A stretch of 64,000 nucleotides of DNA from Flavobacteriales bacterium UBA1494 (lineage in GTDB: Bacteria; Bacteroidota; Bacteroidia; Flavobacteriales_E; Vicingaceae): contig CAJJAT010000014.1 of the NCBI GenBank assembly GCA_905182175.1, positions 62,001 through 126,000 of the forward strand, given 5' to 3'. Shown here in pieces: positions 1-64,000 of this stretch. A model generated the notes under the pieces. It saw only the letters and a list, made by a program, of their open reading frames with translations. It did not search any database and had not been told where the DNA came from. The stretch's first letter is position 1; every line of letters begins with the position of its first letter. The translations under genes were made by a program, and so were the position numbers.

Positions 1-268
1 AAACCAACACATCAGCATCCTCTAAGCTTGTATATACAAACTTCATCATGCCTTCTTGCATTTTGTAAGCAGGGTCAACTATTCCTGGGGTGTCAGAGTA
101 AATGATTTGATACTCTTCTTTATTGACGATTCCAAGAATTCTATGTCTAGTAGTTTGAGCTTTTGGAGTAATAATGGACAACTTCTCACCTACCAATTGA
201 TTCATAAGAGTTGACTTACCAACATTTGGATGACCGATTATATTTACGAAACCTGCTTTGTGTGCCAT
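1..268 (-). CDS. era: GTPase Era, N-terminal part (gene runs off the window start)
   Basis: Reading the minus strand from an ATG at 268 gives 89 codons that continue past base 1. The product starts [20 protein letters not shown]. The G1 P-loop (GHPNVGKST) is at residues 12-20, the switch segment [11 protein letters not shown] at 34-44 and the G3 motif DTPG at 59-62. The [11 protein letters not shown] block is the Era signature and separates it from Der/EngA. Era binds 16S rRNA through a C-terminal KH domain, which lies outside the window, and acts in 30S assembly at the membrane. The family is certain. The C-terminal part cannot be assessed. Confidence 0.93.
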
Positions 269-317
269 TGGTTGTGATTAAAGATACAAAGAAACGAATT
301 CTTAAAAAGAGAAGCTC

Positions 318-346
318 AAAAAAAAAGCCCCAGAAGTTTCTGAGGC
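318..346 (-). terminator. Intrinsic terminator of the initiator tRNA gene
   Basis: On the minus strand the sequence just after the tRNA forms a GC-rich stem (GCCTCAG paired with CTGGGGC, one G:T wobble) with a short loop, followed by a run of nine T. It starts 5 bases beyond the tRNA 3' end, so it most likely ends the tRNA transcript. Confidence 0.8.
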
Positions 347-350
347 TTAG

Positions 351-422
351 TAGCGGGAGCCAGACTCGAACTGACGATCTTCGGGTTATGAGCCCGACGA
401 GATACCACTTCTCCATCCCGCA
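351..422 (-). tRNA. Initiator tRNA-Met (anticodon CAT)
   Basis: The minus strand folds as a tRNA with a 7-bp acceptor stem, a D arm, an anticodon loop CTCATAA and a TTCGAGT T-loop. Two initiator hallmarks are visible. Position 1:72 is unpaired (T opposite T), and the anticodon stem ends in three consecutive G:C pairs (GGG/CCC) next to the loop. It is therefore tRNA-fMet and not elongator Met. CCA is not encoded. A promoter and a terminator flank it, so it looks like a stand-alone transcript. Confidence 0.95.
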
Positions 423-457
423 ATATATCTTAGGTATTTATTATCTATATTGGACGG

Positions 458-487
458 CAAAAGTACATCTTTTTATTCACTTAACAA
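458..487 (-). promoter_or_regulatory. Bacteroidota-type promoter for tRNA-fMet
   Basis: On the minus strand a TTG (487-485) is followed by exactly 19 bases and then TACTTTTG (465-458). This matches the Bacteroidota sigma-A pattern TTTG-N19-21-TAnnTTTG. The -7 box lies 36 bases upstream of the tRNA 5' end. It is the best promoter match seen in the window. Confidence 0.75.
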
Positions 488-575
488 GTGAAAGTTTGAC
501 TTTTTCAAAACTTATTTATATTCGTGCTTTTTGCAACTGCTATTGAAATGAATTCGATTAATTTAGTCATCTGAA

Positions 576-1316
576 ATGAAAATCTTACACAACATAGGAG
601 AGTACTTTATTTTGATGGCGAGAACTTTTTCTCAACCAACGAAATCATCCTTGATTCGAAAGCAAATTTTGTTTGAAATAAACTCTCTTGGTTTAGGCTC
701 AATGGGAATTATAACCATTATTTCAGCGTTCATGGGGGCTGTTATTACACTACAAACTGCTTCTAATATCGATAGTGCTTTAATCCCTGATTATACAGTA
801 GGGTTTACAGCTAGACAATCTATGATTTTAGAGTTCTCGACCACAATAATTGCTCTTATCTTGGCAGGGAAAGTTGGTTCTAACATTGCCTCAGAAATTG
901 GAATGATGCGGGTAACAGAACAAATTGATGCACTAGAAATAATGGGCGTTAATTCTGCATCCTATTTAATTGTTCCAAAAATTATAGCCGCCGTCTTTAT
1001 TAATCCATTTCTAGCAATTTGGAGTATGTTTGTTGGAATTTCCGGTGGTTACTTAGTTGCCGAATTCTCTGGGGTTGTTAGCACAGATGCATACATTGAA
1101 GGAGTTCAACTAGATTTTAAAATGTTCTCCATTTACTATGCATTGATAAAAACAGTAGTTTTTGCTTTCATTATCACATCAATTCCTGCCTTTTATGGCT
1201 ACAATGTTAAAGGAGGAGCTCTAGAAGTAGGCATCGCTAGTACAAGGGGCGTTGTTACATCTAGTATAGTCATTCTAATCGCCAATTATGTTATAACACA
1301 ATTACTACTGATTTGA
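576..1316 (+). CDS. mlaE: MlaE-family ABC transporter permease
   Basis: This 246-residue integral membrane protein has about five hydrophobic segments and the conserved MlaE coupling-helix motif EQIDAL (around residues 118-123). The family moves phospholipids or other hydrophobic substrates across the inner membrane as part of Mla-type or MCE systems that keep the outer membrane asymmetric. Its stop overlaps the start of the ATPase gene downstream by 3 bases, so the two are translationally coupled. No gene for the MCE substrate-binding subunit (MlaD) follows in the window. It must be encoded elsewhere or be missing. Confidence 0.92.
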   Translation: MKILHNIGEYFILMARTFSQPTKSSLIRKQILFEINSLGLGSMGIITIISAFMGAVITLQTASNIDSALIPDYTVGFTARQSMILEFSTTIIALILAGKVGSNIASEIGMMRVTEQIDALEIMGVNSASYLIVPKIIAAVFINPFLAIWSMFVGISGGYLVAEFSGVVSTDAYIEGVQLDFKMFSIYYALIKTVVFAFIITSIPAFYGYNVKGGALEVGIASTRGVVTSSIVILIANYVITQLLLI

Positions 1317-2065
1317 TTGAACTCAAAAACATACACAAGTCTTTTAGCGACAAACAAGTATTGCATGGTATTGATGTGCAATATGAAAAAGGGAAAACCA
1401 ACTTAATCATTGGAGCGTCAGGATCTGGAAAATCTGTATTAACTAAGTGCACGGTAGGTTTAATGGAACCTGACCAAGGCAGTGTGTTTTACGACGGACA
1501 GGATTTTACAAAGATGCAATTAGATGGCAAAAAAGAAATTCGAAAGAAGATTGGTATGCTTTTTCAAGGAGGCGCTTTGTTCGATTCTTTAACTGTTGAA
1601 GAAAATATTAAATTTCCCCTCAGAATGCATGCTAGCATGACTGAAAAAGAGATGGAAGACAGAGTGAACTTTTGCTTAGGTAGAGTTGACATGAGCGGTA
1701 TCAATGACCGTTTTCCTGCCGAAATTAGTGGTGGGATGCAAAAACGAGTCGGAATTGCTCGAGCAATTTCGTTGCAACCAAGTTATTTGTTTTGCGACGA
1801 ACCAAATTCAGGGCTAGACCCTAGCACATCGATTCTTATTGACAATCTAATTAAAGAGCTAACCGAAGAATATCAAATTACTACAATAGTAGTTACTCAC
1901 GATATGAATTCAGTAATGGAGATTGGGGATCATGTAATCTTTATTCACAAAGGGCACAAGCATTGGGAAGGCACTAAGGACACTATTCTGAAAGCTAACA
2001 ATAAAGAACTGTCAGATTTGGTGTTTGCTTCTGACCTAATGAAGAAAGTAAGACAGTTGAGCTAA
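1313..2065 (+). CDS. mlaF: MlaF-family ABC transporter ATP-binding protein
   Basis: This 250-residue ABC ATPase has Walker A GASGSGKS at residues 34-41, a Q-loop near MLFQGG, the signature ISGGMQKR near residue 140, Walker B FCDEP shortly after, and the H-loop VTHD. It pairs with the overlapping permease to form the core of an Mla-like lipid transporter. The start is TTG at 1313, overlapping the mlaE stop (TTGA). No other start fits the N-terminus as well. The overlap is typical of coupled subunits made in fixed ratio. Confidence 0.93.
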   Translation: MIELKNIHKSFSDKQVLHGIDVQYEKGKTNLIIGASGSGKSVLTKCTVGLMEPDQGSVFYDGQDFTKMQLDGKKEIRKKIGMLFQGGALFDSLTVEENIKFPLRMHASMTEKEMEDRVNFCLGRVDMSGINDRFPAEISGGMQKRVGIARAISLQPSYLFCDEPNSGLDPSTSILIDNLIKELTEEYQITTIVVTHDMNSVMEIGDHVIFIHKGHKHWEGTKDTILKANNKELSDLVFASDLMKKVRQLS

Positions 2066-2477
2066 AAAACAGCTAGCTAAACACCTGATAGCAACCGTTT
2101 ATTTTATCCACTCCACAATAAATCAATATTCTCTTTGTAAAAGAAAGAGGCACTTTCTCCCTTCACCAATTTATTGCTCGTAGATTACTAGAACCATTCC
2201 CCAATTACTTACATCTCCGTGTCGCTCCAAGTGCTTTAAGCATGCTTTCTCCGCATAGCAAAACCTTTACTTATCTAGTTCATCTTAGTGAGTTATAACC
2301 AAATTGATTCGCAATTACTTAAAAATTGAAGCATGAGCAGTAAGGCTTGTGTAATAAATGAATTCCACTTTGCATAAAAATGGATGACAGTGCTTGGCCA
2401 GAAACCTACTATTCACTTCTCTTCTACAAGGAACGCACTGTCTTAGAGAGAACCAATTACTTTCATTTTATTCAATA
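2066..2477. other. Intergenic stretch without a recognisable gene
   Basis: These 412 bases separate the plus-strand mlaEF pair from the minus-strand lipoprotein gene. I see no sustained reading frame, tRNA or strong repeat in either strand. The only clear element is the terminator hairpin at its right edge. Confidence 0.5.
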
Positions 2478-2511
2478 AAAAAAGGCATTTCTTATAAAGA
2501 AATGCCTTTTA
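2478..2511 (-). terminator. Intrinsic terminator of the TPR lipoprotein gene
   Basis: A 13-bp stem (AAAAGGCATTTCT with its complement) closes on a loop of about 4 bases and is flanked by A and T runs on both sides. It lies 21 bases after the stop of the minus-strand lipoprotein gene and probably ends that transcript. It could also act on the plus strand. Confidence 0.8.
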
Positions 2512-2531
2512 AAATATACTTCTATATTGAA

Positions 2532-4259
2532 TTAGTTCACAGCAGCCTGAAACTCTGAATCATCTTTGTACTCAGAAAACTCAGCATCTTGCTTCGCCTT
2601 CGCCTTCATATCACCGTTAGCGGCAACTGAAGCTTTCAGATTTAAAACCATCATGTTTTTGTCTCCCATTCTAGCTCCAACAATCGCTTTTAAATATAAG
2701 CTCTCAGCAGCGCTAGCTGTTGCAGATGCATCTATGGTTTGCAGTGCCGTTTGATGGTCTCCATTTAAGGTTTGTGCCAACGCAGCGTTGTAAGATTTTG
2801 TTGCTCCGTAGCTAGAAACAGCATCAGCGTAATTACCACTTTTCATTTGCAAGAAGCCCATATTTGCTCCAACAGCAGCACCGGCACCCTTTGCAGCAGC
2901 ATAGTATTCCATTGCCTTAGCATTGTTTCCATTTGCTCTCTCGTACACACCTAAGTTATTGTTAATAATAGGATTATTTGGAGATAAAGAATTTGCCTTG
3001 TCGAAGTTCGATTTAGCGTCAGCCATTAAGTTTTGCATCGTTTGAATATATCCCATGTTGTTTGGCCCTCGCCAGTCCTTTGGAAATGATTTAGCAAAAG
3101 TTGTATAAATGTCTATTTTTTCTTGCATGTCAGTAAACATTGTAGCAGCGTACAACAATTCCTCAGCACTTAAAGTATCGGGGTTAGCAGTTGAAAACGC
3201 TTTGATTTTCTCGTCCGAGAAACTTGTCATTTCACCTTTTAAATTAACTTCTGATCTTCTTAAATTTGGTAAAATCTTATCCTGAATTACTTCAAAGGTT
3301 GCAGCTAAATTTCTAATCTCTTGCTCTCTTTTTGAATTATCCTCATACATTGAAAGCACTCTTAGAATTAAATCTTTGTCTTTAATGTCTGAAGATTGCA
3401 TTGCAGATTTGAAACCATCCCAATCTTCACCTTTACCACTTTTTACGAAGAAATTTTCGTCAGACGCAGCTTTTACTTTCGCTCTTCTTAAAACAGAATT
3501 TACTGTTGAGGCACCAGAATTAGCTCTTTGATTTGCCAAATTAGCGTTTAAAGAAATTTCTCCTTCAGGAGACGCATATGCCGTGACATCTGCACCGTTA
3601 AAAACAAACATTGGGTTTTTCGCCATTTCAGTTGCCCAATCTGCCATCGCCTTTACGTCATCGTCAGATAATTCAGATGAACGAACGTTTGACTTATTTT
3701 TTACATAATTAATAACTGCTGTAGAGTTCATCGAAGTAGTTTTTGTAAACTTATCCACCCCAACAATCGCCATGTCATCATCCATCGCTGAAATAGGAGT
3801 AATTACTGTCCCAGTAGAAATTTGTTTTGGATCAAATGCTTTTTCTTTACCCTTATACATGCCGACAGCGGCTGCGTTTAACGTTGCAACACCCATTCCG
3901 TCAACATAAGCAATTTTATCTGTGTAAGAAAAGCTTCCACCTTTCTCATAATTTATTTTTTGGCCTGAAACCTCGGAAGATTCGCCGGCTAAAATAATTT
4001 TATCAAGGTTCTTGTCTGAACCACTATAATTCAACATTGGGGTAATTTCCACAGAAACCTTTTTATTGAAAAACTTTGGTGGGATAGTACCAGCAATGTT
4101 TATTTCAACACTATCTCCGTGCATTTCTAGAGGACTTGGAGTAACAGTATAACTTACCTCGTCGGCTCTTTTTGACATGTTTTTCAATGGGTTACAAGCA
4201 ACAGTGGTAACGGCAGCTAACCCAACGAAAGCGAATGATTTTATGGAATTCTTTTTCAT
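2532..4259 (-). CDS. Lipoprotein with OmpA-like segment and TPR repeats
   Basis: The product is about 575 residues. I chose the ATG at 4259, because the protein then begins MKKNSIKSFAFVGLAAV and has a lipobox ending VAC at about residue 21. A longer reading adds 13 unlikely residues. After the lipid-anchored Cys comes a beta-rich domain, then a segment with the words YASPEG and NQRA that resembles the peptidoglycan-binding OmpA C-terminal domain. The last third is helical, with TPR-like motifs (NNLGVYERANGNNAKAMEYY). Similar TPR/OmpA lipoproteins are common in Bacteroidota outer membranes, where their role is poorly known. Localisation is a family inference. Function is not assigned. Confidence 0.75.
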   Translation of the reverse strand: MKKNSIKSFAFVGLAAVTTVACNPLKNMSKRADEVSYTVTPSPLEMHGDSVEINIAGTIPPKFFNKKVSVEITPMLNYSGSDKNLDKIILAGESSEVSGQKINYEKGGSFSYTDKIAYVDGMGVATLNAAAVGMYKGKEKAFDPKQISTGTVITPISAMDDDMAIVGVDKFTKTTSMNSTAVINYVKNKSNVRSSELSDDDVKAMADWATEMAKNPMFVFNGADVTAYASPEGEISLNANLANQRANSGASTVNSVLRRAKVKAASDENFFVKSGKGEDWDGFKSAMQSSDIKDKDLILRVLSMYEDNSKREQEIRNLAATFEVIQDKILPNLRRSEVNLKGEMTSFSDEKIKAFSTANPDTLSAEELLYAATMFTDMQEKIDIYTTFAKSFPKDWRGPNNMGYIQTMQNLMADAKSNFDKANSLSPNNPIINNNLGVYERANGNNAKAMEYYAAAKGAGAAVGANMGFLQMKSGNYADAVSSYGATKSYNAALAQTLNGDHQTALQTIDASATASAAESLYLKAIVGARMGDKNMMVLNLKASVAANGDMKAKAKQDAEFSEYKDDSEFQAAVN

Positions 4260-4349
4260 GTTAAATTGTATTCTAAACAGTTTAGTTCTAATGTGCAATA
4301 TTAGTAATTTCTCTTATTACATACAAGCAACCGTTACAGTTGTTTTACT

Positions 4350-4877
4350 TTAAACGTCAATGCTTGTTAATCTTTTACAGCCTCCGCCATCGAGACAAAG
4401 TTTTAAATAATGCCTTGGTGAATTTAAATCATACGGTAAAAATACTCCATTTTCTAACTCCGCTAACGGAAGTAAAACGAATTTTCGTTGATTCATAAGA
4501 GGATGCGGAATTGTTAAATCTATGGAATTGATCGTTTTATTGTTAAACGTTAAAATGTCAATATCTATAACCCGATTCGAATACTCCCCGTTCTTAGATT
4601 TAACAGTTCGCCCAATTATTTTTTCGATATGTTGTATTTCCACAAGCAATTCCTGGGGTGATTGATCGACTTTTACTTCTAACACGCAATTCAAAAACCC
4701 TGCTAAATTGAGGTTACCCCATGGCTCAGACTCGTAGAATCCCGAAATCCGAACAGCTTTTAGGGCTATTTTTTGAATTTGAGCAATAGCAACCTTCAAG
4801 TTTTGCAATCGTTCCCCTAAATTGGATCCGAGCGATAGAAATACCGTATTTACCCTTTTATCACTGTGCTCTACCAT
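4350..4877 (-). CDS. folK: 2-amino-4-hydroxy-6-hydroxymethyldihydropteridine pyrophosphokinase
   Basis: FolK transfers pyrophosphate from ATP to 6-hydroxymethyl-dihydropterin in folate synthesis. The signatures are FLSLGSNLGERLQNL near the N-terminus, SGFYESEPWG, the catalytic block ending VIDIDIL, and PHPLMNQRKFVLLPLAEL. The length (about 175 residues) fits the family. I set the start at the ATG at 4877. A TTG at 4895 would add six residues. The gene is divergent from sppA, with their starts under 60 bases apart. Other folate genes in the window are thyA-folA near 41-43 kb and an extra DHFR near 26 kb. Confidence 0.92.
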   Translation of the reverse strand: MVEHSDKRVNTVFLSLGSNLGERLQNLKVAIAQIQKIALKAVRISGFYESEPWGNLNLAGFLNCVLEVKVDQSPQELLVEIQHIEKIIGRTVKSKNGEYSNRVIDIDILTFNNKTINSIDLTIPHPLMNQRKFVLLPLAELENGVFLPYDLNSPRHYLKLCLDGGGCKRLTSIDV

Positions 4878-4934
4878 TAATGTAAATCTATTCAAATTGG
4901 CTTCTCAAGCAAGTAGTTTTACAAAAAAAAATAT

Positions 4935-6722
4935 ATGAAACAATTTTTCAAATTCATGTTTGCCTCCATGCTGGGGTTTTCATTAACAATATTCGTCGTT
5001 ATTCTTCTATTGATTGGGCTTATCTCGGCCATTGCATCTGCAGGAAGTGATGATGAGGCCCCCAAAATTTCGGACAACACAGTACTTCACATTCAATTTG
5101 AGAATGCAATCCAAGATCGGCCATCCAATAATCCACTTGAAAACATAGACTTTAATACCTTCGAGAACAAGACACCTATGAGTCTAAAGAATATTCTTGA
5201 TAATATTAAGAAAGCAAAATCAGACGAGCGTATTGAAGGTATTTATCTCGACATATCGATGCTGCAAGCCAACATGGCTAGTGTTGAGGAAATCCGAAAT
5301 GAACTAGTAGACTTTAAAGAGTCCGGTAAATTTATTGTAAGCTACAGTGAAAATTTTGGACAAAGCGAGTATTATTTAAGCAGTGTTGCCGATGAAATAT
5401 ATTTAAACCCTGCAGGAGAGATGACTTTTAAAGGACTTAGTGCACAGGTGATGTTTTTCAAAGACATGCTTGGAAGGTTAGACATTGACATGCAGGTAAT
5501 ACGGCATGGCAAATTCAAAAGTGCCATTGAGCCTTTTATTAGAGAAGATATGAGTGAGGCAAATCGCGAGCAGGTATCAATGCTAGTAAATACTTTATGG
5601 GACCACATGACTCAAAACATCTCTGCAGCTCGAAGTGTTAGCACAGATCAATTAAATACTATTGCTGATGAGCTCTTAATTAGAAGTGCGAAGGATGCAA
5701 AAGAATACAATTTGGTTGATGATTTAAAATACGAAGACGAGGTAATTGCTCTTTTAAAAGAGAGAACGAGCACCAAAGGCGACGATAAATTAAAAACCAT
5801 AGCGCTAAAAAAACTCAACAAAGTAAGAGCTACCCAAATTGCTGATTCAAAAATTAAATTAAACTCCAAAAACAAAGTTGCCGTAATTTTTGCAGAGGGA
5901 GAGATTGTTAGCGGTCAAAGCAGTGACGGAAAAATGGGATCTGAAACCATAGCAAAAGCGATTAACAAGGCTAGAAAAGACGACAAAGTAAAAGCGATTG
6001 TGCTGCGAGTAAATTCTCCCGGAGGAAGCGCTTTAGCTTCTGACGTAATGTGGAGAGAGGTTGTTTTAGCAAAAGCTGAAAAACCGGTAATTGTCTCCAT
6101 GGGAGGAGTTGCTGCTTCTGGAGGTTATTACATTGCATGTGCTGCGGATAAAATTTTTGCTGAGGCAAGCACCATAACTGGTTCTATTGGAGTATTTGGT
6201 TTAATTCCGAACATGAAAGGAATGTTTAACAACAAGCTTGGAATAAACATTGATCGAGTAAATACCAATACATTTTCAGATGGATTGACACCTTTTAGAC
6301 CATTGGAAGAAAAAGAGAGAGCAGCATTAAAGAGCATGATTGAAGATATTTATGGCGACTTTACTCAAAAAGTTGCTGACGGAAGAGGAATGACGCAAGC
6401 CAATGTTGACAGTATTGGACAAGGAAGGGTTTGGACCGGAATTAACGCCAAAGAAATTGGACTAGTGGACGAGATTGGTGGACTTAACGATGCCATTGCT
6501 TTTGCCGTTGAAACTGCAGCGCTGGAAGATTATAGACTAGACGAAATGCCAGTTCAGGAAGACCCTTTTGAGAAAATGCTAAAAGAGTTTTCTAGTGAAG
6601 TGAAATATCAAATTCTTGGAGAAGATATTGGTAAAGCTGAACATTACTACAGAAATATTAAAAGTGTTATCAGTACCAAAGGGATTTATACTAGATTACC
6701 TGTTGATATTATAATCGACTAA
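4935..6722 (+). CDS. sppA: Signal peptide peptidase SppA, 67K type
   Basis: This 595-residue membrane serine protease degrades leftover signal peptides. It has an N-terminal membrane anchor (residues about 8-35) followed by two tandem ClpP-fold halves. The catalytic dyad is visible: the general-base Lys at about residue 195 in GKFKSAIEPF, and the nucleophile Ser at about 395 in GGVAASGGYY. The length matches the two-domain E. coli type and not the short bacillar type. A terminator follows 20 bases after the stop, so the gene is probably monocistronic. Confidence 0.95.
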   Translation: MKQFFKFMFASMLGFSLTIFVVILLLIGLISAIASAGSDDEAPKISDNTVLHIQFENAIQDRPSNNPLENIDFNTFENKTPMSLKNILDNIKKAKSDERIEGIYLDISMLQANMASVEEIRNELVDFKESGKFIVSYSENFGQSEYYLSSVADEIYLNPAGEMTFKGLSAQVMFFKDMLGRLDIDMQVIRHGKFKSAIEPFIREDMSEANREQVSMLVNTLWDHMTQNISAARSVSTDQLNTIADELLIRSAKDAKEYNLVDDLKYEDEVIALLKERTSTKGDDKLKTIALKKLNKVRATQIADSKIKLNSKNKVAVIFAEGEIVSGQSSDGKMGSETIAKAINKARKDDKVKAIVLRVNSPGGSALASDVMWREVVLAKAEKPVIVSMGGVAASGGYYIACAADKIFAEASTITGSIGVFGLIPNMKGMFNNKLGINIDRVNTNTFSDGLTPFRPLEEKERAALKSMIEDIYGDFTQKVADGRGMTQANVDSIGQGRVWTGINAKEIGLVDEIGGLNDAIAFAVETAALEDYRLDEMPVQEDPFEKMLKEFSSEVKYQILGEDIGKAEHYYRNIKSVISTKGIYTRLPVDIIID

Positions 6723-6742
6723 CACCTTTACCCTTTAACTCA

Positions 6743-6778
6743 AAACCGCTTTTCTAATCGAGAAGCGGTTTTTTTATT
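6743..6778 (+). terminator. Intrinsic terminator after sppA
   Basis: The stem AACCGCTT/AAGCGGTT, extended by an inner TTC/GAG region, is followed by seven T. It lies just after the sppA stop and before the GH3 gene. Confidence 0.85.
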
Positions 6779-6831
6779 TCCTTCTTTGAATATTATTGAT
6801 ATTTTTATAGAAACCATTCTTTGTAAACCAA

Positions 6832-8349
6832 ATGCCAATTTTCAATTCAATTTTTTCCTGGTGGATGAAAAAACGAGCTCATCAAATCGAGCTATTCCTA
6901 AAATATCCCATCGAAGTACAGAATGAATGGTTTGGTGAATTAATTACAACAGCTAAGAATACTGAATTCGGCCAGAAACATAAATTTTCTAGCTTTGATA
7001 ACGTAAACCAGTACAAAGAAACAGTTCCTGTTCAAGATTATGACGACCTAAAACCCTACGTGGATCGGTTAAAAAAAGGTGAGCAAAACCTTATTTGGCC
7101 AACGGAAACAAAATGGTTTGCAAAATCTTCGGGCACCACTTCAAATAAAAGCAAATTTATACCAGTTTCAAAAGAGGCATTAGAGGAATGCCATTACAAG
7201 GGTGGTAAAGACATGCTTTCTATTTTTTGCAAAAAACATCCAGAGACCCATGTTTTTACTGGAAAAACCCTAATGATGGGCGGTAGCAGTCAAACAATAG
7301 ACCCAAATTCAGAATCTTACGAGGGTGACCTCTCCTCTATTATTATTCAGAATTTACCCTTTTGGGCAGACATTCTTCGAACTCCAGACAGAGAAACTGC
7401 GCTAATGAAAGACTTTGAAGAAAAACTTGCCAGAATGACCAAGATCACTGCAAACGAAAATGTTACGAGTCTGTCAGGTGTTCCATCTTGGATGTTGATT
7501 TTGTTAAACAAAATTTTAGAAGACACAGGTGCTCCAAACATTTCAACTATTTGGCCAAACCTAGAAGTTTTTTTTCACGGAGGTGTTTCCTTCACCCCAT
7601 ATCGCCAGCAATTTAAGGAGCTTATTCCAAGCTCTAAAATGAACTATATGGAAACCTATAATGCATCTGAAGGGTTTTTTGGAATTGAAGATTTGAACCA
7701 CGAAGGAGAGTTGCTACTGATGCTTGACTATGGCATTTATTATGAATTTGCTCCCATGGAAGAGTGGAATAAAAAATTTCCATCAACACTTGGCCTAGAT
7801 GAAGTGGAACTGCACACCAACTATGCTTTAATTATTTCAACTAATGCTGGATTGTGGAGGTATAAAATCGGAGACACAATTCAATTTGTATCGAAGCATC
7901 CGTTTAGAATTAAAGTTACAGGTAGAACAAAGCATTATATGAACGCCTTTGGAGAAGAAGTGATTATTGACAATGCTGAACAAGCATTAGAATATGCTTG
8001 CAATTTAACAGGTTCCAATATTGAAGATTATACGGCTGCTCCAGTTTACTTAACGCATAAAAAGGCAGGGAAACACGAGTGGTTAATAGAGTTCGGAAAG
8101 AAACCTAGCAGCTTAGAGCAATTCACAAAACTTTTAGACAATAGACTAAAAGAATTAAATACCGATTACGAAGCAAAGCGAAAAGGAAACATGGCATTAG
8201 AATTGCCGTTAGTGCATTCCATGCCCGTTCGAACATTTTACAATTGGATGAAAAAGAAAAATAAATTAGGGAGCCAAAATAAAGTTCCACGTTTAAGCAA
8301 CACCAGAGAATATGTTGAAGATATTCTTTCTATGAATGAAACTCGTTAA
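6832..8349 (+). CDS. GH3-family acyl-adenylate-forming enzyme
   Basis: The 505-residue protein belongs to the GH3 branch of the ANL superfamily, whose plant members join amino acids to acyl acids through an acyl-adenylate. Visible motifs are the ATP-binding SSGTTSNKSKFIPVS (around residues 99-113), YNASEGFFG, LWRYKIGDTI and the hinge-region word VTGRTKHYMNAFGEE. GH3 proteins are widespread in Bacteroidota, but their substrates there are unknown. The gene abuts the next gene (TAA then ATG), implying one operon. The superfamily is certain and the substrate is unassigned. Confidence 0.88.
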   Translation: MPIFNSIFSWWMKKRAHQIELFLKYPIEVQNEWFGELITTAKNTEFGQKHKFSSFDNVNQYKETVPVQDYDDLKPYVDRLKKGEQNLIWPTETKWFAKSSGTTSNKSKFIPVSKEALEECHYKGGKDMLSIFCKKHPETHVFTGKTLMMGGSSQTIDPNSESYEGDLSSIIIQNLPFWADILRTPDRETALMKDFEEKLARMTKITANENVTSLSGVPSWMLILLNKILEDTGAPNISTIWPNLEVFFHGGVSFTPYRQQFKELIPSSKMNYMETYNASEGFFGIEDLNHEGELLLMLDYGIYYEFAPMEEWNKKFPSTLGLDEVELHTNYALIISTNAGLWRYKIGDTIQFVSKHPFRIKVTGRTKHYMNAFGEEVIIDNAEQALEYACNLTGSNIEDYTAAPVYLTHKKAGKHEWLIEFGKKPSSLEQFTKLLDNRLKELNTDYEAKRKGNMALELPLVHSMPVRTFYNWMKKKNKLGSQNKVPRLSNTREYVEDILSMNETR

Positions 8350-9144
8350 ATGAAGCATCTATTTATCATAATTTTAATTGCATCCGGTTTGCAATTGTTT
8401 GGACAATCCCTTCCCCTTGAGAAAGAACTATTCTCCATACATCATAATGCCGACCATTTTACAACGGACCAATTGGGCAATGTATTTCTTTGGAATGAAA
8501 ATTTCATTTGGATGTATACAAATACAGGAGATTCGTTAGCTGCATTTAACAGTAGAAAATACGGAGTAATTAGTCATGTAGACGCTACAAACCCTTATGA
8601 AATATTAGTTTTTTTTTCAGATTATAACCTGATCCTATTTCTAGACAATTACCTGAGTAACAACGGCAAGGAAATAGACTTGCAAAGTCTTGGCTATGAC
8701 CAAATCTCAAATGCTTGCAAGTCAAGAGCCAACGGAATATGGATCTACGATGTAATACAACAGCGCGCAATTCACTTAGACAATAGCTATAAAAAAGACA
8801 AAGAAACCTTGAATTTATCGCAGTGGTTTAATGAAAGAGTTACCCCTAATCAACTTCTTGAATTCAACAACCAACTTTTTATTGGCTCTCCTCAGGCGAT
8901 TTATGTATTTGATCATTTCGGAACATTCAAGAAAAAAATTCCATTGGTAAATGTGAACGACTTTCAGCTTGTAAACGAAGAGTTGAGGTACATGAAAGAT
9001 TCAGTTTTTTGTAGTTATTCCCCTAAGGATTTCAAGGAGACTTGCCGAACGATTTTACTGCCAGACATCCAAAACGTTCGAATAGAGAAGAATCGTTTTT
9101 ATGTTTTACAACCTAAAAAACTAATGGTCTTTTCGACGAATTAA
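8350..9144 (+). CDS. Exported protein of unknown function in the GH3 operon
   Basis: The 264-residue protein begins with a classic signal peptide (about 19 residues, ending LQLFGQ before SLPLEKE). The rest is beta-rich, with recurring words such as GNVFLWNENFIWMYTN that suggest a small beta-propeller-like fold. It starts directly after the GH3 stop, with no gap. I recognise it only as a conserved companion of GH3 genes in this phylum. No catalytic motif is visible, and the fold is inferred. Confidence 0.65.
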   Translation: MKHLFIIILIASGLQLFGQSLPLEKELFSIHHNADHFTTDQLGNVFLWNENFIWMYTNTGDSLAAFNSRKYGVISHVDATNPYEILVFFSDYNLILFLDNYLSNNGKEIDLQSLGYDQISNACKSRANGIWIYDVIQQRAIHLDNSYKKDKETLNLSQWFNERVTPNQLLEFNNQLFIGSPQAIYVFDHFGTFKKKIPLVNVNDFQLVNEELRYMKDSVFCSYSPKDFKETCRTILLPDIQNVRIEKNRFYVLQPKKLMVFSTN

Positions 9145-9208
9145 TCAAAGTAAACCCTTGTAGCCCGGTTGCTTTTTATTATTTTAGTACCTTATTAAAT
9201 AGCAACGT

Positions 9209-9823
9209 ATGCACATAGCAATAGCAGGAAACATTGGGTCCGGAAAGACTACCTTAACATCACTTCTAGCAAAGCATTATAAATGGGAACCACATTTTGA
9301 AGATGCGGATCAGAATCCTTATTTAAATGATTTTTACAATGACATGCAGCGTTGGTCATTCAACCTCCAAGTCTACTTTTTGAACAATAGATTTAGTCAG
9401 GTTCAGGAATTTAGAAATAACAAGAAGAATGTTATTCAAGACAGAACCATCTACGAAGATGCCTATATTTTTGCACCAAACCTTCACTCTATGGGGCTAA
9501 TGACCTCAAGAGACTTTGAGAGTTATTTCGCTTTATTCAAGTTAATGGAATCCTTTATTGCACCACCCGACTTGTTAATTTATTTAAGGGCTTCAATTCC
9601 TGTTCTTGTAGATCAAATTAGTAAGAGAGGTAGAGAATACGAAGAGAGCATTCGGTTAGATTACCTAAAGCGCTTAAATGAACGTTACGAGGCATGGATA
9701 AGTACATATGATCAGGGAAAACTATTAATTATTGATGTAGACAACATAAACTTTCTAGAAAACAAAGAAGACTTAGGAAATGTAATCAGTAAAATTGACG
9801 CTGAAGTGCATGGCTTATTCTAG
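9209..9823 (+). CDS. Deoxynucleoside kinase (deoxyadenosine/deoxyguanosine kinase type)
   Basis: This 204-residue P-loop kinase phosphorylates deoxynucleosides in the salvage pathway. Visible motifs are GNIGSGKTTL (residues 7-16), QDRTIYEDAYIFA, equivalent to the DRS/ERS substrate motif, and a LID region with KRGREYEES. The length and motif order fit the bacterial dAK/dGK family. The start ATG at 9209 puts the P-loop at the usual position. A strong bidirectional terminator follows. Confidence 0.88.
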   Translation: MHIAIAGNIGSGKTTLTSLLAKHYKWEPHFEDADQNPYLNDFYNDMQRWSFNLQVYFLNNRFSQVQEFRNNKKNVIQDRTIYEDAYIFAPNLHSMGLMTSRDFESYFALFKLMESFIAPPDLLIYLRASIPVLVDQISKRGREYEESIRLDYLKRLNERYEAWISTYDQGKLLIIDVDNINFLENKEDLGNVISKIDAEVHGLF

Positions 9824-9840
9824 CATTCGATTACAGTAAG

Positions 9841-9883
9841 ACACAAAAAAACCTTGAAGTAAACTTCAAGGTTTTTTTGTGTC
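9841..9883. terminator. Bidirectional terminator between convergent genes
   Basis: An almost perfect 19-bp stem (ACACAAAAAAACCTTGAAG and its complement) with a 4-base loop has A and T runs on both sides. It sits between the plus-strand kinase gene and the minus-strand pyrophosphatase gene and can serve both. Confidence 0.9.
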
Positions 9884-9902
9884 TTATATTTCGTACTTCT
9901 TA

Positions 9903-12623
9903 TTAATTAAATGCTGTAAGCTCGAATTTTAAATCAAAATTGTCGTAGATAAACTTATCCAAAACAGCGTCGAGGGTTTTTGATTTGTAGTTGATTCCAA
10001 ATTTTGTTCTATCAAGAACAAATGCAGATGTTATGACAAATCCTTTTTCTGTTGGCTTCATATCTGTATCAAACTTCTTCTCAATAGTATTCCCTTTAAT
10101 AGTAAACTCCGCAACTAACACCTGAGAACCACTTTGATCTTTCATACCTTGAGTTACGTGAATTCTAGCTTCAGGAAATTGGTCGGCATCAAAAAAGTCA
10201 GCCTTTTTTAAATGATTTACTAGGTCTTGATTTTCCTCTTCGTCTTTAATGTCTAAAACAGTAATTGAATTCATGTTCATTCGGATGTCAGCTTCTTGAA
10301 TTACTCCATCAACTACCTTTACAGTACCTCCATTCAATTGGATGTCTCCATAATGCTCGCCACCTACTTTCTTACCAACCCATCTTACTAAACCGCTCTC
10401 GTTGTTTAGGAAATAAGTTCCATCTGCAACTACGTTCATATCTGCTTGTACTACTTCAATAACAGTCGCTTCGTTACTATGTAAATCGGCAGTTCCATGT
10501 CCACCACCTTCTGCAATATGCGGGGCAATAACTAAAGAAACGATTGACATTAGCTTAATTAAAATATTCATTGAAGGACCAGATGTGTCTTTAAATGGAT
10601 CTCCAACTGTATCACCAGTAACAGATGCAGCATGCGCCTCAGATCCTTTATATTCCATCTTACCATTAATCATCACTCCTTTTTCAAATGACTTTTTAGC
10701 ATTGTCCCAAGCACCACCAGCATTGTTTTGGAAAATACCCATCAATACACCTGATACCGTTACACCTGCTAGCAGGCCTCCTAATACTTCAGGACCGAAT
10801 GTAAATCCAACTAGAATTGGCACAGTAAGCGCTATAATTCCCGGCAAGATCATTTCTCGAATAGAAGCTTTTGTAGAAATGTCTACACACTTATCATATT
10901 CAGGTGTTGCTTTGTATTCCATAATACCTGGAATCTCTTTAAATTGTCTTCTCACTTCTTGAACCATGGCCATTGCTGCTCTACCCACTGCAGCGATGCA
11001 TAATGCAGAAAATATAAAAGGAATCATCGCTCCAACAAATAAACCTGATAAAACATCTGCTTTGTAAATATCAATAGAGTCAATTCCTGATAGTCCAACA
11101 AAAGCGGCAAACAATGCTAAAGCAGTTAATGCAGCAGACGCAATAGCGAAACCTTTCCCTGCCGCAGCAGTAGTATTTCCAACAGCATCTAATGTATCAG
11201 TTCTGCTTCTAACCTCTTCGGGTAAACCACTCATTTCAGCAATACCGCCTGCGTTATCTGCAATTGGTCCAAAAGCATCAATGGCTAATTGCATCGCTGT
11301 TGTAGCCATCATTCCTGCTGCTGCAATTGCAACACCGTATAAACCTGCAAATTCGTGAGAAATATAGATACCTGCAGCTAAAACAAGAACCGGAATAACT
11401 GTAGATTCCATGCCTACTGCTAACCCGCCAATTATATTTGTTGCATGACCTGTAGAAGATTGCTGAACAATTGAATTTACAGGTTTTTTACCCATTGCTG
11501 TGTAATACTCCGTAACGATACTCATGATCGCTCCCACTACTAAACCAGTAATTATTGCCCAAAAAATATCCATTGAAGTTAAATCGTATCCTCTAATCGT
11601 CATGTTCTCTACCATCATAAAGTCAACTAAGAAGTACGATGCGACTGCAGTAAGAATAACTGACAACCAGTTTCCTAAATTCAACGCTCCTTGAACTGAA
11701 CCATCTTCTCCTTTTACTTTAACAAAAAGAGTTCCGATAATTGAGAAGATAATTCCCAAACCTGCAATTACCATTGGCAATAAGATTGGAGAAAGACCAT
11801 TAAAACTGTCAGTTCCTGTTGCAGTTCCAAACTGAACTTCAGCACCTAAAACCATAGTTGCTAGAATTGTTGCAACGTAAGATCCAAATAAATCCGCTCC
11901 CATACCTGCAACATCTCCTACGTTGTCACCAACATTATCGGCAATAGTTGCTGGGTTACGAATATCATCTTCAGGAATTCCTGCTTCAACTTTACCTACT
12001 AAATCGGCTCCTACATCAGCAGCTTTGGTGTAAATACCACCACCAACTCTTGCGAACAAAGCAATAGACTCTGCTCCTAGTGAAAACCCAGCTAAAATTT
12101 CGATGGCTAGGATGTAACTTCCTTTTCCTACCATTGTTCCTTCTGGCCCAAACATGGCTAACAGAACAATGAATATACTACCAACGCCTATCACTGCCAA
12201 TCCGGCAACACCTAAACCCATTACTGTTCCTGCTGTAAACGAAACATTTAACGCCTTCGCTAATGACGTTCTTGCTGCTTGAGTAGTTCTTACATTTGCT
12301 TTAGTTGCGATATTCATTCCTAAATAGCCAGCTAATGCTGAGAGAAAAGCTCCAATTACAAAGGTAATTGCAATAATTGGGTGAGAACTTTCTGTCATGG
12401 TACCAGACCATGCCAACAAAATAGATGCAATCACTACAAAGTAGCCCATTACTTTCCACTCAGCTTTTAAGAAAGCCATAGCGCCGGTTGCAATGTGATT
12501 TGCTAGCTCTTTCATGTTATCATCTCCAGCATCCTGTTTTGTAACCCAAGCCGATTTAACTGCCATTACAAGCAATCCAATAATTCCTAAGAAAGGAACA
12601 ACGTACAATAAAATATTTTCCAT
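9903..12623 (-). CDS. hppA: Membrane-bound ion-pumping pyrophosphatase fused to a C-terminal YceI domain
   Basis: Residues 1 to about 710 are a complete membrane pyrophosphatase (multiple TM helices). The PPi-binding motif DVGADLVGKVE and the block GDNVGDVAGMGADLFGS are present. The word GNTTAAAGKG, with Ala where K+-independent pumps carry Lys, points to the K+-dependent, often Na+-pumping, subfamily. From about residue 720 to the C-terminus (906) there is a YceI-type lipocalin-like domain (DRTKFGINYKSKTLDAVLD near the end). YceI proteins are normally separate periplasmic isoprenoid binders. The frame is continuous, with no stop or shift at the junction. I chose the ATG at 12623 (MENILLYVVPFLG), as the upstream 25 codons look non-coding. 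Confidence 0.93.
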   Translation of the reverse strand: MENILLYVVPFLGIIGLLVMAVKSAWVTKQDAGDDNMKELANHIATGAMAFLKAEWKVMGYFVVIASILLAWSGTMTESSHPIIAITFVIGAFLSALAGYLGMNIATKANVRTTQAARTSLAKALNVSFTAGTVMGLGVAGLAVIGVGSIFIVLLAMFGPEGTMVGKGSYILAIEILAGFSLGAESIALFARVGGGIYTKAADVGADLVGKVEAGIPEDDIRNPATIADNVGDNVGDVAGMGADLFGSYVATILATMVLGAEVQFGTATGTDSFNGLSPILLPMVIAGLGIIFSIIGTLFVKVKGEDGSVQGALNLGNWLSVILTAVASYFLVDFMMVENMTIRGYDLTSMDIFWAIITGLVVGAIMSIVTEYYTAMGKKPVNSIVQQSSTGHATNIIGGLAVGMESTVIPVLVLAAGIYISHEFAGLYGVAIAAAGMMATTAMQLAIDAFGPIADNAGGIAEMSGLPEEVRSRTDTLDAVGNTTAAAGKGFAIASAALTALALFAAFVGLSGIDSIDIYKADVLSGLFVGAMIPFIFSALCIAAVGRAAMAMVQEVRRQFKEIPGIMEYKATPEYDKCVDISTKASIREMILPGIIALTVPILVGFTFGPEVLGGLLAGVTVSGVLMGIFQNNAGGAWDNAKKSFEKGVMINGKMEYKGSEAHAASVTGDTVGDPFKDTSGPSMNILIKLMSIVSLVIAPHIAEGGGHGTADLHSNEATVIEVVQADMNVVADGTYFLNNESGLVRWVGKKVGGEHYGDIQLNGGTVKVVDGVIQEADIRMNMNSITVLDIKDEEENQDLVNHLKKADFFDADQFPEARIHVTQGMKDQSGSQVLVAEFTIKGNTIEKKFDTDMKPTEKGFVITSAFVLDRTKFGINYKSKTLDAVLDKFIYDNFDLKFELTAFN

Positions 12624-12816
12624 AGTGTCTTTTAAATGTATAGTCTTCTTTGTTTTTTTGAAGTCTCCAAAAGTAGAAGTATTATTTTTTATATGCAATA
12701 CAGGTATTGAAAGCTACTGAACTGCGTCAACTAAAAACCAGTTTAACTAAAATGACAAGAACTAAAGATCTCTAGTAAGAGTACTTTAAGCGACTCAGCA
12801 ATGCAAGTAAAATAAA

Positions 12817-12860
12817 AAAAGCTTGACCGAATGGAAAAGTTCTATTCAATCAAGCTTTAA
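12817..12860 (-). terminator. Intrinsic terminator after pdhB
   Basis: The outer stem AAAGCTTGA/TCAAGCTTT continues into a second paired region (GAATGGA with TCTATTC). On the minus strand it is followed by a T-rich run. It lies about 65 bases after the pdhB stop. Confidence 0.75.
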
Positions 12861-12924
12861 TTTTTTGAAAGGAAATTGCGATCAAATCGACAATGTTACC
12901 TCCAACAATCTTTATTTTAAAAGA

Positions 12925-13905
12925 CTACTTAGCGTAAGTAACGTCTTTAACGGCGTCTATCACGTCTTTTATATTTGGCATCCACGCTTCTACTAAAGTT
13001 GGGGCATATGGCAATGGAGTATCTTTTGTATTTACTCTTCTAATTGGTGCATCTAAGTAATCAAATGCATTTCGCTGAATCATATAGGATAATTCAGTAG
13101 AAATGTTACCTAGTGGCCATGCTTCCTCTAAAATTACCATTCTGTTGGTTTTCTTTACAGATTCAATAACTGTTGCATAATCAATTGGACGAATCGTTCT
13201 CAAGTCGATAACTTCTGCACTAATCCCATCTTTTGCTAATTCTTCAGCAGCAGCATTGGCTACCTTCATAATCTTACCAAAAGAAACTATTGTAACATCA
13301 GAACCTTCTCTTACAACGTCAGCTTTTCCGATCGGAATTAAATACTCTCCTTCGGGCACTTCACCTTTGTCACCATACATTTGCTCAGACTCCATAAAAA
13401 TAACTGGATCGTTATCTCTAATAGCAGATTTCAAAAGGCCTTTTGCGTCAGCAGGGTTTGAAGGAACGATTACTTTTAGACCGGGTGTATTGGCAAACCA
13501 ATTATCAAAAGACTGCGAATGCTGAGCTCCTAGCTGACCTGCAGATCCTGTTGGTCCTCTAAATACCATTGGCGAACCAAAATTACCACCCGACATGCTT
13601 AACATTTTAGCAGCTGAGTTAATTACCTGATCAATTGCAACCAATGAAAAATTGAATGTCATGAATTCAATTATCGGACGAAGACCATGCATTGCTGCTC
13701 CTACTCCAATACCTGCAAAACCCAACTCCGCAATCGGTGTATCAACTATTCTTTCCGGACCAAACTCGTCCAACATGCCTTGACTAACTTTATACGCACC
13801 ATTATATAGAGCAACTTCTTCTCCCATCAGAAAGACATCTTTGTCTCTTCTCATTTCTTCGTTCATTGCCTCTCTAAGGGCCTCTCTAAACTGTAGTGTT
13901 TTCAT
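12925..13905 (-). CDS. pdhB: Pyruvate dehydrogenase E1 component, beta subunit
   Basis: The 326-residue protein is the beta chain of a heterotetrameric 2-oxoacid dehydrogenase E1, which decarboxylates pyruvate with thiamine diphosphate. Typical words are MKTLQFREALREAMNEEM at the N-terminus, EEVALYNGAYKVSQGM, RIVDTPIAELGFAGIGVGAA and GPTGSAGQLGAQHSQS. The start is set at the ATG at 13905. A TTG two codons upstream is less likely. The alpha-subunit gene is not adjacent, which is common in this phylum. Pyruvate is the likely substrate by family similarity, but branched-chain oxoacids cannot be ruled out. Confidence 0.88.
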   Translation of the reverse strand: MKTLQFREALREAMNEEMRRDKDVFLMGEEVALYNGAYKVSQGMLDEFGPERIVDTPIAELGFAGIGVGAAMHGLRPIIEFMTFNFSLVAIDQVINSAAKMLSMSGGNFGSPMVFRGPTGSAGQLGAQHSQSFDNWFANTPGLKVIVPSNPADAKGLLKSAIRDNDPVIFMESEQMYGDKGEVPEGEYLIPIGKADVVREGSDVTIVSFGKIMKVANAAAEELAKDGISAEVIDLRTIRPIDYATVIESVKKTNRMVILEEAWPLGNISTELSYMIQRNAFDYLDAPIRRVNTKDTPLPYAPTLVEAWMPNIKDVIDAVKDVTYAK

Positions 13906-14111
13906 AATCAATTTCTATATAAAAGGAATTCAAAAGTAATAAATTGACAACAAAGTATCACTTACTATGTTTCTATTTTAGTTTGTCACTGTTCAAAAAA
14001 AAGATTTGCCTCAATACGCTGTTTTTAATTAATTTCGTTGTCCTTCGATGCTAACCAATCGACTATACTTAATATCTTATAAGTAAATAAGTTAATTTAA
14101 AAAATTCAATT

Positions 14112-14852
14112 ATGAAAATTTTAGTTTGTATTAGTAAAGCTCCGGATACCACATCCAAAATTGCGTTTACCGATAGCAATACTGCGTTTGACACCACCGG
14201 TGTTCAATTCATTATTAACCCTTACGATGAATGGTACGCTTTAGTAAGAGGGTTAGAATTAAAGGAAGCTAATGGCGGATCAGTTACCGTTTTGAACGTT
14301 GGTGGAGCGGACAATGATCCTACCATCAGGAAAGCATTGGCCATTGGTGCCGATAGTGCGATAAGAATTAATATGGAGCCTAAAGATGCGTTAGGCGTAG
14401 CGAAACAAATTTCGGACTATGCGAAGGAAAATGGTTTCGACATGATTCTTTGTGGAAAAGAAACGATCGATTACAACGGTTCTCAAGTAGGTGGAATGAT
14501 TGCAGGTTATTTGGATCAGCCATTTATTTCAAATGCATCAAAATTAGATATGGACGGAAATACTGCAACGATTGAAAGAGATATTCAAGGTGGTAAAGAA
14601 GTTATTCAAGTAGACACTCCATTTGTATTGAGCGCTGCTAAAGGCATGTCTGAACCAAGAATTCCAAACATGAGAGGAATTATGGCAGCTCGATCAAAGG
14701 CTTTAGTCGTGGTAGAGCCAGGTGCTTTCGAAGACACGACAGAAATTGCAGAATATATATTACCTGCTGCAAAGGGCGCCTGCAGAATGGTATCGGCTGA
14801 TAATCCAGCTGAATTATTAGATTTATTAAGAAACGAAGCTAAAATCATTTAA
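14112..14852 (+). CDS. etfB: Electron transfer flavoprotein, beta subunit
   Basis: The 246-residue ETF beta chain carries electrons from acyl-CoA dehydrogenases toward the quinone pool. The N-terminus MKILVCISKAPDTTSKI, the internal word GKETIDYNGSQVGGMIAGYL and the C-terminal signature region SEPRIPNMRGIMAARSK are characteristic. It is followed after 3 bases by the alpha subunit, the usual etfBA order. Confidence 0.95.
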   Translation: MKILVCISKAPDTTSKIAFTDSNTAFDTTGVQFIINPYDEWYALVRGLELKEANGGSVTVLNVGGADNDPTIRKALAIGADSAIRINMEPKDALGVAKQISDYAKENGFDMILCGKETIDYNGSQVGGMIAGYLDQPFISNASKLDMDGNTATIERDIQGGKEVIQVDTPFVLSAAKGMSEPRIPNMRGIMAARSKALVVVEPGAFEDTTEIAEYILPAAKGACRMVSADNPAELLDLLRNEAKII

Positions 14853-14855
14853 GAC

Positions 14856-15815
14856 ATGTCAATATTAGTGTACGCCAACACGGCGAAAAACAAAGTTCAC
14901 AATTCAGCTTTTGAAGCGGTGTCTTATGGCGCTCGAATTGCAGAAACATCAGGATATACAGTAACAGCAGTTGTTGTAGGGAATGCAGATAATTTAGATT
15001 CTTTAGGTAAATATGGAGCCGATAAAGTAATTCACATTACGAATGATAAATTAGTTGACTTTCAGCCGACTCTAATTGCTGAAGCAATTCAGAAATCAGT
15101 GGATGAAAACAATGCCTCAATTGTAATTTTTTCTCACGATTTATCTGGCAAATCAATTGCTCCTATTTTGGCAGCAAAAATGAGTGCAGGTATAGTTACA
15201 GGAGCAATTGACCTTCCAAAAACAGATGGCGAATTTATTGTAAAAAAAGCTGTGTTTTCAGGAAAAGCTTACGCCCATGTGAAAATTAACACAGACAAAA
15301 AAATCATTTGTGTTACACCAAACGCTTTGGAAAAGAAAGAATTCAATAAAACGGCAACAGTCGTATCAAAGTCTTTCGATTTAGGTGATTCAAGGTTGAA
15401 AGTGTTGGAACAAAAAATAGAATCTACTGACGTTCCTTTAACTGAAGCAGAATTGGTGGTTAGTGCAGGCAGAGGATTAAAAGGACCTGAGAATTGGGGA
15501 ATGATTGAAGATTTAGCAAAAGCTTTAGGTGCTGCTACCGCTTGTTCAAGACCAGTATCAGATATGGATTGGAGACCTCACCACGAACATGTGGGACAAA
15601 CAGGTGTTGCCATTCGACCAAATCTGTACATTGCAATTGGAATCTCTGGTGCCATTCAGCATTTAGCAGGAGTAAACCAATCGAAAGTAATTGTTGCCAT
15701 TAATACAGACCCTGAAGCTCCTTTCTTTAAGGCTGCTGATTACGGTATTGTAGGCGATGCTTTTGACGTGGTTCCAAAATTAGTTGAAGCTGCAAAAGCG
15801 ATGAATAACGCTTAA
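14856..15815 (+). CDS. etfA: Electron transfer flavoprotein, alpha subunit
   Basis: The 319-residue FAD-binding subunit of ETF has the signatures SAGRGLKGPENWGM, SRPVSDMDWRPH, QTGVAIRPNLYIAIGISGA and IQHLAGV, which line the FAD site in the C-terminal domain. It is cotranscribed with etfB and forms the heterodimer needed for fatty-acid and branched-chain amino-acid oxidation. Confidence 0.95.
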   Translation: MSILVYANTAKNKVHNSAFEAVSYGARIAETSGYTVTAVVVGNADNLDSLGKYGADKVIHITNDKLVDFQPTLIAEAIQKSVDENNASIVIFSHDLSGKSIAPILAAKMSAGIVTGAIDLPKTDGEFIVKKAVFSGKAYAHVKINTDKKIICVTPNALEKKEFNKTATVVSKSFDLGDSRLKVLEQKIESTDVPLTEAELVVSAGRGLKGPENWGMIEDLAKALGAATACSRPVSDMDWRPHHEHVGQTGVAIRPNLYIAIGISGAIQHLAGVNQSKVIVAINTDPEAPFFKAADYGIVGDAFDVVPKLVEAAKAMNNA

Positions 15816-15894
15816 AAAATTAGAATAAAAACTATTGCACGGTTCACTTCAACTGCACAAGCAAGAGTTTTTGTTTTTTATCTTACTATTTTAG

Positions 15895-16494
15895 ATGGAA
15901 AAAATTGCATTAGACATTGTCGGCCTTTCATATAGTCAAACCCAATCTGGAGCATATGCTCTAGTGCTAGGAGAACAAGAAGGGAACCGAAGATTACCGA
16001 TTATTATTGGGGGCTTTGAGGCACAAGCCATTGCCATTGAAATGGAGGACATGACTCCCAGCAGGCCCTTAACGCATGATCTTTTTAAGAGTTTCGCAGA
16101 TTCTTTTACCATTACAATTGAAGAAGTGTTGATTTACAACTTAATTGAAGGAATCTTTCATGCTAAGTTAATGTGCCGACAAGGGGAGAACGCTGTGGAG
16201 ATTGATACGAGAACTTCTGACGCTGTGGCACTAGCTGTTCGCTTTAAGTGTCCAATTTATACGCACGAGTTCATTCTTAAAGATGCAGGAATAATTTTAG
16301 ACCAAGCGGATGATTCTGATACAAAAGAAGAGGCAAAAACTAAGACTCCTGCTAAAAAACAAAAAAAAGACATAGCTTCGTTGTCGTTAAACGAATTGAA
16401 TACTCAACTTGAAAAAGCCTTGAATACCGAAGATTACGAAGAGGCTTCTAAACTTCGAGATGAGATCAACCGCAGAGACGGCAACCAAAACTAA
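15895..16494 (+). CDS. Bifunctional nuclease (DUF151) with C-terminal UvrB/UvrC motif
   Basis: Residues 1 to about 140 form the DUF151/BFN domain (LGEQEGNRRLPIIIGGFEAQ and EIDTRTSDAVALAVRFKCPI), whose characterised members show DNase and RNase activity. A basic linker rich in Lys follows, then a UvrB/UvrC interaction helix (LEKALNTEDYEEASKLRDEI). This two-part layout is usual in Bacteroidota. The nucleoside transporter gene starts 9 bases after its stop, suggesting cotranscription. Confidence 0.87.
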   Translation: MEKIALDIVGLSYSQTQSGAYALVLGEQEGNRRLPIIIGGFEAQAIAIEMEDMTPSRPLTHDLFKSFADSFTITIEEVLIYNLIEGIFHAKLMCRQGENAVEIDTRTSDAVALAVRFKCPIYTHEFILKDAGIILDQADDSDTKEEAKTKTPAKKQKKDIASLSLNELNTQLEKALNTEDYEEASKLRDEINRRDGNQN

Positions 16495-16503
16495 GCTCTT
16501 CTT

Positions 16504-17949
16504 TTGAAAAAAAACACATCCATCCTTGTCCTTTTACTGTGCTGTTTCGTACCTTCAGAAGCAATCGCACAAGTCAGCGAGACAGCCTCAATAGCTCCAT
16601 CAGAAGGCTTTTCTGTTACTTCTTTAATGAGAGGAATTGTTGGAATGGTGTCGTTGCTATTGATTGCATTTTTATTTAGTGCAAACCGAAAAGCAATCAA
16701 TTGGCGTACAGTTGGAATTGGATTACTGTTCCAAATTGTGATTGCCATTGGTGTCTTGAAAGTGCCTTTTATTCAAGGAATTTTTGGATTTATTGGTAAG
16801 ATCTTTGTAAAAATATTAGAGTACACACAGGCAGGTAGCCAATTCTTGTTTCAAGGCTTGGTGGTAGACATGGATACCTTCGGATTTATCTTTGCTTTTC
16901 AAGTACTGCCAACTATTATTTTCTTTTCTGCTTTAACCTCGGTCTTGTTTTATTTGGGAATTATTCAGAAAGCTGTAAAAGCTTTTGGCTGGTTACTCTC
17001 CAAATTATTGCACATTTCTGGACCTGAAAGTTTAAGTGTTGCCGGAAATATTTTTTTAGGACAAACGGAAGCCCCTCTCTTAATTAAGGCCTACCTAGAC
17101 AAAATGAACAAGAGTGAAATTCTCTTGGTTATGATTGGTGGAATGGCAACTGTTGCCGGAGCTGTGCTTGCTGCCTACATTGGATTTTTAGGTGGCGACG
17201 ATCCTGTCTTGCGATTGGTTTTTGCAAAACACTTGTTAGCAGCATCGGTTATGGCTGCACCTGGAGCCATTGTAATCTCAAAAATACTGTACCCGCAGAC
17301 TGAAGAAATTAATACAGACGTTAGTGTTTCTTCAGATAAAATTGGCTCTAACATTTTAGACGCAATTGCAAACGGAACAACAGAGGGGTTAAAGCTTGCT
17401 GTTAATGTTGGCGCCATGCTGTTGGTATTTGTTGCCTTTATTGCACTTATTAATGGAGGACTTGGAGCCTTAGCTTCGTTTAATGGTTTAACAGTTGATG
17501 CACTTGGCATAGACTGGCACTTTACATCGCTAAATGAAGTAATAGCTAACAATACCTCTTATAAAAGTTTGTCGTTAGAATTTATTTTAGGAACCGTATT
17601 TGCGCCTTTAATGTGGTTAATTGGCGTTGCTAAAGAAGACATGATGTTAATGGGGCAGCTTCTCGGAATTAAGCTTGCAGCTAGTGAGTTTGTAGGCTAC
17701 ATTCAATTGGCCGGCCTTAAAGACGTAACCAACGCCTCTCATTTACACTATGAGAAATCTGTTATTATGGCAACCTACATGCTCTGTGGTTTTGCCAATT
17801 TTGCTTCTATTGGCATCCAAATTGGTGGCATTGGTTCACTTGCTCCTGGGCAGCGAAAAACCCTTTCTAAATTTGGTTTGAAGGCTCTATTGGGTGGTTC
17901 AATCGCCTCGTTAATTTCAGCCACAGTAGCCGGAATGATTTTAGGGTAA
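16504..17949 (+). CDS. nupC: Concentrative nucleoside transporter (NupC/CNT family)
   Basis: The 481-residue cation-coupled nucleoside importer has the core motifs GQTEAPLLIKAYL (nucleoside site), GTVFAPLMWLIGV and GFANFASIGIQIGG. The start is TTG at 16504. The resulting N-terminus reads as a cleavable-type signal sequence (basic, hydrophobic, then PSEAIAQ) before the first family TM helix, an extension seen in some Bacteroidota homologues. The location fits salvage together with the deoxynucleoside kinase upstream. Confidence 0.92.
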   Translation: MKKNTSILVLLLCCFVPSEAIAQVSETASIAPSEGFSVTSLMRGIVGMVSLLLIAFLFSANRKAINWRTVGIGLLFQIVIAIGVLKVPFIQGIFGFIGKIFVKILEYTQAGSQFLFQGLVVDMDTFGFIFAFQVLPTIIFFSALTSVLFYLGIIQKAVKAFGWLLSKLLHISGPESLSVAGNIFLGQTEAPLLIKAYLDKMNKSEILLVMIGGMATVAGAVLAAYIGFLGGDDPVLRLVFAKHLLAASVMAAPGAIVISKILYPQTEEINTDVSVSSDKIGSNILDAIANGTTEGLKLAVNVGAMLLVFVAFIALINGGLGALASFNGLTVDALGIDWHFTSLNEVIANNTSYKSLSLEFILGTVFAPLMWLIGVAKEDMMLMGQLLGIKLAASEFVGYIQLAGLKDVTNASHLHYEKSVIMATYMLCGFANFASIGIQIGGIGSLAPGQRKTLSKFGLKALLGGSIASLISATVAGMILG

Positions 17950-18234
17950 CACTCTACTTCTTCCTAACCAACTGATTGTTTGCCAATCAGTAATTTATTG
18001 TTATTTTTCAGTATTGGTTTGTAAGTGTTTACAAACAGTAGTAAACGTGATTGCGTTTATGCAAGTGGTATGGGCAATTAAACCGAAAAAAATACTCAGT
18101 GAAGCAACCGACTTAATCGGAATAAAAATATAGACTGAAAGCAAGTATTCGGACAAAGATTATTCATAGCTGGACAAAAAATAGACCTGAACAATCCTGA
18201 AAATAAAGTAAGGCAAACATAAATATTTAGCAAA

Positions 18235-18768
18235 ATGAAACAAATTACATTAACTATGATTGCGATTTTGGTCGCATTTTCCTCATATGCAGGAGACGTT
18301 TTGACATTGAACAATGAAAAAGTATTTGAAGGAAAAGTAAAAAGAATTAAAGATTGTTCTGTAGTTTTTAAAGCAGATGGACAGAAATATGAAATACCTG
18401 CATCGGAAATATTTTCTATGAGGTTTGAAGATACAGAAGATAAGGTATATACTAATTATTTAGAATTACTTGAAAATAACGGCAACAATAAATGTTTAAA
18501 TGGACAACTTGATGCTGAGAATTTTCACGGCAAAAAGGGTGGACACTTTGTATTAGGTTTTTTGTTTGGTCCATTTGCTATGATAGGAACAGCTCTTGCA
18601 AACCCAACACCATACAAAGGAAAGCAAACTTATATGATGTCTAAACACAAAGATGAATTTAGCGATGCTGAATATTTATCGTGTTATAAAAAGAAAGCAA
18701 AAAGTCAATTAATAGGGACGGAAGCCCTGGGTTGGGGAACTTGGATCTTATTATTGCTAATTTTGTAA
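18235..18768 (+). CDS. Small exported protein of unknown function
   Basis: The 177-residue protein has a signal peptide of about 19 residues (ending SSYAG). Residues 20-70 are a compact beta-rich region (DVLTLNNEKVFEGKVKRI). A glycine-rich hydrophobic hairpin follows near residues 102-125 (GGHFVLGFLFGPFAMIG), and the C-terminus is hydrophobic (ALGWGTWILLLLIL). That pattern suggests an envelope protein tethered by one or two helices. I recognise no family. It is the first gene of the accessory island, and an attC-like palindrome follows it. Confidence 0.6.
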   Translation: MKQITLTMIAILVAFSSYAGDVLTLNNEKVFEGKVKRIKDCSVVFKADGQKYEIPASEIFSMRFEDTEDKVYTNYLELLENNGNNKCLNGQLDAENFHGKKGGHFVLGFLFGPFAMIGTALANPTPYKGKQTYMMSKHKDEFSDAEYLSCYKKKAKSQLIGTEALGWGTWILLLLIL

Positions 18769-18816
18769 AACAGAATAAAAGCCCATATCAAACTGTAAAA
18801 GTAATAGTGGGTTAGT

Positions 18817-18955
18817 TTGCGCAGCGTTGTGGCTCGTAGGTTACCTGCCAAATCTTTCGATTTGACTTAAAAGTGGAGAAAGATTTGGCTACTTGGCAAA
18901 TTGAAAGTTTATCGCTTCGTAATCCGCTACTACTCTTACAGCAATCGTTATGCAC
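18817..18955 (+). repeat. attC-like palindromic element A
   Basis: This imperfect inverted repeat of about 139 bases has a perfect inner pair, GCCAAATCTTTC (18847-18858) and GAAAGATTTGGC (18878-18889). Looser outer arms begin at TTGCGCAGCG, and the right end is CGTTATGCAC. The core GTTATGC is identical to that found in Vibrio attC (VCR) sites. It separates two unrelated genes, as cassette recombination sites do. No integrase is visible, so the role is inferred. Confidence 0.5.
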
Positions 18956-19011
18956 AATAAATCACTTACGAAATAGAAATGCTAAAATTCAATTGCAAAT
19001 GGGGGTATAAA

Positions 19012-20634
19012 ATGCAAATAAATTTGACAAAAAGAATAGTCATTTTGACAATGGCTATGTACTCTTATAATATAGTAGATGCCCAATCTTGGAGCAAATC
19101 ATTTACAGCGGGAAGCTACGACTCAAATAAGAAATTATTAGGTGGTTCGGAGGTCCTGCAGTTAGTTGACCATAAAAACATACTATTTGCTTCTGTAGGA
19201 TACTGGGAAGACGCTAATAACATTTGGTATGGTGGTTCAAATAGTAACATTGGATGGGGTCAGGTTAATAGACTAGATAATCCTTCTGCTAATTGGCAGG
19301 AAGATTTGTTTCTTGGTGCAAGCTTTCTTCGACCTGAAATTCTTAAACAAATAATTTTCACAAAAGACCAGTTTGGCAGTTCACTGTCATCTCCAGATAC
19401 AGTTTTGATTTGCGCAGGATACTCGCCAAACTATATTACTAGACAAGTAATTGTAAAAAGTTTCGTAAGAAATGATGTGAATGGAACTTGGGGAGAAAGT
19501 CAAATTGTGCAAGGGAGTTTCCCTGCAGGTGAAAACTATTCCATAAGAGATATTGAAATATATGTAGACCAGCAAACTGGATTAGAATATGTTTTTGCTA
19601 CCGTCGGAACACAAGGCATTTACAAAGGGAAATATAATCCTGTAGCTCCAGGTAAAATCAATTGGATTCCGACAGCAGAATTTGGCCCCCTAAATATTAG
19701 GTCTTTAGGTATTGAAGTAGCAAATAGCGCTCTCCACTTTTCGTCAGGAAGTAAGCTCTATAGACGTATTGACGGGGTTTCACCAAGCTATGTTATAGAC
19801 CATGACTTTAGCGACCTAGGTGCTACAATCAATTCTGCTGTAGGCGGAATTAGAGGGTTAACAACTATCGATAATCCTAGTGGGATTGATGATGCGTTTC
19901 TGCTGATGTGGTGTCCTAATGGTCAGTCTCAAGGAACTATTTACCGTCTCGAACCAGACGGCAGCGGAGGCTTCAATCGTATTTATGAAGCTAAATTATC
20001 TATATTGATTGAGCGTTTTTTAGTAGGTTCAAATGCGAGTTATGTGCTTGGAGCATACAATGAGTTTTACAAATATATTGAGCCAATAAGTAACGATACT
20101 ATTCACCTAGTTGGCTTTGAAGTAAATATAACAGGTGGTGGTCATCCTACATGGAACGGTTACTACAAAGGTGGTTTGTTTGCTAAACGAAATTCTAACA
20201 GTCAGTATTCAATAGAAGAAATAAATGGAACTATCGGCACAAATGATACTGCTTTAGTTGCCAACAGGTGTTATGTGTCATCTCCATTTTCAACTGAAAA
20301 CGCTCTCTATTTTGGTGGTTTTGATCCAAATAGTAACTCTTCAACAAACATGGCTTGGGTGTTTAAGAATACCTATCACGTTAATGCGGTAGATGACCTT
20401 GCTAAAAATGAAAACAATTTTGTTATTTATCCGAATCCTTCTAGCAATCAACTTTTTATTAAACGTAAAAATTTTGAAGAATTTGAATTTGACATTATTA
20501 ATCTTTTAGGAAAGAAAGTAGCATCTGGCAAGATAAATGGGCAAACTAAAACGGTTGACATTTCATCTTTACCTCCAAATATTTATATTCTTAGAATTGA
20601 TAGTGAGGCGGTTAAATTTGTCAAAGTAAACTAA
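19012..20634 (+). CDS. Secreted protein with T9SS type A sorting domain
   Basis: The product is about 540 residues. The ATG at 19012 is preferred because it has a purine-rich GGGGG ribosome site just upstream and gives a proper signal peptide (ending YNIVDAQ). The central 400 residues are beta-rich and may form a beta-propeller. I recognise no catalytic site. The last 75 residues are a type IX secretion sorting domain (FVIYPNPSSNQLFIK, then VDISSLPPNIYILRI and KFVKV), so the protein should cross the outer membrane by T9SS and stay on the surface or be released. It lies between attC-like elements A and B. Confidence 0.8.
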   Translation: MQINLTKRIVILTMAMYSYNIVDAQSWSKSFTAGSYDSNKKLLGGSEVLQLVDHKNILFASVGYWEDANNIWYGGSNSNIGWGQVNRLDNPSANWQEDLFLGASFLRPEILKQIIFTKDQFGSSLSSPDTVLICAGYSPNYITRQVIVKSFVRNDVNGTWGESQIVQGSFPAGENYSIRDIEIYVDQQTGLEYVFATVGTQGIYKGKYNPVAPGKINWIPTAEFGPLNIRSLGIEVANSALHFSSGSKLYRRIDGVSPSYVIDHDFSDLGATINSAVGGIRGLTTIDNPSGIDDAFLLMWCPNGQSQGTIYRLEPDGSGGFNRIYEAKLSILIERFLVGSNASYVLGAYNEFYKYIEPISNDTIHLVGFEVNITGGGHPTWNGYYKGGLFAKRNSNSQYSIEEINGTIGTNDTALVANRCYVSSPFSTENALYFGGFDPNSNSSTNMAWVFKNTYHVNAVDDLAKNENNFVIYPNPSSNQLFIKRKNFEEFEFDIINLLGKKVASGKINGQTKTVDISSLPPNIYILRIDSEAVKFVKVN

Positions 20635-20690
20635 TGTGCATGATAAAATCTACCCTACATTAAAACGCAGTGTAGTTAAACGTTGTATGC
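20634..20690 (+). repeat. attC-like palindromic element B (compact)
   Basis: This short imperfect palindrome directly follows the T9SS gene. The arms CTACATT and AGTGTAG pair around ACGC, and outer complementarity links AATGTGCAT with ATGCCATT. The right end is the core GTTGTATGC. The Crp-like gene starts 22 bases later. At under 60 bases it is in the range of small attC sites. Confidence 0.4.
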
Positions 20691-20711
20691 CATTCGACAT
20701 AAGCATCAAAA

Positions 20712-21182
20712 TTGAGAACATTAAAAGTAAAAAAAGGACAATTAATTCAACGTCAAGGAGAGCTTGACTCAAAAGTATATAAGGTTGAATCTGGTTTATT
20801 ACGCAGTTATTCAATTGACGACAAAGGCAAAGAACACATTTATATGTTTGCACCTGAAAATTGGCTAATGGCTGATAATTGTGATGTCAAAAGACCTTGT
20901 GAATTATTTATAGACGCATTAGAAGATTCTGTACTTATTGTTTCTGAGAAAGCGGAAACAATTCAAAATGCAGATGTTCATTCCTTGGTGAACCGACTAT
21001 TAACTTTACAACATCGAATTATCAAGTTAATGAGTTCAAGCACTATTGAGCGTTATGAAGACTTTATTGCGACATATCCCGGCATTGTACAACGAGTGCC
21101 TCAAAGAATGATAGCCTCCTATTTAGGTATTACCCCCGAAGCTTTAAGCAAGGTAAAAGGCGATAAAGCCAGGTCTAAATAA
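20712..21182 (+). CDS. Crp/Fnr-family transcriptional regulator, short form
   Basis: The 156-residue protein has an N-terminal cyclic-nucleotide-binding-like barrel (KKGQLIQRQGELDSKVYKVE, then SYSIDDKGKEHIYMF) and a C-terminal helix-turn-helix (VPQRMIASYLGITPEALSKV). It is about 30-40 residues shorter than typical family members because the first helix is missing. The only start in frame is TTG at 20712, and a stop lies four codons upstream. It may be a genuinely short subfamily, or it may have lost its beginning when the cassette boundary formed. The ligand is unknown. It precedes two decayed membrane-protein genes that it may once have controlled. Confidence 0.75.
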   Translation: MRTLKVKKGQLIQRQGELDSKVYKVESGLLRSYSIDDKGKEHIYMFAPENWLMADNCDVKRPCELFIDALEDSVLIVSEKAETIQNADVHSLVNRLLTLQHRIIKLMSSSTIERYEDFIATYPGIVQRVPQRMIASYLGITPEALSKVKGDKARSK

Positions 21183-21265
21183 TTCCGTTTGACTCATTTC
21201 TTAATTTATAGTAATGCAAGGCTTTTAATAAGCACTCATCTTCGCATTTTATTAAACTTTAAGAA

Positions 21266-21653
21266 ATGAAACATTCACACGAAACACAAATTGGTAAACC
21301 AAGAAAGATTGCAGGGTAATCACTTTCAGTTATACCATCAATAATGATTCTAATGCCAGGTGTCACTACGCTTTTGGGAACAGAAGAAATGATGCACAAC
21401 TTTGCTAATCTGCCCAATTGAGAGGATAAAATACTTTTTGTAGGCGCATTAGAATTAGTCATTCTTGTGCCTTATTGGCTAACCAAAACAATGAATATGG
21501 GGGTTTTTTTAATGCTTGGGTTTATGGGTGGTGCTTTACTTGCAGAAGTCGTACTGAAAGGCGGAGTGCCCATTCCTGCAATCTTTGTAAACCTCTTTGT
21601 TTTAAATCGGTACATTGCTTAGAAAACCTTCTTTATCGGGACTTTCAATTTAA
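21266..21653 (+). pseudogene. Decayed DoxX-like membrane protein gene
   Basis: From ATG 21266 one frame gives MKHSHETQIGKPRKIAG, then stops at 21317 (TAA) and at 21419 (TGA, in place of a likely Trp in LPN-W-ED), and then continues GALELVILVPYWLTK and GALLAEVVLKGGVPIPAIF. Near 21604 one extra A shifts the frame. Correcting it restores the tail LIGTLLRKPSLSGLSI and a stop at 21651. The whole matches a DoxX-like protein of about 128 residues with four TM helices. Two nonsense codons and one frameshift make it clearly non-functional. Confidence 0.8.
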
Positions 21654-21672
21654 AGCACTACATTTTAAAAAA

Positions 21673-22101
21673 ATGAAAAGTACAACAATTCGCCCGAAAC
21701 AAGTAAAATGGTTAGCTATACTAATCTTGTTAACCACAAGTCGTTTTTCCGTAGTTACCTATTTCCCAGGTTTAGAGATGCTAGGAGGTCCAGACCCCAA
21801 TGAGTGGTTTGGCCATTAGGTAACAGACACTACCTTGGGTTTATTGGATCCATTTATAGCATATTTAGCCTATACGAAAACAGGATTAAGACTTTGGGGA
21901 GCATTAATTACCTGCAACTGTATTGATGCGTTTGACTATGCAAACGGACTATTGACGGAGTACCTTAGTCATCAAATATCTAATCCACCAGAAATGATTT
22001 TTGGTGCAATTGCCCTTTTCTTTTGTGTTCAATTAGTGGATATTTATTTATTATTGTTTAAGAAGAATGTAATCAATCATTTTTCGAAAGTTAGCTCGTA
22101 A
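21673..22101 (+). pseudogene. Membrane protein gene interrupted by one stop
   Basis: One frame runs from ATG 21673 to TAA 22101, broken by a single TAG at 21817 (after EWFGH). The two halves read MKSTTIRPKQVKWLAILILL and GLLDPFIAYLAYTKTGLRLW, and the C-terminus is a hydrophobic helix followed by Lys-rich residues. With read-through it would be 142 residues with three or four TM helices. I do not recognise the family. It sits next to the decayed DoxX-like gene, so the pair probably decayed together. Confidence 0.65.
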
Positions 22102-22384
22102 ATAGAAAATAATTAACAACCGAAAATACGAGTTTGCATTTTAAACTTTGCTTTTTATTTACCCTATTTTCACGTTACATTCTAAACGTCTAATGCCTTT
22201 AATAACAGAAATACCAAGTCTTTTACAAAATCTAGCATTGAGTTTAATTCTTGTTCCCTTAACGGTTTGAATTTATATCCCTTTCATAAATAAGAAATTT
22301 TTTTCATTGGCTAAGAAAATAAAAAACGGCATTTAGCATAGAACTGAGCCAAAAAACAAATATTTCTTTACCTTTTTTTAAATT
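22102..22384. other. Intergenic stretch with weak coding remnant
   Basis: From 22194 a short plus-strand frame reads MPLITEIPSLLQNLALSLIL and, past a TGA, IYIPFINKKFF. This looks like the end of a small membrane protein, but it is too short to name. No strong palindrome or promoter is apparent. Confidence 0.3.
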
Positions 22385-23343
22385 TTATGCAACCAATTTA
22401 ATTTTATATTTTTCATCATATGGTAATCCTAATTTAGCAATGCTAAAAGCTTGAACAACTAACTTATTACATACAGCAATTAGTGCTAATTTCTTGCTTT
22501 TTCCTTTTGCAACTATTCGCTCATATAGCGCTTTACATGCAGGATTGCAATTGCTAGCAATAAATCGGCACATGAGTAGATGATTTCTGATTAAGCCATT
22601 TCCTGATTTACTAATCCGACTAACTTCTTTCACACTGCTTCCTGAGACTCTCTCTGCTGGCGCAAAACAATAGAATAACTTTAATTTACTTGCACTCTCA
22701 AAATCATTAAACCCATTAGAAATAACAATTAAAAAAAATGCCATTTTACGGCCTATTCATAAGATTGAAGGGATGTGAGTCAGCATTTCACGTTCATTTT
22801 CTTTTATCAAAGCCTCTTCTAACTTTTTTATCTCTAATTGAATCGCCTTTTTATACCGTTGTAAATGGCTTAGCCAACACTTTGTATTGCTCCCTTTGAC
22901 TGTAAACTATGAGGCCTATTACTCGATGTTGTTTGCTGCTTAAAGTAGGTTCTTATACGACTTTTTAGCATTTTGAAGCAATCTATCTACTCAGGATCAG
23001 GCTGCCCTATTTCTAAGGTCTGAATAGAGCGATAGAGTGCAATCATTTTTGCATCACTCAAGTCTGTTTTATAGCGCTGTAATTTTATATGGATAAATCC
23101 CTTTACATCTAATTCATTTACAACGCTTAATTGAATTCCTTTGCTCGGCAGAAACGCAGCTAATTGCTGATGGTAGCTCACAGTATTTTCCATAACACAC
23201 CAAAAGCAAGAGTTTAACCATTTCTTAAAAGACTTGAAGCCTTCAATATCATTAGCAAACTGCTCATGCCCCATTGAAGGAGCATAAACATCGCAGATAT
23301 CTTTTGATAAGTCACTACCTACAAATAATGTATTTCTGCTCAT
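22385..23343 (-). pseudogene. IS110-family transposase remnant
   Basis: Reading leftward from 23343, the first 118 residues (SRNTLFVGSDLSKDICDVYA, then KTDLSDAKMIALY) are the DEDD/RuvC-like N-terminal catalytic domain of IS110 transposases. After a region of about 240 bases with frameshifts and stops (22745-22986), the C-terminal Transposase_20 domain follows at 22744-22385. It contains SVKEVSRISKSGNGLIRNHLL and AKGKSKKLALIAVCNKLV, including the Ser in GSSVKE. The gene is about full length but disrupted in the coiled-coil middle, so it is inactive. IS110 elements lack clear terminal inverted repeats, and I could not define the ends. Confidence 0.85.
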
Positions 23344-23562
23344 AACATAATGTTTTGAAGAATATAAACTACCTGATTACAACAACCTAAGACGGGCTGT
23401 ATAGGCCCCAAAAACCGATCGTAATTAAAATAGTAAAAGAGCGGGGATCTACAATGTTGACGGAATTCCTACTTCCAGTATATAAAATCATCTTGTTACG
23501 CTCCTTTGTTCTTTAATTTATATTCTAAATTTCAAAAGATTAAAGAAATACAAGCTTAGGAT
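23344..23562. other. Non-coding stretch between the IS110 remnant and element C
   Basis: It contains no sustained frame. It probably includes the right flank of the IS110-like element, but no end could be fixed. Confidence 0.35.
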
Positions 23563-23750
23563 GTATATAGCAAATAGGGAGTTTGGTGGTTTAATAACGT
23601 TCAGTGTTATTTACCAACACCGCCAAATCGTTGATTTGGCTTTTACAATGAATAAGATAAAAACAAAATACACCGTTTTAGCTCAGTGCAAACTTAAAAG
23701 CTTATCGCTTTCTACCGCCCTACTCGCCATATACTAACCGTTGTATTTAA
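23563..23750 (+). repeat. attC-like palindromic element C (long)
   Basis: The outer arms are GTATATAGCAAATAGGG (23563-23579) and CCCTACTCGCCATATAC (23718-23734), complementary at 14 of 17 positions. An inner perfect hairpin, GCCAAATC-GTT-GATTTGGC, lies at 23622-23640. The right end is AACCGTTGTATTT, matching the GTTGTAT core of element B. The inner GCCAAATC hairpin is shared with element A, so A and C belong to one repeat family. The XRE-type gene lies downstream. Confidence 0.55.
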
Positions 23751-23989
23751 TGCCTAGGTATTTCTAAATCAGCAAATCTTCAGCTTATAAATAAAGTCGT
23801 TTTAATTAAAAAAACAGAATGTTATGTTAACATAAACCTGAACACTTACTGAAGTACAAAATGGAATAAATATGGAATTTAACGCGTGTCGCATTGCTGT
23901 CATATCTTTATAGTGTATGTGTCATATCGCTTTCAATATAAAGGAAAAGTAACTATTTAGATTTGCATAAAACTTAAAATGCTAAGAAT

Positions 23990-24415
23990 TTGTATTCTAA
24001 CCCAACCAACTTAAGAAATATTAAAAGAATGAGATTAGAGCGTCATTGGTCGCAGGAACAATTAGCGGAAATGAGCGGAGTAAACATAAGAACTATTCAA
24101 CGAATAGAAAACGGAGAAAATGCTGGTTTAGAATTATTAAAATCTTTGGCATCTGTCTTCGAAACTAATATTACAGATTCAGATAAAAAAGAAGAAATAG
24201 AACAAATTAGAAAAAAAGAAGAACATGTTCAAAATGTAAAAGGGTTTTATGTATTTATTGCGCTAGCGATATTAAGCTTGGTTGGGTTTTTTATTATTGC
24301 GCTTTTTAATTCTGATTCAGAGGGCTGGGCACTATTTTTCTATATGCTGATTTTTTATGCGCTTGCTCTGGGAGCTGCTTTTCTTAATGTTTTTGATTTG
24401 TTTGGAGAAGATTGA
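23990..24415 (+). CDS. XRE-type helix-turn-helix regulator with two membrane helices
   Basis: The 141-residue protein has a Cro/XRE HTH at residues about 8-60 (LERHWSQEQLAEMSGVNIR, TIQRIENGENAG). A charged linker rich in Glu and Lys follows, then two hydrophobic helices at about residues 82-102 and 112-132. It is probably a membrane-tethered regulator, a layout known for small HTH-DUF proteins in Bacteroidota. The start is TTG at 23990. A later ATG at codon 14 would cut into the HTH. It is a single-gene unit bounded by elements C and D. Confidence 0.75.
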   Translation: MYSNPTNLRNIKRMRLERHWSQEQLAEMSGVNIRTIQRIENGENAGLELLKSLASVFETNITDSDKKEEIEQIRKKEEHVQNVKGFYVFIALAILSLVGFFIIALFNSDSEGWALFFYMLIFYALALGAAFLNVFDLFGED

Positions 24416-24504
24416 AAAGAAAGATGATTGATGAAAAATTCAAAAAGAAATAATGATTTTTAATTAGTCATGACGGATAACAAACCGAACAAAAAAGGCA
24501 CTAA

Positions 24505-24644
24505 AGACAACCACGTGTATGGCTTATTGCGCCTGAATTACTTAATCAAGTTTTAATACTTATTTTATATATTTGTGTCAAACCTGACAAATATGCCTGT
24601 CTCTAATCCGCAACAAGCCGAACACCGGCCGTTGTGCGTTATAC
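24505..24644 (+). repeat. attC-like palindromic element D
   Basis: The arms GGCTTATTGCG (24521-24531) and CGCAACAAGCC (24609-24619) match at 10 of 11 positions. Outer partners GACAAC (24506-24511) and GTTGTGC (24631-24637) give the RYYYAAC...GTTRRRY-type ends expected of attC. The total length is about 140 bases. It directly precedes the serine hydrolase gene. Confidence 0.55.
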
Positions 24645-24718
24645 GAGAAAGCAAAATCAACAATTCCAATATCGGAAAGCCTATAAATGTTCTAGGCAAG
24701 CATCAAATAAATATCGTT

Positions 24719-25861
24719 GTGAAAAAAATAATATTAACATTCTTCTTTTTTGCTTCCATTAGCAATGTGTATTCACAATTTGAAAAAATAGAAACATTCC
24801 AGAAAGATCTTATCGAAAATGAAATTACTGGAAGTAATGTTGCTCTAGTTTTTAAAGATGACAAAGTAATATACCATCATATAGAAAATTCCAAGAATCC
24901 GAACGGAAAAGCAATTGACAAAAACACTATATTTCCAATATGGTCTATGTCAAAACCGATTACCATTGTGGCAATGATGATACTGCATGAAAGAGGGTTA
25001 ATTAATTTTGAAGATAAAGTATCTAAATATATTCCAGAATTTGAAAACCTTACGTGTAAAGGAGAAGACGGTATTTACAAATGCAAGAAAGATTTGACTT
25101 TGTTTCATTTAATGACACATAGGTCCGGATACAAATATTATGAGAACCCAGAATTTTTTACAAGTACAGTAAAATACGATAATCTAAAAGACTTTGCTTC
25201 AGATGTTGCAAATCATCCTGTAGAGTTTGAGCCAGGTTCAAAGTATAAGTATGGTATTAATATGGCTATACTTGGTAGAGTAGCGGAAGTTGTGTCAAAG
25301 AAAAATTTTTATGAGTTTTTAAACCATGAAATTTTTAATCCCCTTAACATGGCGGAAACAAAATTTCATTTAACAGAAAGTGATAGAGAAAATTTTCAAC
25401 CACTGTATATTAACAATGAAACTATTAAGGGTTTTACGAATGAGCTTGACGAGCTAACCTATGACATCAACAATAAAGCATATTTTGGTGGCGAAGGTTT
25501 AGTTTCCACATTAAATGACTATTCAAGTTTTTGCCAAATGTTATTAAATGAAGGAATATTTAAAGGGCAAAAAATAATATCACAAGAAAGTATCGATATG
25601 ATGACAAGGCCCTATTCAAAAAATGATGACAACGGCTTTGAGATAGGTTTTTCTTTTTTTGTATTAACAGATCCCGATCGTGACGGTACAAATTCACCAA
25701 AAGGCATCTTTGGATGGTCTGGTGCTCATAATACTCATTTTTGGATTGATTCAGAGAATGATTTGTATGGTGTATTTATGACTCGAGCAAGAGACTTCTC
25801 CTTTGAAATTTCAAAAGATTTTAGAAAAGCAGTTTATAGTTCATTAAAAAGTGAAAAATAA
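24719..25861 (+). CDS. Exported serine hydrolase of the beta-lactamase (class C/DD-peptidase) fold
   Basis: The product is 380 residues. I set the start at GTG 24719, giving MKKIILTFFFFASISNVYSQ, a clear signal peptide. A longer reading would run back through attC-like element D and is rejected. Motif 1 SxxK is SMSK with FPIW before it, motif 2 YxN is YGIN, and GAHNT near the C-terminus occupies the place of the KTG/HxG motif. This fits the Pfam Beta-lactamase family, which covers class C enzymes, esterases and D-aminopeptidases. True beta-lactam hydrolysis cannot be told from sequence. It is a single-gene unit between elements D and E. Confidence 0.85.
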   Translation: MKKIILTFFFFASISNVYSQFEKIETFQKDLIENEITGSNVALVFKDDKVIYHHIENSKNPNGKAIDKNTIFPIWSMSKPITIVAMMILHERGLINFEDKVSKYIPEFENLTCKGEDGIYKCKKDLTLFHLMTHRSGYKYYENPEFFTSTVKYDNLKDFASDVANHPVEFEPGSKYKYGINMAILGRVAEVVSKKNFYEFLNHEIFNPLNMAETKFHLTESDRENFQPLYINNETIKGFTNELDELTYDINNKAYFGGEGLVSTLNDYSSFCQMLLNEGIFKGQKIISQESIDMMTRPYSKNDDNGFEIGFSFFVLTDPDRDGTNSPKGIFGWSGAHNTHFWIDSENDLYGVFMTRARDFSFEISKDFRKAVYSSLKSEK

Positions 25862-25927
25862 TATCGTCTACGGTAAAAATAATTGGTGCTGCAAATTTTT
25901 ATGGCCCAAATTAAATTAGAAGTACAA

Positions 25928-26064
25928 AGGCACAAAACATCATATAAGCTATGGCTTGGTCAATGCCTACTTGGAAAATTCTGCAGATTTATCAAATCCA
26001 GTTTTTATTTGGAGAGGTTCGTGACGAGACACGCCACAGCTTATATACAAAAAACGTTGTGCAC
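25928..26064 (+). repeat. attC-like palindromic element E
   Basis: The arms ATATAAGCTATGGC (25942-25955) and GCCACAGCTTATAT (26033-26046) are complementary at 13 of 14 positions. The left outer end GCACAAAAC and right core GTTGTGC (26056-26062) pair as attC-type ends. The element is about 137 bases, close in size to A and D. It follows the hydrolase gene and precedes the extra DHFR gene. Confidence 0.6.
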
Positions 26065-26327
26065 AGTAATGAAAATTGTGCCAAATTTCGAAATCGGAGT
26101 TGAGAAGCTAGCCGCACAAACAACGCATTTTTTTTGCCGAAACAAAAGCCAATGCTCGAAAAAATCAGACTAAAATCACGGAGTAGGTGATTACTCAACT
26201 TTTAAAATAGCGCTCAATTTTAGCAAACATCAATAGAATAAAAGAAATAATACAGTTTTTAGAAGATTAAAGCGAAATGTGTTAAAGCATATAATTTCAA
26301 CTATTATTGAGACCAATAATAAAACCA

Positions 26328-26825
26328 ATGAACAAAATTATAATGATAGCAGCAGCAACGGAAAACAACGCCCTGGGAAAAGACAACACCGTACCTTGGA
26401 ATCTACCCGACGACTTTAAGCGGTTTAATAAACTAACTACGGGCCATAAAACTATTATGGGGCGAAAAACTTTTAAGAGCATGCCCACGCTTTTAACTAA
26501 CCGTGCACATATTATAATTACAAAGGATAAGAATTATAAAGTCGCTTTTGACGAGTGTATTGTTGTGCATTCATTGAAAGAAGCAATTGCACTAGTAGCG
26601 AACGACGCCTTGTCATTTATTATTGGCGGAGGGGAAATATACAAGCAGGGTGAGAAATTTTCGAATGGGATTGAACTTACGCGTATACATACCAATTTTG
26701 AAAATGCCGATACCTTTTTTCCGGCTATTGACCTAAATGTTTGGAAACTTGTTTCAGAAAAACATCATTCAGCGGATGATAGACATGCCTCTGCTTTTTC
26801 GTATTTAACTTATACGCGGAAGTAA
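26328..26825 (+). CDS. Second dihydrofolate reductase (accessory copy)
   Basis: The 165-residue DHFR starts MNKIIMIAAATENNALG. It carries the Trp/Pro pocket (VPWNLPDDFKRF, with the catalytic Asp), GRKTFKSM and the cofactor motif SFIIGGGEIYKQ. ATG 26328 is chosen because the preceding seven codons are not family-like. It differs strongly from the chromosomal DHFR at 42395-42895 and sits alone among cassette-like repeats. This is how trimethoprim-insensitive dfr genes are usually carried, but insensitivity is only an inference. Confidence 0.88.
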   Translation: MNKIIMIAAATENNALGKDNTVPWNLPDDFKRFNKLTTGHKTIMGRKTFKSMPTLLTNRAHIIITKDKNYKVAFDECIVVHSLKEAIALVANDALSFIIGGGEIYKQGEKFSNGIELTRIHTNFENADTFFPAIDLNVWKLVSEKHHSADDRHASAFSYLTYTRK

Positions 26826-27305
26826 TCACTTTTCGTTTAAACACCTAGCTCTTTATTTTCGTATTATCTCTAATCTACTTATGAAGCGAACGAATAAAAT
26901 AAGGATGCGAAAATAATTCTTTACGTTGCACTTTAACTACTCTTGACTTTTTTTTAAAATTACACTTGGAAGAGAAATCTGGTAGATGTAATTGTCGAAA
27001 TTGGACTTATTGCAAGCCTATTTATGAATAGAACAAAAAGCTCACGCTACTCCAAAAATTGCAAAAGCCTATGTTTTGCCAATACTTATGACAGAAAACA
27101 TCGGAAACCAAACAGAACGCAAGCGCTATACACAACACCGGTAATCGTTGCACAACCCTATAATTTGGATAAGAACAAGCTCATTTAAGCCATTTTAAGG
27201 AAGGGTTTAATTTAGTTGAAGTCGATTTAGAGTCTAATTTTCTAAGCTTAAAGTTGAATTTATAATCTCTAAAAGCACCCTTTTTACAAGCCTAGTCAAG
27301 GCTCT
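26826..27305. other. Non-coding stretch with a half attC-like site
   Basis: No sustained frame is seen. At 27114-27156 there is a sequence like the right arm of the other elements (GCGCTATACACAACACCG, then CGTTGCACAAC), but the matching left arm was not found. It may have been truncated when the adjacent IS1182-like element inserted or decayed. Confidence 0.35.
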
Positions 27306-28640
27306 TTACCTTACTTTTTGCAGTTTTTGAGTAAATTTTAGGTATTTCTTGAGATTGTACGCAATGCCAGCGATCATCATCCATTTATTTGCTTGTTTTA
27401 TTCCTATAGTTTTCACTTTGTACGTGCCCATAAATTGAGTTAGTGTGCCAAATACAGTCTCTACGGTACTTTGTCGGTTCCCTTTTCATGTACACTTACC
27501 TAATGCACTCCTTACTCGCTTTGCGTTACGTTCATATTCTACTCTGTGGTGCGTTACTGAGAACTTCTTTTCTTTGGTTCTTGCACCCATGCATCTACTT
27601 AAAAGCGGAGATCTTTTGCATTGATAAGTTGTTCCTCGGTATTCTTTCTTTAAAGTTTGTGTTCACGAATCTCTGAACTCTTTGGAAACAGGTATCTTTT
27701 CTCTGGTTGGATAAGGGTAATAATCTTATTCTTTGTTGTAAACAAAACCGTCAGGACCTCCCTTTTATGGGCCATGTGGAGCAATATAACTCTCTACGCC
27801 TATCTTCTCTAAAGATGCATAGTTCTCATCACTGCGGTGACCGGTATCTGCTATGCAATTGCGCCATAACAAGCCCTGCTTTTGTAGGCGAGGTTTTAGC
27901 CGTTTTACAATGACTTGTAAATACCGATTGTCTCACCCATCAACATGATACGCTCTAATGTCTGTGATTACATGCTACCCCATATCTTCACTCAGCTGAC
28001 TTCGGTAATTTAACTTCCTCGCCTTCCCAGGTTTTACACTTATTCGATCATCAGGATCGCTTGGGCTATAATGCGTCTTGTTATTCGTATATTTTGCGTT
28101 ATTCCTTCCCCCTCCTTGGCGCATGTTGTGGTCTTTTGACCATCTTCTTGGACTTACTTGCTATAACCTATAATTATACTTTATTTGCGCTATTGCTGCG
28201 TTGGTCCTAATCTGATTTATCTTGCTACGCCTTACGTTCTGAGTATTCTTCTTTATCTTTTGTGCTAATGTGACGGATTTTATGGAGGTGTTCTTCTAAA
28301 CTCTCTGCAGGCACTTTTAATTCGAACGTATCCATAGAAGCATTCGCTTTTACCGGGGCAGAATCTATCGCCTGTGCATGACCGCTTAACATTCCCTTTC
28401 TACACACATCTTTAGAACTTCGGTGAACACTTCTTCAAATAACTCTTCAGAAAATAGCTGTCGAGTTATACTTATTGTTGAATGCCAAGGTAAATCATCA
28501 TCGATGTCATACCCTAAAAGAAAAAGAATATCTAAGCACTTACTACAATGGGTTATAAATTTTCGATCGCTAATTCTGTTCTCCATATAGCCCCCCAAAC
28601 AAAGCTTAAAAAATACAATTGGGTCGATACTCTTTTGTCC
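27306..28640 (-). pseudogene. IS1182-like DDE transposase remnant
   Basis: On the minus strand the N-terminal part reads SIDPIVFFKLCLGGYMENR, then LGYDIDDDLPWHSTISITRQ. A stop and frame change follow, then GHAQAIDSAPVKANASMD, the catalytic-Asp region of DDE_Tnp_1 enzymes. The middle (about 27500-28220) has many stops. The C-terminus reads STVETVFGTLTQFMGTYKVK, then IGIKQANKWMMIAGIAYNLK, and ends at TAA 27306. The order and the DUF772-type N-terminus match the IS1182/IS5-like group. The copy is badly decayed, and terminal repeats were not identified. Confidence 0.8.
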
Positions 28641-28855
28641 ACTTGTTCAATAACATGGGCCGTTTAAAAATATAAATAGTCCAAGTTTGGTATTCCTCGA
28701 AGTTGACGGTAAAAGTTTTCCTTAGCCACTCAATTACTTAAAGAAAAGGAAGCAAATAGCTTCTCTTGGTAATGTTTCTTGCCTTGCATACTAAGAGGCT
28801 AAGCCTTTAGGCCTTTATTCCAATTGTTTCAACTTCTCCTTATTAACATTAACTT

Positions 28856-28916
28856 GTGCAACATGCACACTATGTAAAACGCATCGAACACGCATTTTAC
28901 ACTAAACGTTATATGG
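28856..28916 (+). repeat. attC-like palindromic element G (compact)
   Basis: The arms GTAAAACGC (28874-28882) and GCATTTTAC (28892-28900) form a stem with one G:T pair. The left end is GTGCAAC and the right end AACGTTATATGG. The length is about 60 bases. It lies just upstream of a small membrane-protein ORF, the same layout as the other elements. Confidence 0.4.
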
Positions 28917-28955
28917 TGTTTAAAAAAACAAGATGATTAACCATAGAATAGCGAA

Positions 28956-29141
28956 ATGAATAATACTTCAACAAAATCCTCATATAATATTTACCCTGCC
29001 ATTTTAATAATTGTTTTATTGCTAATAGAAATGGAAATAATTGACCATTTGTTCCCTTATCCAGGCTTTGGGGTAGTCGTTTCTTTCCCTACTATATGGG
29101 CTCTGTTCTGTATTTATCATTTCGGGGATATTCTTAACTAA
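28956..29141 (+). CDS. Small membrane protein of unknown function
   Basis: The 61-residue ORF has two hydrophobic stretches (IYPAILIIVLLLIEMEII and VVVSFPTIWALFCIYHF) separated by a short loop. It begins 40 bases after attC-like element G, where a cassette gene would be expected, which favours it being real. No family is recognised. Confidence 0.5.
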   Translation: MNNTSTKSSYNIYPAILIIVLLLIEMEIIDHLFPYPGFGVVVSFPTIWALFCIYHFGDILN

Positions 29142-29455
29142 GAAATTGAAGTTTAAATCACGAACCGCAATTTGATTGATAATATTTATAATAAACTCAT
29201 TCTTTGTAGCTCAATTCTACCCAAAACAAGTTGGATTTACAGTTTTTTAAAAAATCGTACATACATATGCTGTCATTAATAATTATGAAAAAATTACCGA
29301 AAATGATTTAGAACATTATTTACAAAACTGCAAAGAAATTGTGTAAATTGGTGTATTGAGAACATTATGTTCAATCAATACCTAACTAGTCTTATACGGT
29401 GCTATAAGTCATTATGAGTCCTACTGAAAATAGTATAAGCTAAAAAATATTAATT
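29142..29455. other. Non-coding stretch with an unidentified remnant
   Basis: A short plus-strand fragment near 29268-29345 reads AVINNYEKITENDLEHYLQN and ends in a stop. It could be the tail of a lost gene. Nothing else is recognisable. Confidence 0.3.
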
Positions 29456-29887
29456 ATGTACACAATAGTTTATGGTTCAACTGCAAATCGGGATTTAACT
29501 GCTAAGGATAATTCAAATATTTTAGAAACGTCGCTCGATTTTAATGAAAAAAACGACGTTTCAGGATGTCTTATTTATCACAATCATAGGTTTGTTCAGA
29601 TATTGGAAGGTGACAAAACTATAGTAGAAGAACTTTATTTAAATATCAAAAAGGATAAGCGTCATTCTGATGTTACACTTTTATATAACCCTTCTAAAAG
29701 AGAAAGAACCTTTAGTAATTGGAGCATGGCTTTTATTGATCTTAGCATTGATAATGATAACACTGAAGAACGTAAATTATTCAAAACTAATTTAATTACT
29801 TATTCGGAATTAGCAGAGACATCTGACCAAGCATCGGCAATATTTTGGAGTGAAGTAAAATTGATTTTAGAACAAAACAACTTATAA
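29456..29887 (+). CDS. BLUF-domain blue-light sensor protein
   Basis: The 143-residue protein is almost entirely one BLUF domain, which binds FAD and senses blue light. The key residues are visible. The N-terminal Tyr is in VYGSTA, the flavin-contact Asn in FNEKNDVSG, the Gln in FVQILEGD and the Trp/Met pair in NWSMAF. There is no fused output domain, so it must signal through a partner. The neighbouring genes are decayed, and no EAL/GGDEF or regulator gene lies next to it. It could still act on a distant partner. Confidence 0.88.
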   Translation: MYTIVYGSTANRDLTAKDNSNILETSLDFNEKNDVSGCLIYHNHRFVQILEGDKTIVEELYLNIKKDKRHSDVTLLYNPSKRERTFSNWSMAFIDLSIDNDNTEERKLFKTNLITYSELAETSDQASAIFWSEVKLILEQNNL

Positions 29888-30289
29888 TAAAAAATATAGA
29901 GCATTTGGCAGACCTTACTATTAACAGAGTTGATGGCAATAACTATAGGTTGTATAAAATTGAAAAAATTGAGCGTTGAAATGACAAGCTCCAAAATATT
30001 CAAATCGTTACCGCCAATTAAAAAATGGATAGTTTAAATGTAGCAATTGAAGAATATATCAAAAGCAAACAAATTATACTGTACTAATTAATGGTAAATG
30101 AGTAGTGGGGAAAACTCATTATTATAAATAATGTTCTTAAAAAATCTATTCACAATACTAGCACATATTCTGACAATTCTGTCAGGTATAAATCAGTTTA
30201 TCTATCCCTTTTTGGATTATCTAAACTGAAGAAATTCAGACTCAAATTTTTCTACCAATATGTCCTCTTTTAAAAAACAAAGCATTTAA

Positions 30290-30706
30290 GCTATCTGTAG
30301 GTTTCGGCAAGGCAATTGCAAGATGAATTTTTGCTCTTAAAAACTTAGGGGATATAATAAATATATTTTAGAGGTTACGCAAAAAGAAGATTGAATTGAC
30401 TTAGATCGACGAATAATATACTTTTATGATTTAGAGAGAAGAAATTCAAATTTACCATTGCATGAATTAATTGATTTTATTAATACACTAGTAGAACATA
30501 ATGATGCAAAACAACTCTCATTGCTAATGAAGACAAAGTAAAAGATGATATCTATAAAGATCTGAAAGAAAAAGTTTTGTTGCTCAAGATGAATTTGAAC
30601 CTGATTTAAAAAAAATAAATACAATAATTAATTCTAGATATAGCCCTTCTTTTAAAAACATACTAAAAACGAATCTGAAAAACTGCTAAAACAAGTTCAG
30701 CTTTTA
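30290..30706 (+). pseudogene. Decayed P-loop NTPase (KAP-like) fragment
   Basis: A plus-strand frame gives LDRRIIYFYDLERRN, resembling a Walker B strand of KAP-type P-loop NTPases, then LHELIDFINTLVEHNDAK. After a one-base shift it continues TLIANEDKVKDDIYKDLKEK, a sensor-1-like strand, and after another shift FEPDLKKINTIINSRYSP. A weak GFGKAIAR upstream could be a damaged Walker A. The sequence is cut off at the MITE-like element at 30707. KAP NTPases occur in several anti-phage systems, but this one is broken. The family call is tentative. Bases 29888-30289 hold no recognisable gene. Confidence 0.5.
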
Positions 30707-30843
30707 ATACCAATTAAGTTTTTTATTGCTGCATACCATTGCAAAATTAATTATTTTCAAACGTATAATTGGTGAATTACAACTACTTATATAACGAGCA
30801 AACGAGAAACGAAGTGTGCGACATTAGGTGACTATATCGGTAT
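30707..30843 (+). mobile_element. MITE-like 137-bp element, copy 1
   Basis: The element starts ATACCAATTAAG and ends CTATATCGGTAT, whose complement is ATACCGATATAG, so it has short terminal inverted repeats. The interior (GCTGCATACC, then ATAACGAGCAAACGAG and GAAGTGTGCGACATTAG) is repeated at about 75% identity and nearly the same length in opposite orientation at 50754-50889. It has no coding capacity. It truncates the NTPase remnant on its left. Confidence 0.75.
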
Positions 30844-30858
30844 AAATCAGACTTCTCG

Positions 30859-32397
30859 CTATCTATCTTTTTGTCTAAATTGAATAATACTCTCGACTGA
30901 AACTCCTTTGATTCGACTGGTCAGCCACCCAATTAAGTCCAAATACAAAAGAGGTCTTCGTTCATAAGGATCTTCGACTATTGTTGTTAATTTTTCTTTT
31001 AATTCAATGAAATGATGGATCATTTCTGAACGTTGAAAATGCACCGTTTTACGAATAAATAAAATGATTTCCTTTTGCACTTTTTGTAAATCTCCAAACT
31101 TAATTAAATAGCGGTAAACACTTTTTAATTGATATTCTACCAATTCATCATTCCCTAATTCATAATGAGCAACCAAATTCAAAATACGAGAGAAACACTG
31201 CACATCTTGCCTCAAATACTTTTCTTTAACCCCATCGTGAATGACTTTATTAAGGTATAGGATACAATTTTTAAAGTCGTCTGTGCCAAAATACAAACAT
31301 GCAATTTTATAGTGAAACACCTGAACTCTATTTTGATCCAAGTACGCTTTATTTTCATTCGTCCATTTATTTAATTCTACAATAAATTGATCGTTTCCAC
31401 GAAAAGCACCTTTCAAGAACAAATAATTCAACTTGGCCAAGTGTTGATATACCTCTGCCAATATTCTAGTACTTACATCAAAATTGGTTAAATTATCATC
31501 GATAAATGTGTTGAACCGATGAAATAGTTCGCCGAATTGACGCGGTTTATTTGAATAGTACAAAGCCGAAAGAGTGTTATGAATTCCTTTCAAATAAAAA
31601 ATAGGGTCTCTATTTAACAGAACTTTATTCGACTCTAAAAGCTCTATCCACTCCCTTGCATGGCGATAGCATCGAGCAAAATTTTGGGTAATAAAATAGT
31701 ACCATGTGTATGACATATGGTAATAAATTTTTCCTTGAACAGAACTATCTCCTTTAGCAATATTTTTGATTTTCTCCTCAAATAAAGTAGTTGCCTTTTT
31801 AAACTGCAGTTCATTCTTAACATGACCATATTTAAGGTAATACTCATAGAGAATCAAAGCCACATTTGCCCACGAATCTCGCACCAATAAGTTTGTTCGA
31901 AGATGCTCGTTCATTTCGACAATTTCAAGTGCTCTATTCTCTCCACTTTCTGTCACAAAAAACAACTCTAACTTTCGCTCCATTTCTACAATTGCATAAA
32001 GCGAGATATCGTCTTGAGTTACTGATGCAAAGACCCTCGCCCTTTTTAATTGCTCCAAGCTTTGAAGGTATAACCCCTTAGAATACAAAACATTTGCAAA
32101 ACTTAACAGCTCGTGAATTCGAATTGAAGCATCGTTATGTTTTAATAAACGCAAGCTGACTAATAATTGCTCGTAAAGGTGCGATTTCAAATTCGCCAAT
32201 GCACTGACACTCGTATCTGAAAACCGTGCTCTAATTTTTGCCGAATCGTACTCTACTTGTTTGTCAAAACAATCAAATAAGTCTAAAAACTTAACCTTCT
32301 TATCTCCAAAATTTCGTTTTGCATATAATCGAAAATGACGCTTTTCGGACTTTGAAAGTGCCTGAATTAAGATATGAAGAGAATTGGACTTGAACAT
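30859..32397 (-). CDS. Helical-repeat protein of unknown function
   Basis: The 512-residue soluble protein is dominated by alpha-helical, TPR-like repeats. It starts MFKSNSLHILIQALSKSEKR, a beginning shared by a family of Bacteroidota proteins with no known role. No enzymatic motif, signal peptide or membrane helix is seen. The gene stands alone, with a divergent leu operon on one side and the MITE-like element 15 bases beyond its stop. The absence of a clear terminator suggests the element may supply one. Confidence 0.65.
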   Translation of the reverse strand: MFKSNSLHILIQALSKSEKRHFRLYAKRNFGDKKVKFLDLFDCFDKQVEYDSAKIRARFSDTSVSALANLKSHLYEQLLVSLRLLKHNDASIRIHELLSFANVLYSKGLYLQSLEQLKRARVFASVTQDDISLYAIVEMERKLELFFVTESGENRALEIVEMNEHLRTNLLVRDSWANVALILYEYYLKYGHVKNELQFKKATTLFEEKIKNIAKGDSSVQGKIYYHMSYTWYYFITQNFARCYRHAREWIELLESNKVLLNRDPIFYLKGIHNTLSALYYSNKPRQFGELFHRFNTFIDDNLTNFDVSTRILAEVYQHLAKLNYLFLKGAFRGNDQFIVELNKWTNENKAYLDQNRVQVFHYKIACLYFGTDDFKNCILYLNKVIHDGVKEKYLRQDVQCFSRILNLVAHYELGNDELVEYQLKSVYRYLIKFGDLQKVQKEIILFIRKTVHFQRSEMIHHFIELKEKLTTIVEDPYERRPLLYLDLIGWLTSRIKGVSVESIIQFRQKDR

Positions 32398-32509
32398 ATG
32401 ACCATTTTATTGCCTAACTATATTACAATTAAAGAATTGCGACTCCCCTAGTCGATTTAGCCATCTTAGCACACATCATTTTTGATTTCGCCTTGATCAT
32501 CAATCCTAA

Positions 32510-32517
32510 TACTTTTG
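32510..32517 (+). promoter_or_regulatory. Putative -7 box of the leu operon
   Basis: TACTTTTG matches the Bacteroidota TAnnTTTG consensus and lies 51 bases before the leuA start. No good -33 TTTG is found at 19-21 bases, so the site may be activator-dependent or weak. Confidence 0.5.
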
Positions 32518-32567
32518 AATGTAGTATTAAATACCATAAGTAGCAACAAAAATTAAAAATTAAAATT

Positions 32568-33731
32568 GTGAAGGAATACGTTCAAATATTTGACACTACA
32601 CTAAGAGATGGAGAGCAAGTTCCCGGGTGTAAATTGGGTACCAATCAAAAGGTTGAAATTGCTAAAGAGCTGGAGCAACTTGGCGTCAATGTTATAGAAG
32701 CGGGCTTTCCAATTTCAAGCCCTGGAGACTTTGAAGCGGTTCAGCAAATTGCATCAACGATCAAAGGCACTACTATTTGCGCTTTATCAAGAGCTGTAGA
32801 CAAAGACATCCAATGTGCAGGAGAAGCATTGAAACATGCTGTAAATGGAAGAATCCATACCGGAATTGGAACATCAGATTTTCACATTTTTCAAAAACTA
32901 AATTCGACAAGGGAAAACATTTTAGAGCGAGGAATAAGAGCTGTTAAACTGGCTCGTAACTTGGCTCCAGAGGTAGAGTTTTATGCCGAAGATGCAGGAA
33001 GAACGGACAATAAGTTTTTGGCACAAGTGGTCGAAAAAATGATTCACGCGGGAGCAACAATTATTAATATCCCAGATACAACAGGCTATTGTTTACCCCA
33101 TCAATATGGCGAAAAAATTAAGTATTTAATGGATCATGTTCCAAATATGGACAAAGCAATTCTCTCGACACATTGCCACAATGATCTAGGGTTGGCAACC
33201 GCAAATAGCATTGCAGGAATTCAGGCGGGCGCTCGGCAAATTGAATGTACAATAAATGGAGTAGGTGAACGAGCAGGAAACACTTCGTTAGAGGAGGTGG
33301 TTATGATTTTAAAACAACACCAAGACATTCAACTACATACTAGTATTCAAACAGAACGTCTTACTCATCTCTCAAGAATTGTTGAGTCTGAAATGAACAT
33401 GCAAGTTCAACGGAACAAAGCAATTGTTGGTAGAAATGCATTTGCTCATTCTTCGGGCATCCACCAAGACGGAGTAATAAAAAGCAGAGAGACCTATGAA
33501 ATTATTGACCCTAAAGAAGTAGGCGCAGGCAGCACTCAAATTATTCTTACTGCAAGAAGTGGACGAGCAGCAATAAAATACAGAGCAAAATTATTGCACG
33601 TCGATTTGAGTAAGGATCAATTAGAAGAGGTGTATCACCGCTTCTTGGAAATTGCGGATCGAGAAAATCAAATCGACGATTTACAATTAAAAGAATTATT
33701 AAACAATGTAATAGTATGTCAGGCACAATAA
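32568..33731 (+). CDS. leuA: 2-isopropylmalate synthase, short form
   Basis: The enzyme condenses acetyl-CoA with 2-oxoisovalerate, the first committed step to leucine. The DRE-TIM motif [14 protein letters not shown] is at the N-terminus, and the metal-binding [11 protein letters not shown] and [10 protein letters not shown] follow. At 387 residues it has the catalytic barrel and linker but lacks the C-terminal LeuA_dimer domain of about 120 residues that gives leucine feedback inhibition in the long form. It starts with GTG at 32568 and overlaps leuC by 16 bases. The position at the head of leuACDB settles the function against homocitrate or citramalate synthase. Confidence 0.93.
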
Positions 33732-35083
33732 TCGATAAAATTTGGGATCAACATGTAGTTAAAGCGGTCACCGAAGGAGTTGACGCACTATATATTGACA
33801 CACATTATATTCATGAAGTTACCAGTCCTCAAGCTTTCACCGGTTTAAATGACCGTGGACAAAAAGTCTTTCGTCCAAAGCAAACCATCGCAACCGCGGA
33901 TCACAATGTCCCAACCGTAGATCAGCATTTAACAATTAAAAACGAATTGTCCCTAAATCAAGTTAACACACTAATTAAGAACTGTGTGGACCACAACATT
34001 GAATTATTTGGGATTGGGCATGAAAAAAATGGGATAGTCCATGTTATTGGACCTGAAAATGGACTAACGCTACCGGGAATGACCATTGTATGCGGAGACA
34101 GTCATACATCTACTCACGGAGCGTTCGGAACGATTGCATTTGGAATTGGCACATCGCAAGTAGAACACGTTTTATCTACTCAATGTCTTTTATTGGGCCG
34201 ACCTAAAACAATGCGAATTGAAGTAAACGGAAAGTTGGGAAAAGGAGTCGAGGCAAAAGATGTTGCGCTCTATATCATATCTCAGCTGGGTACAGAAGGT
34301 GCTACAGGGCATTTTGTAGAATTTGCAGGAACGGTATTCGAAAACTTCTCAATGGAAGAACGGATGACCGTTTGCAACATGAGTATCGAAATGGGAGCAA
34401 AAGGAGGATTGGTTGGCATTGATCAAACCACTATTGATTATATCAAAAAACGCATTGACCATTTGAGTGATAAAAAAATTAAGAGCTGGAAACTGTTAAA
34501 CTCTTCGTCAGATGCATGTTTTGATCAGGTGATTGAATTGGAGGCCTCCACCATTACTCCTATGATTACTACCGGGACATCTCCTGATACAGGAATAAAC
34601 ATTACGAGCAATGTAAATTCAACTTCCCGAAATAGCGATAAAGGATTGAATTACATGCAAATTGAAAAGAATGAAGTTTTAATTGGGAAGTCAATTGATT
34701 ACGTATTCATTGGAAGTTGCACCAACGGTAGAATTGAAGATTTACGAAAAGTAGCAGAAATCGCAAAACATAGGAAAAAAGCAGACCACGTTACCGTATG
34801 GATTGTTCCTGGTTCAAATCAAGTAAGAAACCAGGCCATAGCGGAAGGTCTTGATGTTATTTTTAAAGACGCTGGTTTTGAATTTAGAGAACCTGGCTGT
34901 TCTGCTTGTTTAGCAATGAATGAAGACAAAATTCCAAGTGGTGCACTTTGCATTTCCACCTCGAACAGAAATTTTGAAGGAAGACAAGGAGATGGTGCAA
35001 GAACGATACTGGCAAGTCCGATTACTGCTGCAGCAGCGGCAATAAAAGGAGAAATAACAGACCCACGCACCTATTTAAATTAA
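33716..35083 (+). CDS. leuC: 3-isopropylmalate dehydratase large subunit
   Basis: The 455-residue aconitase-family protein isomerises 2- to 3-isopropylmalate with a [4Fe-4S] cluster. Signatures are [20 protein letters not shown], the cluster Cys in FIGSCTNGR, and the Cys pair in [11 protein letters not shown]. It overlaps the end of leuA and is followed one base later by leuD, the small subunit it needs. Confidence 0.96.
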
Positions 35084-35084
35084 T

Positions 35085-35672
35085 ATGAAAACGATTCAAT
35101 CCACAGGAGTAGTATTGGCCATTGATAATATCGATACAGATCAAATTATTCCTGCAAAGTTTTTGAAATCAACAGAGAAAAGTGGTTTTGGAAAACATCT
35201 CTTTGCAAATTGGCGGTATAAAAAAAACGGTAATCCAAATCCTGATTTTGCCTTAAATATGGATCAACATAATAGTTCCATCTTAATTACAGGGAATAAC
35301 TTTGGATGCGGCTCCAGCCGAGAGCATGCTGCTTGGGCAATTTCAGATTATGGAATTAAAGCAATTATCTCAAGTCAGTTCGCAGATATTTTTAAAGGAA
35401 ATGCGTTAAACAATGACATTCTTCCAATCGCCCTCAAATCTGAAGATGTATCTCTATTAATGCACCAAATAGCACAAAATCCAAAAACAAAAATCGAGGT
35501 AAATATCAATCAACAAACAGTTGAAATTAATGAATCAAATTTCTCGTTCAATAAAGGTTTTGAAATCGATCCGTTAAAGAAGAAATTCATAGTAGAAGGG
35601 ATTGGGGACTTGGAGTTTCTGCTAAGCATTCAAAAAGAGATAGAAACATTTGAAAATTCGCATGTGGTATGA
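35085..35672 (+). CDS. leuD: 3-isopropylmalate dehydratase small subunit
   Basis: The 195-residue swivel subunit partners with LeuC. The words NIDTDQIIPAKFLKS and GNNFGCGSSREHAAWA are diagnostic. Its stop overlaps the start of leuB (ATGA), so the genes are translationally coupled. Confidence 0.96.
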   Translation: MKTIQSTGVVLAIDNIDTDQIIPAKFLKSTEKSGFGKHLFANWRYKKNGNPNPDFALNMDQHNSSILITGNNFGCGSSREHAAWAISDYGIKAIISSQFADIFKGNALNNDILPIALKSEDVSLLMHQIAQNPKTKIEVNINQQTVEINESNFSFNKGFEIDPLKKKFIVEGIGDLEFLLSIQKEIETFENSHVV

Positions 35673-36784
35673 AAAAACAAATAGCAATTATAAAAGGAGA
35701 CGGAATAGGACCTGAAGTTATCAACCAATCAATCAAGGTCTTGAACGCAATTGGCGCTCGTTTCGATCATCAATTCAAATTCGTACCTGTTGATATGGGG
35801 GCTTGTGCAATTGATAAATACGGCGTACCCATAACAGATAACGATTTAGAGATTTGTGCACAAAGTGACGCTGTACTTTTAGGTGCTATTGGAGACCCCA
35901 AATACGATAATAATCCAAGTGCTAAGGTCCGCCCTGAGCAAGGTTTATTGAAATTACGTAAAGATTTAGGTTTGTATTGTAACATTAGGCCCATTGTAAC
36001 CTATGATTCAATTGTTGACAATTCTCCTTTAAAAAATCACCTTCTGAACAAGATTGATTTTGTCATTTATAGAGAGTTGATTGGTGGAATTTACTTCGGA
36101 GAAAAAACATTGAATAAAGAACAGACGGAAGCGAGCGACTTGTGTTCCTACTCAGTTGAGCAAATTGAACAAATTACACACAAAGCTTTCAAGGCTGCTG
36201 AAATTAGAAGAGGTAAATTAACACTCGTAGATAAAGCTAATGTTCTAGAAACATCTAGGTTGTGGAGAAAAGAGGTTACCAGAATTGCCAAGCAATATCC
36301 AAAGGTAGAATTGGATTTTCTTTTTGTAGACAATGCAGCTATGCAAATCATTCAGCAACCAAAATCATTTGATGTTATTTTAACGGAAAATATGTTTGGT
36401 GATATCCTATCGGACTTAGCGAGTGTTATTACCGGGTCAATTGGAATGCTTCCTTCTTCCTCTATAGGAAACACTAATGGTCTTTTTGAGCCAATTCATG
36501 GTTCATATCCGCAAGCAAAAGGTTTAGATATTGCAAATCCTAATGCAACTATTTTAGCGGTAGCGATGATGCTTGAGTACTTCGAAATGTTTACCGAAGC
36601 AGGCGTAATTAGAAAAGCAGTTGCCTGGGCAATGGATCAAAATATTGTTTCTAGGGATATTTCAACCCAATCTCCTACTAGTTGCAGTGTAATTGGGGAT
36701 TTAATTGCCAACCACATTGAAAGCTTTGACAGCAGTACCATCAACAAAAAAAACATGGAAGAGTCAAAAGGGGTATTGATCTAA
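35669..36784 (+). CDS. leuB: 3-isopropylmalate dehydrogenase
   Basis: This 371-residue NAD-dependent beta-decarboxylating dehydrogenase yields 4-methyl-2-oxopentanoate. The N-terminus has IKGDGIGPEVI, substrate-binding Arg residues lie in VRPEQGLLKLRKDL, and the metal Asp region is ENMFGDILSDLAS, with SIGMLPSSS next. It is the last gene of leuACDB. The operon has no ilv genes attached in the window. Confidence 0.95.
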   Translation: MKKQIAIIKGDGIGPEVINQSIKVLNAIGARFDHQFKFVPVDMGACAIDKYGVPITDNDLEICAQSDAVLLGAIGDPKYDNNPSAKVRPEQGLLKLRKDLGLYCNIRPIVTYDSIVDNSPLKNHLLNKIDFVIYRELIGGIYFGEKTLNKEQTEASDLCSYSVEQIEQITHKAFKAAEIRRGKLTLVDKANVLETSRLWRKEVTRIAKQYPKVELDFLFVDNAAMQIIQQPKSFDVILTENMFGDILSDLASVITGSIGMLPSSSIGNTNGLFEPIHGSYPQAKGLDIANPNATILAVAMMLEYFEMFTEAGVIRKAVAWAMDQNIVSRDISTQSPTSCSVIGDLIANHIESFDSSTINKKNMEESKGVLI

Positions 36785-36960
36785 CACTTTTTTTATTCGC
36801 TCAACACATTACTCCTTATAGCTCTCTTGGTCGGCAATTGGAATATTTACACCTTTCATTCCCTATGGGTTTAGCTATTTTTATGATTTGACGTTGTTAA
36901 CCTCATTTCAGAAGCAAGAACAGCGTACCTTTCCTACTTTGATTTTTTAATACAACTTTA

Positions 36961-37566
36961 GTGTCAATTGATTTTCCTAGCCATTTTTTCTTTACCCATG
37001 AGGATTCCCGATTCCGAGTGCGGCCGATAAAGCCCTCTGATAAAGATTTATTACAAAGAGGGTTTGGAGAACTTTCTGAAAGATCCAGATACCTGCGGCT
37101 CTTTCAAACAAACAATCAACTAAGTGATGCTGCGTTGAAATACTTCACTGAAATTGATGGTGTGCAGCATGTTGCTTGGGGGATACTCGATGAGTCTGGA
37201 ACGGAGTCTATACCTGTTGGTGTAGGACGCTTTGTGAAATACAAAGAGGAGCAAGATGTAGCGGAAGTTGCCATTACAGTAATTGATTCACACCAAGGCA
37301 AAGGCTTAGGAAGACTATTATTTGTCACGTTGAATTTCATTGCCGCCAAAATAGGATTAAAAAAACTCAGGTATTACGTGTTAAGAGAGAATCATTTTGC
37401 CATAAACAGTCTTAAAAAATTTAATATTTTAAATCAAACAGAAGAAGGGACAGTGACTATACTCGACATTGCAGTTATTCCAAACCACATGGCAATTAAA
37501 GATGATGTTAAGATGCAGCGATTTATTGCGGCCATGAAAGTAGTTGAAGAAAAAATGAGGTTATAA
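36961..37566 (+). CDS. GNAT-family N-acetyltransferase
   Basis: The 201-residue acetyltransferase carries the acetyl-CoA loop in DSHQGKGLGRLLF (the Q/RxxGxG/A motif), preceded by the strand VAEVAITV. The start is GTG at 36961. The N-terminal 30 residues and words such as ERSRYLRLF resemble acetyltransferase domains found next to acyl-CoA ligases. The substrate cannot be told. A possible LRR-protein gene follows after 56 bases. Confidence 0.82.
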   Translation: MSIDFPSHFFFTHEDSRFRVRPIKPSDKDLLQRGFGELSERSRYLRLFQTNNQLSDAALKYFTEIDGVQHVAWGILDESGTESIPVGVGRFVKYKEEQDVAEVAITVIDSHQGKGLGRLLFVTLNFIAAKIGLKKLRYYVLRENHFAINSLKKFNILNQTEEGTVTILDIAVIPNHMAIKDDVKMQRFIAAMKVVEEKMRL

Positions 37567-37622
37567 ATTTGAGCTTACAAGTCTATGTTGCGCATAAAAT
37601 TTCTAAAAATTATTATATTAAA

Positions 37623-38072
37623 ATGACCCTCAACATTTTCCAACAAATCGCCCAAGTTCTGCTCGAGAAAGGCAATCATAAATGCCTTGCTAAAGCAGCA
37701 GATTTGAACAACGACTCGGTACAATCAAAAAGCTTGCATTTAAGAGAATTAGACTTGAATTCGAAAGATGTTATTTCAATCGCTAACGTTCTGCAACTCG
37801 ACACAAACCTAACTTCGATTAGTTTTAGCCACAACCCAATTGGGGATTTAGGCGCAGTTGCACTTGCAACAAGTTTCCCGAAGTCTGTTCGAGAAATTGG
37901 AATGGAAGGTTGTAGAATTGGCGACAAAGGTGGAGGGGCAATTCTAGAGTTGGCTAAAAGCACTCCGTCGCTTCAGATGATTTGTATAGCACAGAATAAC
38001 TTTTCAGCAACGCTTAAAAAGGAGTTCCACGAGTTTAGAAAAGCTCGCCCGAATGCGATGATAGTAACCTAA
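37623..38072 (+). CDS. Small leucine-rich-repeat protein
   Basis: The product is 149 residues. The ATG at 37623 is preferred to an upstream TTG (37569). The chain contains three or four ribonuclease-inhibitor-type LRRs (LHLRELDLNSKDVISIANVL; NLTSISFSHNPIGDLGAVAL; SLQMICIAQNNFS). Such short cytoplasmic LRR proteins are likely protein-binding modules. No partner is visible. It follows the GNAT gene closely and may share its transcript. A 19-bp palindrome overlaps its stop codon. Confidence 0.7.
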   Translation: MTLNIFQQIAQVLLEKGNHKCLAKAADLNNDSVQSKSLHLRELDLNSKDVISIANVLQLDTNLTSISFSHNPIGDLGAVALATSFPKSVREIGMEGCRIGDKGGGAILELAKSTPSLQMICIAQNNFSATLKKEFHEFRKARPNAMIVT

Positions 38073-38497
38073 TCTGTTACAGATTAGATCAGATTTTCGA
38101 GAATTATCGATTCTCCACGTATTTTTGGAGCACAGAAAAATGTGTTAGCAGTAGTTAAATACTCGTCTCCTGATAATTCGAAATCTGCAAATTAAAAACT
38201 GATTTCCCACTTGTTGCAACATTCATTTACGTTCCAACTAAAATCAACCCGACTTGCAGAACTTTAATGAAGAGCACTTCAAAGCTCTGAGAGAAAGCAA
38301 AGAGTCAATTTTATAGCTCACAGAAACAAATGCCCACCCATTTTGAAATACATACCAAATCATTCGAAATTATTTAATCGAACAAGTCTTGGTCGTTGAG
38401 ACGTTAATGACGTCGCTTAACGCTGAGTTAACCAAACTCTTTTCATTCCTAATTACAGAGAGCACAGGAGCTGTAAACGTACTGGGTGTCACTAAAC
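38073..38497. other. Intergenic stretch with two small hairpins
   Basis: A perfect palindrome CTAATCTGTTACAGATTAG (38069-38087) and a hairpin GAGAAT-TATCG-ATTCTC (38099-38115) follow the LRR gene and may end its transcript. The remaining 380 bases show no frame or repeat that I can name. Confidence 0.4.
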
Positions 38498-38962
38498 TTA
38501 AAATAAAGGGACTACCGTAGATCGTTTAACCTCATTTAAAACGAACATGCTTTTAATTTGAGCAACATTCGGCAATGCGGCCAATTTTCCAGATGAAAAT
38601 TTATGATATGATTGCAAATCCTTTACGACTACTTTTAAGAGGAAATCATTCGCCCCTCCCAACAAATAACATTCAATGACCTCCGGAATTTTTTCAACTG
38701 CTTGATTAAATTCCTCTATTCCTTCTAATTTCTGACTTTCTAGCGACACTGAACAAAAAACAACCATCAAGTTTTCAATTTTGCTTACATCCAGCACTGC
38801 TACGTACTTTTTAACAAGGCCTACTTTTTCATACCTCCTTATCCTCTCATAAATTGGTGTTTTTGTCAACTTTAAATCAGCTGATATTTCTTTCACATTG
38901 ATATTAGAATTATTTTGAAGTAACCCCAACAGTCGTTTATCAACAGCGTCTAATTTAATCAT
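38498..38962 (-). CDS. Lrp/AsnC-family transcriptional regulator
   Basis: The 154-residue feast/famine regulator has an N-terminal winged HTH (LDAVDKRLLGLLQNNSNINV, then TPIYERIRRYEKVGLVKKYV) and a C-terminal RAM/AsnC ligand domain (VIECYLLGGANDFLLKVVVK). It is divergent from the PLP sulfur-amino-acid enzyme gene. This arrangement strongly suggests that it controls that gene in response to an amino acid, perhaps methionine. Confidence 0.92.
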   Translation of the reverse strand: MIKLDAVDKRLLGLLQNNSNINVKEISADLKLTKTPIYERIRRYEKVGLVKKYVAVLDVSKIENLMVVFCSVSLESQKLEGIEEFNQAVEKIPEVIECYLLGGANDFLLKVVVKDLQSYHKFSSGKLAALPNVAQIKSMFVLNEVKRSTVVPLF

Positions 38963-39037
38963 AGGAATCTTTCCTTATTGTCATTTTGTAACAGGGTAAT
39001 AAATATACGAATTCCTAATTAACTCTAAAAAAAGGGA

Positions 39038-39052
39038 TATATTCCTAATATA
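39038..39052. promoter_or_regulatory. Candidate Lrp-type operator
   Basis: The AT-rich palindrome TATATT-CCT-AATATA lies in the divergent intergenic region. The word ATTCCTAAT occurs in it and again at 39011-39019, and ACCTAATCCTA lies near 39068. Repeated AT-rich half-sites of this sort are typical of Lrp/AsnC operators. The assignment is inferred from position. Confidence 0.4.
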
Positions 39053-39120
39053 GGCTCTTAAACAGATACCTAATCCTATTGGGTGTAATTTTAAAGCATT
39101 ATTTATTAAATAAAAATGAA

Positions 39121-40368
39121 ATGAAATCAAAAATGCATCCAGAAAGCCTTATGATGACATACGGGTATAAACCCGAACTTTCAGAAGGAGCAGTAAAACC
39201 TCCGATTTTTCAAACTTCTACATTTGCTTTTAAAACAGCGGAAGAAGGCAAAGCGTTTTTTGAAGTGGCTTATGGTCTTAGAGAAAAAGAACAAAGCGAA
39301 GAGTTAGGTTTAATTTATAGTAGAATCAATAATCCGAATTTAGATATTTTTGAATCTCGACTATGTTTATGGGATAAAGCAGAGCAGTGTTCTGTTTTTG
39401 AAAGTGGAATGTCAGCGATTAGTACCGTGTTTCTCGAATTCTTAAAACCCGGAGATCTATTGCTTTATAGCATGCCTACTTATGGAGGAACAGACCATTT
39501 TATTAATAATTTTTTAAAAGATATTGGTGTCCATTCCGTGGGGTTCAGACCGGATCACAGTAAAGAAGAAATAATACAGTTAGTTAAAGACAGTGGCAAA
39601 GCAGATAAGCTGTCTCTACTTTTTATTGAAACACCGTCCAATCCAACAAATGAATTGGTTGACATCGAGATGTGCAAAGAAATAGCGAATCATTTTGAGC
39701 ATGAAAAACGAATTTACTTGGCCACAGACAATACTTACATGGGCCCAATTTGGTCTAGCCCTCTTCAACATGGAGCAGACCTGGTTATTTATTCTGCCAC
39801 AAAATATATTGGCGGACACAGTGATTTAATTGCAGGTGCAGTCTTAGGAAGCTCAGAAGTAATACAACGAGTAAAGACGCTACGAACTTTCTTAGGAAAC
39901 ATGGCTAGCCCGCACACATGTTGGTTGCTTTTAAGAAGCTTGGAGACTTTAAAGATCCGTATGGAGCAGCAAGCAAGAAATGCACAAGATGTTGCTGAAT
40001 TTCTTAGTACCCACCCAAAAATTGAGAAGCTTTACTATTTAGGCTCTTTAAAAGAGACTTCAAGAAGTTATGCCATATATAAAAAGCAATACTCTTCGCC
40101 AGGAGCAATGATTGCTTTTAACATTAAAGGCGGTGAGAAAGAAGCATTTCAATTTTTGAATCAACTGAAATTAGTAAAGTTAGCCGTGAGTTTAGGTAGC
40201 ACAGAAAGCCTAATACAACACCCCGCTACCATGACACATGTAGGATTATCTTCTGAATTAAAACAGGAAATTGGAATTACTGGTAATCTCGTTCGCCTTT
40301 CCGTTGGAGTAGAAAATAGTGAAGACTTAATTGAGGACATTAATAACGCTCTCAATACGATACATTAA
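39121..40368 (+). CDS. PLP-dependent Cys/Met metabolism enzyme (cystathionine gamma-synthase / methionine gamma-lyase family)
   Basis: The product is 415 residues from ATG 39121 (a TTG at 39079 gives an unlikely extension). The PLP-binding Lys is in YSATKYIGGHSD, and ESGMSAIST and YGGTDHF line the cofactor pocket. Insertions such as EVAYGLREKEQSEELGLIY mark a Bacteroidota branch often annotated as cystathionine gamma-synthase family or methionine gamma-lyase. With a divergent Lrp regulator, a catabolic methionine gamma-lyase role is plausible but not proven. A 53-bp perfect palindrome follows the gene. Confidence 0.85.
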   Translation: MKSKMHPESLMMTYGYKPELSEGAVKPPIFQTSTFAFKTAEEGKAFFEVAYGLREKEQSEELGLIYSRINNPNLDIFESRLCLWDKAEQCSVFESGMSAISTVFLEFLKPGDLLLYSMPTYGGTDHFINNFLKDIGVHSVGFRPDHSKEEIIQLVKDSGKADKLSLLFIETPSNPTNELVDIEMCKEIANHFEHEKRIYLATDNTYMGPIWSSPLQHGADLVIYSATKYIGGHSDLIAGAVLGSSEVIQRVKTLRTFLGNMASPHTCWLLLRSLETLKIRMEQQARNAQDVAEFLSTHPKIEKLYYLGSLKETSRSYAIYKKQYSSPGAMIAFNIKGGEKEAFQFLNQLKLVKLAVSLGSTESLIQHPATMTHVGLSSELKQEIGITGNLVRLSVGVENSEDLIEDINNALNTIH

Positions 40369-40429
40369 GCTATTTATATAAACCTTGCAACAAGCAAAAT
40401 TACATCTTACTAAATTATTCCTTTTTTGA

Positions 40430-40482
40430 AAGCTATTTGAAGTAACAAAGAATTTGAAATTCTTTGTTACTTCAAATAGCTT
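40430..40482. terminator. 53-bp perfect palindrome, probable bidirectional terminator
   Basis: Two 26-base arms, starting AAGCTATTTGAAGTAAC and ending with the complement, are perfectly complementary around a single central G. On the minus-strand side it is flanked by a T-rich run, and on the plus side by TTGTTGTTTA. It lies 62 bases after the PLP enzyme stop and is probably its terminator. A perfect stem of this length is unusual. Confidence 0.6.
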
Positions 40483-40617
40483 GTTGTTTAGTCGAATTAA
40501 ATTATAGATCATAATAAACATTAAAATGGGCCTGAATTTATTTTTGAACTTGGCAATTTAAAAAATTTTAATAGCCATTAAGCAAACAAATATGAGCGCA
40601 CAACAGGCACTATTGCA

Positions 40618-41122
40618 ATGAATATACAAATCGTAGACCTAGGCATTGAGGTTAGAGGATATGTCACACAAGTTGACTATTGCATGTAAAGCACAGGAGT
40701 TCTTCGTTGCCCATTAGACGATTTGAATTTGTAAAACACCAGTTTAAATAGGCTACAAATGGTTGATCATTTGATCATAAACATGATATTAGGGTATTCA
40801 TTCTGTTTTTGGAATTTATACTTCAGATTTTGCCGGAGATAGCTTTCCAAGAAACAACCTATCCAATGATTATGTTAGTTTTGGGGTTGATAACGCTCAG
40901 GACACTTACCAATACTTGAATTCAAACCCTGACGCTACCTTTCCAATAACACCAGACATAAACGACAAATAAGGAATTGCTAAACAGATTGGTTACACTC
41001 AAATTCTAGCTACTGACCCTGAAGGGAATTTAGCAATTTTACATTATATCCTGGAAGATAAAATCATGCTTAAAGCATGCATTAATAAAACTTTTGAAGC
41101 AATACCTTATCGAAGTAGTTGA
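40618..41122 (+). pseudogene. Decayed small protein gene, possibly VOC/glyoxalase-like
   Basis: A short beginning, MNIQIVDLGIEVRGYVTQVD, ends in a stop at 40687. Further on, one frame (40793-41122, broken by TAA at 40970) reads GIHSVFGIYTSDFAGDSFPR, then VSFGVDNAQDTYQYLNS and IGYTQILATDPEGNLAILHY. The last segment resembles the end of VOC-fold proteins. The family call is tentative, but the frame is clearly broken. No functional gene lies between 40483 and 41277. Confidence 0.45.
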
Positions 41123-41246
41123 AAGACTTAGGAGATAAAAATCGAAACGTTCTATCTTCTCACAGTTTCTCATTTAACCAGAACTTCTGTTTATATCTTG
41201 TTGCTAAATTCTGACTAAATCATTTCTATTACAGGCATGACTGTGT

Positions 41247-41254
41247 TACATTTG
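41247..41254 (+). promoter_or_regulatory. Putative -7 box of thyA
   Basis: TACATTTG fits the TAnnTTTG consensus and lies 24 bases before the thyA ATG. A transcript starting a few bases downstream would exclude the alternative TTG start at 41257, which supports the ATG at 41278. Confidence 0.5.
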
Positions 41255-41277
41255 ATTTGAATTTAGATTCTATTAAA

Positions 41278-42072
41278 ATGCAGCAATACCACGATTTATT
41301 ACATCATATCTTAGAGAACGGAGCCACAAAAACAGATAGAACCGGAACAGGAACTAAAAGTGTATTTGGTCACCAAATGCGTTTTAATTTGCAAGAAGGG
41401 TTTCCCATGGTAACTACCAAAAAAGTTCACCTCCGCTCTATTATCCATGAATTACTTTGGTTCTTAACAGGAGACACGAACATCAAATACCTAAAAGACA
41501 ATGGCGTTCGCATTTGGGACGAATGGGCGGATGAAGATGGGAATTTAGGCCCGGTCTATGGCTCGCAATGGAGATCTTGGCCTACACCAAATGGAGGGTC
41601 GATTGATCAAATTCAAAAGATTATCGATCAAATAAAAAACACTCCAGACTCTAGAAGAATTATTGTGAGTGCCTGGAACGTAGCAGAGGTAGAAAACATG
41701 GCCTTACCTCCTTGTCATGCTTTCTTTCAGTTTTACGTTGCCAATGGAAAGCTTTCCTGTCAACTCTACCAGCGAAGCGCAGATGCGTTTTTAGGTGTTC
41801 CTTTCAACATTGCATCTTACGCTCTTTTAACCATGATGGTAGCTCAAGTGTGCGATTTACAAGCAGGAGACTTTATTCACACTTTGGGCGACGCTCACCT
41901 GTATTCCAATCATTTAGAACAAGCTGAATTACAATTATCTCGTGACTTACGGGGACTTCCAACCATGACACTAAATCCTGAAATCAAGGATATTTTTGAT
42001 TTTAAATTTGAAGATTTTACATTAGAAAATTATGACCCACATCCACACATTAAAGCTGCTGTGGCGGTTTAA
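41278..42072 (+). CDS. thyA: Thymidylate synthase
   Basis: The 264-residue enzyme makes dTMP from dUMP with methylene-tetrahydrofolate. ATG 41278 gives the same length as the E. coli enzyme. The words [19 protein letters not shown], the catalytic Cys in [12 protein letters not shown] and the dUMP-binding [18 protein letters not shown] are diagnostic. folA lies 322 bases downstream on the same strand, coupling dTMP synthesis to folate recycling. Confidence 0.97.
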
Positions 42073-42394
42073 CTTCGACTATCGCTCAATCTGACAACCG
42101 CAATATAAACTGTGTTGTGATTTTAAGAAAAGCGTATTCAAGCAGCAAAATATTTGCGCGAATAAAAAACTATTTTAATTGAAAAATTAATTACCGTACT
42201 CCGACTCCGCTCAGTATGACAATTTACGACTACCGCTCAGTATGACAATTAAACACTCAGATCAGTATGACAATTTTCGAGTCTACTGAGTTGACTAATT
42301 ATAAATAAGACAACTCCTTCGTTAAGTGCACACTTTCGATTAAAGCTCAATCATTGTCAGGCTGAGCGAAGTCGAAGCCTAGACAAATAATAAC
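42073..42394. repeat. Intergenic cluster of GCTCAGTATGACAATT repeats
   Basis: Three copies of GCTCAGTATGACAATT or a close variant start near 42209, 42235 and 42260 (spacing about 26 bases). A complementary copy (TGTCAGGCTGAGCGAAGTCG) lies at 42355-42374. Related words (CTTCGACTCCGCTCAGT) occur again near 42905, 59073 and 62080. This word is a dispersed intergenic repeat in many Bacteroidota. The inverted copy could form a hairpin between thyA and folA. Confidence 0.65.
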
Positions 42395-42895
42395 ATGAAA
42401 ATATCCCTTATAGTAGCAGCATCAGAAAACAACGTAATTGGCCGAGATAACGACCTGCCTTGGAAACTACCCAATGACATGAAACACTTTGTGCGCACCA
42501 CAAAAGGACATTGCATTCTAATGGGGCGAAAAAATTTGGAATCTTTTGGCAGATTATTACCCAAAAGAACCAACATATTACTGACTCGAGATCAAACGTA
42601 TAAATTTGAAGGTGCAGAAATATTTTACGATTTACAAAATGCCATTGACTTTGCTAAAGAAAGCGGCGAAAAAGAACTAATGGTAATTGGAGGAGGAGAG
42701 ATTTATCGCCAATGTATGCCATTTGCAGATTGTATTTACCTTACAAGAGTGCATGCAGAAATTGAAGGCGATGTATCCTTTCCAGAATTAGACACTGCCT
42801 TTTGGGAATTAAAAACTGAAGAGTTTCACGACAAAGATGTGAAGCACAATTACAGTTTTACTTTTCAAATATTTGAAAGAGTGAAGAGTGCATAG
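42395..42895 (+). CDS. folA: Dihydrofolate reductase (chromosomal copy)
   Basis: The 166-residue enzyme reduces dihydrofolate to tetrahydrofolate with NADPH. Motifs are IVAASENNVIGRDNDLPWKL, the catalytic Asp in LPNDMKHF, GRKNLESFGRLLPKR and MVIGGGEIYRQ. It sits in the usual thyA-folA arrangement and is the housekeeping copy. The second DHFR at 26328 is clearly distinct. Confidence 0.95.
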   Translation: MKISLIVAASENNVIGRDNDLPWKLPNDMKHFVRTTKGHCILMGRKNLESFGRLLPKRTNILLTRDQTYKFEGAEIFYDLQNAIDFAKESGEKELMVIGGGEIYRQCMPFADCIYLTRVHAEIEGDVSFPELDTAFWELKTEEFHDKDVKHNYSFTFQIFERVKSA

Positions 42896-42965
42896 TCTAT
42901 AATTTATCTGAACTTCGACTCCGCTCAGTGTAACAAATTACGCTCAGAAATCACAACTAATCAAT

Positions 42966-43003
42966 AAAAATCGCTATTTCGAGGTTTCGAAATGGCGCTT
43001 TTT
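42966..43003 (-). terminator. Intrinsic terminator after clpX
   Basis: On the minus strand, CGCCATTTCGA pairs with TCGAAATAGCG around a 4-base loop and is followed by ATTTTTATT. It lies about 20 bases after the clpX stop and should end the tig-clpP-clpX transcript. Confidence 0.75.
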
Positions 43004-43023
43004 ATATGTTATGTTAATTTGTT

Positions 43024-44256
43024 TTAAGCTACCTTCAGCTGCTTAAAAGCTGACTTATCAAATCTACTTTTGGCGTATTTCAAATTGATTCGCACCTCTT
43101 TTTCCATTCCAGATTCATTGGTTGGCATTTCAAACATGTGCTCCAATAATATTGCTTCGCAAATTGATCGCAGCCCTCTTGCTCCTAGCTTATATAAAAT
43201 TGCCTTTTCAACAATAAAGTCTAACACTTCTTTGTCGAATTTCAATTCAAACCCATCCATTTCAAACAACTTAATGTATTGCTTTAAAATTGCATTTTTG
43301 GGCTCTGTCAGAATTCTTTTCAAGGCCGCTTCATTTAAAGGCTCTAAATAAGTCACCACAGGAATTCTACCAATCAATTCAGGAATCAAACCAAAAGATC
43401 GAATATCGGAAGGAATTACGTAACGCAAAAAGTCTTCTTTCTCAATTACCTCTGTATCTGTCTTGGCTTTAAAACCAAGCGCATTCGAGTTCAATCGTTT
43501 TCCAATGACCTTCTCAATTCCTGAAAAAGCTCCTCCACATATAAATAATATGTTTTGGGTATTGACTGAAACCAACTTCTGCTCTGGGTGCTTTCTTCCT
43601 CCTTGCGGCGGAACGCTAACTGCAGAACCTTCCAATAGCTTTAGTAAAGCTTGCTGGACACCCTCTCCAGAAACATCTCTTGTAATAGAAGGGTTATCCC
43701 CCTTTCGAGCAATTTTATCTATCTCATCAATAAATACAATTCCTTTTTCTGCTTTTGACACATCGAAATCTGCTGCTTGTAATAACCGAGATAAAATACT
43801 CTCGACATCTTCACCAACGTAACCTGCTTCCGTTAAAACAGTAGCATCTGCAATACAAAAAGGAACATCTAATAATTTAGCAATGGACTTCGCTAAAAGT
43901 GTTTTTCCACTTCCAGTCTCTCCTACTAACATTACGTTTGATTTCTCAAGCTCAATATCTTTAATAGTATGCGCCTTTACTACTCTTTTATAGTGATTGT
44001 AAACCGCGACAGAAAGCACTTTCTTCGCCTCTTCTTGGCCAATTACGTACTCATCTAAATGCTTCTTAATTTCGGCAGGTTTATGAATTTTAATGTTAAA
44101 ATCCTTGGCGGTCGGCTTTACTTCCTCCTTAACAATTTCGCCAGCTTGTAAAATACAGTTATCACAAATGTGACCTGTGATACCTGCAATTAATACATTG
44201 GTATCTTTCTTATCTCGTCCGCAAAACGAACAGTAAATTTTATTTTTGTCGCTCAT
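43024..44256 (-). CDS. clpX: ATP-dependent Clp protease ATP-binding subunit ClpX
   Basis: This 410-residue AAA+ unfoldase feeds substrates to ClpP. It has an N-terminal zinc-binding domain (CSFCGRDKK, then HICDNC), Walker [13 protein letters not shown], Walker [14 protein letters not shown] and the pore-loop-region word YVGEDVES. The C-terminal domain is complete. It lies downstream of clpP, separated by 75 bases that include a terminator-like hairpin. Confidence 0.96.
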
Positions 44257-44270
44257 GATCTTTTCTCTGT

Positions 44271-44310
44271 AGAAAAATTCAGCCCTATCTCGAAGATCGA
44301 GATAGGGCTA
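44271..44310 (-). terminator. Terminator-like hairpin between clpP and clpX
   Basis: A perfect 12-bp stem (AGCCCTATCTCG and its complement) with a 5-base loop is followed on the minus strand by GAATTTTTC. It could partly stop transcription after clpP and so set the ClpP:ClpX ratio. Confidence 0.65.
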
Positions 44311-44331
44311 AATTACGTGATTTTATGAGAT

Positions 44332-44994
44332 TTATTTTCTCGCCAATACTTCGTCAATCATTCCGTACTCCTTTGCTTCAGCAGAAGACATCCAATAATC
44401 TCTATCAGAATCTTGTTGCACTTTTTCATAAGGAGTTTTAGAATGCTTTGATATAATATCGTACAATTCTTTTTTCATCTTCAATACCTCTTTTACAGCA
44501 ATTTCCATATCAGATGCTTGGCCTTGTGTTCCTGCCATTGGCTGATGAATCATTACTCTTGCGTGAGGTCATGCTGTTCTTTTACCATCAGCTCCTGCAC
44601 ACAATAAAACAGCTCCCATAGATGCTGCCATTCCTGTGCAAATTGTAGCTACATCTGGTGCAATGTATTGCATCGTATCATAGATACCTAAACCTGCATA
44701 AACAGATCCACCCGGGGAATTCAAATAAATTTGAATGTCCTTTTTTGCGTCAGCAGACTCCAAAAACAACAACTGTGCTTGAATGATATTTGCTACTTGG
44801 TCGTTAATTCCTGTTCCTAAAAAAATGATTCTATCCATCATCAATCTAGAAAACACATCCATTTGAGCAACGTTCATTGACCTTTCCTCAATAATATAAG
44901 GAGTCATTGACGCTTCTAAATAATTATCAACGTGCATACTGTTTAAGCCTGCATGCTTGGTAGCATAACTTTTAAATTCTTTTCCGAAATCCAT
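44332..44994 (-). pseudogene. clpP: ClpP protease subunit with an in-frame TGA
   Basis: The full frame (221 codons) is ClpP throughout: [20 protein letters not shown], the nucleophile Ser125 in GMAASMGA, His150 in RVMIHQPM, and the Asp region DRDYWMSSAEAKEYG. Codon 142 (44571-44569) is TGA, between the catalytic Ser and His. At this position ClpP proteins normally have Leu (RTALPHAR), so a TTA-to-TGA change is the simplest explanation. Both halves are otherwise perfectly conserved and in the same frame. A sequencing error, a recent null mutation or rare read-through are all possible. TGA is a normal stop elsewhere in the window. Confidence 0.9.
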
Positions 44995-45003
44995 ACAAAT
45001 TTG

Positions 45004-46362
45004 TTATTTAGTTCTTTTTTTCTCAGCCAATTTTACGAAATCGTCATAAGAAATTTCTTTCTGTTTAATCTTCGCTGTTGCGTTGTAAAACTCTCTCAAC
45101 TTGGCTGCATATAGTTGCTCATATAACCGTTTTGCCTCCTCTTGGTTCTCCAACACTCTGTTCGCAGTTTCATCCATTTCTGCATCTTCCATCATGTTGC
45201 CACCCATACCAGAAAGCTGCTGAGCAATTAGCCCCTTTGTGTGAGCTACCACCTCTTCTTTAGTGACTTCAATTTTATTGTCTTTGATCAATTTATTCTC
45301 AATCAATTGCCATTTTAAGCCTAGTGCGTATTGCTCATATTCTGATTCAATTTGCTCTTTTGTAATTGGCTTTTCATTGGCGTTCATCAACCACTTTTTC
45401 ATGAATTCATCCGGCAATTCTAATTTCGCTTTCTTAATTAAATGGTCTTGCACCTCTCTCTCGAACAACTGCTCAGCGTTTTGTTCGAAAGACTTTGTCA
45501 TTTCAGCTCTTAGCTTCTCTTCCATTTCAGCTTTTGTCTTCACAGTATCTTTGCCATAAATTTTGTCAAAAAACTCTTGGTTCAACTCAGCTTCTTCCAT
45601 TCTATTAATCTTAGAAATGGTATACTGAAACTCTGAAGTTTGGTCTGAAATGTATTCTTGATCAATTCCTAACCAAGCTGCAACGTATTGTGCATCGGCT
45701 ATTTCTTGTGGCTTCGCTGTAACAATATCTCCTGCTACTTTACCAATAAATTTCTTTTGATTCTTTTTATCGTTAACGGTTCTAATGTTCAAGACAGTTT
45801 CATTCGTTATTCCACCTTCTTTAACAGTCTTGCCTTCTAATTCCTCCCACTTGCCAAAAAGCATGTCTTCATCTTCCGACTTGTCTGCTTCAACCATTTT
45901 TCCGTATCGCTTAGCAATTTCAGAAATTTGGTTTGCAATCATTTTTTCATCTGCCTTAATTACAAGTTTCTCGAACTTGTCTTTATCGGTAATGTCAATT
46001 TTTACTTCAGGAGATATTCCTATTTCGTAGGTAAAAGAGAATTCTTTTTGCTTGTCCCAATCAATCGCTGCTGCATCCTCTTTCTTTGGGAGCGGATTCC
46101 CTAAAACGTCTAATTTGCTGTCGCTAATATATTTGTAAAGGGTATCAGATAACACTTTATTGACTTCTTCAACCAACAAATTTGTTCCTACCATATTTTT
46201 AACCATGCCCATTGGCACCATACCTTTTCTGAAGCCCGGTAAATTAGCTTTCTTTCGGTAATTTCTTAAAGCAGTATCTACTTTGTCCTTGTAATCTGCT
46301 TCTTGAATTTTGATTGTAATTTCTGCGTTAAGCTTGTCAATTTCTTTTTTAACTACTTCCAT
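45004..46362 (-). CDS. tig: Trigger factor
   Basis: The 452-residue ribosome-associated chaperone has the N-terminal ribosome-binding loop word PGFRKGMVP, followed by the middle PPIase-like domain and a long helical C-terminal chaperone domain. The middle domain is shortened and poorly conserved, as in other Bacteroidota trigger factors. It is the first gene of the tig-clpP-clpX operon, with clpP 9 bases downstream. Confidence 0.93.
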   Translation of the reverse strand: MEVVKKEIDKLNAEITIKIQEADYKDKVDTALRNYRKKANLPGFRKGMVPMGMVKNMVGTNLLVEEVNKVLSDTLYKYISDSKLDVLGNPLPKKEDAAAIDWDKQKEFSFTYEIGISPEVKIDITDKDKFEKLVIKADEKMIANQISEIAKRYGKMVEADKSEDEDMLFGKWEELEGKTVKEGGITNETVLNIRTVNDKKNQKKFIGKVAGDIVTAKPQEIADAQYVAAWLGIDQEYISDQTSEFQYTISKINRMEEAELNQEFFDKIYGKDTVKTKAEMEEKLRAEMTKSFEQNAEQLFEREVQDHLIKKAKLELPDEFMKKWLMNANEKPITKEQIESEYEQYALGLKWQLIENKLIKDNKIEVTKEEVVAHTKGLIAQQLSGMGGNMMEDAEMDETANRVLENQEEAKRLYEQLYAAKLREFYNATAKIKQKEISYDDFVKLAEKKRTK

Positions 46363-46372
46363 GTAAAAATTT

Positions 46373-46410
46373 GTTTAAAAAAAATGGCGTAAAGCAAAAG
46401 CTTTACGCCA
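46373..46410 (-). terminator. Intrinsic terminator of tRNA-Leu
   Basis: The stem TGGCGTAAAGC/GCTTTACGCCA is perfect, with a 4-base loop. On the minus strand it is followed by eight T. It starts 6 bases after the tRNA end and so ends the tRNA transcript upstream of tig. Confidence 0.9.
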
Positions 46411-46415
46411 CTAAG

Positions 46416-46500
46416 TGGTACGGATGGAGGGACTCGAACCCACACGCCGTGAAGCACCAGATCCTAAGTCTAGCATGTCTACCAATTTCATCACATCCGC
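46416..46500 (-). tRNA. tRNA-Leu (anticodon TAG)
   Basis: The minus strand folds as an 85-base class II tRNA. The acceptor arm begins GCGGATG, the anticodon loop is CTTAGGA (anticodon TAG, decoding CTA/CTN), there is a long variable arm around GGTGCTTCACGGCGTG, the T-loop is GTTCGAGTC, and the CCA end is encoded. The length and variable arm identify it as Leu. Confidence 0.94.
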
Positions 46501-46541
46501 ATTTCAATACAATAAGAACTTTACCCAATTAATTGGGGACT

Positions 46542-46549
46542 CAAAAATA
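46542..46549 (-). promoter_or_regulatory. Putative -7 box of tRNA-Leu
   Basis: On the minus strand TATTTTTG fits TAnnTTTG and lies 42 bases before the tRNA 5' end. No matching -33 TTG is found at the standard distance. Confidence 0.35.
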
Positions 46550-46783
46550 CTAAAATTTATAATAAATGAGAAAAACAATCTTGTTAAAAGAATCAAATTT
46601 ATAGCACTCCAAAACATTCAGGTTTTGACCTATCATTGGTGAGCTTTTCAAACTTAGAATTTGGAACGATTACCTCGAAAAAAAGCGCACTCTAAACGTC
46701 TCTTATTTTCTCCATTTTGAATCTTCAAAAGCAACAACAAATCAGTGTGACTTGTGTAATTTGGATTTTCAAATATTAGCACT

Positions 46784-47614
46784 ATGAAAATTGATCCAAA
46801 AGAGGTATCTCTAGGTAAATTACACAACACATTATTAGGATCTGTAGGCCCACGACCTATTGCCTTTGCAAGTACGATTGATAAAGACGGAAACAAAAAT
46901 TTGAGTCCGTTTAGTTTTTTCAACGTATTTAGTGCCAACCCTCCTATTGCTATTTTTTCGCCCGCTAAAAGCGGAAGAACCAATACCCAAAAAGACACTT
47001 ACAACAATGTAAAGGAAGTTGCTGAATGTGTCATTAACATCGTAAATTTCCCTATCGTGCAACAAATGAGCCTTTCTAGCACCGCTTATGGTCCAGAAGT
47101 TGATGAATTTGTAAAAGCTGGTTTAACAGCTATTCCATCAGAGACGGTGAAACCATTCAGAGTAAAAGAGTCTCCAGTTCAAATGGAATGCATTGTGAAA
47201 GAGGTGATAGAATTGGGCAACGAAGGTGGTGCAGGAAACTTGGTGATTTGTGAAATAAAATTAATTCACATTGATGATGCCATTTTGAACGAAGACGGCA
47301 TGATTGATCAACATAAAATAGATTTAGTTGGCAGAATGGGAGGCGATTATTATGTAAGAGCCAATGGAGAAGCATTATTTGAAGTTCCAAAACCGATTCG
47401 TCAAAAAGGAATTGGCGTAGACGCTTTGCCAGAAGCAATTAAAAATAGCGCTGTTTTAACCGGCAATGATTTAGGCATGTTAGGAAATGTTGAGGAATTA
47501 CCAACGATAAGCTCTACCAGCTTTTCAGAAAACTGGGAGAGTAAACAAAAAGCTGCTCAAGAATTATTGAAACATGCAAATGTTGAAGGAGCTTGGAAAG
47601 TATTGATAAAATAG
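46784..47614 (+). CDS. Flavin reductase family protein (FMN-binding split barrel)
   Basis: The 276-residue flavoprotein has the FMN-binding words GSVGPRPIAFASTIDKDGNK, LSPFSFFNVFSANPP and RTNTQKDTYNNV. It belongs to the flavin-reductase-like domain family, with a C-terminal extension of about 80 residues that is common in this branch. Family members reduce flavin with NAD(P)H or act as flavin-dependent oxidoreductases. The substrate is unknown. It stands alone in the opposite orientation to the porin gene. Confidence 0.88.
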   Translation: MKIDPKEVSLGKLHNTLLGSVGPRPIAFASTIDKDGNKNLSPFSFFNVFSANPPIAIFSPAKSGRTNTQKDTYNNVKEVAECVINIVNFPIVQQMSLSSTAYGPEVDEFVKAGLTAIPSETVKPFRVKESPVQMECIVKEVIELGNEGGAGNLVICEIKLIHIDDAILNEDGMIDQHKIDLVGRMGGDYYVRANGEALFEVPKPIRQKGIGVDALPEAIKNSAVLTGNDLGMLGNVEELPTISSTSFSENWESKQKAAQELLKHANVEGAWKVLIK

Positions 47615-47727
47615 AAAGTACGACGTTATTAGAAACAGGATAAATACAAACGGCGAAAGACTCAGAGAGAAAATGGATGTTCGAGTTACGGATTTACTTT
47701 TTTACGGAGTCTTTTGTGCTTTCAGAT

Positions 47728-48852
47728 TTAGATTTTAAAAGTTTTATCTATAAAAAATCCAATTGTAATCATTATTTCTAGCCTCTCATTTGTGACACTA
47801 CCATTTTCGATAAAGATGTCTTGATTGTTTCCAGTTGCTAAATAGCGACCTTCCAACCGAACGTAGCTGTTATCATTGGGTTTGCATTCTCCTCCTAACG
47901 TTATGCCATACAAACTTATACCTTCGTATACAGGGATAATAGAAAACCCAACGAAACCAGTTTGATATAATCCATTAATAAATCCATTTTCATCCTCTGA
48001 AAATTCCCCACGAGCAGTTACACTATATTTTGGTGTAAACTGATAACGAACTGTTAACAAACCAGCATACATGAGAGATGTCTTATCGGCATTACTCAAG
48101 TCAGTGTTCGTTTGTGTTCCTAAATCAAACCCAGCAGTTAAATATATTTTATCCTTCCAATTATGGTTCAGGTAAATATTGTTGTAAAACCGATATTGGT
48201 CAACCGCACTTGAATCGTCACTTTCTCTCCCGTACATGTTAGAATATGTGATGGATGTATTTTTTGAAAATTCTTTTTTCACCAGCACTCCTACTGATTT
48301 TGCGTCGTTATTGTCTACATGACGGTTGTAACCGTTTGCTACCCAAAATTCAAGATTCCAATTGTTTTTAGCCTCATAACTCAACTTTGCACCTGCTTGA
48401 TAAAACGGCTCATTGTAAGTTATAAAAGAGGTTTGGCCTAGCATGTTTTCTTTGGGAAGAAAACTCTCTGTCCCTATATGAGTTGCAAAAAAACCCATAT
48501 CTAACCATAAACCATCTAACAATTTAAACCCTGCATTTGCTTCTTGTAGGTTGTTAAAGTTACTACTCCATGTCGCTTGAGGAATATCTCCGTCGTGATA
48601 AATGAAATTTCCACGAATATTCTTACCAGTGTAATGTAACCCGATTTGGGCAACATTAACGCCAAAGGTATTATCTCTTGCCCCAGCGGTAGTATAAGGC
48701 TGAAACGTTTGCTGATTTAAGTCATTGCTAAAAGAAGACATGTAACTATCTACATAAGCTGATATTTTTAATTGACTTGTGTCTTTTTTTTGCGCCTGAA
48801 TTGAAATTGAAACAATAAGAAACAAGCTACTAATCACTACTTTTAGATACAT
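47728..48852 (-). CDS. Outer-membrane beta-barrel porin (OmpL/bbp2-like)
   Basis: The product is about 374 residues. The ATG at 48852 yields a signal peptide (MYLKVVISSLFLIVSISIQA). The rest consists of alternating beta strands ending in a terminal aromatic-rich strand (ITIGFFIDKTF). The words ISAYVDSYMSSF, DGLWLDMGFFATHIG and WNLEFWVANGYNRH are typical of the putative beta-barrel porin-2 family of Bacteroidota. The channel substrate is not known. Confidence 0.8.
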   Translation of the reverse strand: MYLKVVISSLFLIVSISIQAQKKDTSQLKISAYVDSYMSSFSNDLNQQTFQPYTTAGARDNTFGVNVAQIGLHYTGKNIRGNFIYHDGDIPQATWSSNFNNLQEANAGFKLLDGLWLDMGFFATHIGTESFLPKENMLGQTSFITYNEPFYQAGAKLSYEAKNNWNLEFWVANGYNRHVDNNDAKSVGVLVKKEFSKNTSITYSNMYGRESDDSSAVDQYRFYNNIYLNHNWKDKIYLTAGFDLGTQTNTDLSNADKTSLMYAGLLTVRYQFTPKYSVTARGEFSEDENGFINGLYQTGFVGFSIIPVYEGISLYGITLGGECKPNDNSYVRLEGRYLATGNNQDIFIENGSVTNERLEIMITIGFFIDKTFKI

Positions 48853-49059
48853 CTTGCTGGGTTTAATTTTACTCTTCCAAAGTAGCCAATATTTTAAACT
48901 ACTCAAAATAGAGTTCTCAAAATGAACACAATTTGAGTATTGCGTAAACTTTTTGTTGACAAAAGGCAGAAGTTAATTCCAAAATTTTTGGTGGCTTAGG
49001 TTCCAGAATCAACCGAGCAGCGCTTTTAACTCTCGCAGAGTCTTATTGTTTTACTTTAG

Positions 49060-50730
49060 ATGATGAAATTTCTACTACCTTTCCTTTTATTTACACTTAG
49101 CTTTTACCTAAACGCCCAGCACCAGGCATATTTAGACATTGGCAATGTTAGGGCGTTGGTTAGTTCAGATGGATTGCTTTTTCAAGATACTACTAATCGT
49201 GCAAATTTTGAAGTACCCAAAGGAGATAGCGTTCATACCATTTCCCTCTCAACACTTTGGATGACCTCCATACATCAAAGGAATGGCTTTCCTCATTACT
49301 CGTTCGGTTATGATGCTTATGGCTATGGTCGTTTTGATGTACAAGACTTGTTCAAGACCGGACCTGTTGATGTTGTCCATCAAAAAAGAGATACAAGCAA
49401 AAAGTTTCAACGATTATGGAAAATAAACAAAACTGAGATTGACCGACATATTCAAAATTGGAGCAGTCAAACTTATCAAGCAGATTCTTCAATTTTAAAT
49501 TGGCCTGGAAATGGGAATGCGAACACATCCAAAACATTAGCCCCTTTTGAAGATTTAGATGGCGATAGCATCTACGAACCCAACAGCGGCGAGTTCCCAA
49601 TAATTAAAGGCGACCAAGCAATCTTCCTGATGATCAATAATTTTAAAAACAATTCTGCTGATACTGGATACACATACATCAGAGACCCCAACCAACCTTG
49701 GCTTGTAGTAGACTCATTTGCATCAGAAACTTTCGGGTATACACAAACTGAGATTCATTATATGATCTATGCCCACAATTCAAGTCAAACTCACATTGCG
49801 AATACAGTTTTTATGAATTTAAAACTTTTTAACCGTTCTAATAAAGGTGAAGATGACTTAAAAGATTTTAAATTTTCTATTTTAACAGAATTCACCTATG
49901 GTAACAATGGCCTGCACTTTATTGGAACAGACACTACAAAGCAACTCTACTTTGGGTACAATAGCGGGCTAGTGTCTGACAGTACAGGGGCGCCACACAC
50001 CTATAGAGCTCAAGGAATGAAGCTATTGTCTAACTCCTTAACACAAACAATGCAAGTTCCCGTCGATAACAGAACAGTCCCTGTTTTTGAGCTTCCAATA
50101 CGTGTTGCGAATTTCCAAAAAAACACATGGCACAATGGTCGTAGGTTGCGCAGTGGAGGCAACGGATTTAACACCTGTATCGATACTTCAACAACTCCAA
50201 TATTTATGTTTCCAGGTGACTTGGCAGCCCCAAGAGATAGTTCACATTGGTCTGAACTCTACCCTTGCTATAAAGATAGTTCCATAAAAAACACCCCCGG
50301 TATAAGGAGAATTATTGGAACTCCAAACGTGTCCTCTCAATTCAACCACGGCTCCAGTTTAGAACTAAACTACGCCTATGTATTTGCACAAGACACAGGT
50401 GGAGTTGTCGCTTCTATAACTACTTTGCAAGTCGCTGCAGACTCCGTTCAAGCGTTTTATGATAGAGAAAGAATTGTTGGAATTTCAGAGAATAAAATTG
50501 AAAGTCAATTGGACTTTACCATTTATCCAAATCCTGCAAGTGAGTCGATCTCAATTAAAACTGATCTGATCAATTTTGAGGTTGAGATTATTAACCTGAA
50601 AGGGCAAACCATTCAACGTTTAAAAAATTCGAAAAACATAGATGTTTCTCCTCTTCATCAAGGAGTATACTTTGTGCGAATTCGGAATGAGTCGAGCATT
50701 GGTGTTCGTCGATTAGTTATTGCAAAGTAG
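49060..50730 (+). CDS. Secreted protein with T9SS type A sorting domain
   Basis: The 556-residue protein has an N-terminal signal peptide (ending LNAQ) and a C-terminal T9SS domain of about 80 residues (FTIYPNPASESISIKTD, then DVSPLHQGVYFVRI). The middle contains FEDLDGDSIYEPNSGEFPII, an aspartate-rich, calcium-binding-type segment found in a family of Bacteroidota surface proteins of unknown role. Two ATGs are adjacent at the start (49060, 49063). A MITE-like copy follows 23 bases after the stop. Confidence 0.8.
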   Translation: MMKFLLPFLLFTLSFYLNAQHQAYLDIGNVRALVSSDGLLFQDTTNRANFEVPKGDSVHTISLSTLWMTSIHQRNGFPHYSFGYDAYGYGRFDVQDLFKTGPVDVVHQKRDTSKKFQRLWKINKTEIDRHIQNWSSQTYQADSSILNWPGNGNANTSKTLAPFEDLDGDSIYEPNSGEFPIIKGDQAIFLMINNFKNNSADTGYTYIRDPNQPWLVVDSFASETFGYTQTEIHYMIYAHNSSQTHIANTVFMNLKLFNRSNKGEDDLKDFKFSILTEFTYGNNGLHFIGTDTTKQLYFGYNSGLVSDSTGAPHTYRAQGMKLLSNSLTQTMQVPVDNRTVPVFELPIRVANFQKNTWHNGRRLRSGGNGFNTCIDTSTTPIFMFPGDLAAPRDSSHWSELYPCYKDSSIKNTPGIRRIIGTPNVSSQFNHGSSLELNYAYVFAQDTGGVVASITTLQVAADSVQAFYDRERIVGISENKIESQLDFTIYPNPASESISIKTDLINFEVEIINLKGQTIQRLKNSKNIDVSPLHQGVYFVRIRNESSIGVRRLVIAK

Positions 50731-50753
50731 ATTTTATTCCCTATAGAGTATTG

Positions 50754-50889
50754 ATACCGATACAGTCGTCTAATGTCGCACACTTCGTTACTCATTTGCT
50801 CGTTATCTAAGAATTCGGCATTTACCAATTCTGAGTTTTAAAATAGTTGATTTTGCGCTAGTATGCAGCAGTATCAATCTTAATTGGTA
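50754..50889 (-). mobile_element. MITE-like 137-bp element, copy 2 (inverted)
   Basis: Its reverse complement aligns end to end with 30707-30843, with shared blocks ATACCAATTAAG, CTGCTGCATAC, ATAACGAGCAAA, GAAGTGTGCGACATTAG and ATCGGTAT. It is 136 bases long against 137, with similar terminal inverted repeats. Equal length at different sites points to mobilisation as a unit by a transposase supplied elsewhere. Confidence 0.75.
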
Positions 50890-50914
50890 TAACTTTTAAG
50901 AGGTATCGTAAAAC

Positions 50915-50950
50915 AAAAACTCCCACCAAGCAGACAGGCGGGAGTTTTAA
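50915..50950. terminator. Intrinsic terminator between T9SS gene and leuS
   Basis: AAAACTCCCACC pairs with GGCGGGAGTTTT around a 9-base loop (one mismatch), with A and T runs on both sides. It can end transcripts from the T9SS gene. Confidence 0.65.
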
Positions 50951-51075
50951 ATTTTACCATGGGTTAGCTGAATGTTTAAAGAACGATCCATGGTGGTTAT
51001 TTTGCTTAACTAAAACAACAAGACAAATGTGCAGCGAGTTAAGGCGTTCATCAATACCCAGAAACAGGTATATTC

Positions 51076-51216
51076 TTATATGTAGCCATGATCCATTGCA
51101 TATTTCACCAACCCAACTGAGTTCTTGCAATCGGTTTTACTTAATAAGTTTCTTCTGTGTGCTTCGTCAGTATGTTTAGAAATAAAAAGCTTGTCGGCAA
51201 TTTCTTGAGAGTTCAA
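51076..51216 (-). pseudogene. Remnant of a LuxR/NarL-type DNA-binding domain
   Basis: On the minus strand 46 codons read LNSQEIADKLFISKHTDEAH, then RRNLLSKTDCKNSVGLVKYA, and end at TAA 51076. This is the C-terminal HTH of NarL/FixJ response regulators. Stops precede it immediately and no receiver domain is found, so it is a gene fragment. The rest of 50950-51487 shows nothing else recognisable. Confidence 0.7.
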
Positions 51217-51487
51217 TTATTAGTTTTTAATCTATTCAAAATATCAAATAACAGGAGTTAATTAGACTCATCAAACTCTTAATGAGACTACTTATTTTTC
51301 TTAAAGACCTAACTCTTCATTTCTAGTTATTTATAAAAAAAATATTTATTACACCGTCTTAAGTCGTCCATTCGTAGCTTCTCCTTCCGATTTTAACATG
51401 GTTCACGGTGCACTATTTATTCTGCATTATACCTTTTGTCTTTCCACATTACCTATGCGTAATTTCGCAAACCAATTGGAAGAAAAT

Positions 51488-54412
51488 ATGGATTATAATT
51501 TCTCAGAAATAGAAAAAAGATGGCAAGCGTATTGGCAACAAAATCAAACCTTTGCTGCTGCTGAAAAAAGTGACAAGCCGAAGTATTATGTTTTGGACAT
51601 GTTCCCTTACCCATCAGGAGCTGGACTGCACGTCGGTCATCCACTAGGTTACATTGCTTCAGATATTTATTCTCGCTACAAACGTCATTTAGGCTTCAAT
51701 GTTTTGCACCCAATGGGATACGATTCTTTTGGTTTACCCGCTGAGCAATACGCCATTCAAACTGGTCAACATCCAAAAATCACAACAGAAGCAAACATTT
51801 CTACTTACCGCAGACAGTTGGATCAAATTGGATTTTCCTTTGATTGGAGCAGAGAAGTTAGAACATCAACCCCAGAGTATTACAAATGGACGCAATGGAT
51901 TTTTGTTCAGCTGTTTAATTCTTGGTACAACAAAGCAAGCAATAAAGCAGAGGATTTAGAAACGTTGATAGCTCATTTTGAAGCAAACGGAACGTTTTAT
52001 TTAAAAGCACATACCGATTCGGAATTTGATTTTTCTGCTGCAGATTGGAAAAAATATTCTGAGAAAGAACAAGCAGCTGTTTTAATGGATTACCGCATGG
52101 CGTTTTTGGCTGATTCTTTTGTGAATTGGTGCCCTGCCTTGGGAACTGTTTTAGCAAATGACGAAATTAAAGATGGCCTTTCTGAAAGAGGTGGGCATCC
52201 TGTTGAGCAAAAGAAAATGCAACAATGGAGCATGCGAATTACTGCTTATGCACAGCGCTTGTTGGACGGTTTAGAGAAAATTGATTGGACGGATGCAATC
52301 AAAGAAATTCAACGCAACTGGATTGGAAAATCGAAAGGAGCTTCCATCTCTTTTGATGTAGAAAGTTCAGAAAAGAAAATAGAAGTATTTACCACCAGAC
52401 CTGATACTGTTTTTGGAGTTTCGTTCATGGTAATCGCACCTGAACATGAGTATGTTTCTGAATTAACCACCGAAGCTCAGAAAGAAGAAATTGAAGCCTA
52501 TGTAAAATATGCTGCCTCTCGTACTGAAAGAGAGAGACAAACTGAAGTAAAAAAGATTACTGGAGCATTTACCGGCTCTTATGCTGTTCATCCGTTTAAC
52601 GGAAAGCAAATTCCAATTTGGATTGGTGACTACGTTTTAGCAGGTTATGGAACAGGCGCTGTTATGGCAGTTCCTTCCGGCGATCAAAGAGATTGGGATT
52701 TTGCAAAGCATTTCAATTTAGAAATTCCCGCAGTTATTGAAGGACAAAATGTAAACGACGGTGCAGATGATAACAAAAGTGGAATAATTTGCAATTCGGA
52801 TTTTTTAAATGGCTTACCAGTTAAAAAAGCGATTGGCGCGGCCATTAAAGCCATTCAAGAAAAAGGCATTGGAAAAGGGCAAACGAACTACCGTTTAAGA
52901 GATGCTGTTTTTAGCAGACAACGATATTGGGGAGAACCTATTCCTATCTATTTTGAAGACGGAATTGCGAAAACAGTACCAGAAAATGAATTGCCTTTAA
53001 CCCTACCTGAAGTAGATAAATACTTGCCTACCGAAGATGGCGAACCACCATTGGCAAGAGCAAAAGATTGGAGCTACAAAGGCAATCCGTTAGAAGCTTC
53101 AACAATGCCTGGATGGGCCGGCAGTTCATGGTATTTATACCGCTACATGGACAAACTAAGGGAAGGTGATTTTGCCTCAAAAGAAAGTTTATACTATTGG
53201 AAAAACGTTGACCTTTATTTTGGTGGAGCAGAGCATGCAACCGGGCATTTACTCTACTCTCGTTTTTGGACAAAATTTTTAAACGATAAAGGCTTTCTTT
53301 CAATTGACGAGCCATTCAAAAAGTTGATTAACCAAGGAATGATTCTTGGAAATTCTAAGTTTGTATATCGATCTATTTTAACAACAACTTGGACAAATAA
53401 AGAAGAAAAAGAAGTTGAGAAACAACATTCTATTTATTTATCGAAAAGCATTTCTGAGCGATTTGTAAAAGACGAATCTACCCCAGACGATTTAATTGAA
53501 CTAACAAAGGCAGTTGAAGAAGCAAAAAGAACTGTTTACACAAGTGAGAACCTTCTTTGGAAGGAATCTGAATTGTCTCACAAAATAGCAGCTGTTAATA
53601 TTGATATTTCTATGGTTGAAGGAGTTGAATTAGACACAGATAAATTCAAGACGGCCAACAATGGTAAAGAAAGTACAGCACACTTTGTGTTAGATGAAGG
53701 CAAATACATCTGCGGTTCTGAGGTGGAGAAGATGTCCAAGTCTAAATTCAACGTTGTAAACCCTGATCGCATTGTTGAGAGATATGGAGCAGACACTTTG
53801 CGTTTGTATGAAATGTTTTTAGGGCCACTAGAACAGGCTAAACCTTGGGATATGGAAGGCATTGAAGGGGTTCATCGTTTTCTGAAAAAGTTCTGGAGAC
53901 TGTTTCATAACAAAGAGAACAGCTTTATAGTATCAGAAGAAAAAGCAACCAAAGAAGAGTTAAAAACGCTTCACAAAACAATCAAAAAAATTACGGAAGA
54001 CATTGAACGTTTCTCCTTTAACACGGGAGTTTCTGCCTTTATGATTTGCACAAACGAATTGACTGATTTAAAATGCCATAAAAAGGAAATTTTAGAACAG
54101 CTCGTTATTTTAATTGAACCTTACGCTCCCCACATTGCAGAAGAGCTGTGGAACAAGATGGGATATCAAACTTCTATTTCAACAGCTAATTTTCCAAAAT
54201 TTGAGAAGAGTCATTTAATAGAATCTTCTCACAAGTACCCTGTTTCATTTAACGGTAAGATGAGGTTTACGATTGAGCTGCCCCTAGATTTAAGTAAAGA
54301 CGAAATTGAAAAAACAGTCCTAGAAAGCGAAGATGCAGCAAAGTGGTTAGAAGAAAAGACTCCAAAAAAGGTAATTGTTGTGCCAGGCAGAATTGTTAAC
54401 ATTGTAGTTTAA
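51488..54412 (+). CDS. leuS: Leucyl-tRNA synthetase
   Basis: The 974-residue class I synthetase has the HIGH-type motif PYPSGAGLHVGHP, the CP1 editing domain (TTRPDTVFGVSFMV), WAGSSWYLYRYMD, and KMSKS in VEKMSKSKFNVV. It is about 110 residues longer than E. coli LeuS. The extra residues are an insertion after the HIGH region (around AEDLETLIAHFEANG) and another before KMSKS, both normal for Bacteroidota. ATG 51488 is chosen (MDYNFSEIEKRWQAYW). An upstream frame adding 30 residues is not family-like. Confidence 0.96.
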   Translation: MDYNFSEIEKRWQAYWQQNQTFAAAEKSDKPKYYVLDMFPYPSGAGLHVGHPLGYIASDIYSRYKRHLGFNVLHPMGYDSFGLPAEQYAIQTGQHPKITTEANISTYRRQLDQIGFSFDWSREVRTSTPEYYKWTQWIFVQLFNSWYNKASNKAEDLETLIAHFEANGTFYLKAHTDSEFDFSAADWKKYSEKEQAAVLMDYRMAFLADSFVNWCPALGTVLANDEIKDGLSERGGHPVEQKKMQQWSMRITAYAQRLLDGLEKIDWTDAIKEIQRNWIGKSKGASISFDVESSEKKIEVFTTRPDTVFGVSFMVIAPEHEYVSELTTEAQKEEIEAYVKYAASRTERERQTEVKKITGAFTGSYAVHPFNGKQIPIWIGDYVLAGYGTGAVMAVPSGDQRDWDFAKHFNLEIPAVIEGQNVNDGADDNKSGIICNSDFLNGLPVKKAIGAAIKAIQEKGIGKGQTNYRLRDAVFSRQRYWGEPIPIYFEDGIAKTVPENELPLTLPEVDKYLPTEDGEPPLARAKDWSYKGNPLEASTMPGWAGSSWYLYRYMDKLREGDFASKESLYYWKNVDLYFGGAEHATGHLLYSRFWTKFLNDKGFLSIDEPFKKLINQGMILGNSKFVYRSILTTTWTNKEEKEVEKQHSIYLSKSISERFVKDESTPDDLIELTKAVEEAKRTVYTSENLLWKESELSHKIAAVNIDISMVEGVELDTDKFKTANNGKESTAHFVLDEGKYICGSEVEKMSKSKFNVVNPDRIVERYGADTLRLYEMFLGPLEQAKPWDMEGIEGVHRFLKKFWRLFHNKENSFIVSEEKATKEELKTLHKTIKKITEDIERFSFNTGVSAFMICTNELTDLKCHKKEILEQLVILIEPYAPHIAEELWNKMGYQTSISTANFPKFEKSHLIESSHKYPVSFNGKMRFTIELPLDLSKDEIEKTVLESEDAAKWLEEKTPKKVIVVPGRIVNIVV

Positions 54413-54413
54413 T

Positions 54414-55099
54414 ATGAAATGTTTTGCTTTCGCTTCCCTTATCCTTATTTCCTCAGGATTCTGAAAATGAAATCCGAAAATTTGATTTAGGCATAAATGC
54501 TAAACGTAGCTTCTCCGATGTTTTAGCGAAAAGTAAAGGCACTTTATTATGCGAAGATTTTTCGCCACGAATAACCGGCCATCTTGGTTTAAGCCTAATG
54601 TATAATCCAAAACCTTTCTTATCAGTAAGAAGCGAATTCAATTCCTACATTAGAGGATACAAAATAAAAGATAAGGTGTTTTTTAACTCTCCAAGCCCAT
54701 CGAAAATTGAAACTGTTTTTAGTTTTGTGCATTTAGACATCGCTATTATTGCCAAATTTAAGCTTGCAATCGATGTTAAAAATGGGCATATTTTTTTTAA
54801 GAAGCTGAGTTTATTAAGGCATTGCAATTAGAGAATGAACAACCGTAAAGACACATGACGACTCGCCAAGATTACAAGCAACTGAGCAGGACTTCACCAT
54901 CGCAAATCCAAACTCAGATTTTTTAAGGAAACAAGACTATAGAATAACCGTTGAAGCTGGATTAGAGTTTAGAACGTTCGAGATAGCTCTGGTTTCGAAC
55001 GTTGGCTTAGCTAATATTTCAACTGTTCCCTCCAATGGATTCTATACTCAGAATAGATTGTTCAGAATTGATATTGTGGTGTTGCGCTACAATAAATAA
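54414..55099 (+). pseudogene. Decayed outer-membrane beta-barrel protein gene
   Basis: It starts 1 base after the leuS stop with a signal-peptide-like MKCFAFASLILISS. One frameshift leads into QDSENEIRKFDLGINAKRSF and RITGHLGLSLMYNPKPFLSV. After more damage near 54830, the frame resumes as DYRITVEAGLEFRTFEIALV, then NRLFRIDIVVLRYNK, and a stop at 55097. The pattern of amphipathic strands with a final aromatic strand fits an OM barrel of about 225 residues. At least two frameshifts make it non-functional as read. Confidence 0.65.
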
Positions 55100-55296
55100 A
55101 TTCAACGAAAAAAGTAGCAATTCCTTTTTCATTGTAACTAATAAGATATCAATTGTAAATAACTATTCCAAAGGCTTACTGCTGTTCCAAAACAGTGCTG
55201 TAATTTTGTTGTAAATACAATAACAACAGGTCCAATATCATCAAAAAATTATTTTTGTGGCATATTGGAAAACTTGCAACTGAAAAGAGATATAAA

Positions 55297-56544
55297 TTGA
55301 AGAAGAGATTAAAGTGGATTAGTGCAGCATTAACTGCCCTGTTGGGAATTTTTGTTATTTTATTCGTTGTTCGTTATAAAGGCGAATCTATCATTGAAAA
55401 GCCAATTGTAATTGAGCAAGACTCAATTGTTCCATTGACTTTATTGTATGGTATTGAAATAGATTCTTTTGAGGTAATTGAATCAAAAATCAAGAAAAAC
55501 GAGTTTTTGGCGAATATTTTACTACCCCACTCGATTGACTATGTAACGATAGATCGATTGGCGAAAAAGTCAAAATCCATTTTTGATGTCCGTAAAATTG
55601 CTGTTGGGAAAAAATACACATTGCTCCTGTCAAAAGATAGCTCAAATAGAGCGCAGTACTTCATCTATCAAATTAATGCAATTGATTATATTATTTACGA
55701 TTTTACCGACTCAATTGATATTCAGCGAAAGCAAAAGCCAGTTGAAACTCAGATAAAAACAGCTTCAGGTGCGATTAATTCCTCCTTATATCAAACCCTG
55801 CAAGAGGCAGATGCAAACCCATACTTAGCAGTTAAATTGGCCGATATATTTGCATGGTCAATCGATTTTTATAGAATTCAAAAAGGAGATGAATTTAAAG
55901 TGATTTTTGAAGAAAGGTTTGTTGACGGAGAAAGCATTGGAGTTGGTAAAATTGAAGCAGCGGAATTCAAACATTTTGATAGAAGCTTTTTTGCTTTTGG
56001 TTTTGATGTTGACGAAAAAAGAGAGTATTACGACGAAGAAGCAAACAGTTTAAGGAAAGCATTTTTGAAATCCCCCCTCAAGTTTAGTAGACTGAGTTCT
56101 CGTTTTACTATGCGCAGATTTCATCCAGTTCAAAAACGTTGGAAAGCGCATTTAGGGACTGACTATGCTGCATCACGAGGGACTCCAATTATGGCGACCT
56201 CTGACGGGGTTGTGATTAAAGCAGCTTACGGAAGAGGAAACGGAAACTATGTTAAACTAAGACACAACTCTGTTTATGAAACACAGTATTTGCACATGAG
56301 TAAACGCAACGTAAAAGTTGGAAAACAAGTACGACAAGGAGATGTGATTGGCTACGTTGGCAGCACAGGTTTAGCAACCGGGCCTCACGTTTGTTATCGT
56401 TTTTGGAAGAATGGCATACAGGTGGATCACTTGCGGGAAGATTTCCCTTCTGCTGAACCAATTTCTCCGAAAATAAAGGCTACTTTTATTCTAAAACGAG
56501 ATTCGCTGCAAATGGATTTGAAAGCGTTGAAGATTGGTGATTAA
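55297..56544 (+). CDS. M23-family (LytM-type) peptidoglycan endopeptidase
   Basis: The product is about 415 residues. The TTG at 55297 gives a clean N-terminal anchor (KKRLKWISAALTALLGIFVI). TTG 55255 is an alternative. A middle region precedes the C-terminal peptidase M23 domain, with the zinc ligands HLGTDYA (HxxxD), the catalytic-region QYLHMSK, and GPHVCYRFW where HxH is expected. The third zinc ligand His is replaced by Cys, which could still bind zinc. This HxC form occurs in other Bacteroidota homologues as far as I recall. The likely role is cell-wall cleavage or activation of it. Confidence 0.82.
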   Translation: MKKRLKWISAALTALLGIFVILFVVRYKGESIIEKPIVIEQDSIVPLTLLYGIEIDSFEVIESKIKKNEFLANILLPHSIDYVTIDRLAKKSKSIFDVRKIAVGKKYTLLLSKDSSNRAQYFIYQINAIDYIIYDFTDSIDIQRKQKPVETQIKTASGAINSSLYQTLQEADANPYLAVKLADIFAWSIDFYRIQKGDEFKVIFEERFVDGESIGVGKIEAAEFKHFDRSFFAFGFDVDEKREYYDEEANSLRKAFLKSPLKFSRLSSRFTMRRFHPVQKRWKAHLGTDYAASRGTPIMATSDGVVIKAAYGRGNGNYVKLRHNSVYETQYLHMSKRNVKVGKQVRQGDVIGYVGSTGLATGPHVCYRFWKNGIQVDHLREDFPSAEPISPKIKATFILKRDSLQMDLKALKIGD

Positions 56545-56609
56545 ATTTTTAATAGCCAAATCTAAATACAAAGGGGTTATTATAAAAAATTACTTTTTAG
56601 CTTAAATTT

Positions 56610-56927
56610 TCAAAGATTTTCCTTTTTAGACTTAATAATCGAGACAAGTAATTTAACTAAACTTCTAATATCAGATTCAAATGTTTTATCTTCCTTTTTA
56701 TTGAGGTAATTCGTTTCAAACAACAAATCAATCCCATTATCAGAATCTTTGGCTTCTTATCCTAAAATTGAAAGTTTGTGACTAAAATCAAGTTTCCTTT
56801 CTGCCTGGTCTGATTTCCTAATTAAATCTCAAGCAGTAGTTTCGCTTCTTAAGAGCTACTTTGAAATCACAAATTCTTTCTTGTTATCAGCAAGATTCTT
56901 ACAAGTCTTTACACCCTTCAAAGCGAA
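56610..56927 (-). pseudogene. Decayed four-helix-bundle protein gene (S23/IVS type)
   Basis: One uninterrupted minus-strand frame, apart from three stops, reads FALKGVKTCKNLADNKKEFV, LLRSETTA (stop), DLIRKSDQAERKLDFSHKLS, EAKDSDNGIDLLFETNYLNK, and SDIRSLVKLLVSIIKSKKEN, then TGA. This matches the small four-helix-bundle family often found near 23S rRNA intervening sequences or as stand-alone genes. The in-frame stops and missing start show it is dead. The surrounding bases 56545-57118 hold nothing else. Confidence 0.8.
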
Positions 56928-57118
56928 CTGAACGCTTTTATCATTCACTAAATCCCAACATTATTACAGCTTTCAACTGAAAGCTACTTCAAATATAGTT
57001 CAGTATGACAATTGTTAACCGTTAACAATTTTTCTTTACCTCTAATTGCCAATCTAAAAAGCATCAAATACAATTAAATATTCATTTTAAACTGTCAACT
57101 GCACATTGTCTACTAAAG

Positions 57119-57970
57119 TTATAGCTTCTCGCCACAATACTTGCAATGCTTTGCATTATAATCGTGCCCATCTTTTGAGCAATGTGGACAAGATTGGGTA
57201 GTTATCTCATCCTCGTCTCTTGGCATTTTAGACTTTGCAATTTCGCCACCAACAATTCCGGTTGGAACTGCGATAATACCATAACCTAGCAACATAATTA
57301 CAGAAGCCAAGGTTTGACCCAAAGTTGTGCTTGGAGCAATATCACCATATCCTACTGTAGTAATGGTTACAATGGTCCAATACATAGAAGTTGGTATACT
57401 TGTAAAGCCATGCTCAGGCCCTTCGATAATGTACATTAACGTCCCCATAATCAGCACTAAGACTACAACTCCACCAATAAAAACGATAATCTTAACAGCA
57501 CTAGCTCTTAGAGCATTCTTTAGAATATTAGCCTCCGATATATACCGGGTTAACTTTAAAATTCTAAAGATTCGAAGTAACCTCACTGTGCGTATTACCA
57601 AGAGGTACTGCGGACCTGCCACAATTAAGGAAATATAGGTTGGAAGAATGGAAAGTAAATCAACAATTCCCATAAAACTTGTAACGTATTTCCATGGCTT
57701 ATTAATCGAGATTAGCCGAAATACATATTCAATTGAGAATAAAATAGTAAAAACCCATTCTAGTATAATTAAGAAATCTCGATACTCTACATTGATGCTA
57801 TCCACCGTCTCTAACATCACAGTAATTACTGAAGCGAGAATAGCCCAAAGTAAAATCACATCAAACAACTTCCCGGAAGGCGTATCTGCTTCAAAAATAA
57901 CTTCATGCATCTTGACTTTCCAATCAGGAGCCGCTTTTTTATCTATTTTCTCAAAATCTAGTTTTGCCAT
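57119..57970 (-). CDS. Voltage-gated-type potassium channel with C-terminal zinc ribbon
   Basis: The 283-residue ion transporter has six TM helices. S4 carries regularly spaced Arg (RTVRLLRIFRILKL), and the pore has the selectivity filter TTVGYG. The cytoplasmic tail ends with two CxxC knuckles (CPHC and CKYCGEKL), forming a zinc-ribbon-like module. This would be a Kv-type homotetramer in the inner membrane. The zinc ribbon may help assembly or gating, which is inferred. Confidence 0.92.
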   Translation of the reverse strand: MAKLDFEKIDKKAAPDWKVKMHEVIFEADTPSGKLFDVILLWAILASVITVMLETVDSINVEYRDFLIILEWVFTILFSIEYVFRLISINKPWKYVTSFMGIVDLLSILPTYISLIVAGPQYLLVIRTVRLLRIFRILKLTRYISEANILKNALRASAVKIIVFIGGVVVLVLIMGTLMYIIEGPEHGFTSIPTSMYWTIVTITTVGYGDIAPSTTLGQTLASVIMLLGYGIIAVPTGIVGGEIAKSKMPRDEDEITTQSCPHCSKDGHDYNAKHCKYCGEKL

Positions 57971-58096
57971 AATTTCAGGGCTAAAAGTAGTTATTTTGTA
58001 CCTTAAATTGAAATGACTTAAATAGGATCAGTTACAATCGTGAATGAGTTTCAAAAGCGTATTCAATGTGACACATAAAAAGTATATCCAGACCAC

Positions 58097-59071
58097 ATGC
58101 AAGACGAATTTAGAACCATTGTAATCGTAGATAAGAGTGACCATCTACTAAACCATGAGAGTAATATTTTACTGCAAGGATCCTGCTTTGCTGAAAATAT
58201 AGGAGCGAAGCTATCCACTCTTAAATTTAACTCTTTATCTAACCCCTTCGGCATTAGCTACAATCCAATTTCCATTCACCAAAACATTATTCGAAATGAA
58301 GTTTTAGAATCTGAATTACAAAATATTGAAGGCATTCACTTTTCATATCAACTTCATTCAGAATTAAATTCAGACACTCGAGAAGGTTTACGTCACAATA
58401 TAAATCAAGCAGTAAAAAAGCAAAGAGCCATTTTAGAGAAAAATGGGGCCTTATTCATATCCTACGGAACTGCATGGGTTTATGAGCTAAAAGAGAACAA
58501 TACTTTAGTAAACAACTGCCACAAGCAACCCTCAAAATTATTTCGCAAGCGAATGCTTTCTGTTGATGAAATAACAGCCTCTTGGAAGGAAACGTATGTA
58601 TACCTCAAGGCAAACTTCCCTAAAAAAAACATCCTATTTACAGTAAGTCCAGTGCGGCATTTAAAAGATGGCATTCGAGAAAATCAACTTAGTAAGTCAA
58701 CTTTGCACCTTGCAGTGGCAGAAATTTGTTCCACTTTCAACAATTGCAACTATTTCCCTGCTTATGAATTAATGATGGATGATTTAAGAGATTATCGATT
58801 TTTTAAAGACGACTTCATACACCCTAATCAACTTGCCATCAATTACATTTGGGATAAATTTTCTACTTCTTATTTTGAACCTACAACAGTGTTACTCAAC
58901 CGGCAAATTGAAAAACTAAATACCTCGTTGCAACACAGAGCATTTCAGCCAGACAGCAAAAAACATCAACAGTTTTTATTGAATTTAAAGTCAAAGATTA
59001 AGGCCTTTCAACTCGTTCACGATTTAGATTTTAAAACTGAAATTGATTTTATTAAGTCGCAGATATTGTAA
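58097..59071 (+). CDS. GSCFA-domain protein
   Basis: The 324-residue protein has the namesake word GSCFAENIGAKL near residue 28, followed by NPFGISYNPISI, and FTVSPVRHLKDGI and DDFIHPNQLAINYIW further on. The domain belongs to the SGNH/GDSL-like hydrolase superfamily. The family is found in Bacteroidota, and its substrate is unknown. No signal peptide is evident. recR follows after 135 bases. Confidence 0.85.
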   Translation: MQDEFRTIVIVDKSDHLLNHESNILLQGSCFAENIGAKLSTLKFNSLSNPFGISYNPISIHQNIIRNEVLESELQNIEGIHFSYQLHSELNSDTREGLRHNINQAVKKQRAILEKNGALFISYGTAWVYELKENNTLVNNCHKQPSKLFRKRMLSVDEITASWKETYVYLKANFPKKNILFTVSPVRHLKDGIRENQLSKSTLHLAVAEICSTFNNCNYFPAYELMMDDLRDYRFFKDDFIHPNQLAINYIWDKFSTSYFEPTTVLLNRQIEKLNTSLQHRAFQPDSKKHQQFLLNLKSKIKAFQLVHDLDFKTEIDFIKSQIL

Positions 59072-59179
59072 TTCTGCTTCGACTCCGCTCAGTATTCCAA
59101 AAAGTTGAGCATTCTCAACAAATAAACTTAACCCTCTTTATTCTCTGTTCAACATTCTATTTTTCGTAATTCTACTTAG

Positions 59180-59187
59180 TATCTTTG
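59180..59187 (+). promoter_or_regulatory. Putative -7 box of recR
   Basis: TATCTTTG fits TAnnTTTG and lies 19 bases before the recR GTG start. No clear -33 element is found. Confidence 0.4.
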
Positions 59188-59206
59188 GAAAACATAAATC
59201 AGCACT

Positions 59207-59827
59207 GTGCAAGAATATCCTTCTAAATTATTAGGCAATGCCATTGAGCAATTTTCATCGTTACCCGGGGTGGGTAAACGAACTGCTATGCGACTTGCCT
59301 TATTTCTATTAAAACAAGAAAAAGATGAAGTAAAGCGCTTTGGAGAAGCCTTTATAAAATTACGAACAGAAATTCAATATTGTGAAAAGTGCTACAACAT
59401 CTCAGAAGAAGTAATTTGCTCTATTTGTTGCAACGGCCTTCGCGATGAAAGCTTAATTTGTGTGGTGGAAGATGTTCGCGACGTGATGGCGATTGAGAAC
59501 ACCGGACAATATAAAGGCCTTTACCATGTTTTAGGAGGAATTATTTCACCCATGGATGGAATTGGTCCTTCAGACATTAAAATTGAAGAGTTGGTTGCTC
59601 GGGTATCCGAAGGAAAAACGGCTGAGATAATAATGGCGTTGAGTACAACAATGGAAGGAGACACCACCAACTTTTACATATTTAAGCGATTAAAAGATTT
59701 TAAGGTGACTATTTCTGCCATTGCTCGAGGAATTTCTATTGGCGACGAATTAGAATATGCAGATGAGTTAACCCTCGGTCGATCCTTGTTAAATCGTGTC
59801 CCTTATGAAAACACTTTAGTCAGATAA
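59207..59827 (+). CDS. recR: Recombination protein RecR
   Basis: The 206-residue RecFOR-pathway protein has an N-terminal helix-hairpin-helix (LPGVGKRTAMRLALFLL), a zinc finger of four Cys (CEKCYNISEEVICSIC), a Toprim domain (CVVEDVRDVMAIE) and the Walker-B-like tail. The start is GTG at 59207. The glycosyltransferase gene begins one base after its stop, so the two are cotranscribed. Confidence 0.95.
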   Translation: MQEYPSKLLGNAIEQFSSLPGVGKRTAMRLALFLLKQEKDEVKRFGEAFIKLRTEIQYCEKCYNISEEVICSICCNGLRDESLICVVEDVRDVMAIENTGQYKGLYHVLGGIISPMDGIGPSDIKIEELVARVSEGKTAEIIMALSTTMEGDTTNFYIFKRLKDFKVTISAIARGISIGDELEYADELTLGRSLLNRVPYENTLVR

Positions 59828-59828
59828 G

Positions 59829-61787
59829 ATGAAGCTAAGTGTTATCATTGTAAACTACAACGTGCAATATTTTTTAGAAAATTGCCTCAACTCTGTTTAC
59901 AATTCTTCAGCTATAATTGATTTTGAAGTTTTTGTCGTTGATAACAATTCGGTTGATGGATCGCTAAAAATGCTTGCCGAAAAATTTCCCCAAACAAAAG
60001 TTATTGCCAACAAAAACAACAGAGGCTTTTCAGTGGCAAATAACCAAGCTATAAAAGAAGCAAAAGGCGAATACGTTTTACTGTTAAACCCAGATACTGT
60101 AGTTGAAGAAAACACCTTTAAGGTCTGTTGTGACTTTTTCGATTCTCACGAGAACGCAGGTGGTTTAGGTGTAAAAATGCTCGATGGAAAGGGGAATTTC
60201 CTCCCCGAGTCGAAACGGGGTTTACCAACACCGGCGGTTGCTTTTTACAAAATTTTCGGAGTAACAAATTTATTTCCAAAATCAGAAAAATTTGGGCAAT
60301 ACCATTTAGGCCACCTCAGCAAAGAAGAAAACCACCAAATTGAAATACTAAGTGGCGCATTTATGATGATGCGAAAATCTGTTTTAGATGAAATTGGCTT
60401 GTTAGACGAAAGCTTTTTCATGTATGGGGAAGACATTGATCTTTCTTACAGAATAACACAGGCAGGTTACGCAAATCACTACCTAGCAGACACGCAAATA
60501 ATTCATTATAAAGGAGAGAGCACCAAAAAAAGTAGCATTAATTATGTGTTCGTTTTTTATAGAGCCATGGCCATTTTTGCCAAAAAACACTTCTCCAATA
60601 AAAATGCTCAGCTGTTTTCAACGCTCATTAATTTTGCTATTTATGTACGTGCAGGATTAGCTGTTTTAACAAGAACAATCAAACATTTTTTACTCCCGGT
60701 AATTGACGCAATCGTGCTGGGAAGTGGTGTTTTTTTATTTAAAGAATACTACGAGGAAAATGTAAAATTCATCTCCGGAGGAGCTTATCCTGATGAGGTG
60801 GAAACCTACGGTATTCCAATAATTATTTGCATCTATCTCCTTTCCCAGTTTTTTAACGGAGCCTTTTCCATTCCAACTTCCTTTAAAAAAGTTTTAACGG
60901 GAGTGCTTAGTGGTTCAGCATTATTGTTGATGGTGTATTCTCTATTGAGTGAAGAATATCGTTTTTCAAGAGCCATTATACTATTCACAGTAGTTTTTTC
61001 AATATTTTCTATCCCTCTGTTTCGCTGCGTTTTACACTTGCTAAAAATTAGACGATTTAATATTGCCAAAGCGCAACGTATCGCCATCGTTGGAAAACAA
61101 GAAGAACTAAATCGAATAAGTTCTTTCATAAAAAAGACATTGATTGAACCTGAGAAAATCATCAATGTAAATGCAGAAAATGAAGGAAATTCTGACAATA
61201 GTGGCTTTTCTGCACGGTTGTATCAATTAAAAGACATTATAGATATTTACGACATTAACGAAGTTATATTTTGTGCCAAAGATTTGAGCTCTTCTCAAAT
61301 AATAGAGCAGATGAGCTCTATAGACAAAGAAGATGTAGATTACAAAATAGCTCCTCCTGAGAGTTTGTACATTATAGGCAGCAATAGTATAGAAAGTTCA
61401 GGCGAATACTACATCATGGCTTCAGACGCTATTATGAAACCCGTGAATCAGAAAAACAAAAGATCATTGGATTTATTTTTAGCACTATTCTTCTTACTAT
61501 TTTCTCCTATTTTATTTTTATTTATTGACAACAAAGGAAACTACTTCGGCAATTTATTTAAAATCCTTTCGGGAAAGGTTTCTTTTGTAGGGTTTTATAG
61601 TTCTGCGAAAATGAAAGACATATCGCTAAAAGTAAAAAAAGGCATATTAAACCCAACAGATTTGCATGATTCCTTTGCCTTAAACCAAGAAAACATTGAG
61701 CAACTTAACTTTGAATACGGCCGTGATTATTCGATTGGGAAGGACTTAGAAATTGTGTTTAAGAATTTGAAATATTTAGGGAGATAG
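59829..61787 (+). CDS. GT2 glycosyltransferase fused to a polyisoprenyl sugar-phosphotransferase-like module
   Basis: The product is 652 residues. Residues 1 to about 260 are a GT-A glycosyltransferase family 2 domain (VVDNNSVDGS, LNPDTVVEE, MYGEDIDLSYRITQAG), of the rhamnosyltransferase-like type. Several TM helices follow (about 275-400). Then comes a nucleotide-binding-like Rossmann region (RIAIVGKQEELNRI; NEVIFCAKDLSSSQI). The final part echoes WcaJ/WbaP-type sugar-phosphate transferases: NKRSLDLFLALFFLLFSPIL, LSGKVSFVGF and DYSIGKDLEIVFKNLKYLG. The catalytic core of that last part appears degenerate. It probably acts in surface polysaccharide synthesis. Confidence 0.8.
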   Translation: MKLSVIIVNYNVQYFLENCLNSVYNSSAIIDFEVFVVDNNSVDGSLKMLAEKFPQTKVIANKNNRGFSVANNQAIKEAKGEYVLLLNPDTVVEENTFKVCCDFFDSHENAGGLGVKMLDGKGNFLPESKRGLPTPAVAFYKIFGVTNLFPKSEKFGQYHLGHLSKEENHQIEILSGAFMMMRKSVLDEIGLLDESFFMYGEDIDLSYRITQAGYANHYLADTQIIHYKGESTKKSSINYVFVFYRAMAIFAKKHFSNKNAQLFSTLINFAIYVRAGLAVLTRTIKHFLLPVIDAIVLGSGVFLFKEYYEENVKFISGGAYPDEVETYGIPIIICIYLLSQFFNGAFSIPTSFKKVLTGVLSGSALLLMVYSLLSEEYRFSRAIILFTVVFSIFSIPLFRCVLHLLKIRRFNIAKAQRIAIVGKQEELNRISSFIKKTLIEPEKIINVNAENEGNSDNSGFSARLYQLKDIIDIYDINEVIFCAKDLSSSQIIEQMSSIDKEDVDYKIAPPESLYIIGSNSIESSGEYYIMASDAIMKPVNQKNKRSLDLFLALFFLLFSPILFLFIDNKGNYFGNLFKILSGKVSFVGFYSSAKMKDISLKVKKGILNPTDLHDSFALNQENIEQLNFEYGRDYSIGKDLEIVFKNLKYLGR

Positions 61788-62182
61788 GATTTTTCAACCT
61801 TATACTCTGTCTTTCGCAACCTCTAAAAGTTATTTCTCTAACCAGAAACTCCCCTTCTTTCTTTGTCTCTAATTGAATAATTAGAGTCTGTTTGGTTTCA
61901 TTCTCTTTTCCAAAATTGGTCTATCCCATTGCTCGAACACTTAAGTTGGCTAGTAACATTTGTTTTCTGGAACCATAAATTTGTCCTGAGCAGTATACTC
62001 GACGTCCATCACCCTTCTCTGTGTAAAATACAAGCACTCAGACGACATGGATTACGGTAAAAAAGCCTTGCCCGCTTCGACTTAACTCAGCATGAAAAGG
62101 CTATTTATCTTATGCTACACCTAAGCGAAGTTTGATTACCTAATTGTGTTTAGTCAACGGACGATGTCGAGGTGCTCAAACT
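61788..62182. other. Intergenic stretch between convergent genes
   Basis: It holds no sustained frame. A copy of the dispersed word (GCTTCGACTTAACTCAGCATGA) lies near 62078-62099. No strong terminator hairpin was seen for either neighbour. Confidence 0.4.
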
Positions 62183-64000
62183 TTATCCAATAATCTCGTT
62201 CAACGTAGCGCTTGGTCTCATGGTCTTTTCAACGATAGATATGTCTGGATTGAAATATCCTTTTAGATCAACCGCAACACCCTGCGCGCTGTTTAATTCC
62301 TCTATGATTTGATCTTCGTTCTGCTCTAATTTATTTGCTAGTGCCATAAATGAAGCTTGTAATTCTTCATCTTCATTTTGAGCAACCAATGCTTTAGCCC
62401 AATACAACGCTAAGTAAAAATGACTGCCTCTGTTGTCCAATTCACTAGCTTTACGTGAAGGGGATTTTCCATTCAGCAGCAATTGCTCTGTAGCCTCGTC
62501 TAAACAATCACCCAGTACTTTAGCTTGTTGGTTTCCGGTTCTTTCACTCAAATGCTCTAAAGAAACTGCTAAGGCCAAAAACTCTCCTAATGAATCCCAA
62601 CGCAAGTGATTTTCTTTGGTCAATTGATCTACGTGCTTTGGAGCGGAACCGCCAGCACCAGTTTCAAACAAACCACCCCCATTCATTAAAGGAACTATTG
62701 AAAGCATTTTTGCTGATGTTCCTAATTCTAATATTGGAAATAAATCTGTTAAATAATCTCTCAATACATTTCCTGTTACAGAAATTGCATTTTCTCCTTT
62801 GCTAACTCTAGCCAAAGTAAACTTTGTAGCCTCTTTTGGCGACATAATTTGAATGTCTAAGCCGACTATATTATGATTTGACAAGTAGGCCTTAACTTTC
62901 TTAATCAACTCAGCATCGTGAGCTCTTTCTGCATCTAACCAAAAAATAGTTGGCCAACCTGTAGCTCTTGCTCTATTCACAGCCAACTCCACCCAGTTTT
63001 CTATTGGCGCATCCTTCACTTGGCACATTCTCCAAATATCCCCTGCTTCAACAGCATGCTCAATTAAAGTTGAACCATCTTGGCTCATTACTTTAACAAC
63101 CCCATCTGCTTTAATTTCAAAAGTTTTATCATGAGAACCATATTCTTCCGCTTTTTGAGCCATTAAACCAACATTAGGAACGGTTCCCATGGTAGTCGGG
63201 TCAAAAGCACCGTGCTCCTTACAAAATTTGAACGTTTCATCGTAAATTGATGCGTAACTACTATCTGGAATAACTGCTTTTGTTTCTTGCAAATTGCCTT
63301 CGCCATTCCACATCATGCCAGAAGTACGAATCATCGCAGGCATAGAAGCATCAATGATAACATCGGAAGGCACATGTAAGTTTGTAATTCCTTTACCGGA
63401 ATGCACCATCGCCATGTCTGGGCCATTCTTCATACACTTTTCAATAGCTGCTAAAACTTGAGCTTTTTTAACTGCATCAAGCCCATCTAATTGTTCTATT
63501 AAGCTACCTAACCCGTCATTAGGATTTGCTCCTATTCGCTCTAAGTCTTCTCCAAATTGAGTAAAAACTTCATCAAAAAATACTCTTACCGCATGACCAA
63601 AAATGATAGGATCTGAAACCTTCATCATAGTCGCCTTCATGTGCAGTGAAAACAAAATCCCTTTTGCTTTTGCTTCTTGCATTTGTTCTTCTAAGAAGTT
63701 CAGCAATGCTTTTTTACTTAAAAAAGTTGCATCAATTACCTCTTTGGCTAGTAACGCAGTGCTCGCTTTTAAAACTTCAATTTCTCCATTTGTTTGGTGC
63801 AATTCAATTTTAACATTGTCAGCCTTAACAAGTGTTATTGATTTTTCGTTTGCACGGAAATCATTTGCTGCCATTGTAGAAACATGTGATTGTGTATCAC
63901 TCTTCCACTCGCCCATTGAATGGGGGCTTCTTCTCGCAAATTCCTTTACTGCTTTTGGAGCTCTTCTATCTGAGTTACCTTCTCTTAAAACAGGGTTTAC
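62183..64000 (-). CDS. icd: NADP-dependent isocitrate dehydrogenase, monomeric type (5' end beyond the window)
   Basis: The minus-strand frame is open from 62183 to the window end (606 codons). The visible start region reads [20 protein letters not shown], and the chain continues with [11 protein letters not shown], the substrate-region [18 protein letters not shown] and [20 protein letters not shown]. This is the monomeric IDH-II family (about 740 residues), not the dimeric type. It converts isocitrate to 2-oxoglutarate in the TCA cycle and makes NADPH. About 130 N-terminal residues lie outside the window. Confidence 0.94.

Follow-up and report, generated by a model that had tools for sequence, protein, structure and literature searches.

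Between the genes for a β-lactamase-fold serine hydrolase (24575–25861) and a DHFR (26307–26825), the window (the whole 64-kb stretch of DNA that was analyzed) contains an imperfect inverted repeat, here called element E. It had been singled out in a first-pass annotation as attC-like and as the best single candidate in the window for a functional recombination site. This raises the question of whether element E is a cassette recombination site and, if so, which enzyme it serves. The reading that we favor, with a probability of about 0.93, is that element E represents the attC that closes the hydrolase cassette on its 3′ side, within an old array without an integrase that belongs to a system with an integron-like layout and a recombinase of the type encoded on contig C44 of the same genome.

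The Hairpin of Element E

The sequences that define the element were located at 25930–25938 (GCACAAAAC), 25942–25955 (ATATAAGCTATGGC), 26033–26046 (GCCACAGCTTATAT), and 26056–26062 (GTTGTGC). The 14-base arms ATATAAGCTATGGC and GCCACAGCTTATAT are complementary at 13 of 14 positions, as claimed at the outset. The hairpin alone proves little, because the 64 kb contains three arm pairs of this quality (13/14, outer span 60–150 nt) and the margin of the fold over shuffled sequences is modest (1.8 SD for the top strand and 2.8 SD for the bottom strand).

The outer ends had been proposed to pair as integron core sites do. The main partner expected for the R″ box in the array is the start of its own cassette, not the GTTGTGC at 26056. 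The expected partner is the GTTGTGC at 24631, where the hydrolase cassette begins, and the pairing as originally drawn holds by coincidence because both positions read GTTGTGC. The R″ box matches its own cassette start at 8 of 9 positions (25927–25935), and some cross pairs match equally well. It reads GCACAAAAC in place of the expected GCACAAC, and because of these two extra A residues element E may be partly damaged.

Cassette Ends and attI-like Sites

If a cassette was once circular, the box at its end must be complementary to its start. The 10–12 nt after each attI junction were therefore compared with the downstream sequence, with words from other genomes as the control. In first cassettes, an exact complement of 9–10 nt was present downstream in 27 of 36 genomes, compared with 3.7% of mismatched pairs, and the longest plus-strand ORF stops 1–28 nt before R″ in 22 of 27 first cassettes. 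All nine consecutive cassettes of Algibacter onchidii passed the same test (cross pairs, 4/91); none of the attC of this species was used to build the covariance model described below. Cassette ends that restore one attC on circularization were thus found in the first cassettes and in A. onchidii, and partly in the cassettes of the window.

At about 40 loci, a conserved attI-like site ending in G^TT lies directly past the stop codon of the recombinase gene. The site has two styles: a palindrome (e.g., GAATAAACGTACC/GGTACGTTTATTC) followed by NNTTGTT, or a sequence ending in TATAAACRAGTT. A test of the palindrome found arms away from the required anchor in the genome's own site and in L045, L050, and L053. 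Past the GTT of the attI, both the sequence and the gene vary by genome. The definition of an integron includes an attI adjacent to the integrase gene, with cassettes joined at G^TT, and that arrangement was observed in silico. Several more distant recombinase loci (e.g., L072, L078, L093, L106, and L108) had no clear attI-like site.

The Recombinase

The genome encodes a 377-residue tyrosine recombinase (Phage_int_SAM_4 and Phage_integrase) on contig C44, 110 bp from the contig's end, and also two Xer-like proteins. An attI-like site lies just past the stop codon of the C44 gene, and this recombinase is most likely the enzyme for the sites described here. On the window's own contig (C14), searches with TIGR02249 and for the recombinase gave no match. 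Of the 46 family genomes, 32 encode homologues, in most cases a single one. The contig end was nearer to the 3′ side of the recombinase gene in 18 of 21 loci (median 3.4 kb, versus 40 kb on the 5′ side; p = 0.0097), as expected if repeats that are hard to assemble come next.

Integron integrases form the IntI family, which is recognized by a unique additional domain (PMC2426708, citing Messier and Roy, 2001). This insertion is absent from the C44 recombinase. The distance from KGxKDR to HxLRHS is 113 residues in canonical IntI of the phylum, 71–72 in C44-type proteins, and 74–79 in the Xer proteins of this genome, and the C44-type recombinases form a clade of 54 (support 0.95) that is separate from IntI (0.91). 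With TIGR02249, the NCBIfam integron model, the C44 recombinase scored 188.3 bits, below the cut-off of 265; its nearest curated family is NF040815 (219.3 bits, cut-off 220). We call the system integron-like because the defining feature of IntI was looked for and is missing, and because no canonical IntI scored above the cut-off in any of the 46 family genomes.

These searches bear on another possibility, namely that the cassettes belong to an ordinary integron, that its canonical IntI has been lost or works in trans, and that the C44 recombinase is unrelated to it. The array, attC, and attI do resemble textbook integron parts, and canonical IntI is present in other classes of the phylum; the same search, which serves as its own positive control, found it above the cut-off in 105 of 395 phylum genomes. 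All but one of these are outside the class, however, none is in the family, and in one genome after another the gene directly at the attI-like site encodes a C44-type recombinase. We consider an ordinary integron unlikely.

XerA was the top match of the recombinase in the PDB. An AlphaFold model contains a standard tyrosine-recombinase core, which resembles both XerA and the 2a3v structure of IntI, and an N-terminal domain of 85 residues (residues 1–85; C44:17715–17970, L065:10001–10258). The pattern of this domain (hydrophobic strand, helix, W, strand, W/Y) is like that of HARP. The match to Pfam HARP (E = 0.12 in one member) and the best Foldseek matches (XPB damage-recognition domain, 2fwr, E = 0.083; SMARCAL1 HARP, 4o66, E = 0.18) are non-significant, and a profile search of the PDB with this domain found nothing believable.

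A Covariance Model of attC

Chain following yielded 33 attC verified at both ends (131–141 nt as excerpted). Only doubly verified sites were kept because an automatic chain walk mis-picked junctions (e.g., L080, L090, and link 2 of L051). A covariance model, R1, was built from 26 of them, all from other Bacteroidota genomes and none from this genome. In the alignment of these 26 attC, 87% of cells at the 16 stem pairs were paired, compared with 26%–37% when slid; 12 pairs had changes on both sides, and the covariation score was 0.466 versus 0.129 for shuffled alignments. The sites are imperfect hairpins with R″ and R′ boxes, conserved AAC/GTT, and a structure kept by covariation, as is characteristic of attC in integrons. 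Among the named loci, all 59 attC matches were on the strand of the recombinase and 57 of them were downstream of it. Matches were found in 41 of the 46 family genomes, with up to 50 in one genome. The mean per genome was 11.5 with the recombinase and 3.9 without (p = 0.011), a modest difference, and attC matches also occur in some family genomes in which no recombinase was detected.

R1 matched three sites in the window, all on the plus strand (Table 1), and nothing else significant in the 64 kb. Element E ranked first, which bears out its standing as the best single candidate, and it was aligned from the first to the last position of this independent model. Its length is 137 nt when measured in the same way as the verified attC. 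It is this match, and not the arms, that lifts element E above chance. The first-pass annotation had reasoned that a conserved fold with variable neighbors would support a cassette site, and attC of this type do covary across genomes and adjoin different genes in each.

A dispersed repeat of the MITE or REP kind with no role in recombination could also be scattered over a genome, as the attC are here (further copies lie on contigs C18, C40, C22, C45, and C6). At the DNA level, however, element E had no copy besides itself in its own genome and the family (46 genomes; the order-level search covered the same 46), and among relatives of the site the fold is kept while the sequence varies. Furthermore, every site goes with a cassette whose ends are complementary, in one orientation and downstream of a recombinase, and we regard a repeat of this kind as very improbable. 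One cross match of element E, in G029, was rejected as chance; it reads as coding sequence.

That element E is instead a transcription terminator or another RNA hairpin belonging to the hydrolase gene, as its position 70 bp past the stop codon and a fold better than most shuffles might suggest, is scarcely credible: the terminator scan gave no terminator-like site there (the first-pass annotation had named a terminator conserved with one gene as grounds for rejecting a recombination site), the arms enclose ~77 nt and are not followed by a T-run, Rfam returned no match, the same covarying structure with its GTT core lies between many unrelated genes in other genomes, and the covariance-model match and cassette-end test already largely refute this idea. 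In integrons a promoter, Pc, drives the cassettes; a general promoter scan and the terminator scan gave no excess over shuffled sequence.

The Array in the Window

The array extends over ~18.03–30.8 kb of the window, with all cassette genes on the plus strand and no recombinase gene (Table 1). A scan for the core motif CGTT-R-T-R-Y found it concentrated on the plus strand at 18.9–28.9 kb, where each copy sits 3′ of a plus-strand gene and of an imperfect upstream partner box. As a definition of the junction, CGTTRTRY was rejected as too narrow, since the letters after the G^TT of the junction vary. The genes between the cores (unknown 177-aa protein, T9SS-tailed secreted protein, Crp-type protein, XRE regulator, serine hydrolase, DHFR, and BLUF protein) are mutually unrelated. 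At the head of the array, the attI-like CGTTTATGCAAGTGGTATGGGCAATT is identical, by eye, to CGTTTATCCAAGTGTTGTAGGGAATT behind the genome's own recombinase at 21 of 26 positions.

Table 1. Features of the Cassette Array, in Window Coordinates
Feature	Coordinates	Strand	Content or basis	Cassette start versus end box (complementary positions)
Decayed attI-like site, array head	18031–18075	+	80 bp past nucleoside-transporter stop codon	
Array-head attI-like junction	18067	+	Reads GGTATGGGC, expected GTTATGGGC	
Cassette 1	18067–18947	+	177-aa gene 18235–18768, no confident family	GGTATGGGC versus GCCCATATC, 18781–18789 (8/9)
attC 1	18780–18956	+	R1, 26.6 bits, E = 7.4e-5	
Cassette 2	18948–20682	+	Secreted protein with T9SS sorting tail (Por_Secre_tail), gene 18979–20634	GTTATGCACA versus TAATGTGCAT, 20632–20641 (9/10)
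Short attC 2	20636–20690	+	Hairpin CTACATT..AGTGTAG, core CGTTGTAT 20681–20688; core motif and fold	
Cassette 3, decayed	20683–23740	+	Crp/Fnr-type gene 20712–21182 (cNMP_binding) and further remnants	Weak
Broken IS110-type transposase in cassette 3	22385–23343	−	Transposase_20 and DEDD_Tnp_IS110 fragments	
attC 3, long type	23545–23746	+	R″ near 23545, core CGTTGTAT 23739–23746; core motif and paired arms	
Cassette 4	23741–24631	+	HTH (XRE-type) regulator gene 23990–24415 (HTH_3)	GTTGTATTTAATGCCT versus AGGCACTAAAGACAAC, 24496–24511 (14/16)
attC 4	24502–24640	+	R1, 39.2 bits, E = 4.7e-8	
Cassette 5	24632–26056	+	β-lactamase-fold serine hydrolase gene 24575–25861, PF00144 E = 8e-50	
attC 5 (element E)	25929–26065	+	R1, 45.7 bits, E = 1e-9, full length, top window match	
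Cassette 6	26057–28908	+	DHFR gene 26307–26825 (DHFR_1 E = 1e-51); attC split by inserted element	GTTGTGCACAG versus CTATACACAAC, 27126–27136 (9/11)
Decayed inserted element inside attC 6	27147–28868		Ends TTGCACAA...TTGTGCAA, read from sequence; boundaries approximate	
attC 6, right half	28869–28914	+	Hairpin TGTAAAACGC..GCATTTTACA, core CGTTATAT 28907–28914; core motif and fold	
Cassette 7, last recognizable	28909–30795	+	BLUF-domain protein gene 29456–29887 (PF04940)	End box 30777–30795, contains TATATAAC; weak

The end match of cassette 4 is clearly above those of other pairs. Sites 2, 3, and 6 were missed by R1; the short attC 2 begins directly past the stop codon and is similar to a short attC repeated in the relative G003. 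The 177-aa protein of cassette 1 had no Pfam match and an NCBIfam match only far below threshold. The hydrolase gene is listed with a GTG start, and its true start may be later, inside cassette 5; no β-lactamase model scored above its cut-off for this protein, and no Dfr resistance model did so for the DHFR of cassette 6. The latter is ~41%–43% identical to FolA of relatives and is one of two DHFR genes in the window, the other being the chromosomal FolA (42395–42895) next to thymidylate synthase. The array is eroded, as seen in the IS110 fragments, the element inside attC 6, and the partial end matches. Another element that recurs where cassettes start, GCCGCACAAACA..GCATTT..TTTGCC....GCCAA.GCTCGAAAAA, was noted by eye past several junctions, at 26104–26170 of the window and at the array starts in L056, L060, and L062.

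Chromosomal Setting

In three relatives from the genus, the transporter gene (16504–17949 in the window) is followed within ~1.6–2.8 kb by thymidylate synthase and FolA. Here these genes lie at 41257 and 42395, 23 kb from the transporter, and the 23-kb insert holds the array and a leucine-type operon. The operon, of the leucine-biosynthesis type (32568–36784; LeuA, aconitase-type, Iso_dh), includes a synthase that is without a match (E ≤ 1e-60) in the five remaining genomes of the genus.

In three species of the genus (the window, G032, and G033), attI-like sites without a recombinase gene share one conserved position between the nucleoside transporter and thyA-folA, at 18031–18075 of the window, ~8030–8070 of L171, and ~8330–8370 of L172. 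The genes that follow these transporter-side sites differ among the three species, and R1 found no attC at that spot in the relatives. Invariant neighbors, which had been put forward as an argument against a cassette site, are therefore not what this locus displays. The array of the window is best described as a cassette cluster without an integrase but with a relic attI.

A Proposed Mechanism

The in silico support for element E as an attC of this system consists of the attI-like sites, the covarying attC hairpins, the complementarity of cassette ends, their orientation, and the turnover of genes; from these we infer the pairing of enzyme and site, the choice of strand, and activity. By analogy with integrons, attC would fold on its bottom strand into an imperfect hairpin in which the outer boxes, R″ (...AAC) and R′ (GTT...), form the recombinase site. 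The tyrosine recombinase would cut between G and TT, excision would join the start and end of the cassette into a circle, and the circle could re-enter at the attI site or at another attC. The C44-type clade of Bacteroidia uses the order integrase, attI, and co-oriented cassettes without the IntI-specific insertion.

Distribution and Cargo

Relatives of the C44 recombinase occur across Bacteroidia, most of them followed by an attI-like site and, where the sequence continues, by cassette arrays in one orientation. Named hosts include Winogradskyella, Arcticiflavibacter, Psychroflexus, Algoriphagus, Algibacter, Mesonia, and Zunongwangia. First-cassette genes include those for the HaeII restriction enzyme, GmrSD, a DNA methyltransferase, an NB-ARC protein, and a ParE toxin. 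A Chryseobacterium plasmid (L235, NZ_CP041688.1) carries at 9968–20096 a recombinase gene, a TATAAACAAGTT-style attI, and five attC downstream on the same strand, and three of its cassettes start with the same GTTGGGAAAAATCGCCCT as the cassette at the attI. Judged by its sequence, this is a putative plasmid-borne integron of the C44 recombinase kind. Two Woesearchaeota contigs (L100 and L104) encode recombinases 42%–43% identical to the C44-type clade.

Together these loci represent a widespread kind of integron in Bacteroidota, apparently undescribed, with a recombinase that does not have the domain defining all known integron integrases. We lean slightly toward a broader proposal: Bacteroidia would have a separate integron lineage, also on plasmids, that uses the same single-strand chemistry, whose recombinase never had the IntI insertion and carries a HARP-like domain for binding forked or folded DNA, and that went unnoticed because finders demand the IntI domain. 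If true, one of the largest bacterial groups of the environment and the gut possesses a widespread integron system with an integrase, attI, and attC of its own and with plasmid copies that would constitute a mobile gene-capture system of Bacteroidota, and the view of the IntI insertion as indispensable for cassette recombination would be in doubt.

Comparison with Known Systems

No description of the present system was found in the literature covered, outside of which lie preprints and most subscription papers. In earlier surveys integrons were nearly missing from Bacteroidetes, with reports at first only of integrases without cassette arrays, and then of one complete integron, in Salinibacter (IntegronFinder 2.0, PMC9024848); a set of taxon-specific attC models has no model for Bacteroidetes (PMC8352920). 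The automatic name attached to NF040815 is "site-specific tyrosine recombinase/integron integrase." XerA acts at dif-like sites. The C44-type gene differs from XerA and archaeal Xer-like genes in being followed by attI-like sites and cassettes and in its N-terminal extension.

Sedentary chromosomal integrons share with the present system a recombinase gene with an adjacent attI-like site and G^TT junction, cassettes that mostly carry a single gene and share one orientation, attC hairpins that vary in sequence and have R″/R′ boxes, and accessory genes that include restriction-modification and toxin genes. The C44-type recombinase, in contrast, lacks the IntI-specific insertion (71 aa versus 113 aa), belongs to a separate clade, is ~60 aa longer, has the N-terminal domain, and is transcribed toward attI. 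Treponema uses a canonical IntI. In Treponema-type integrons, too, intI is transcribed toward attI (PMC3607928), and the integrase gene, attI, and array run in one direction as they do here. Clusters of attC without an integrase are known as CALIN (PMC9024848), for which the criterion is at least two attC <4 kb apart with no integrase nearby. The array in the window qualifies, with attC at 24502–24640 and 25929–26065 and no recombinase gene; it differs from CALIN in that it keeps a decayed attI-like site and its attC are of the Bacteroidota type.
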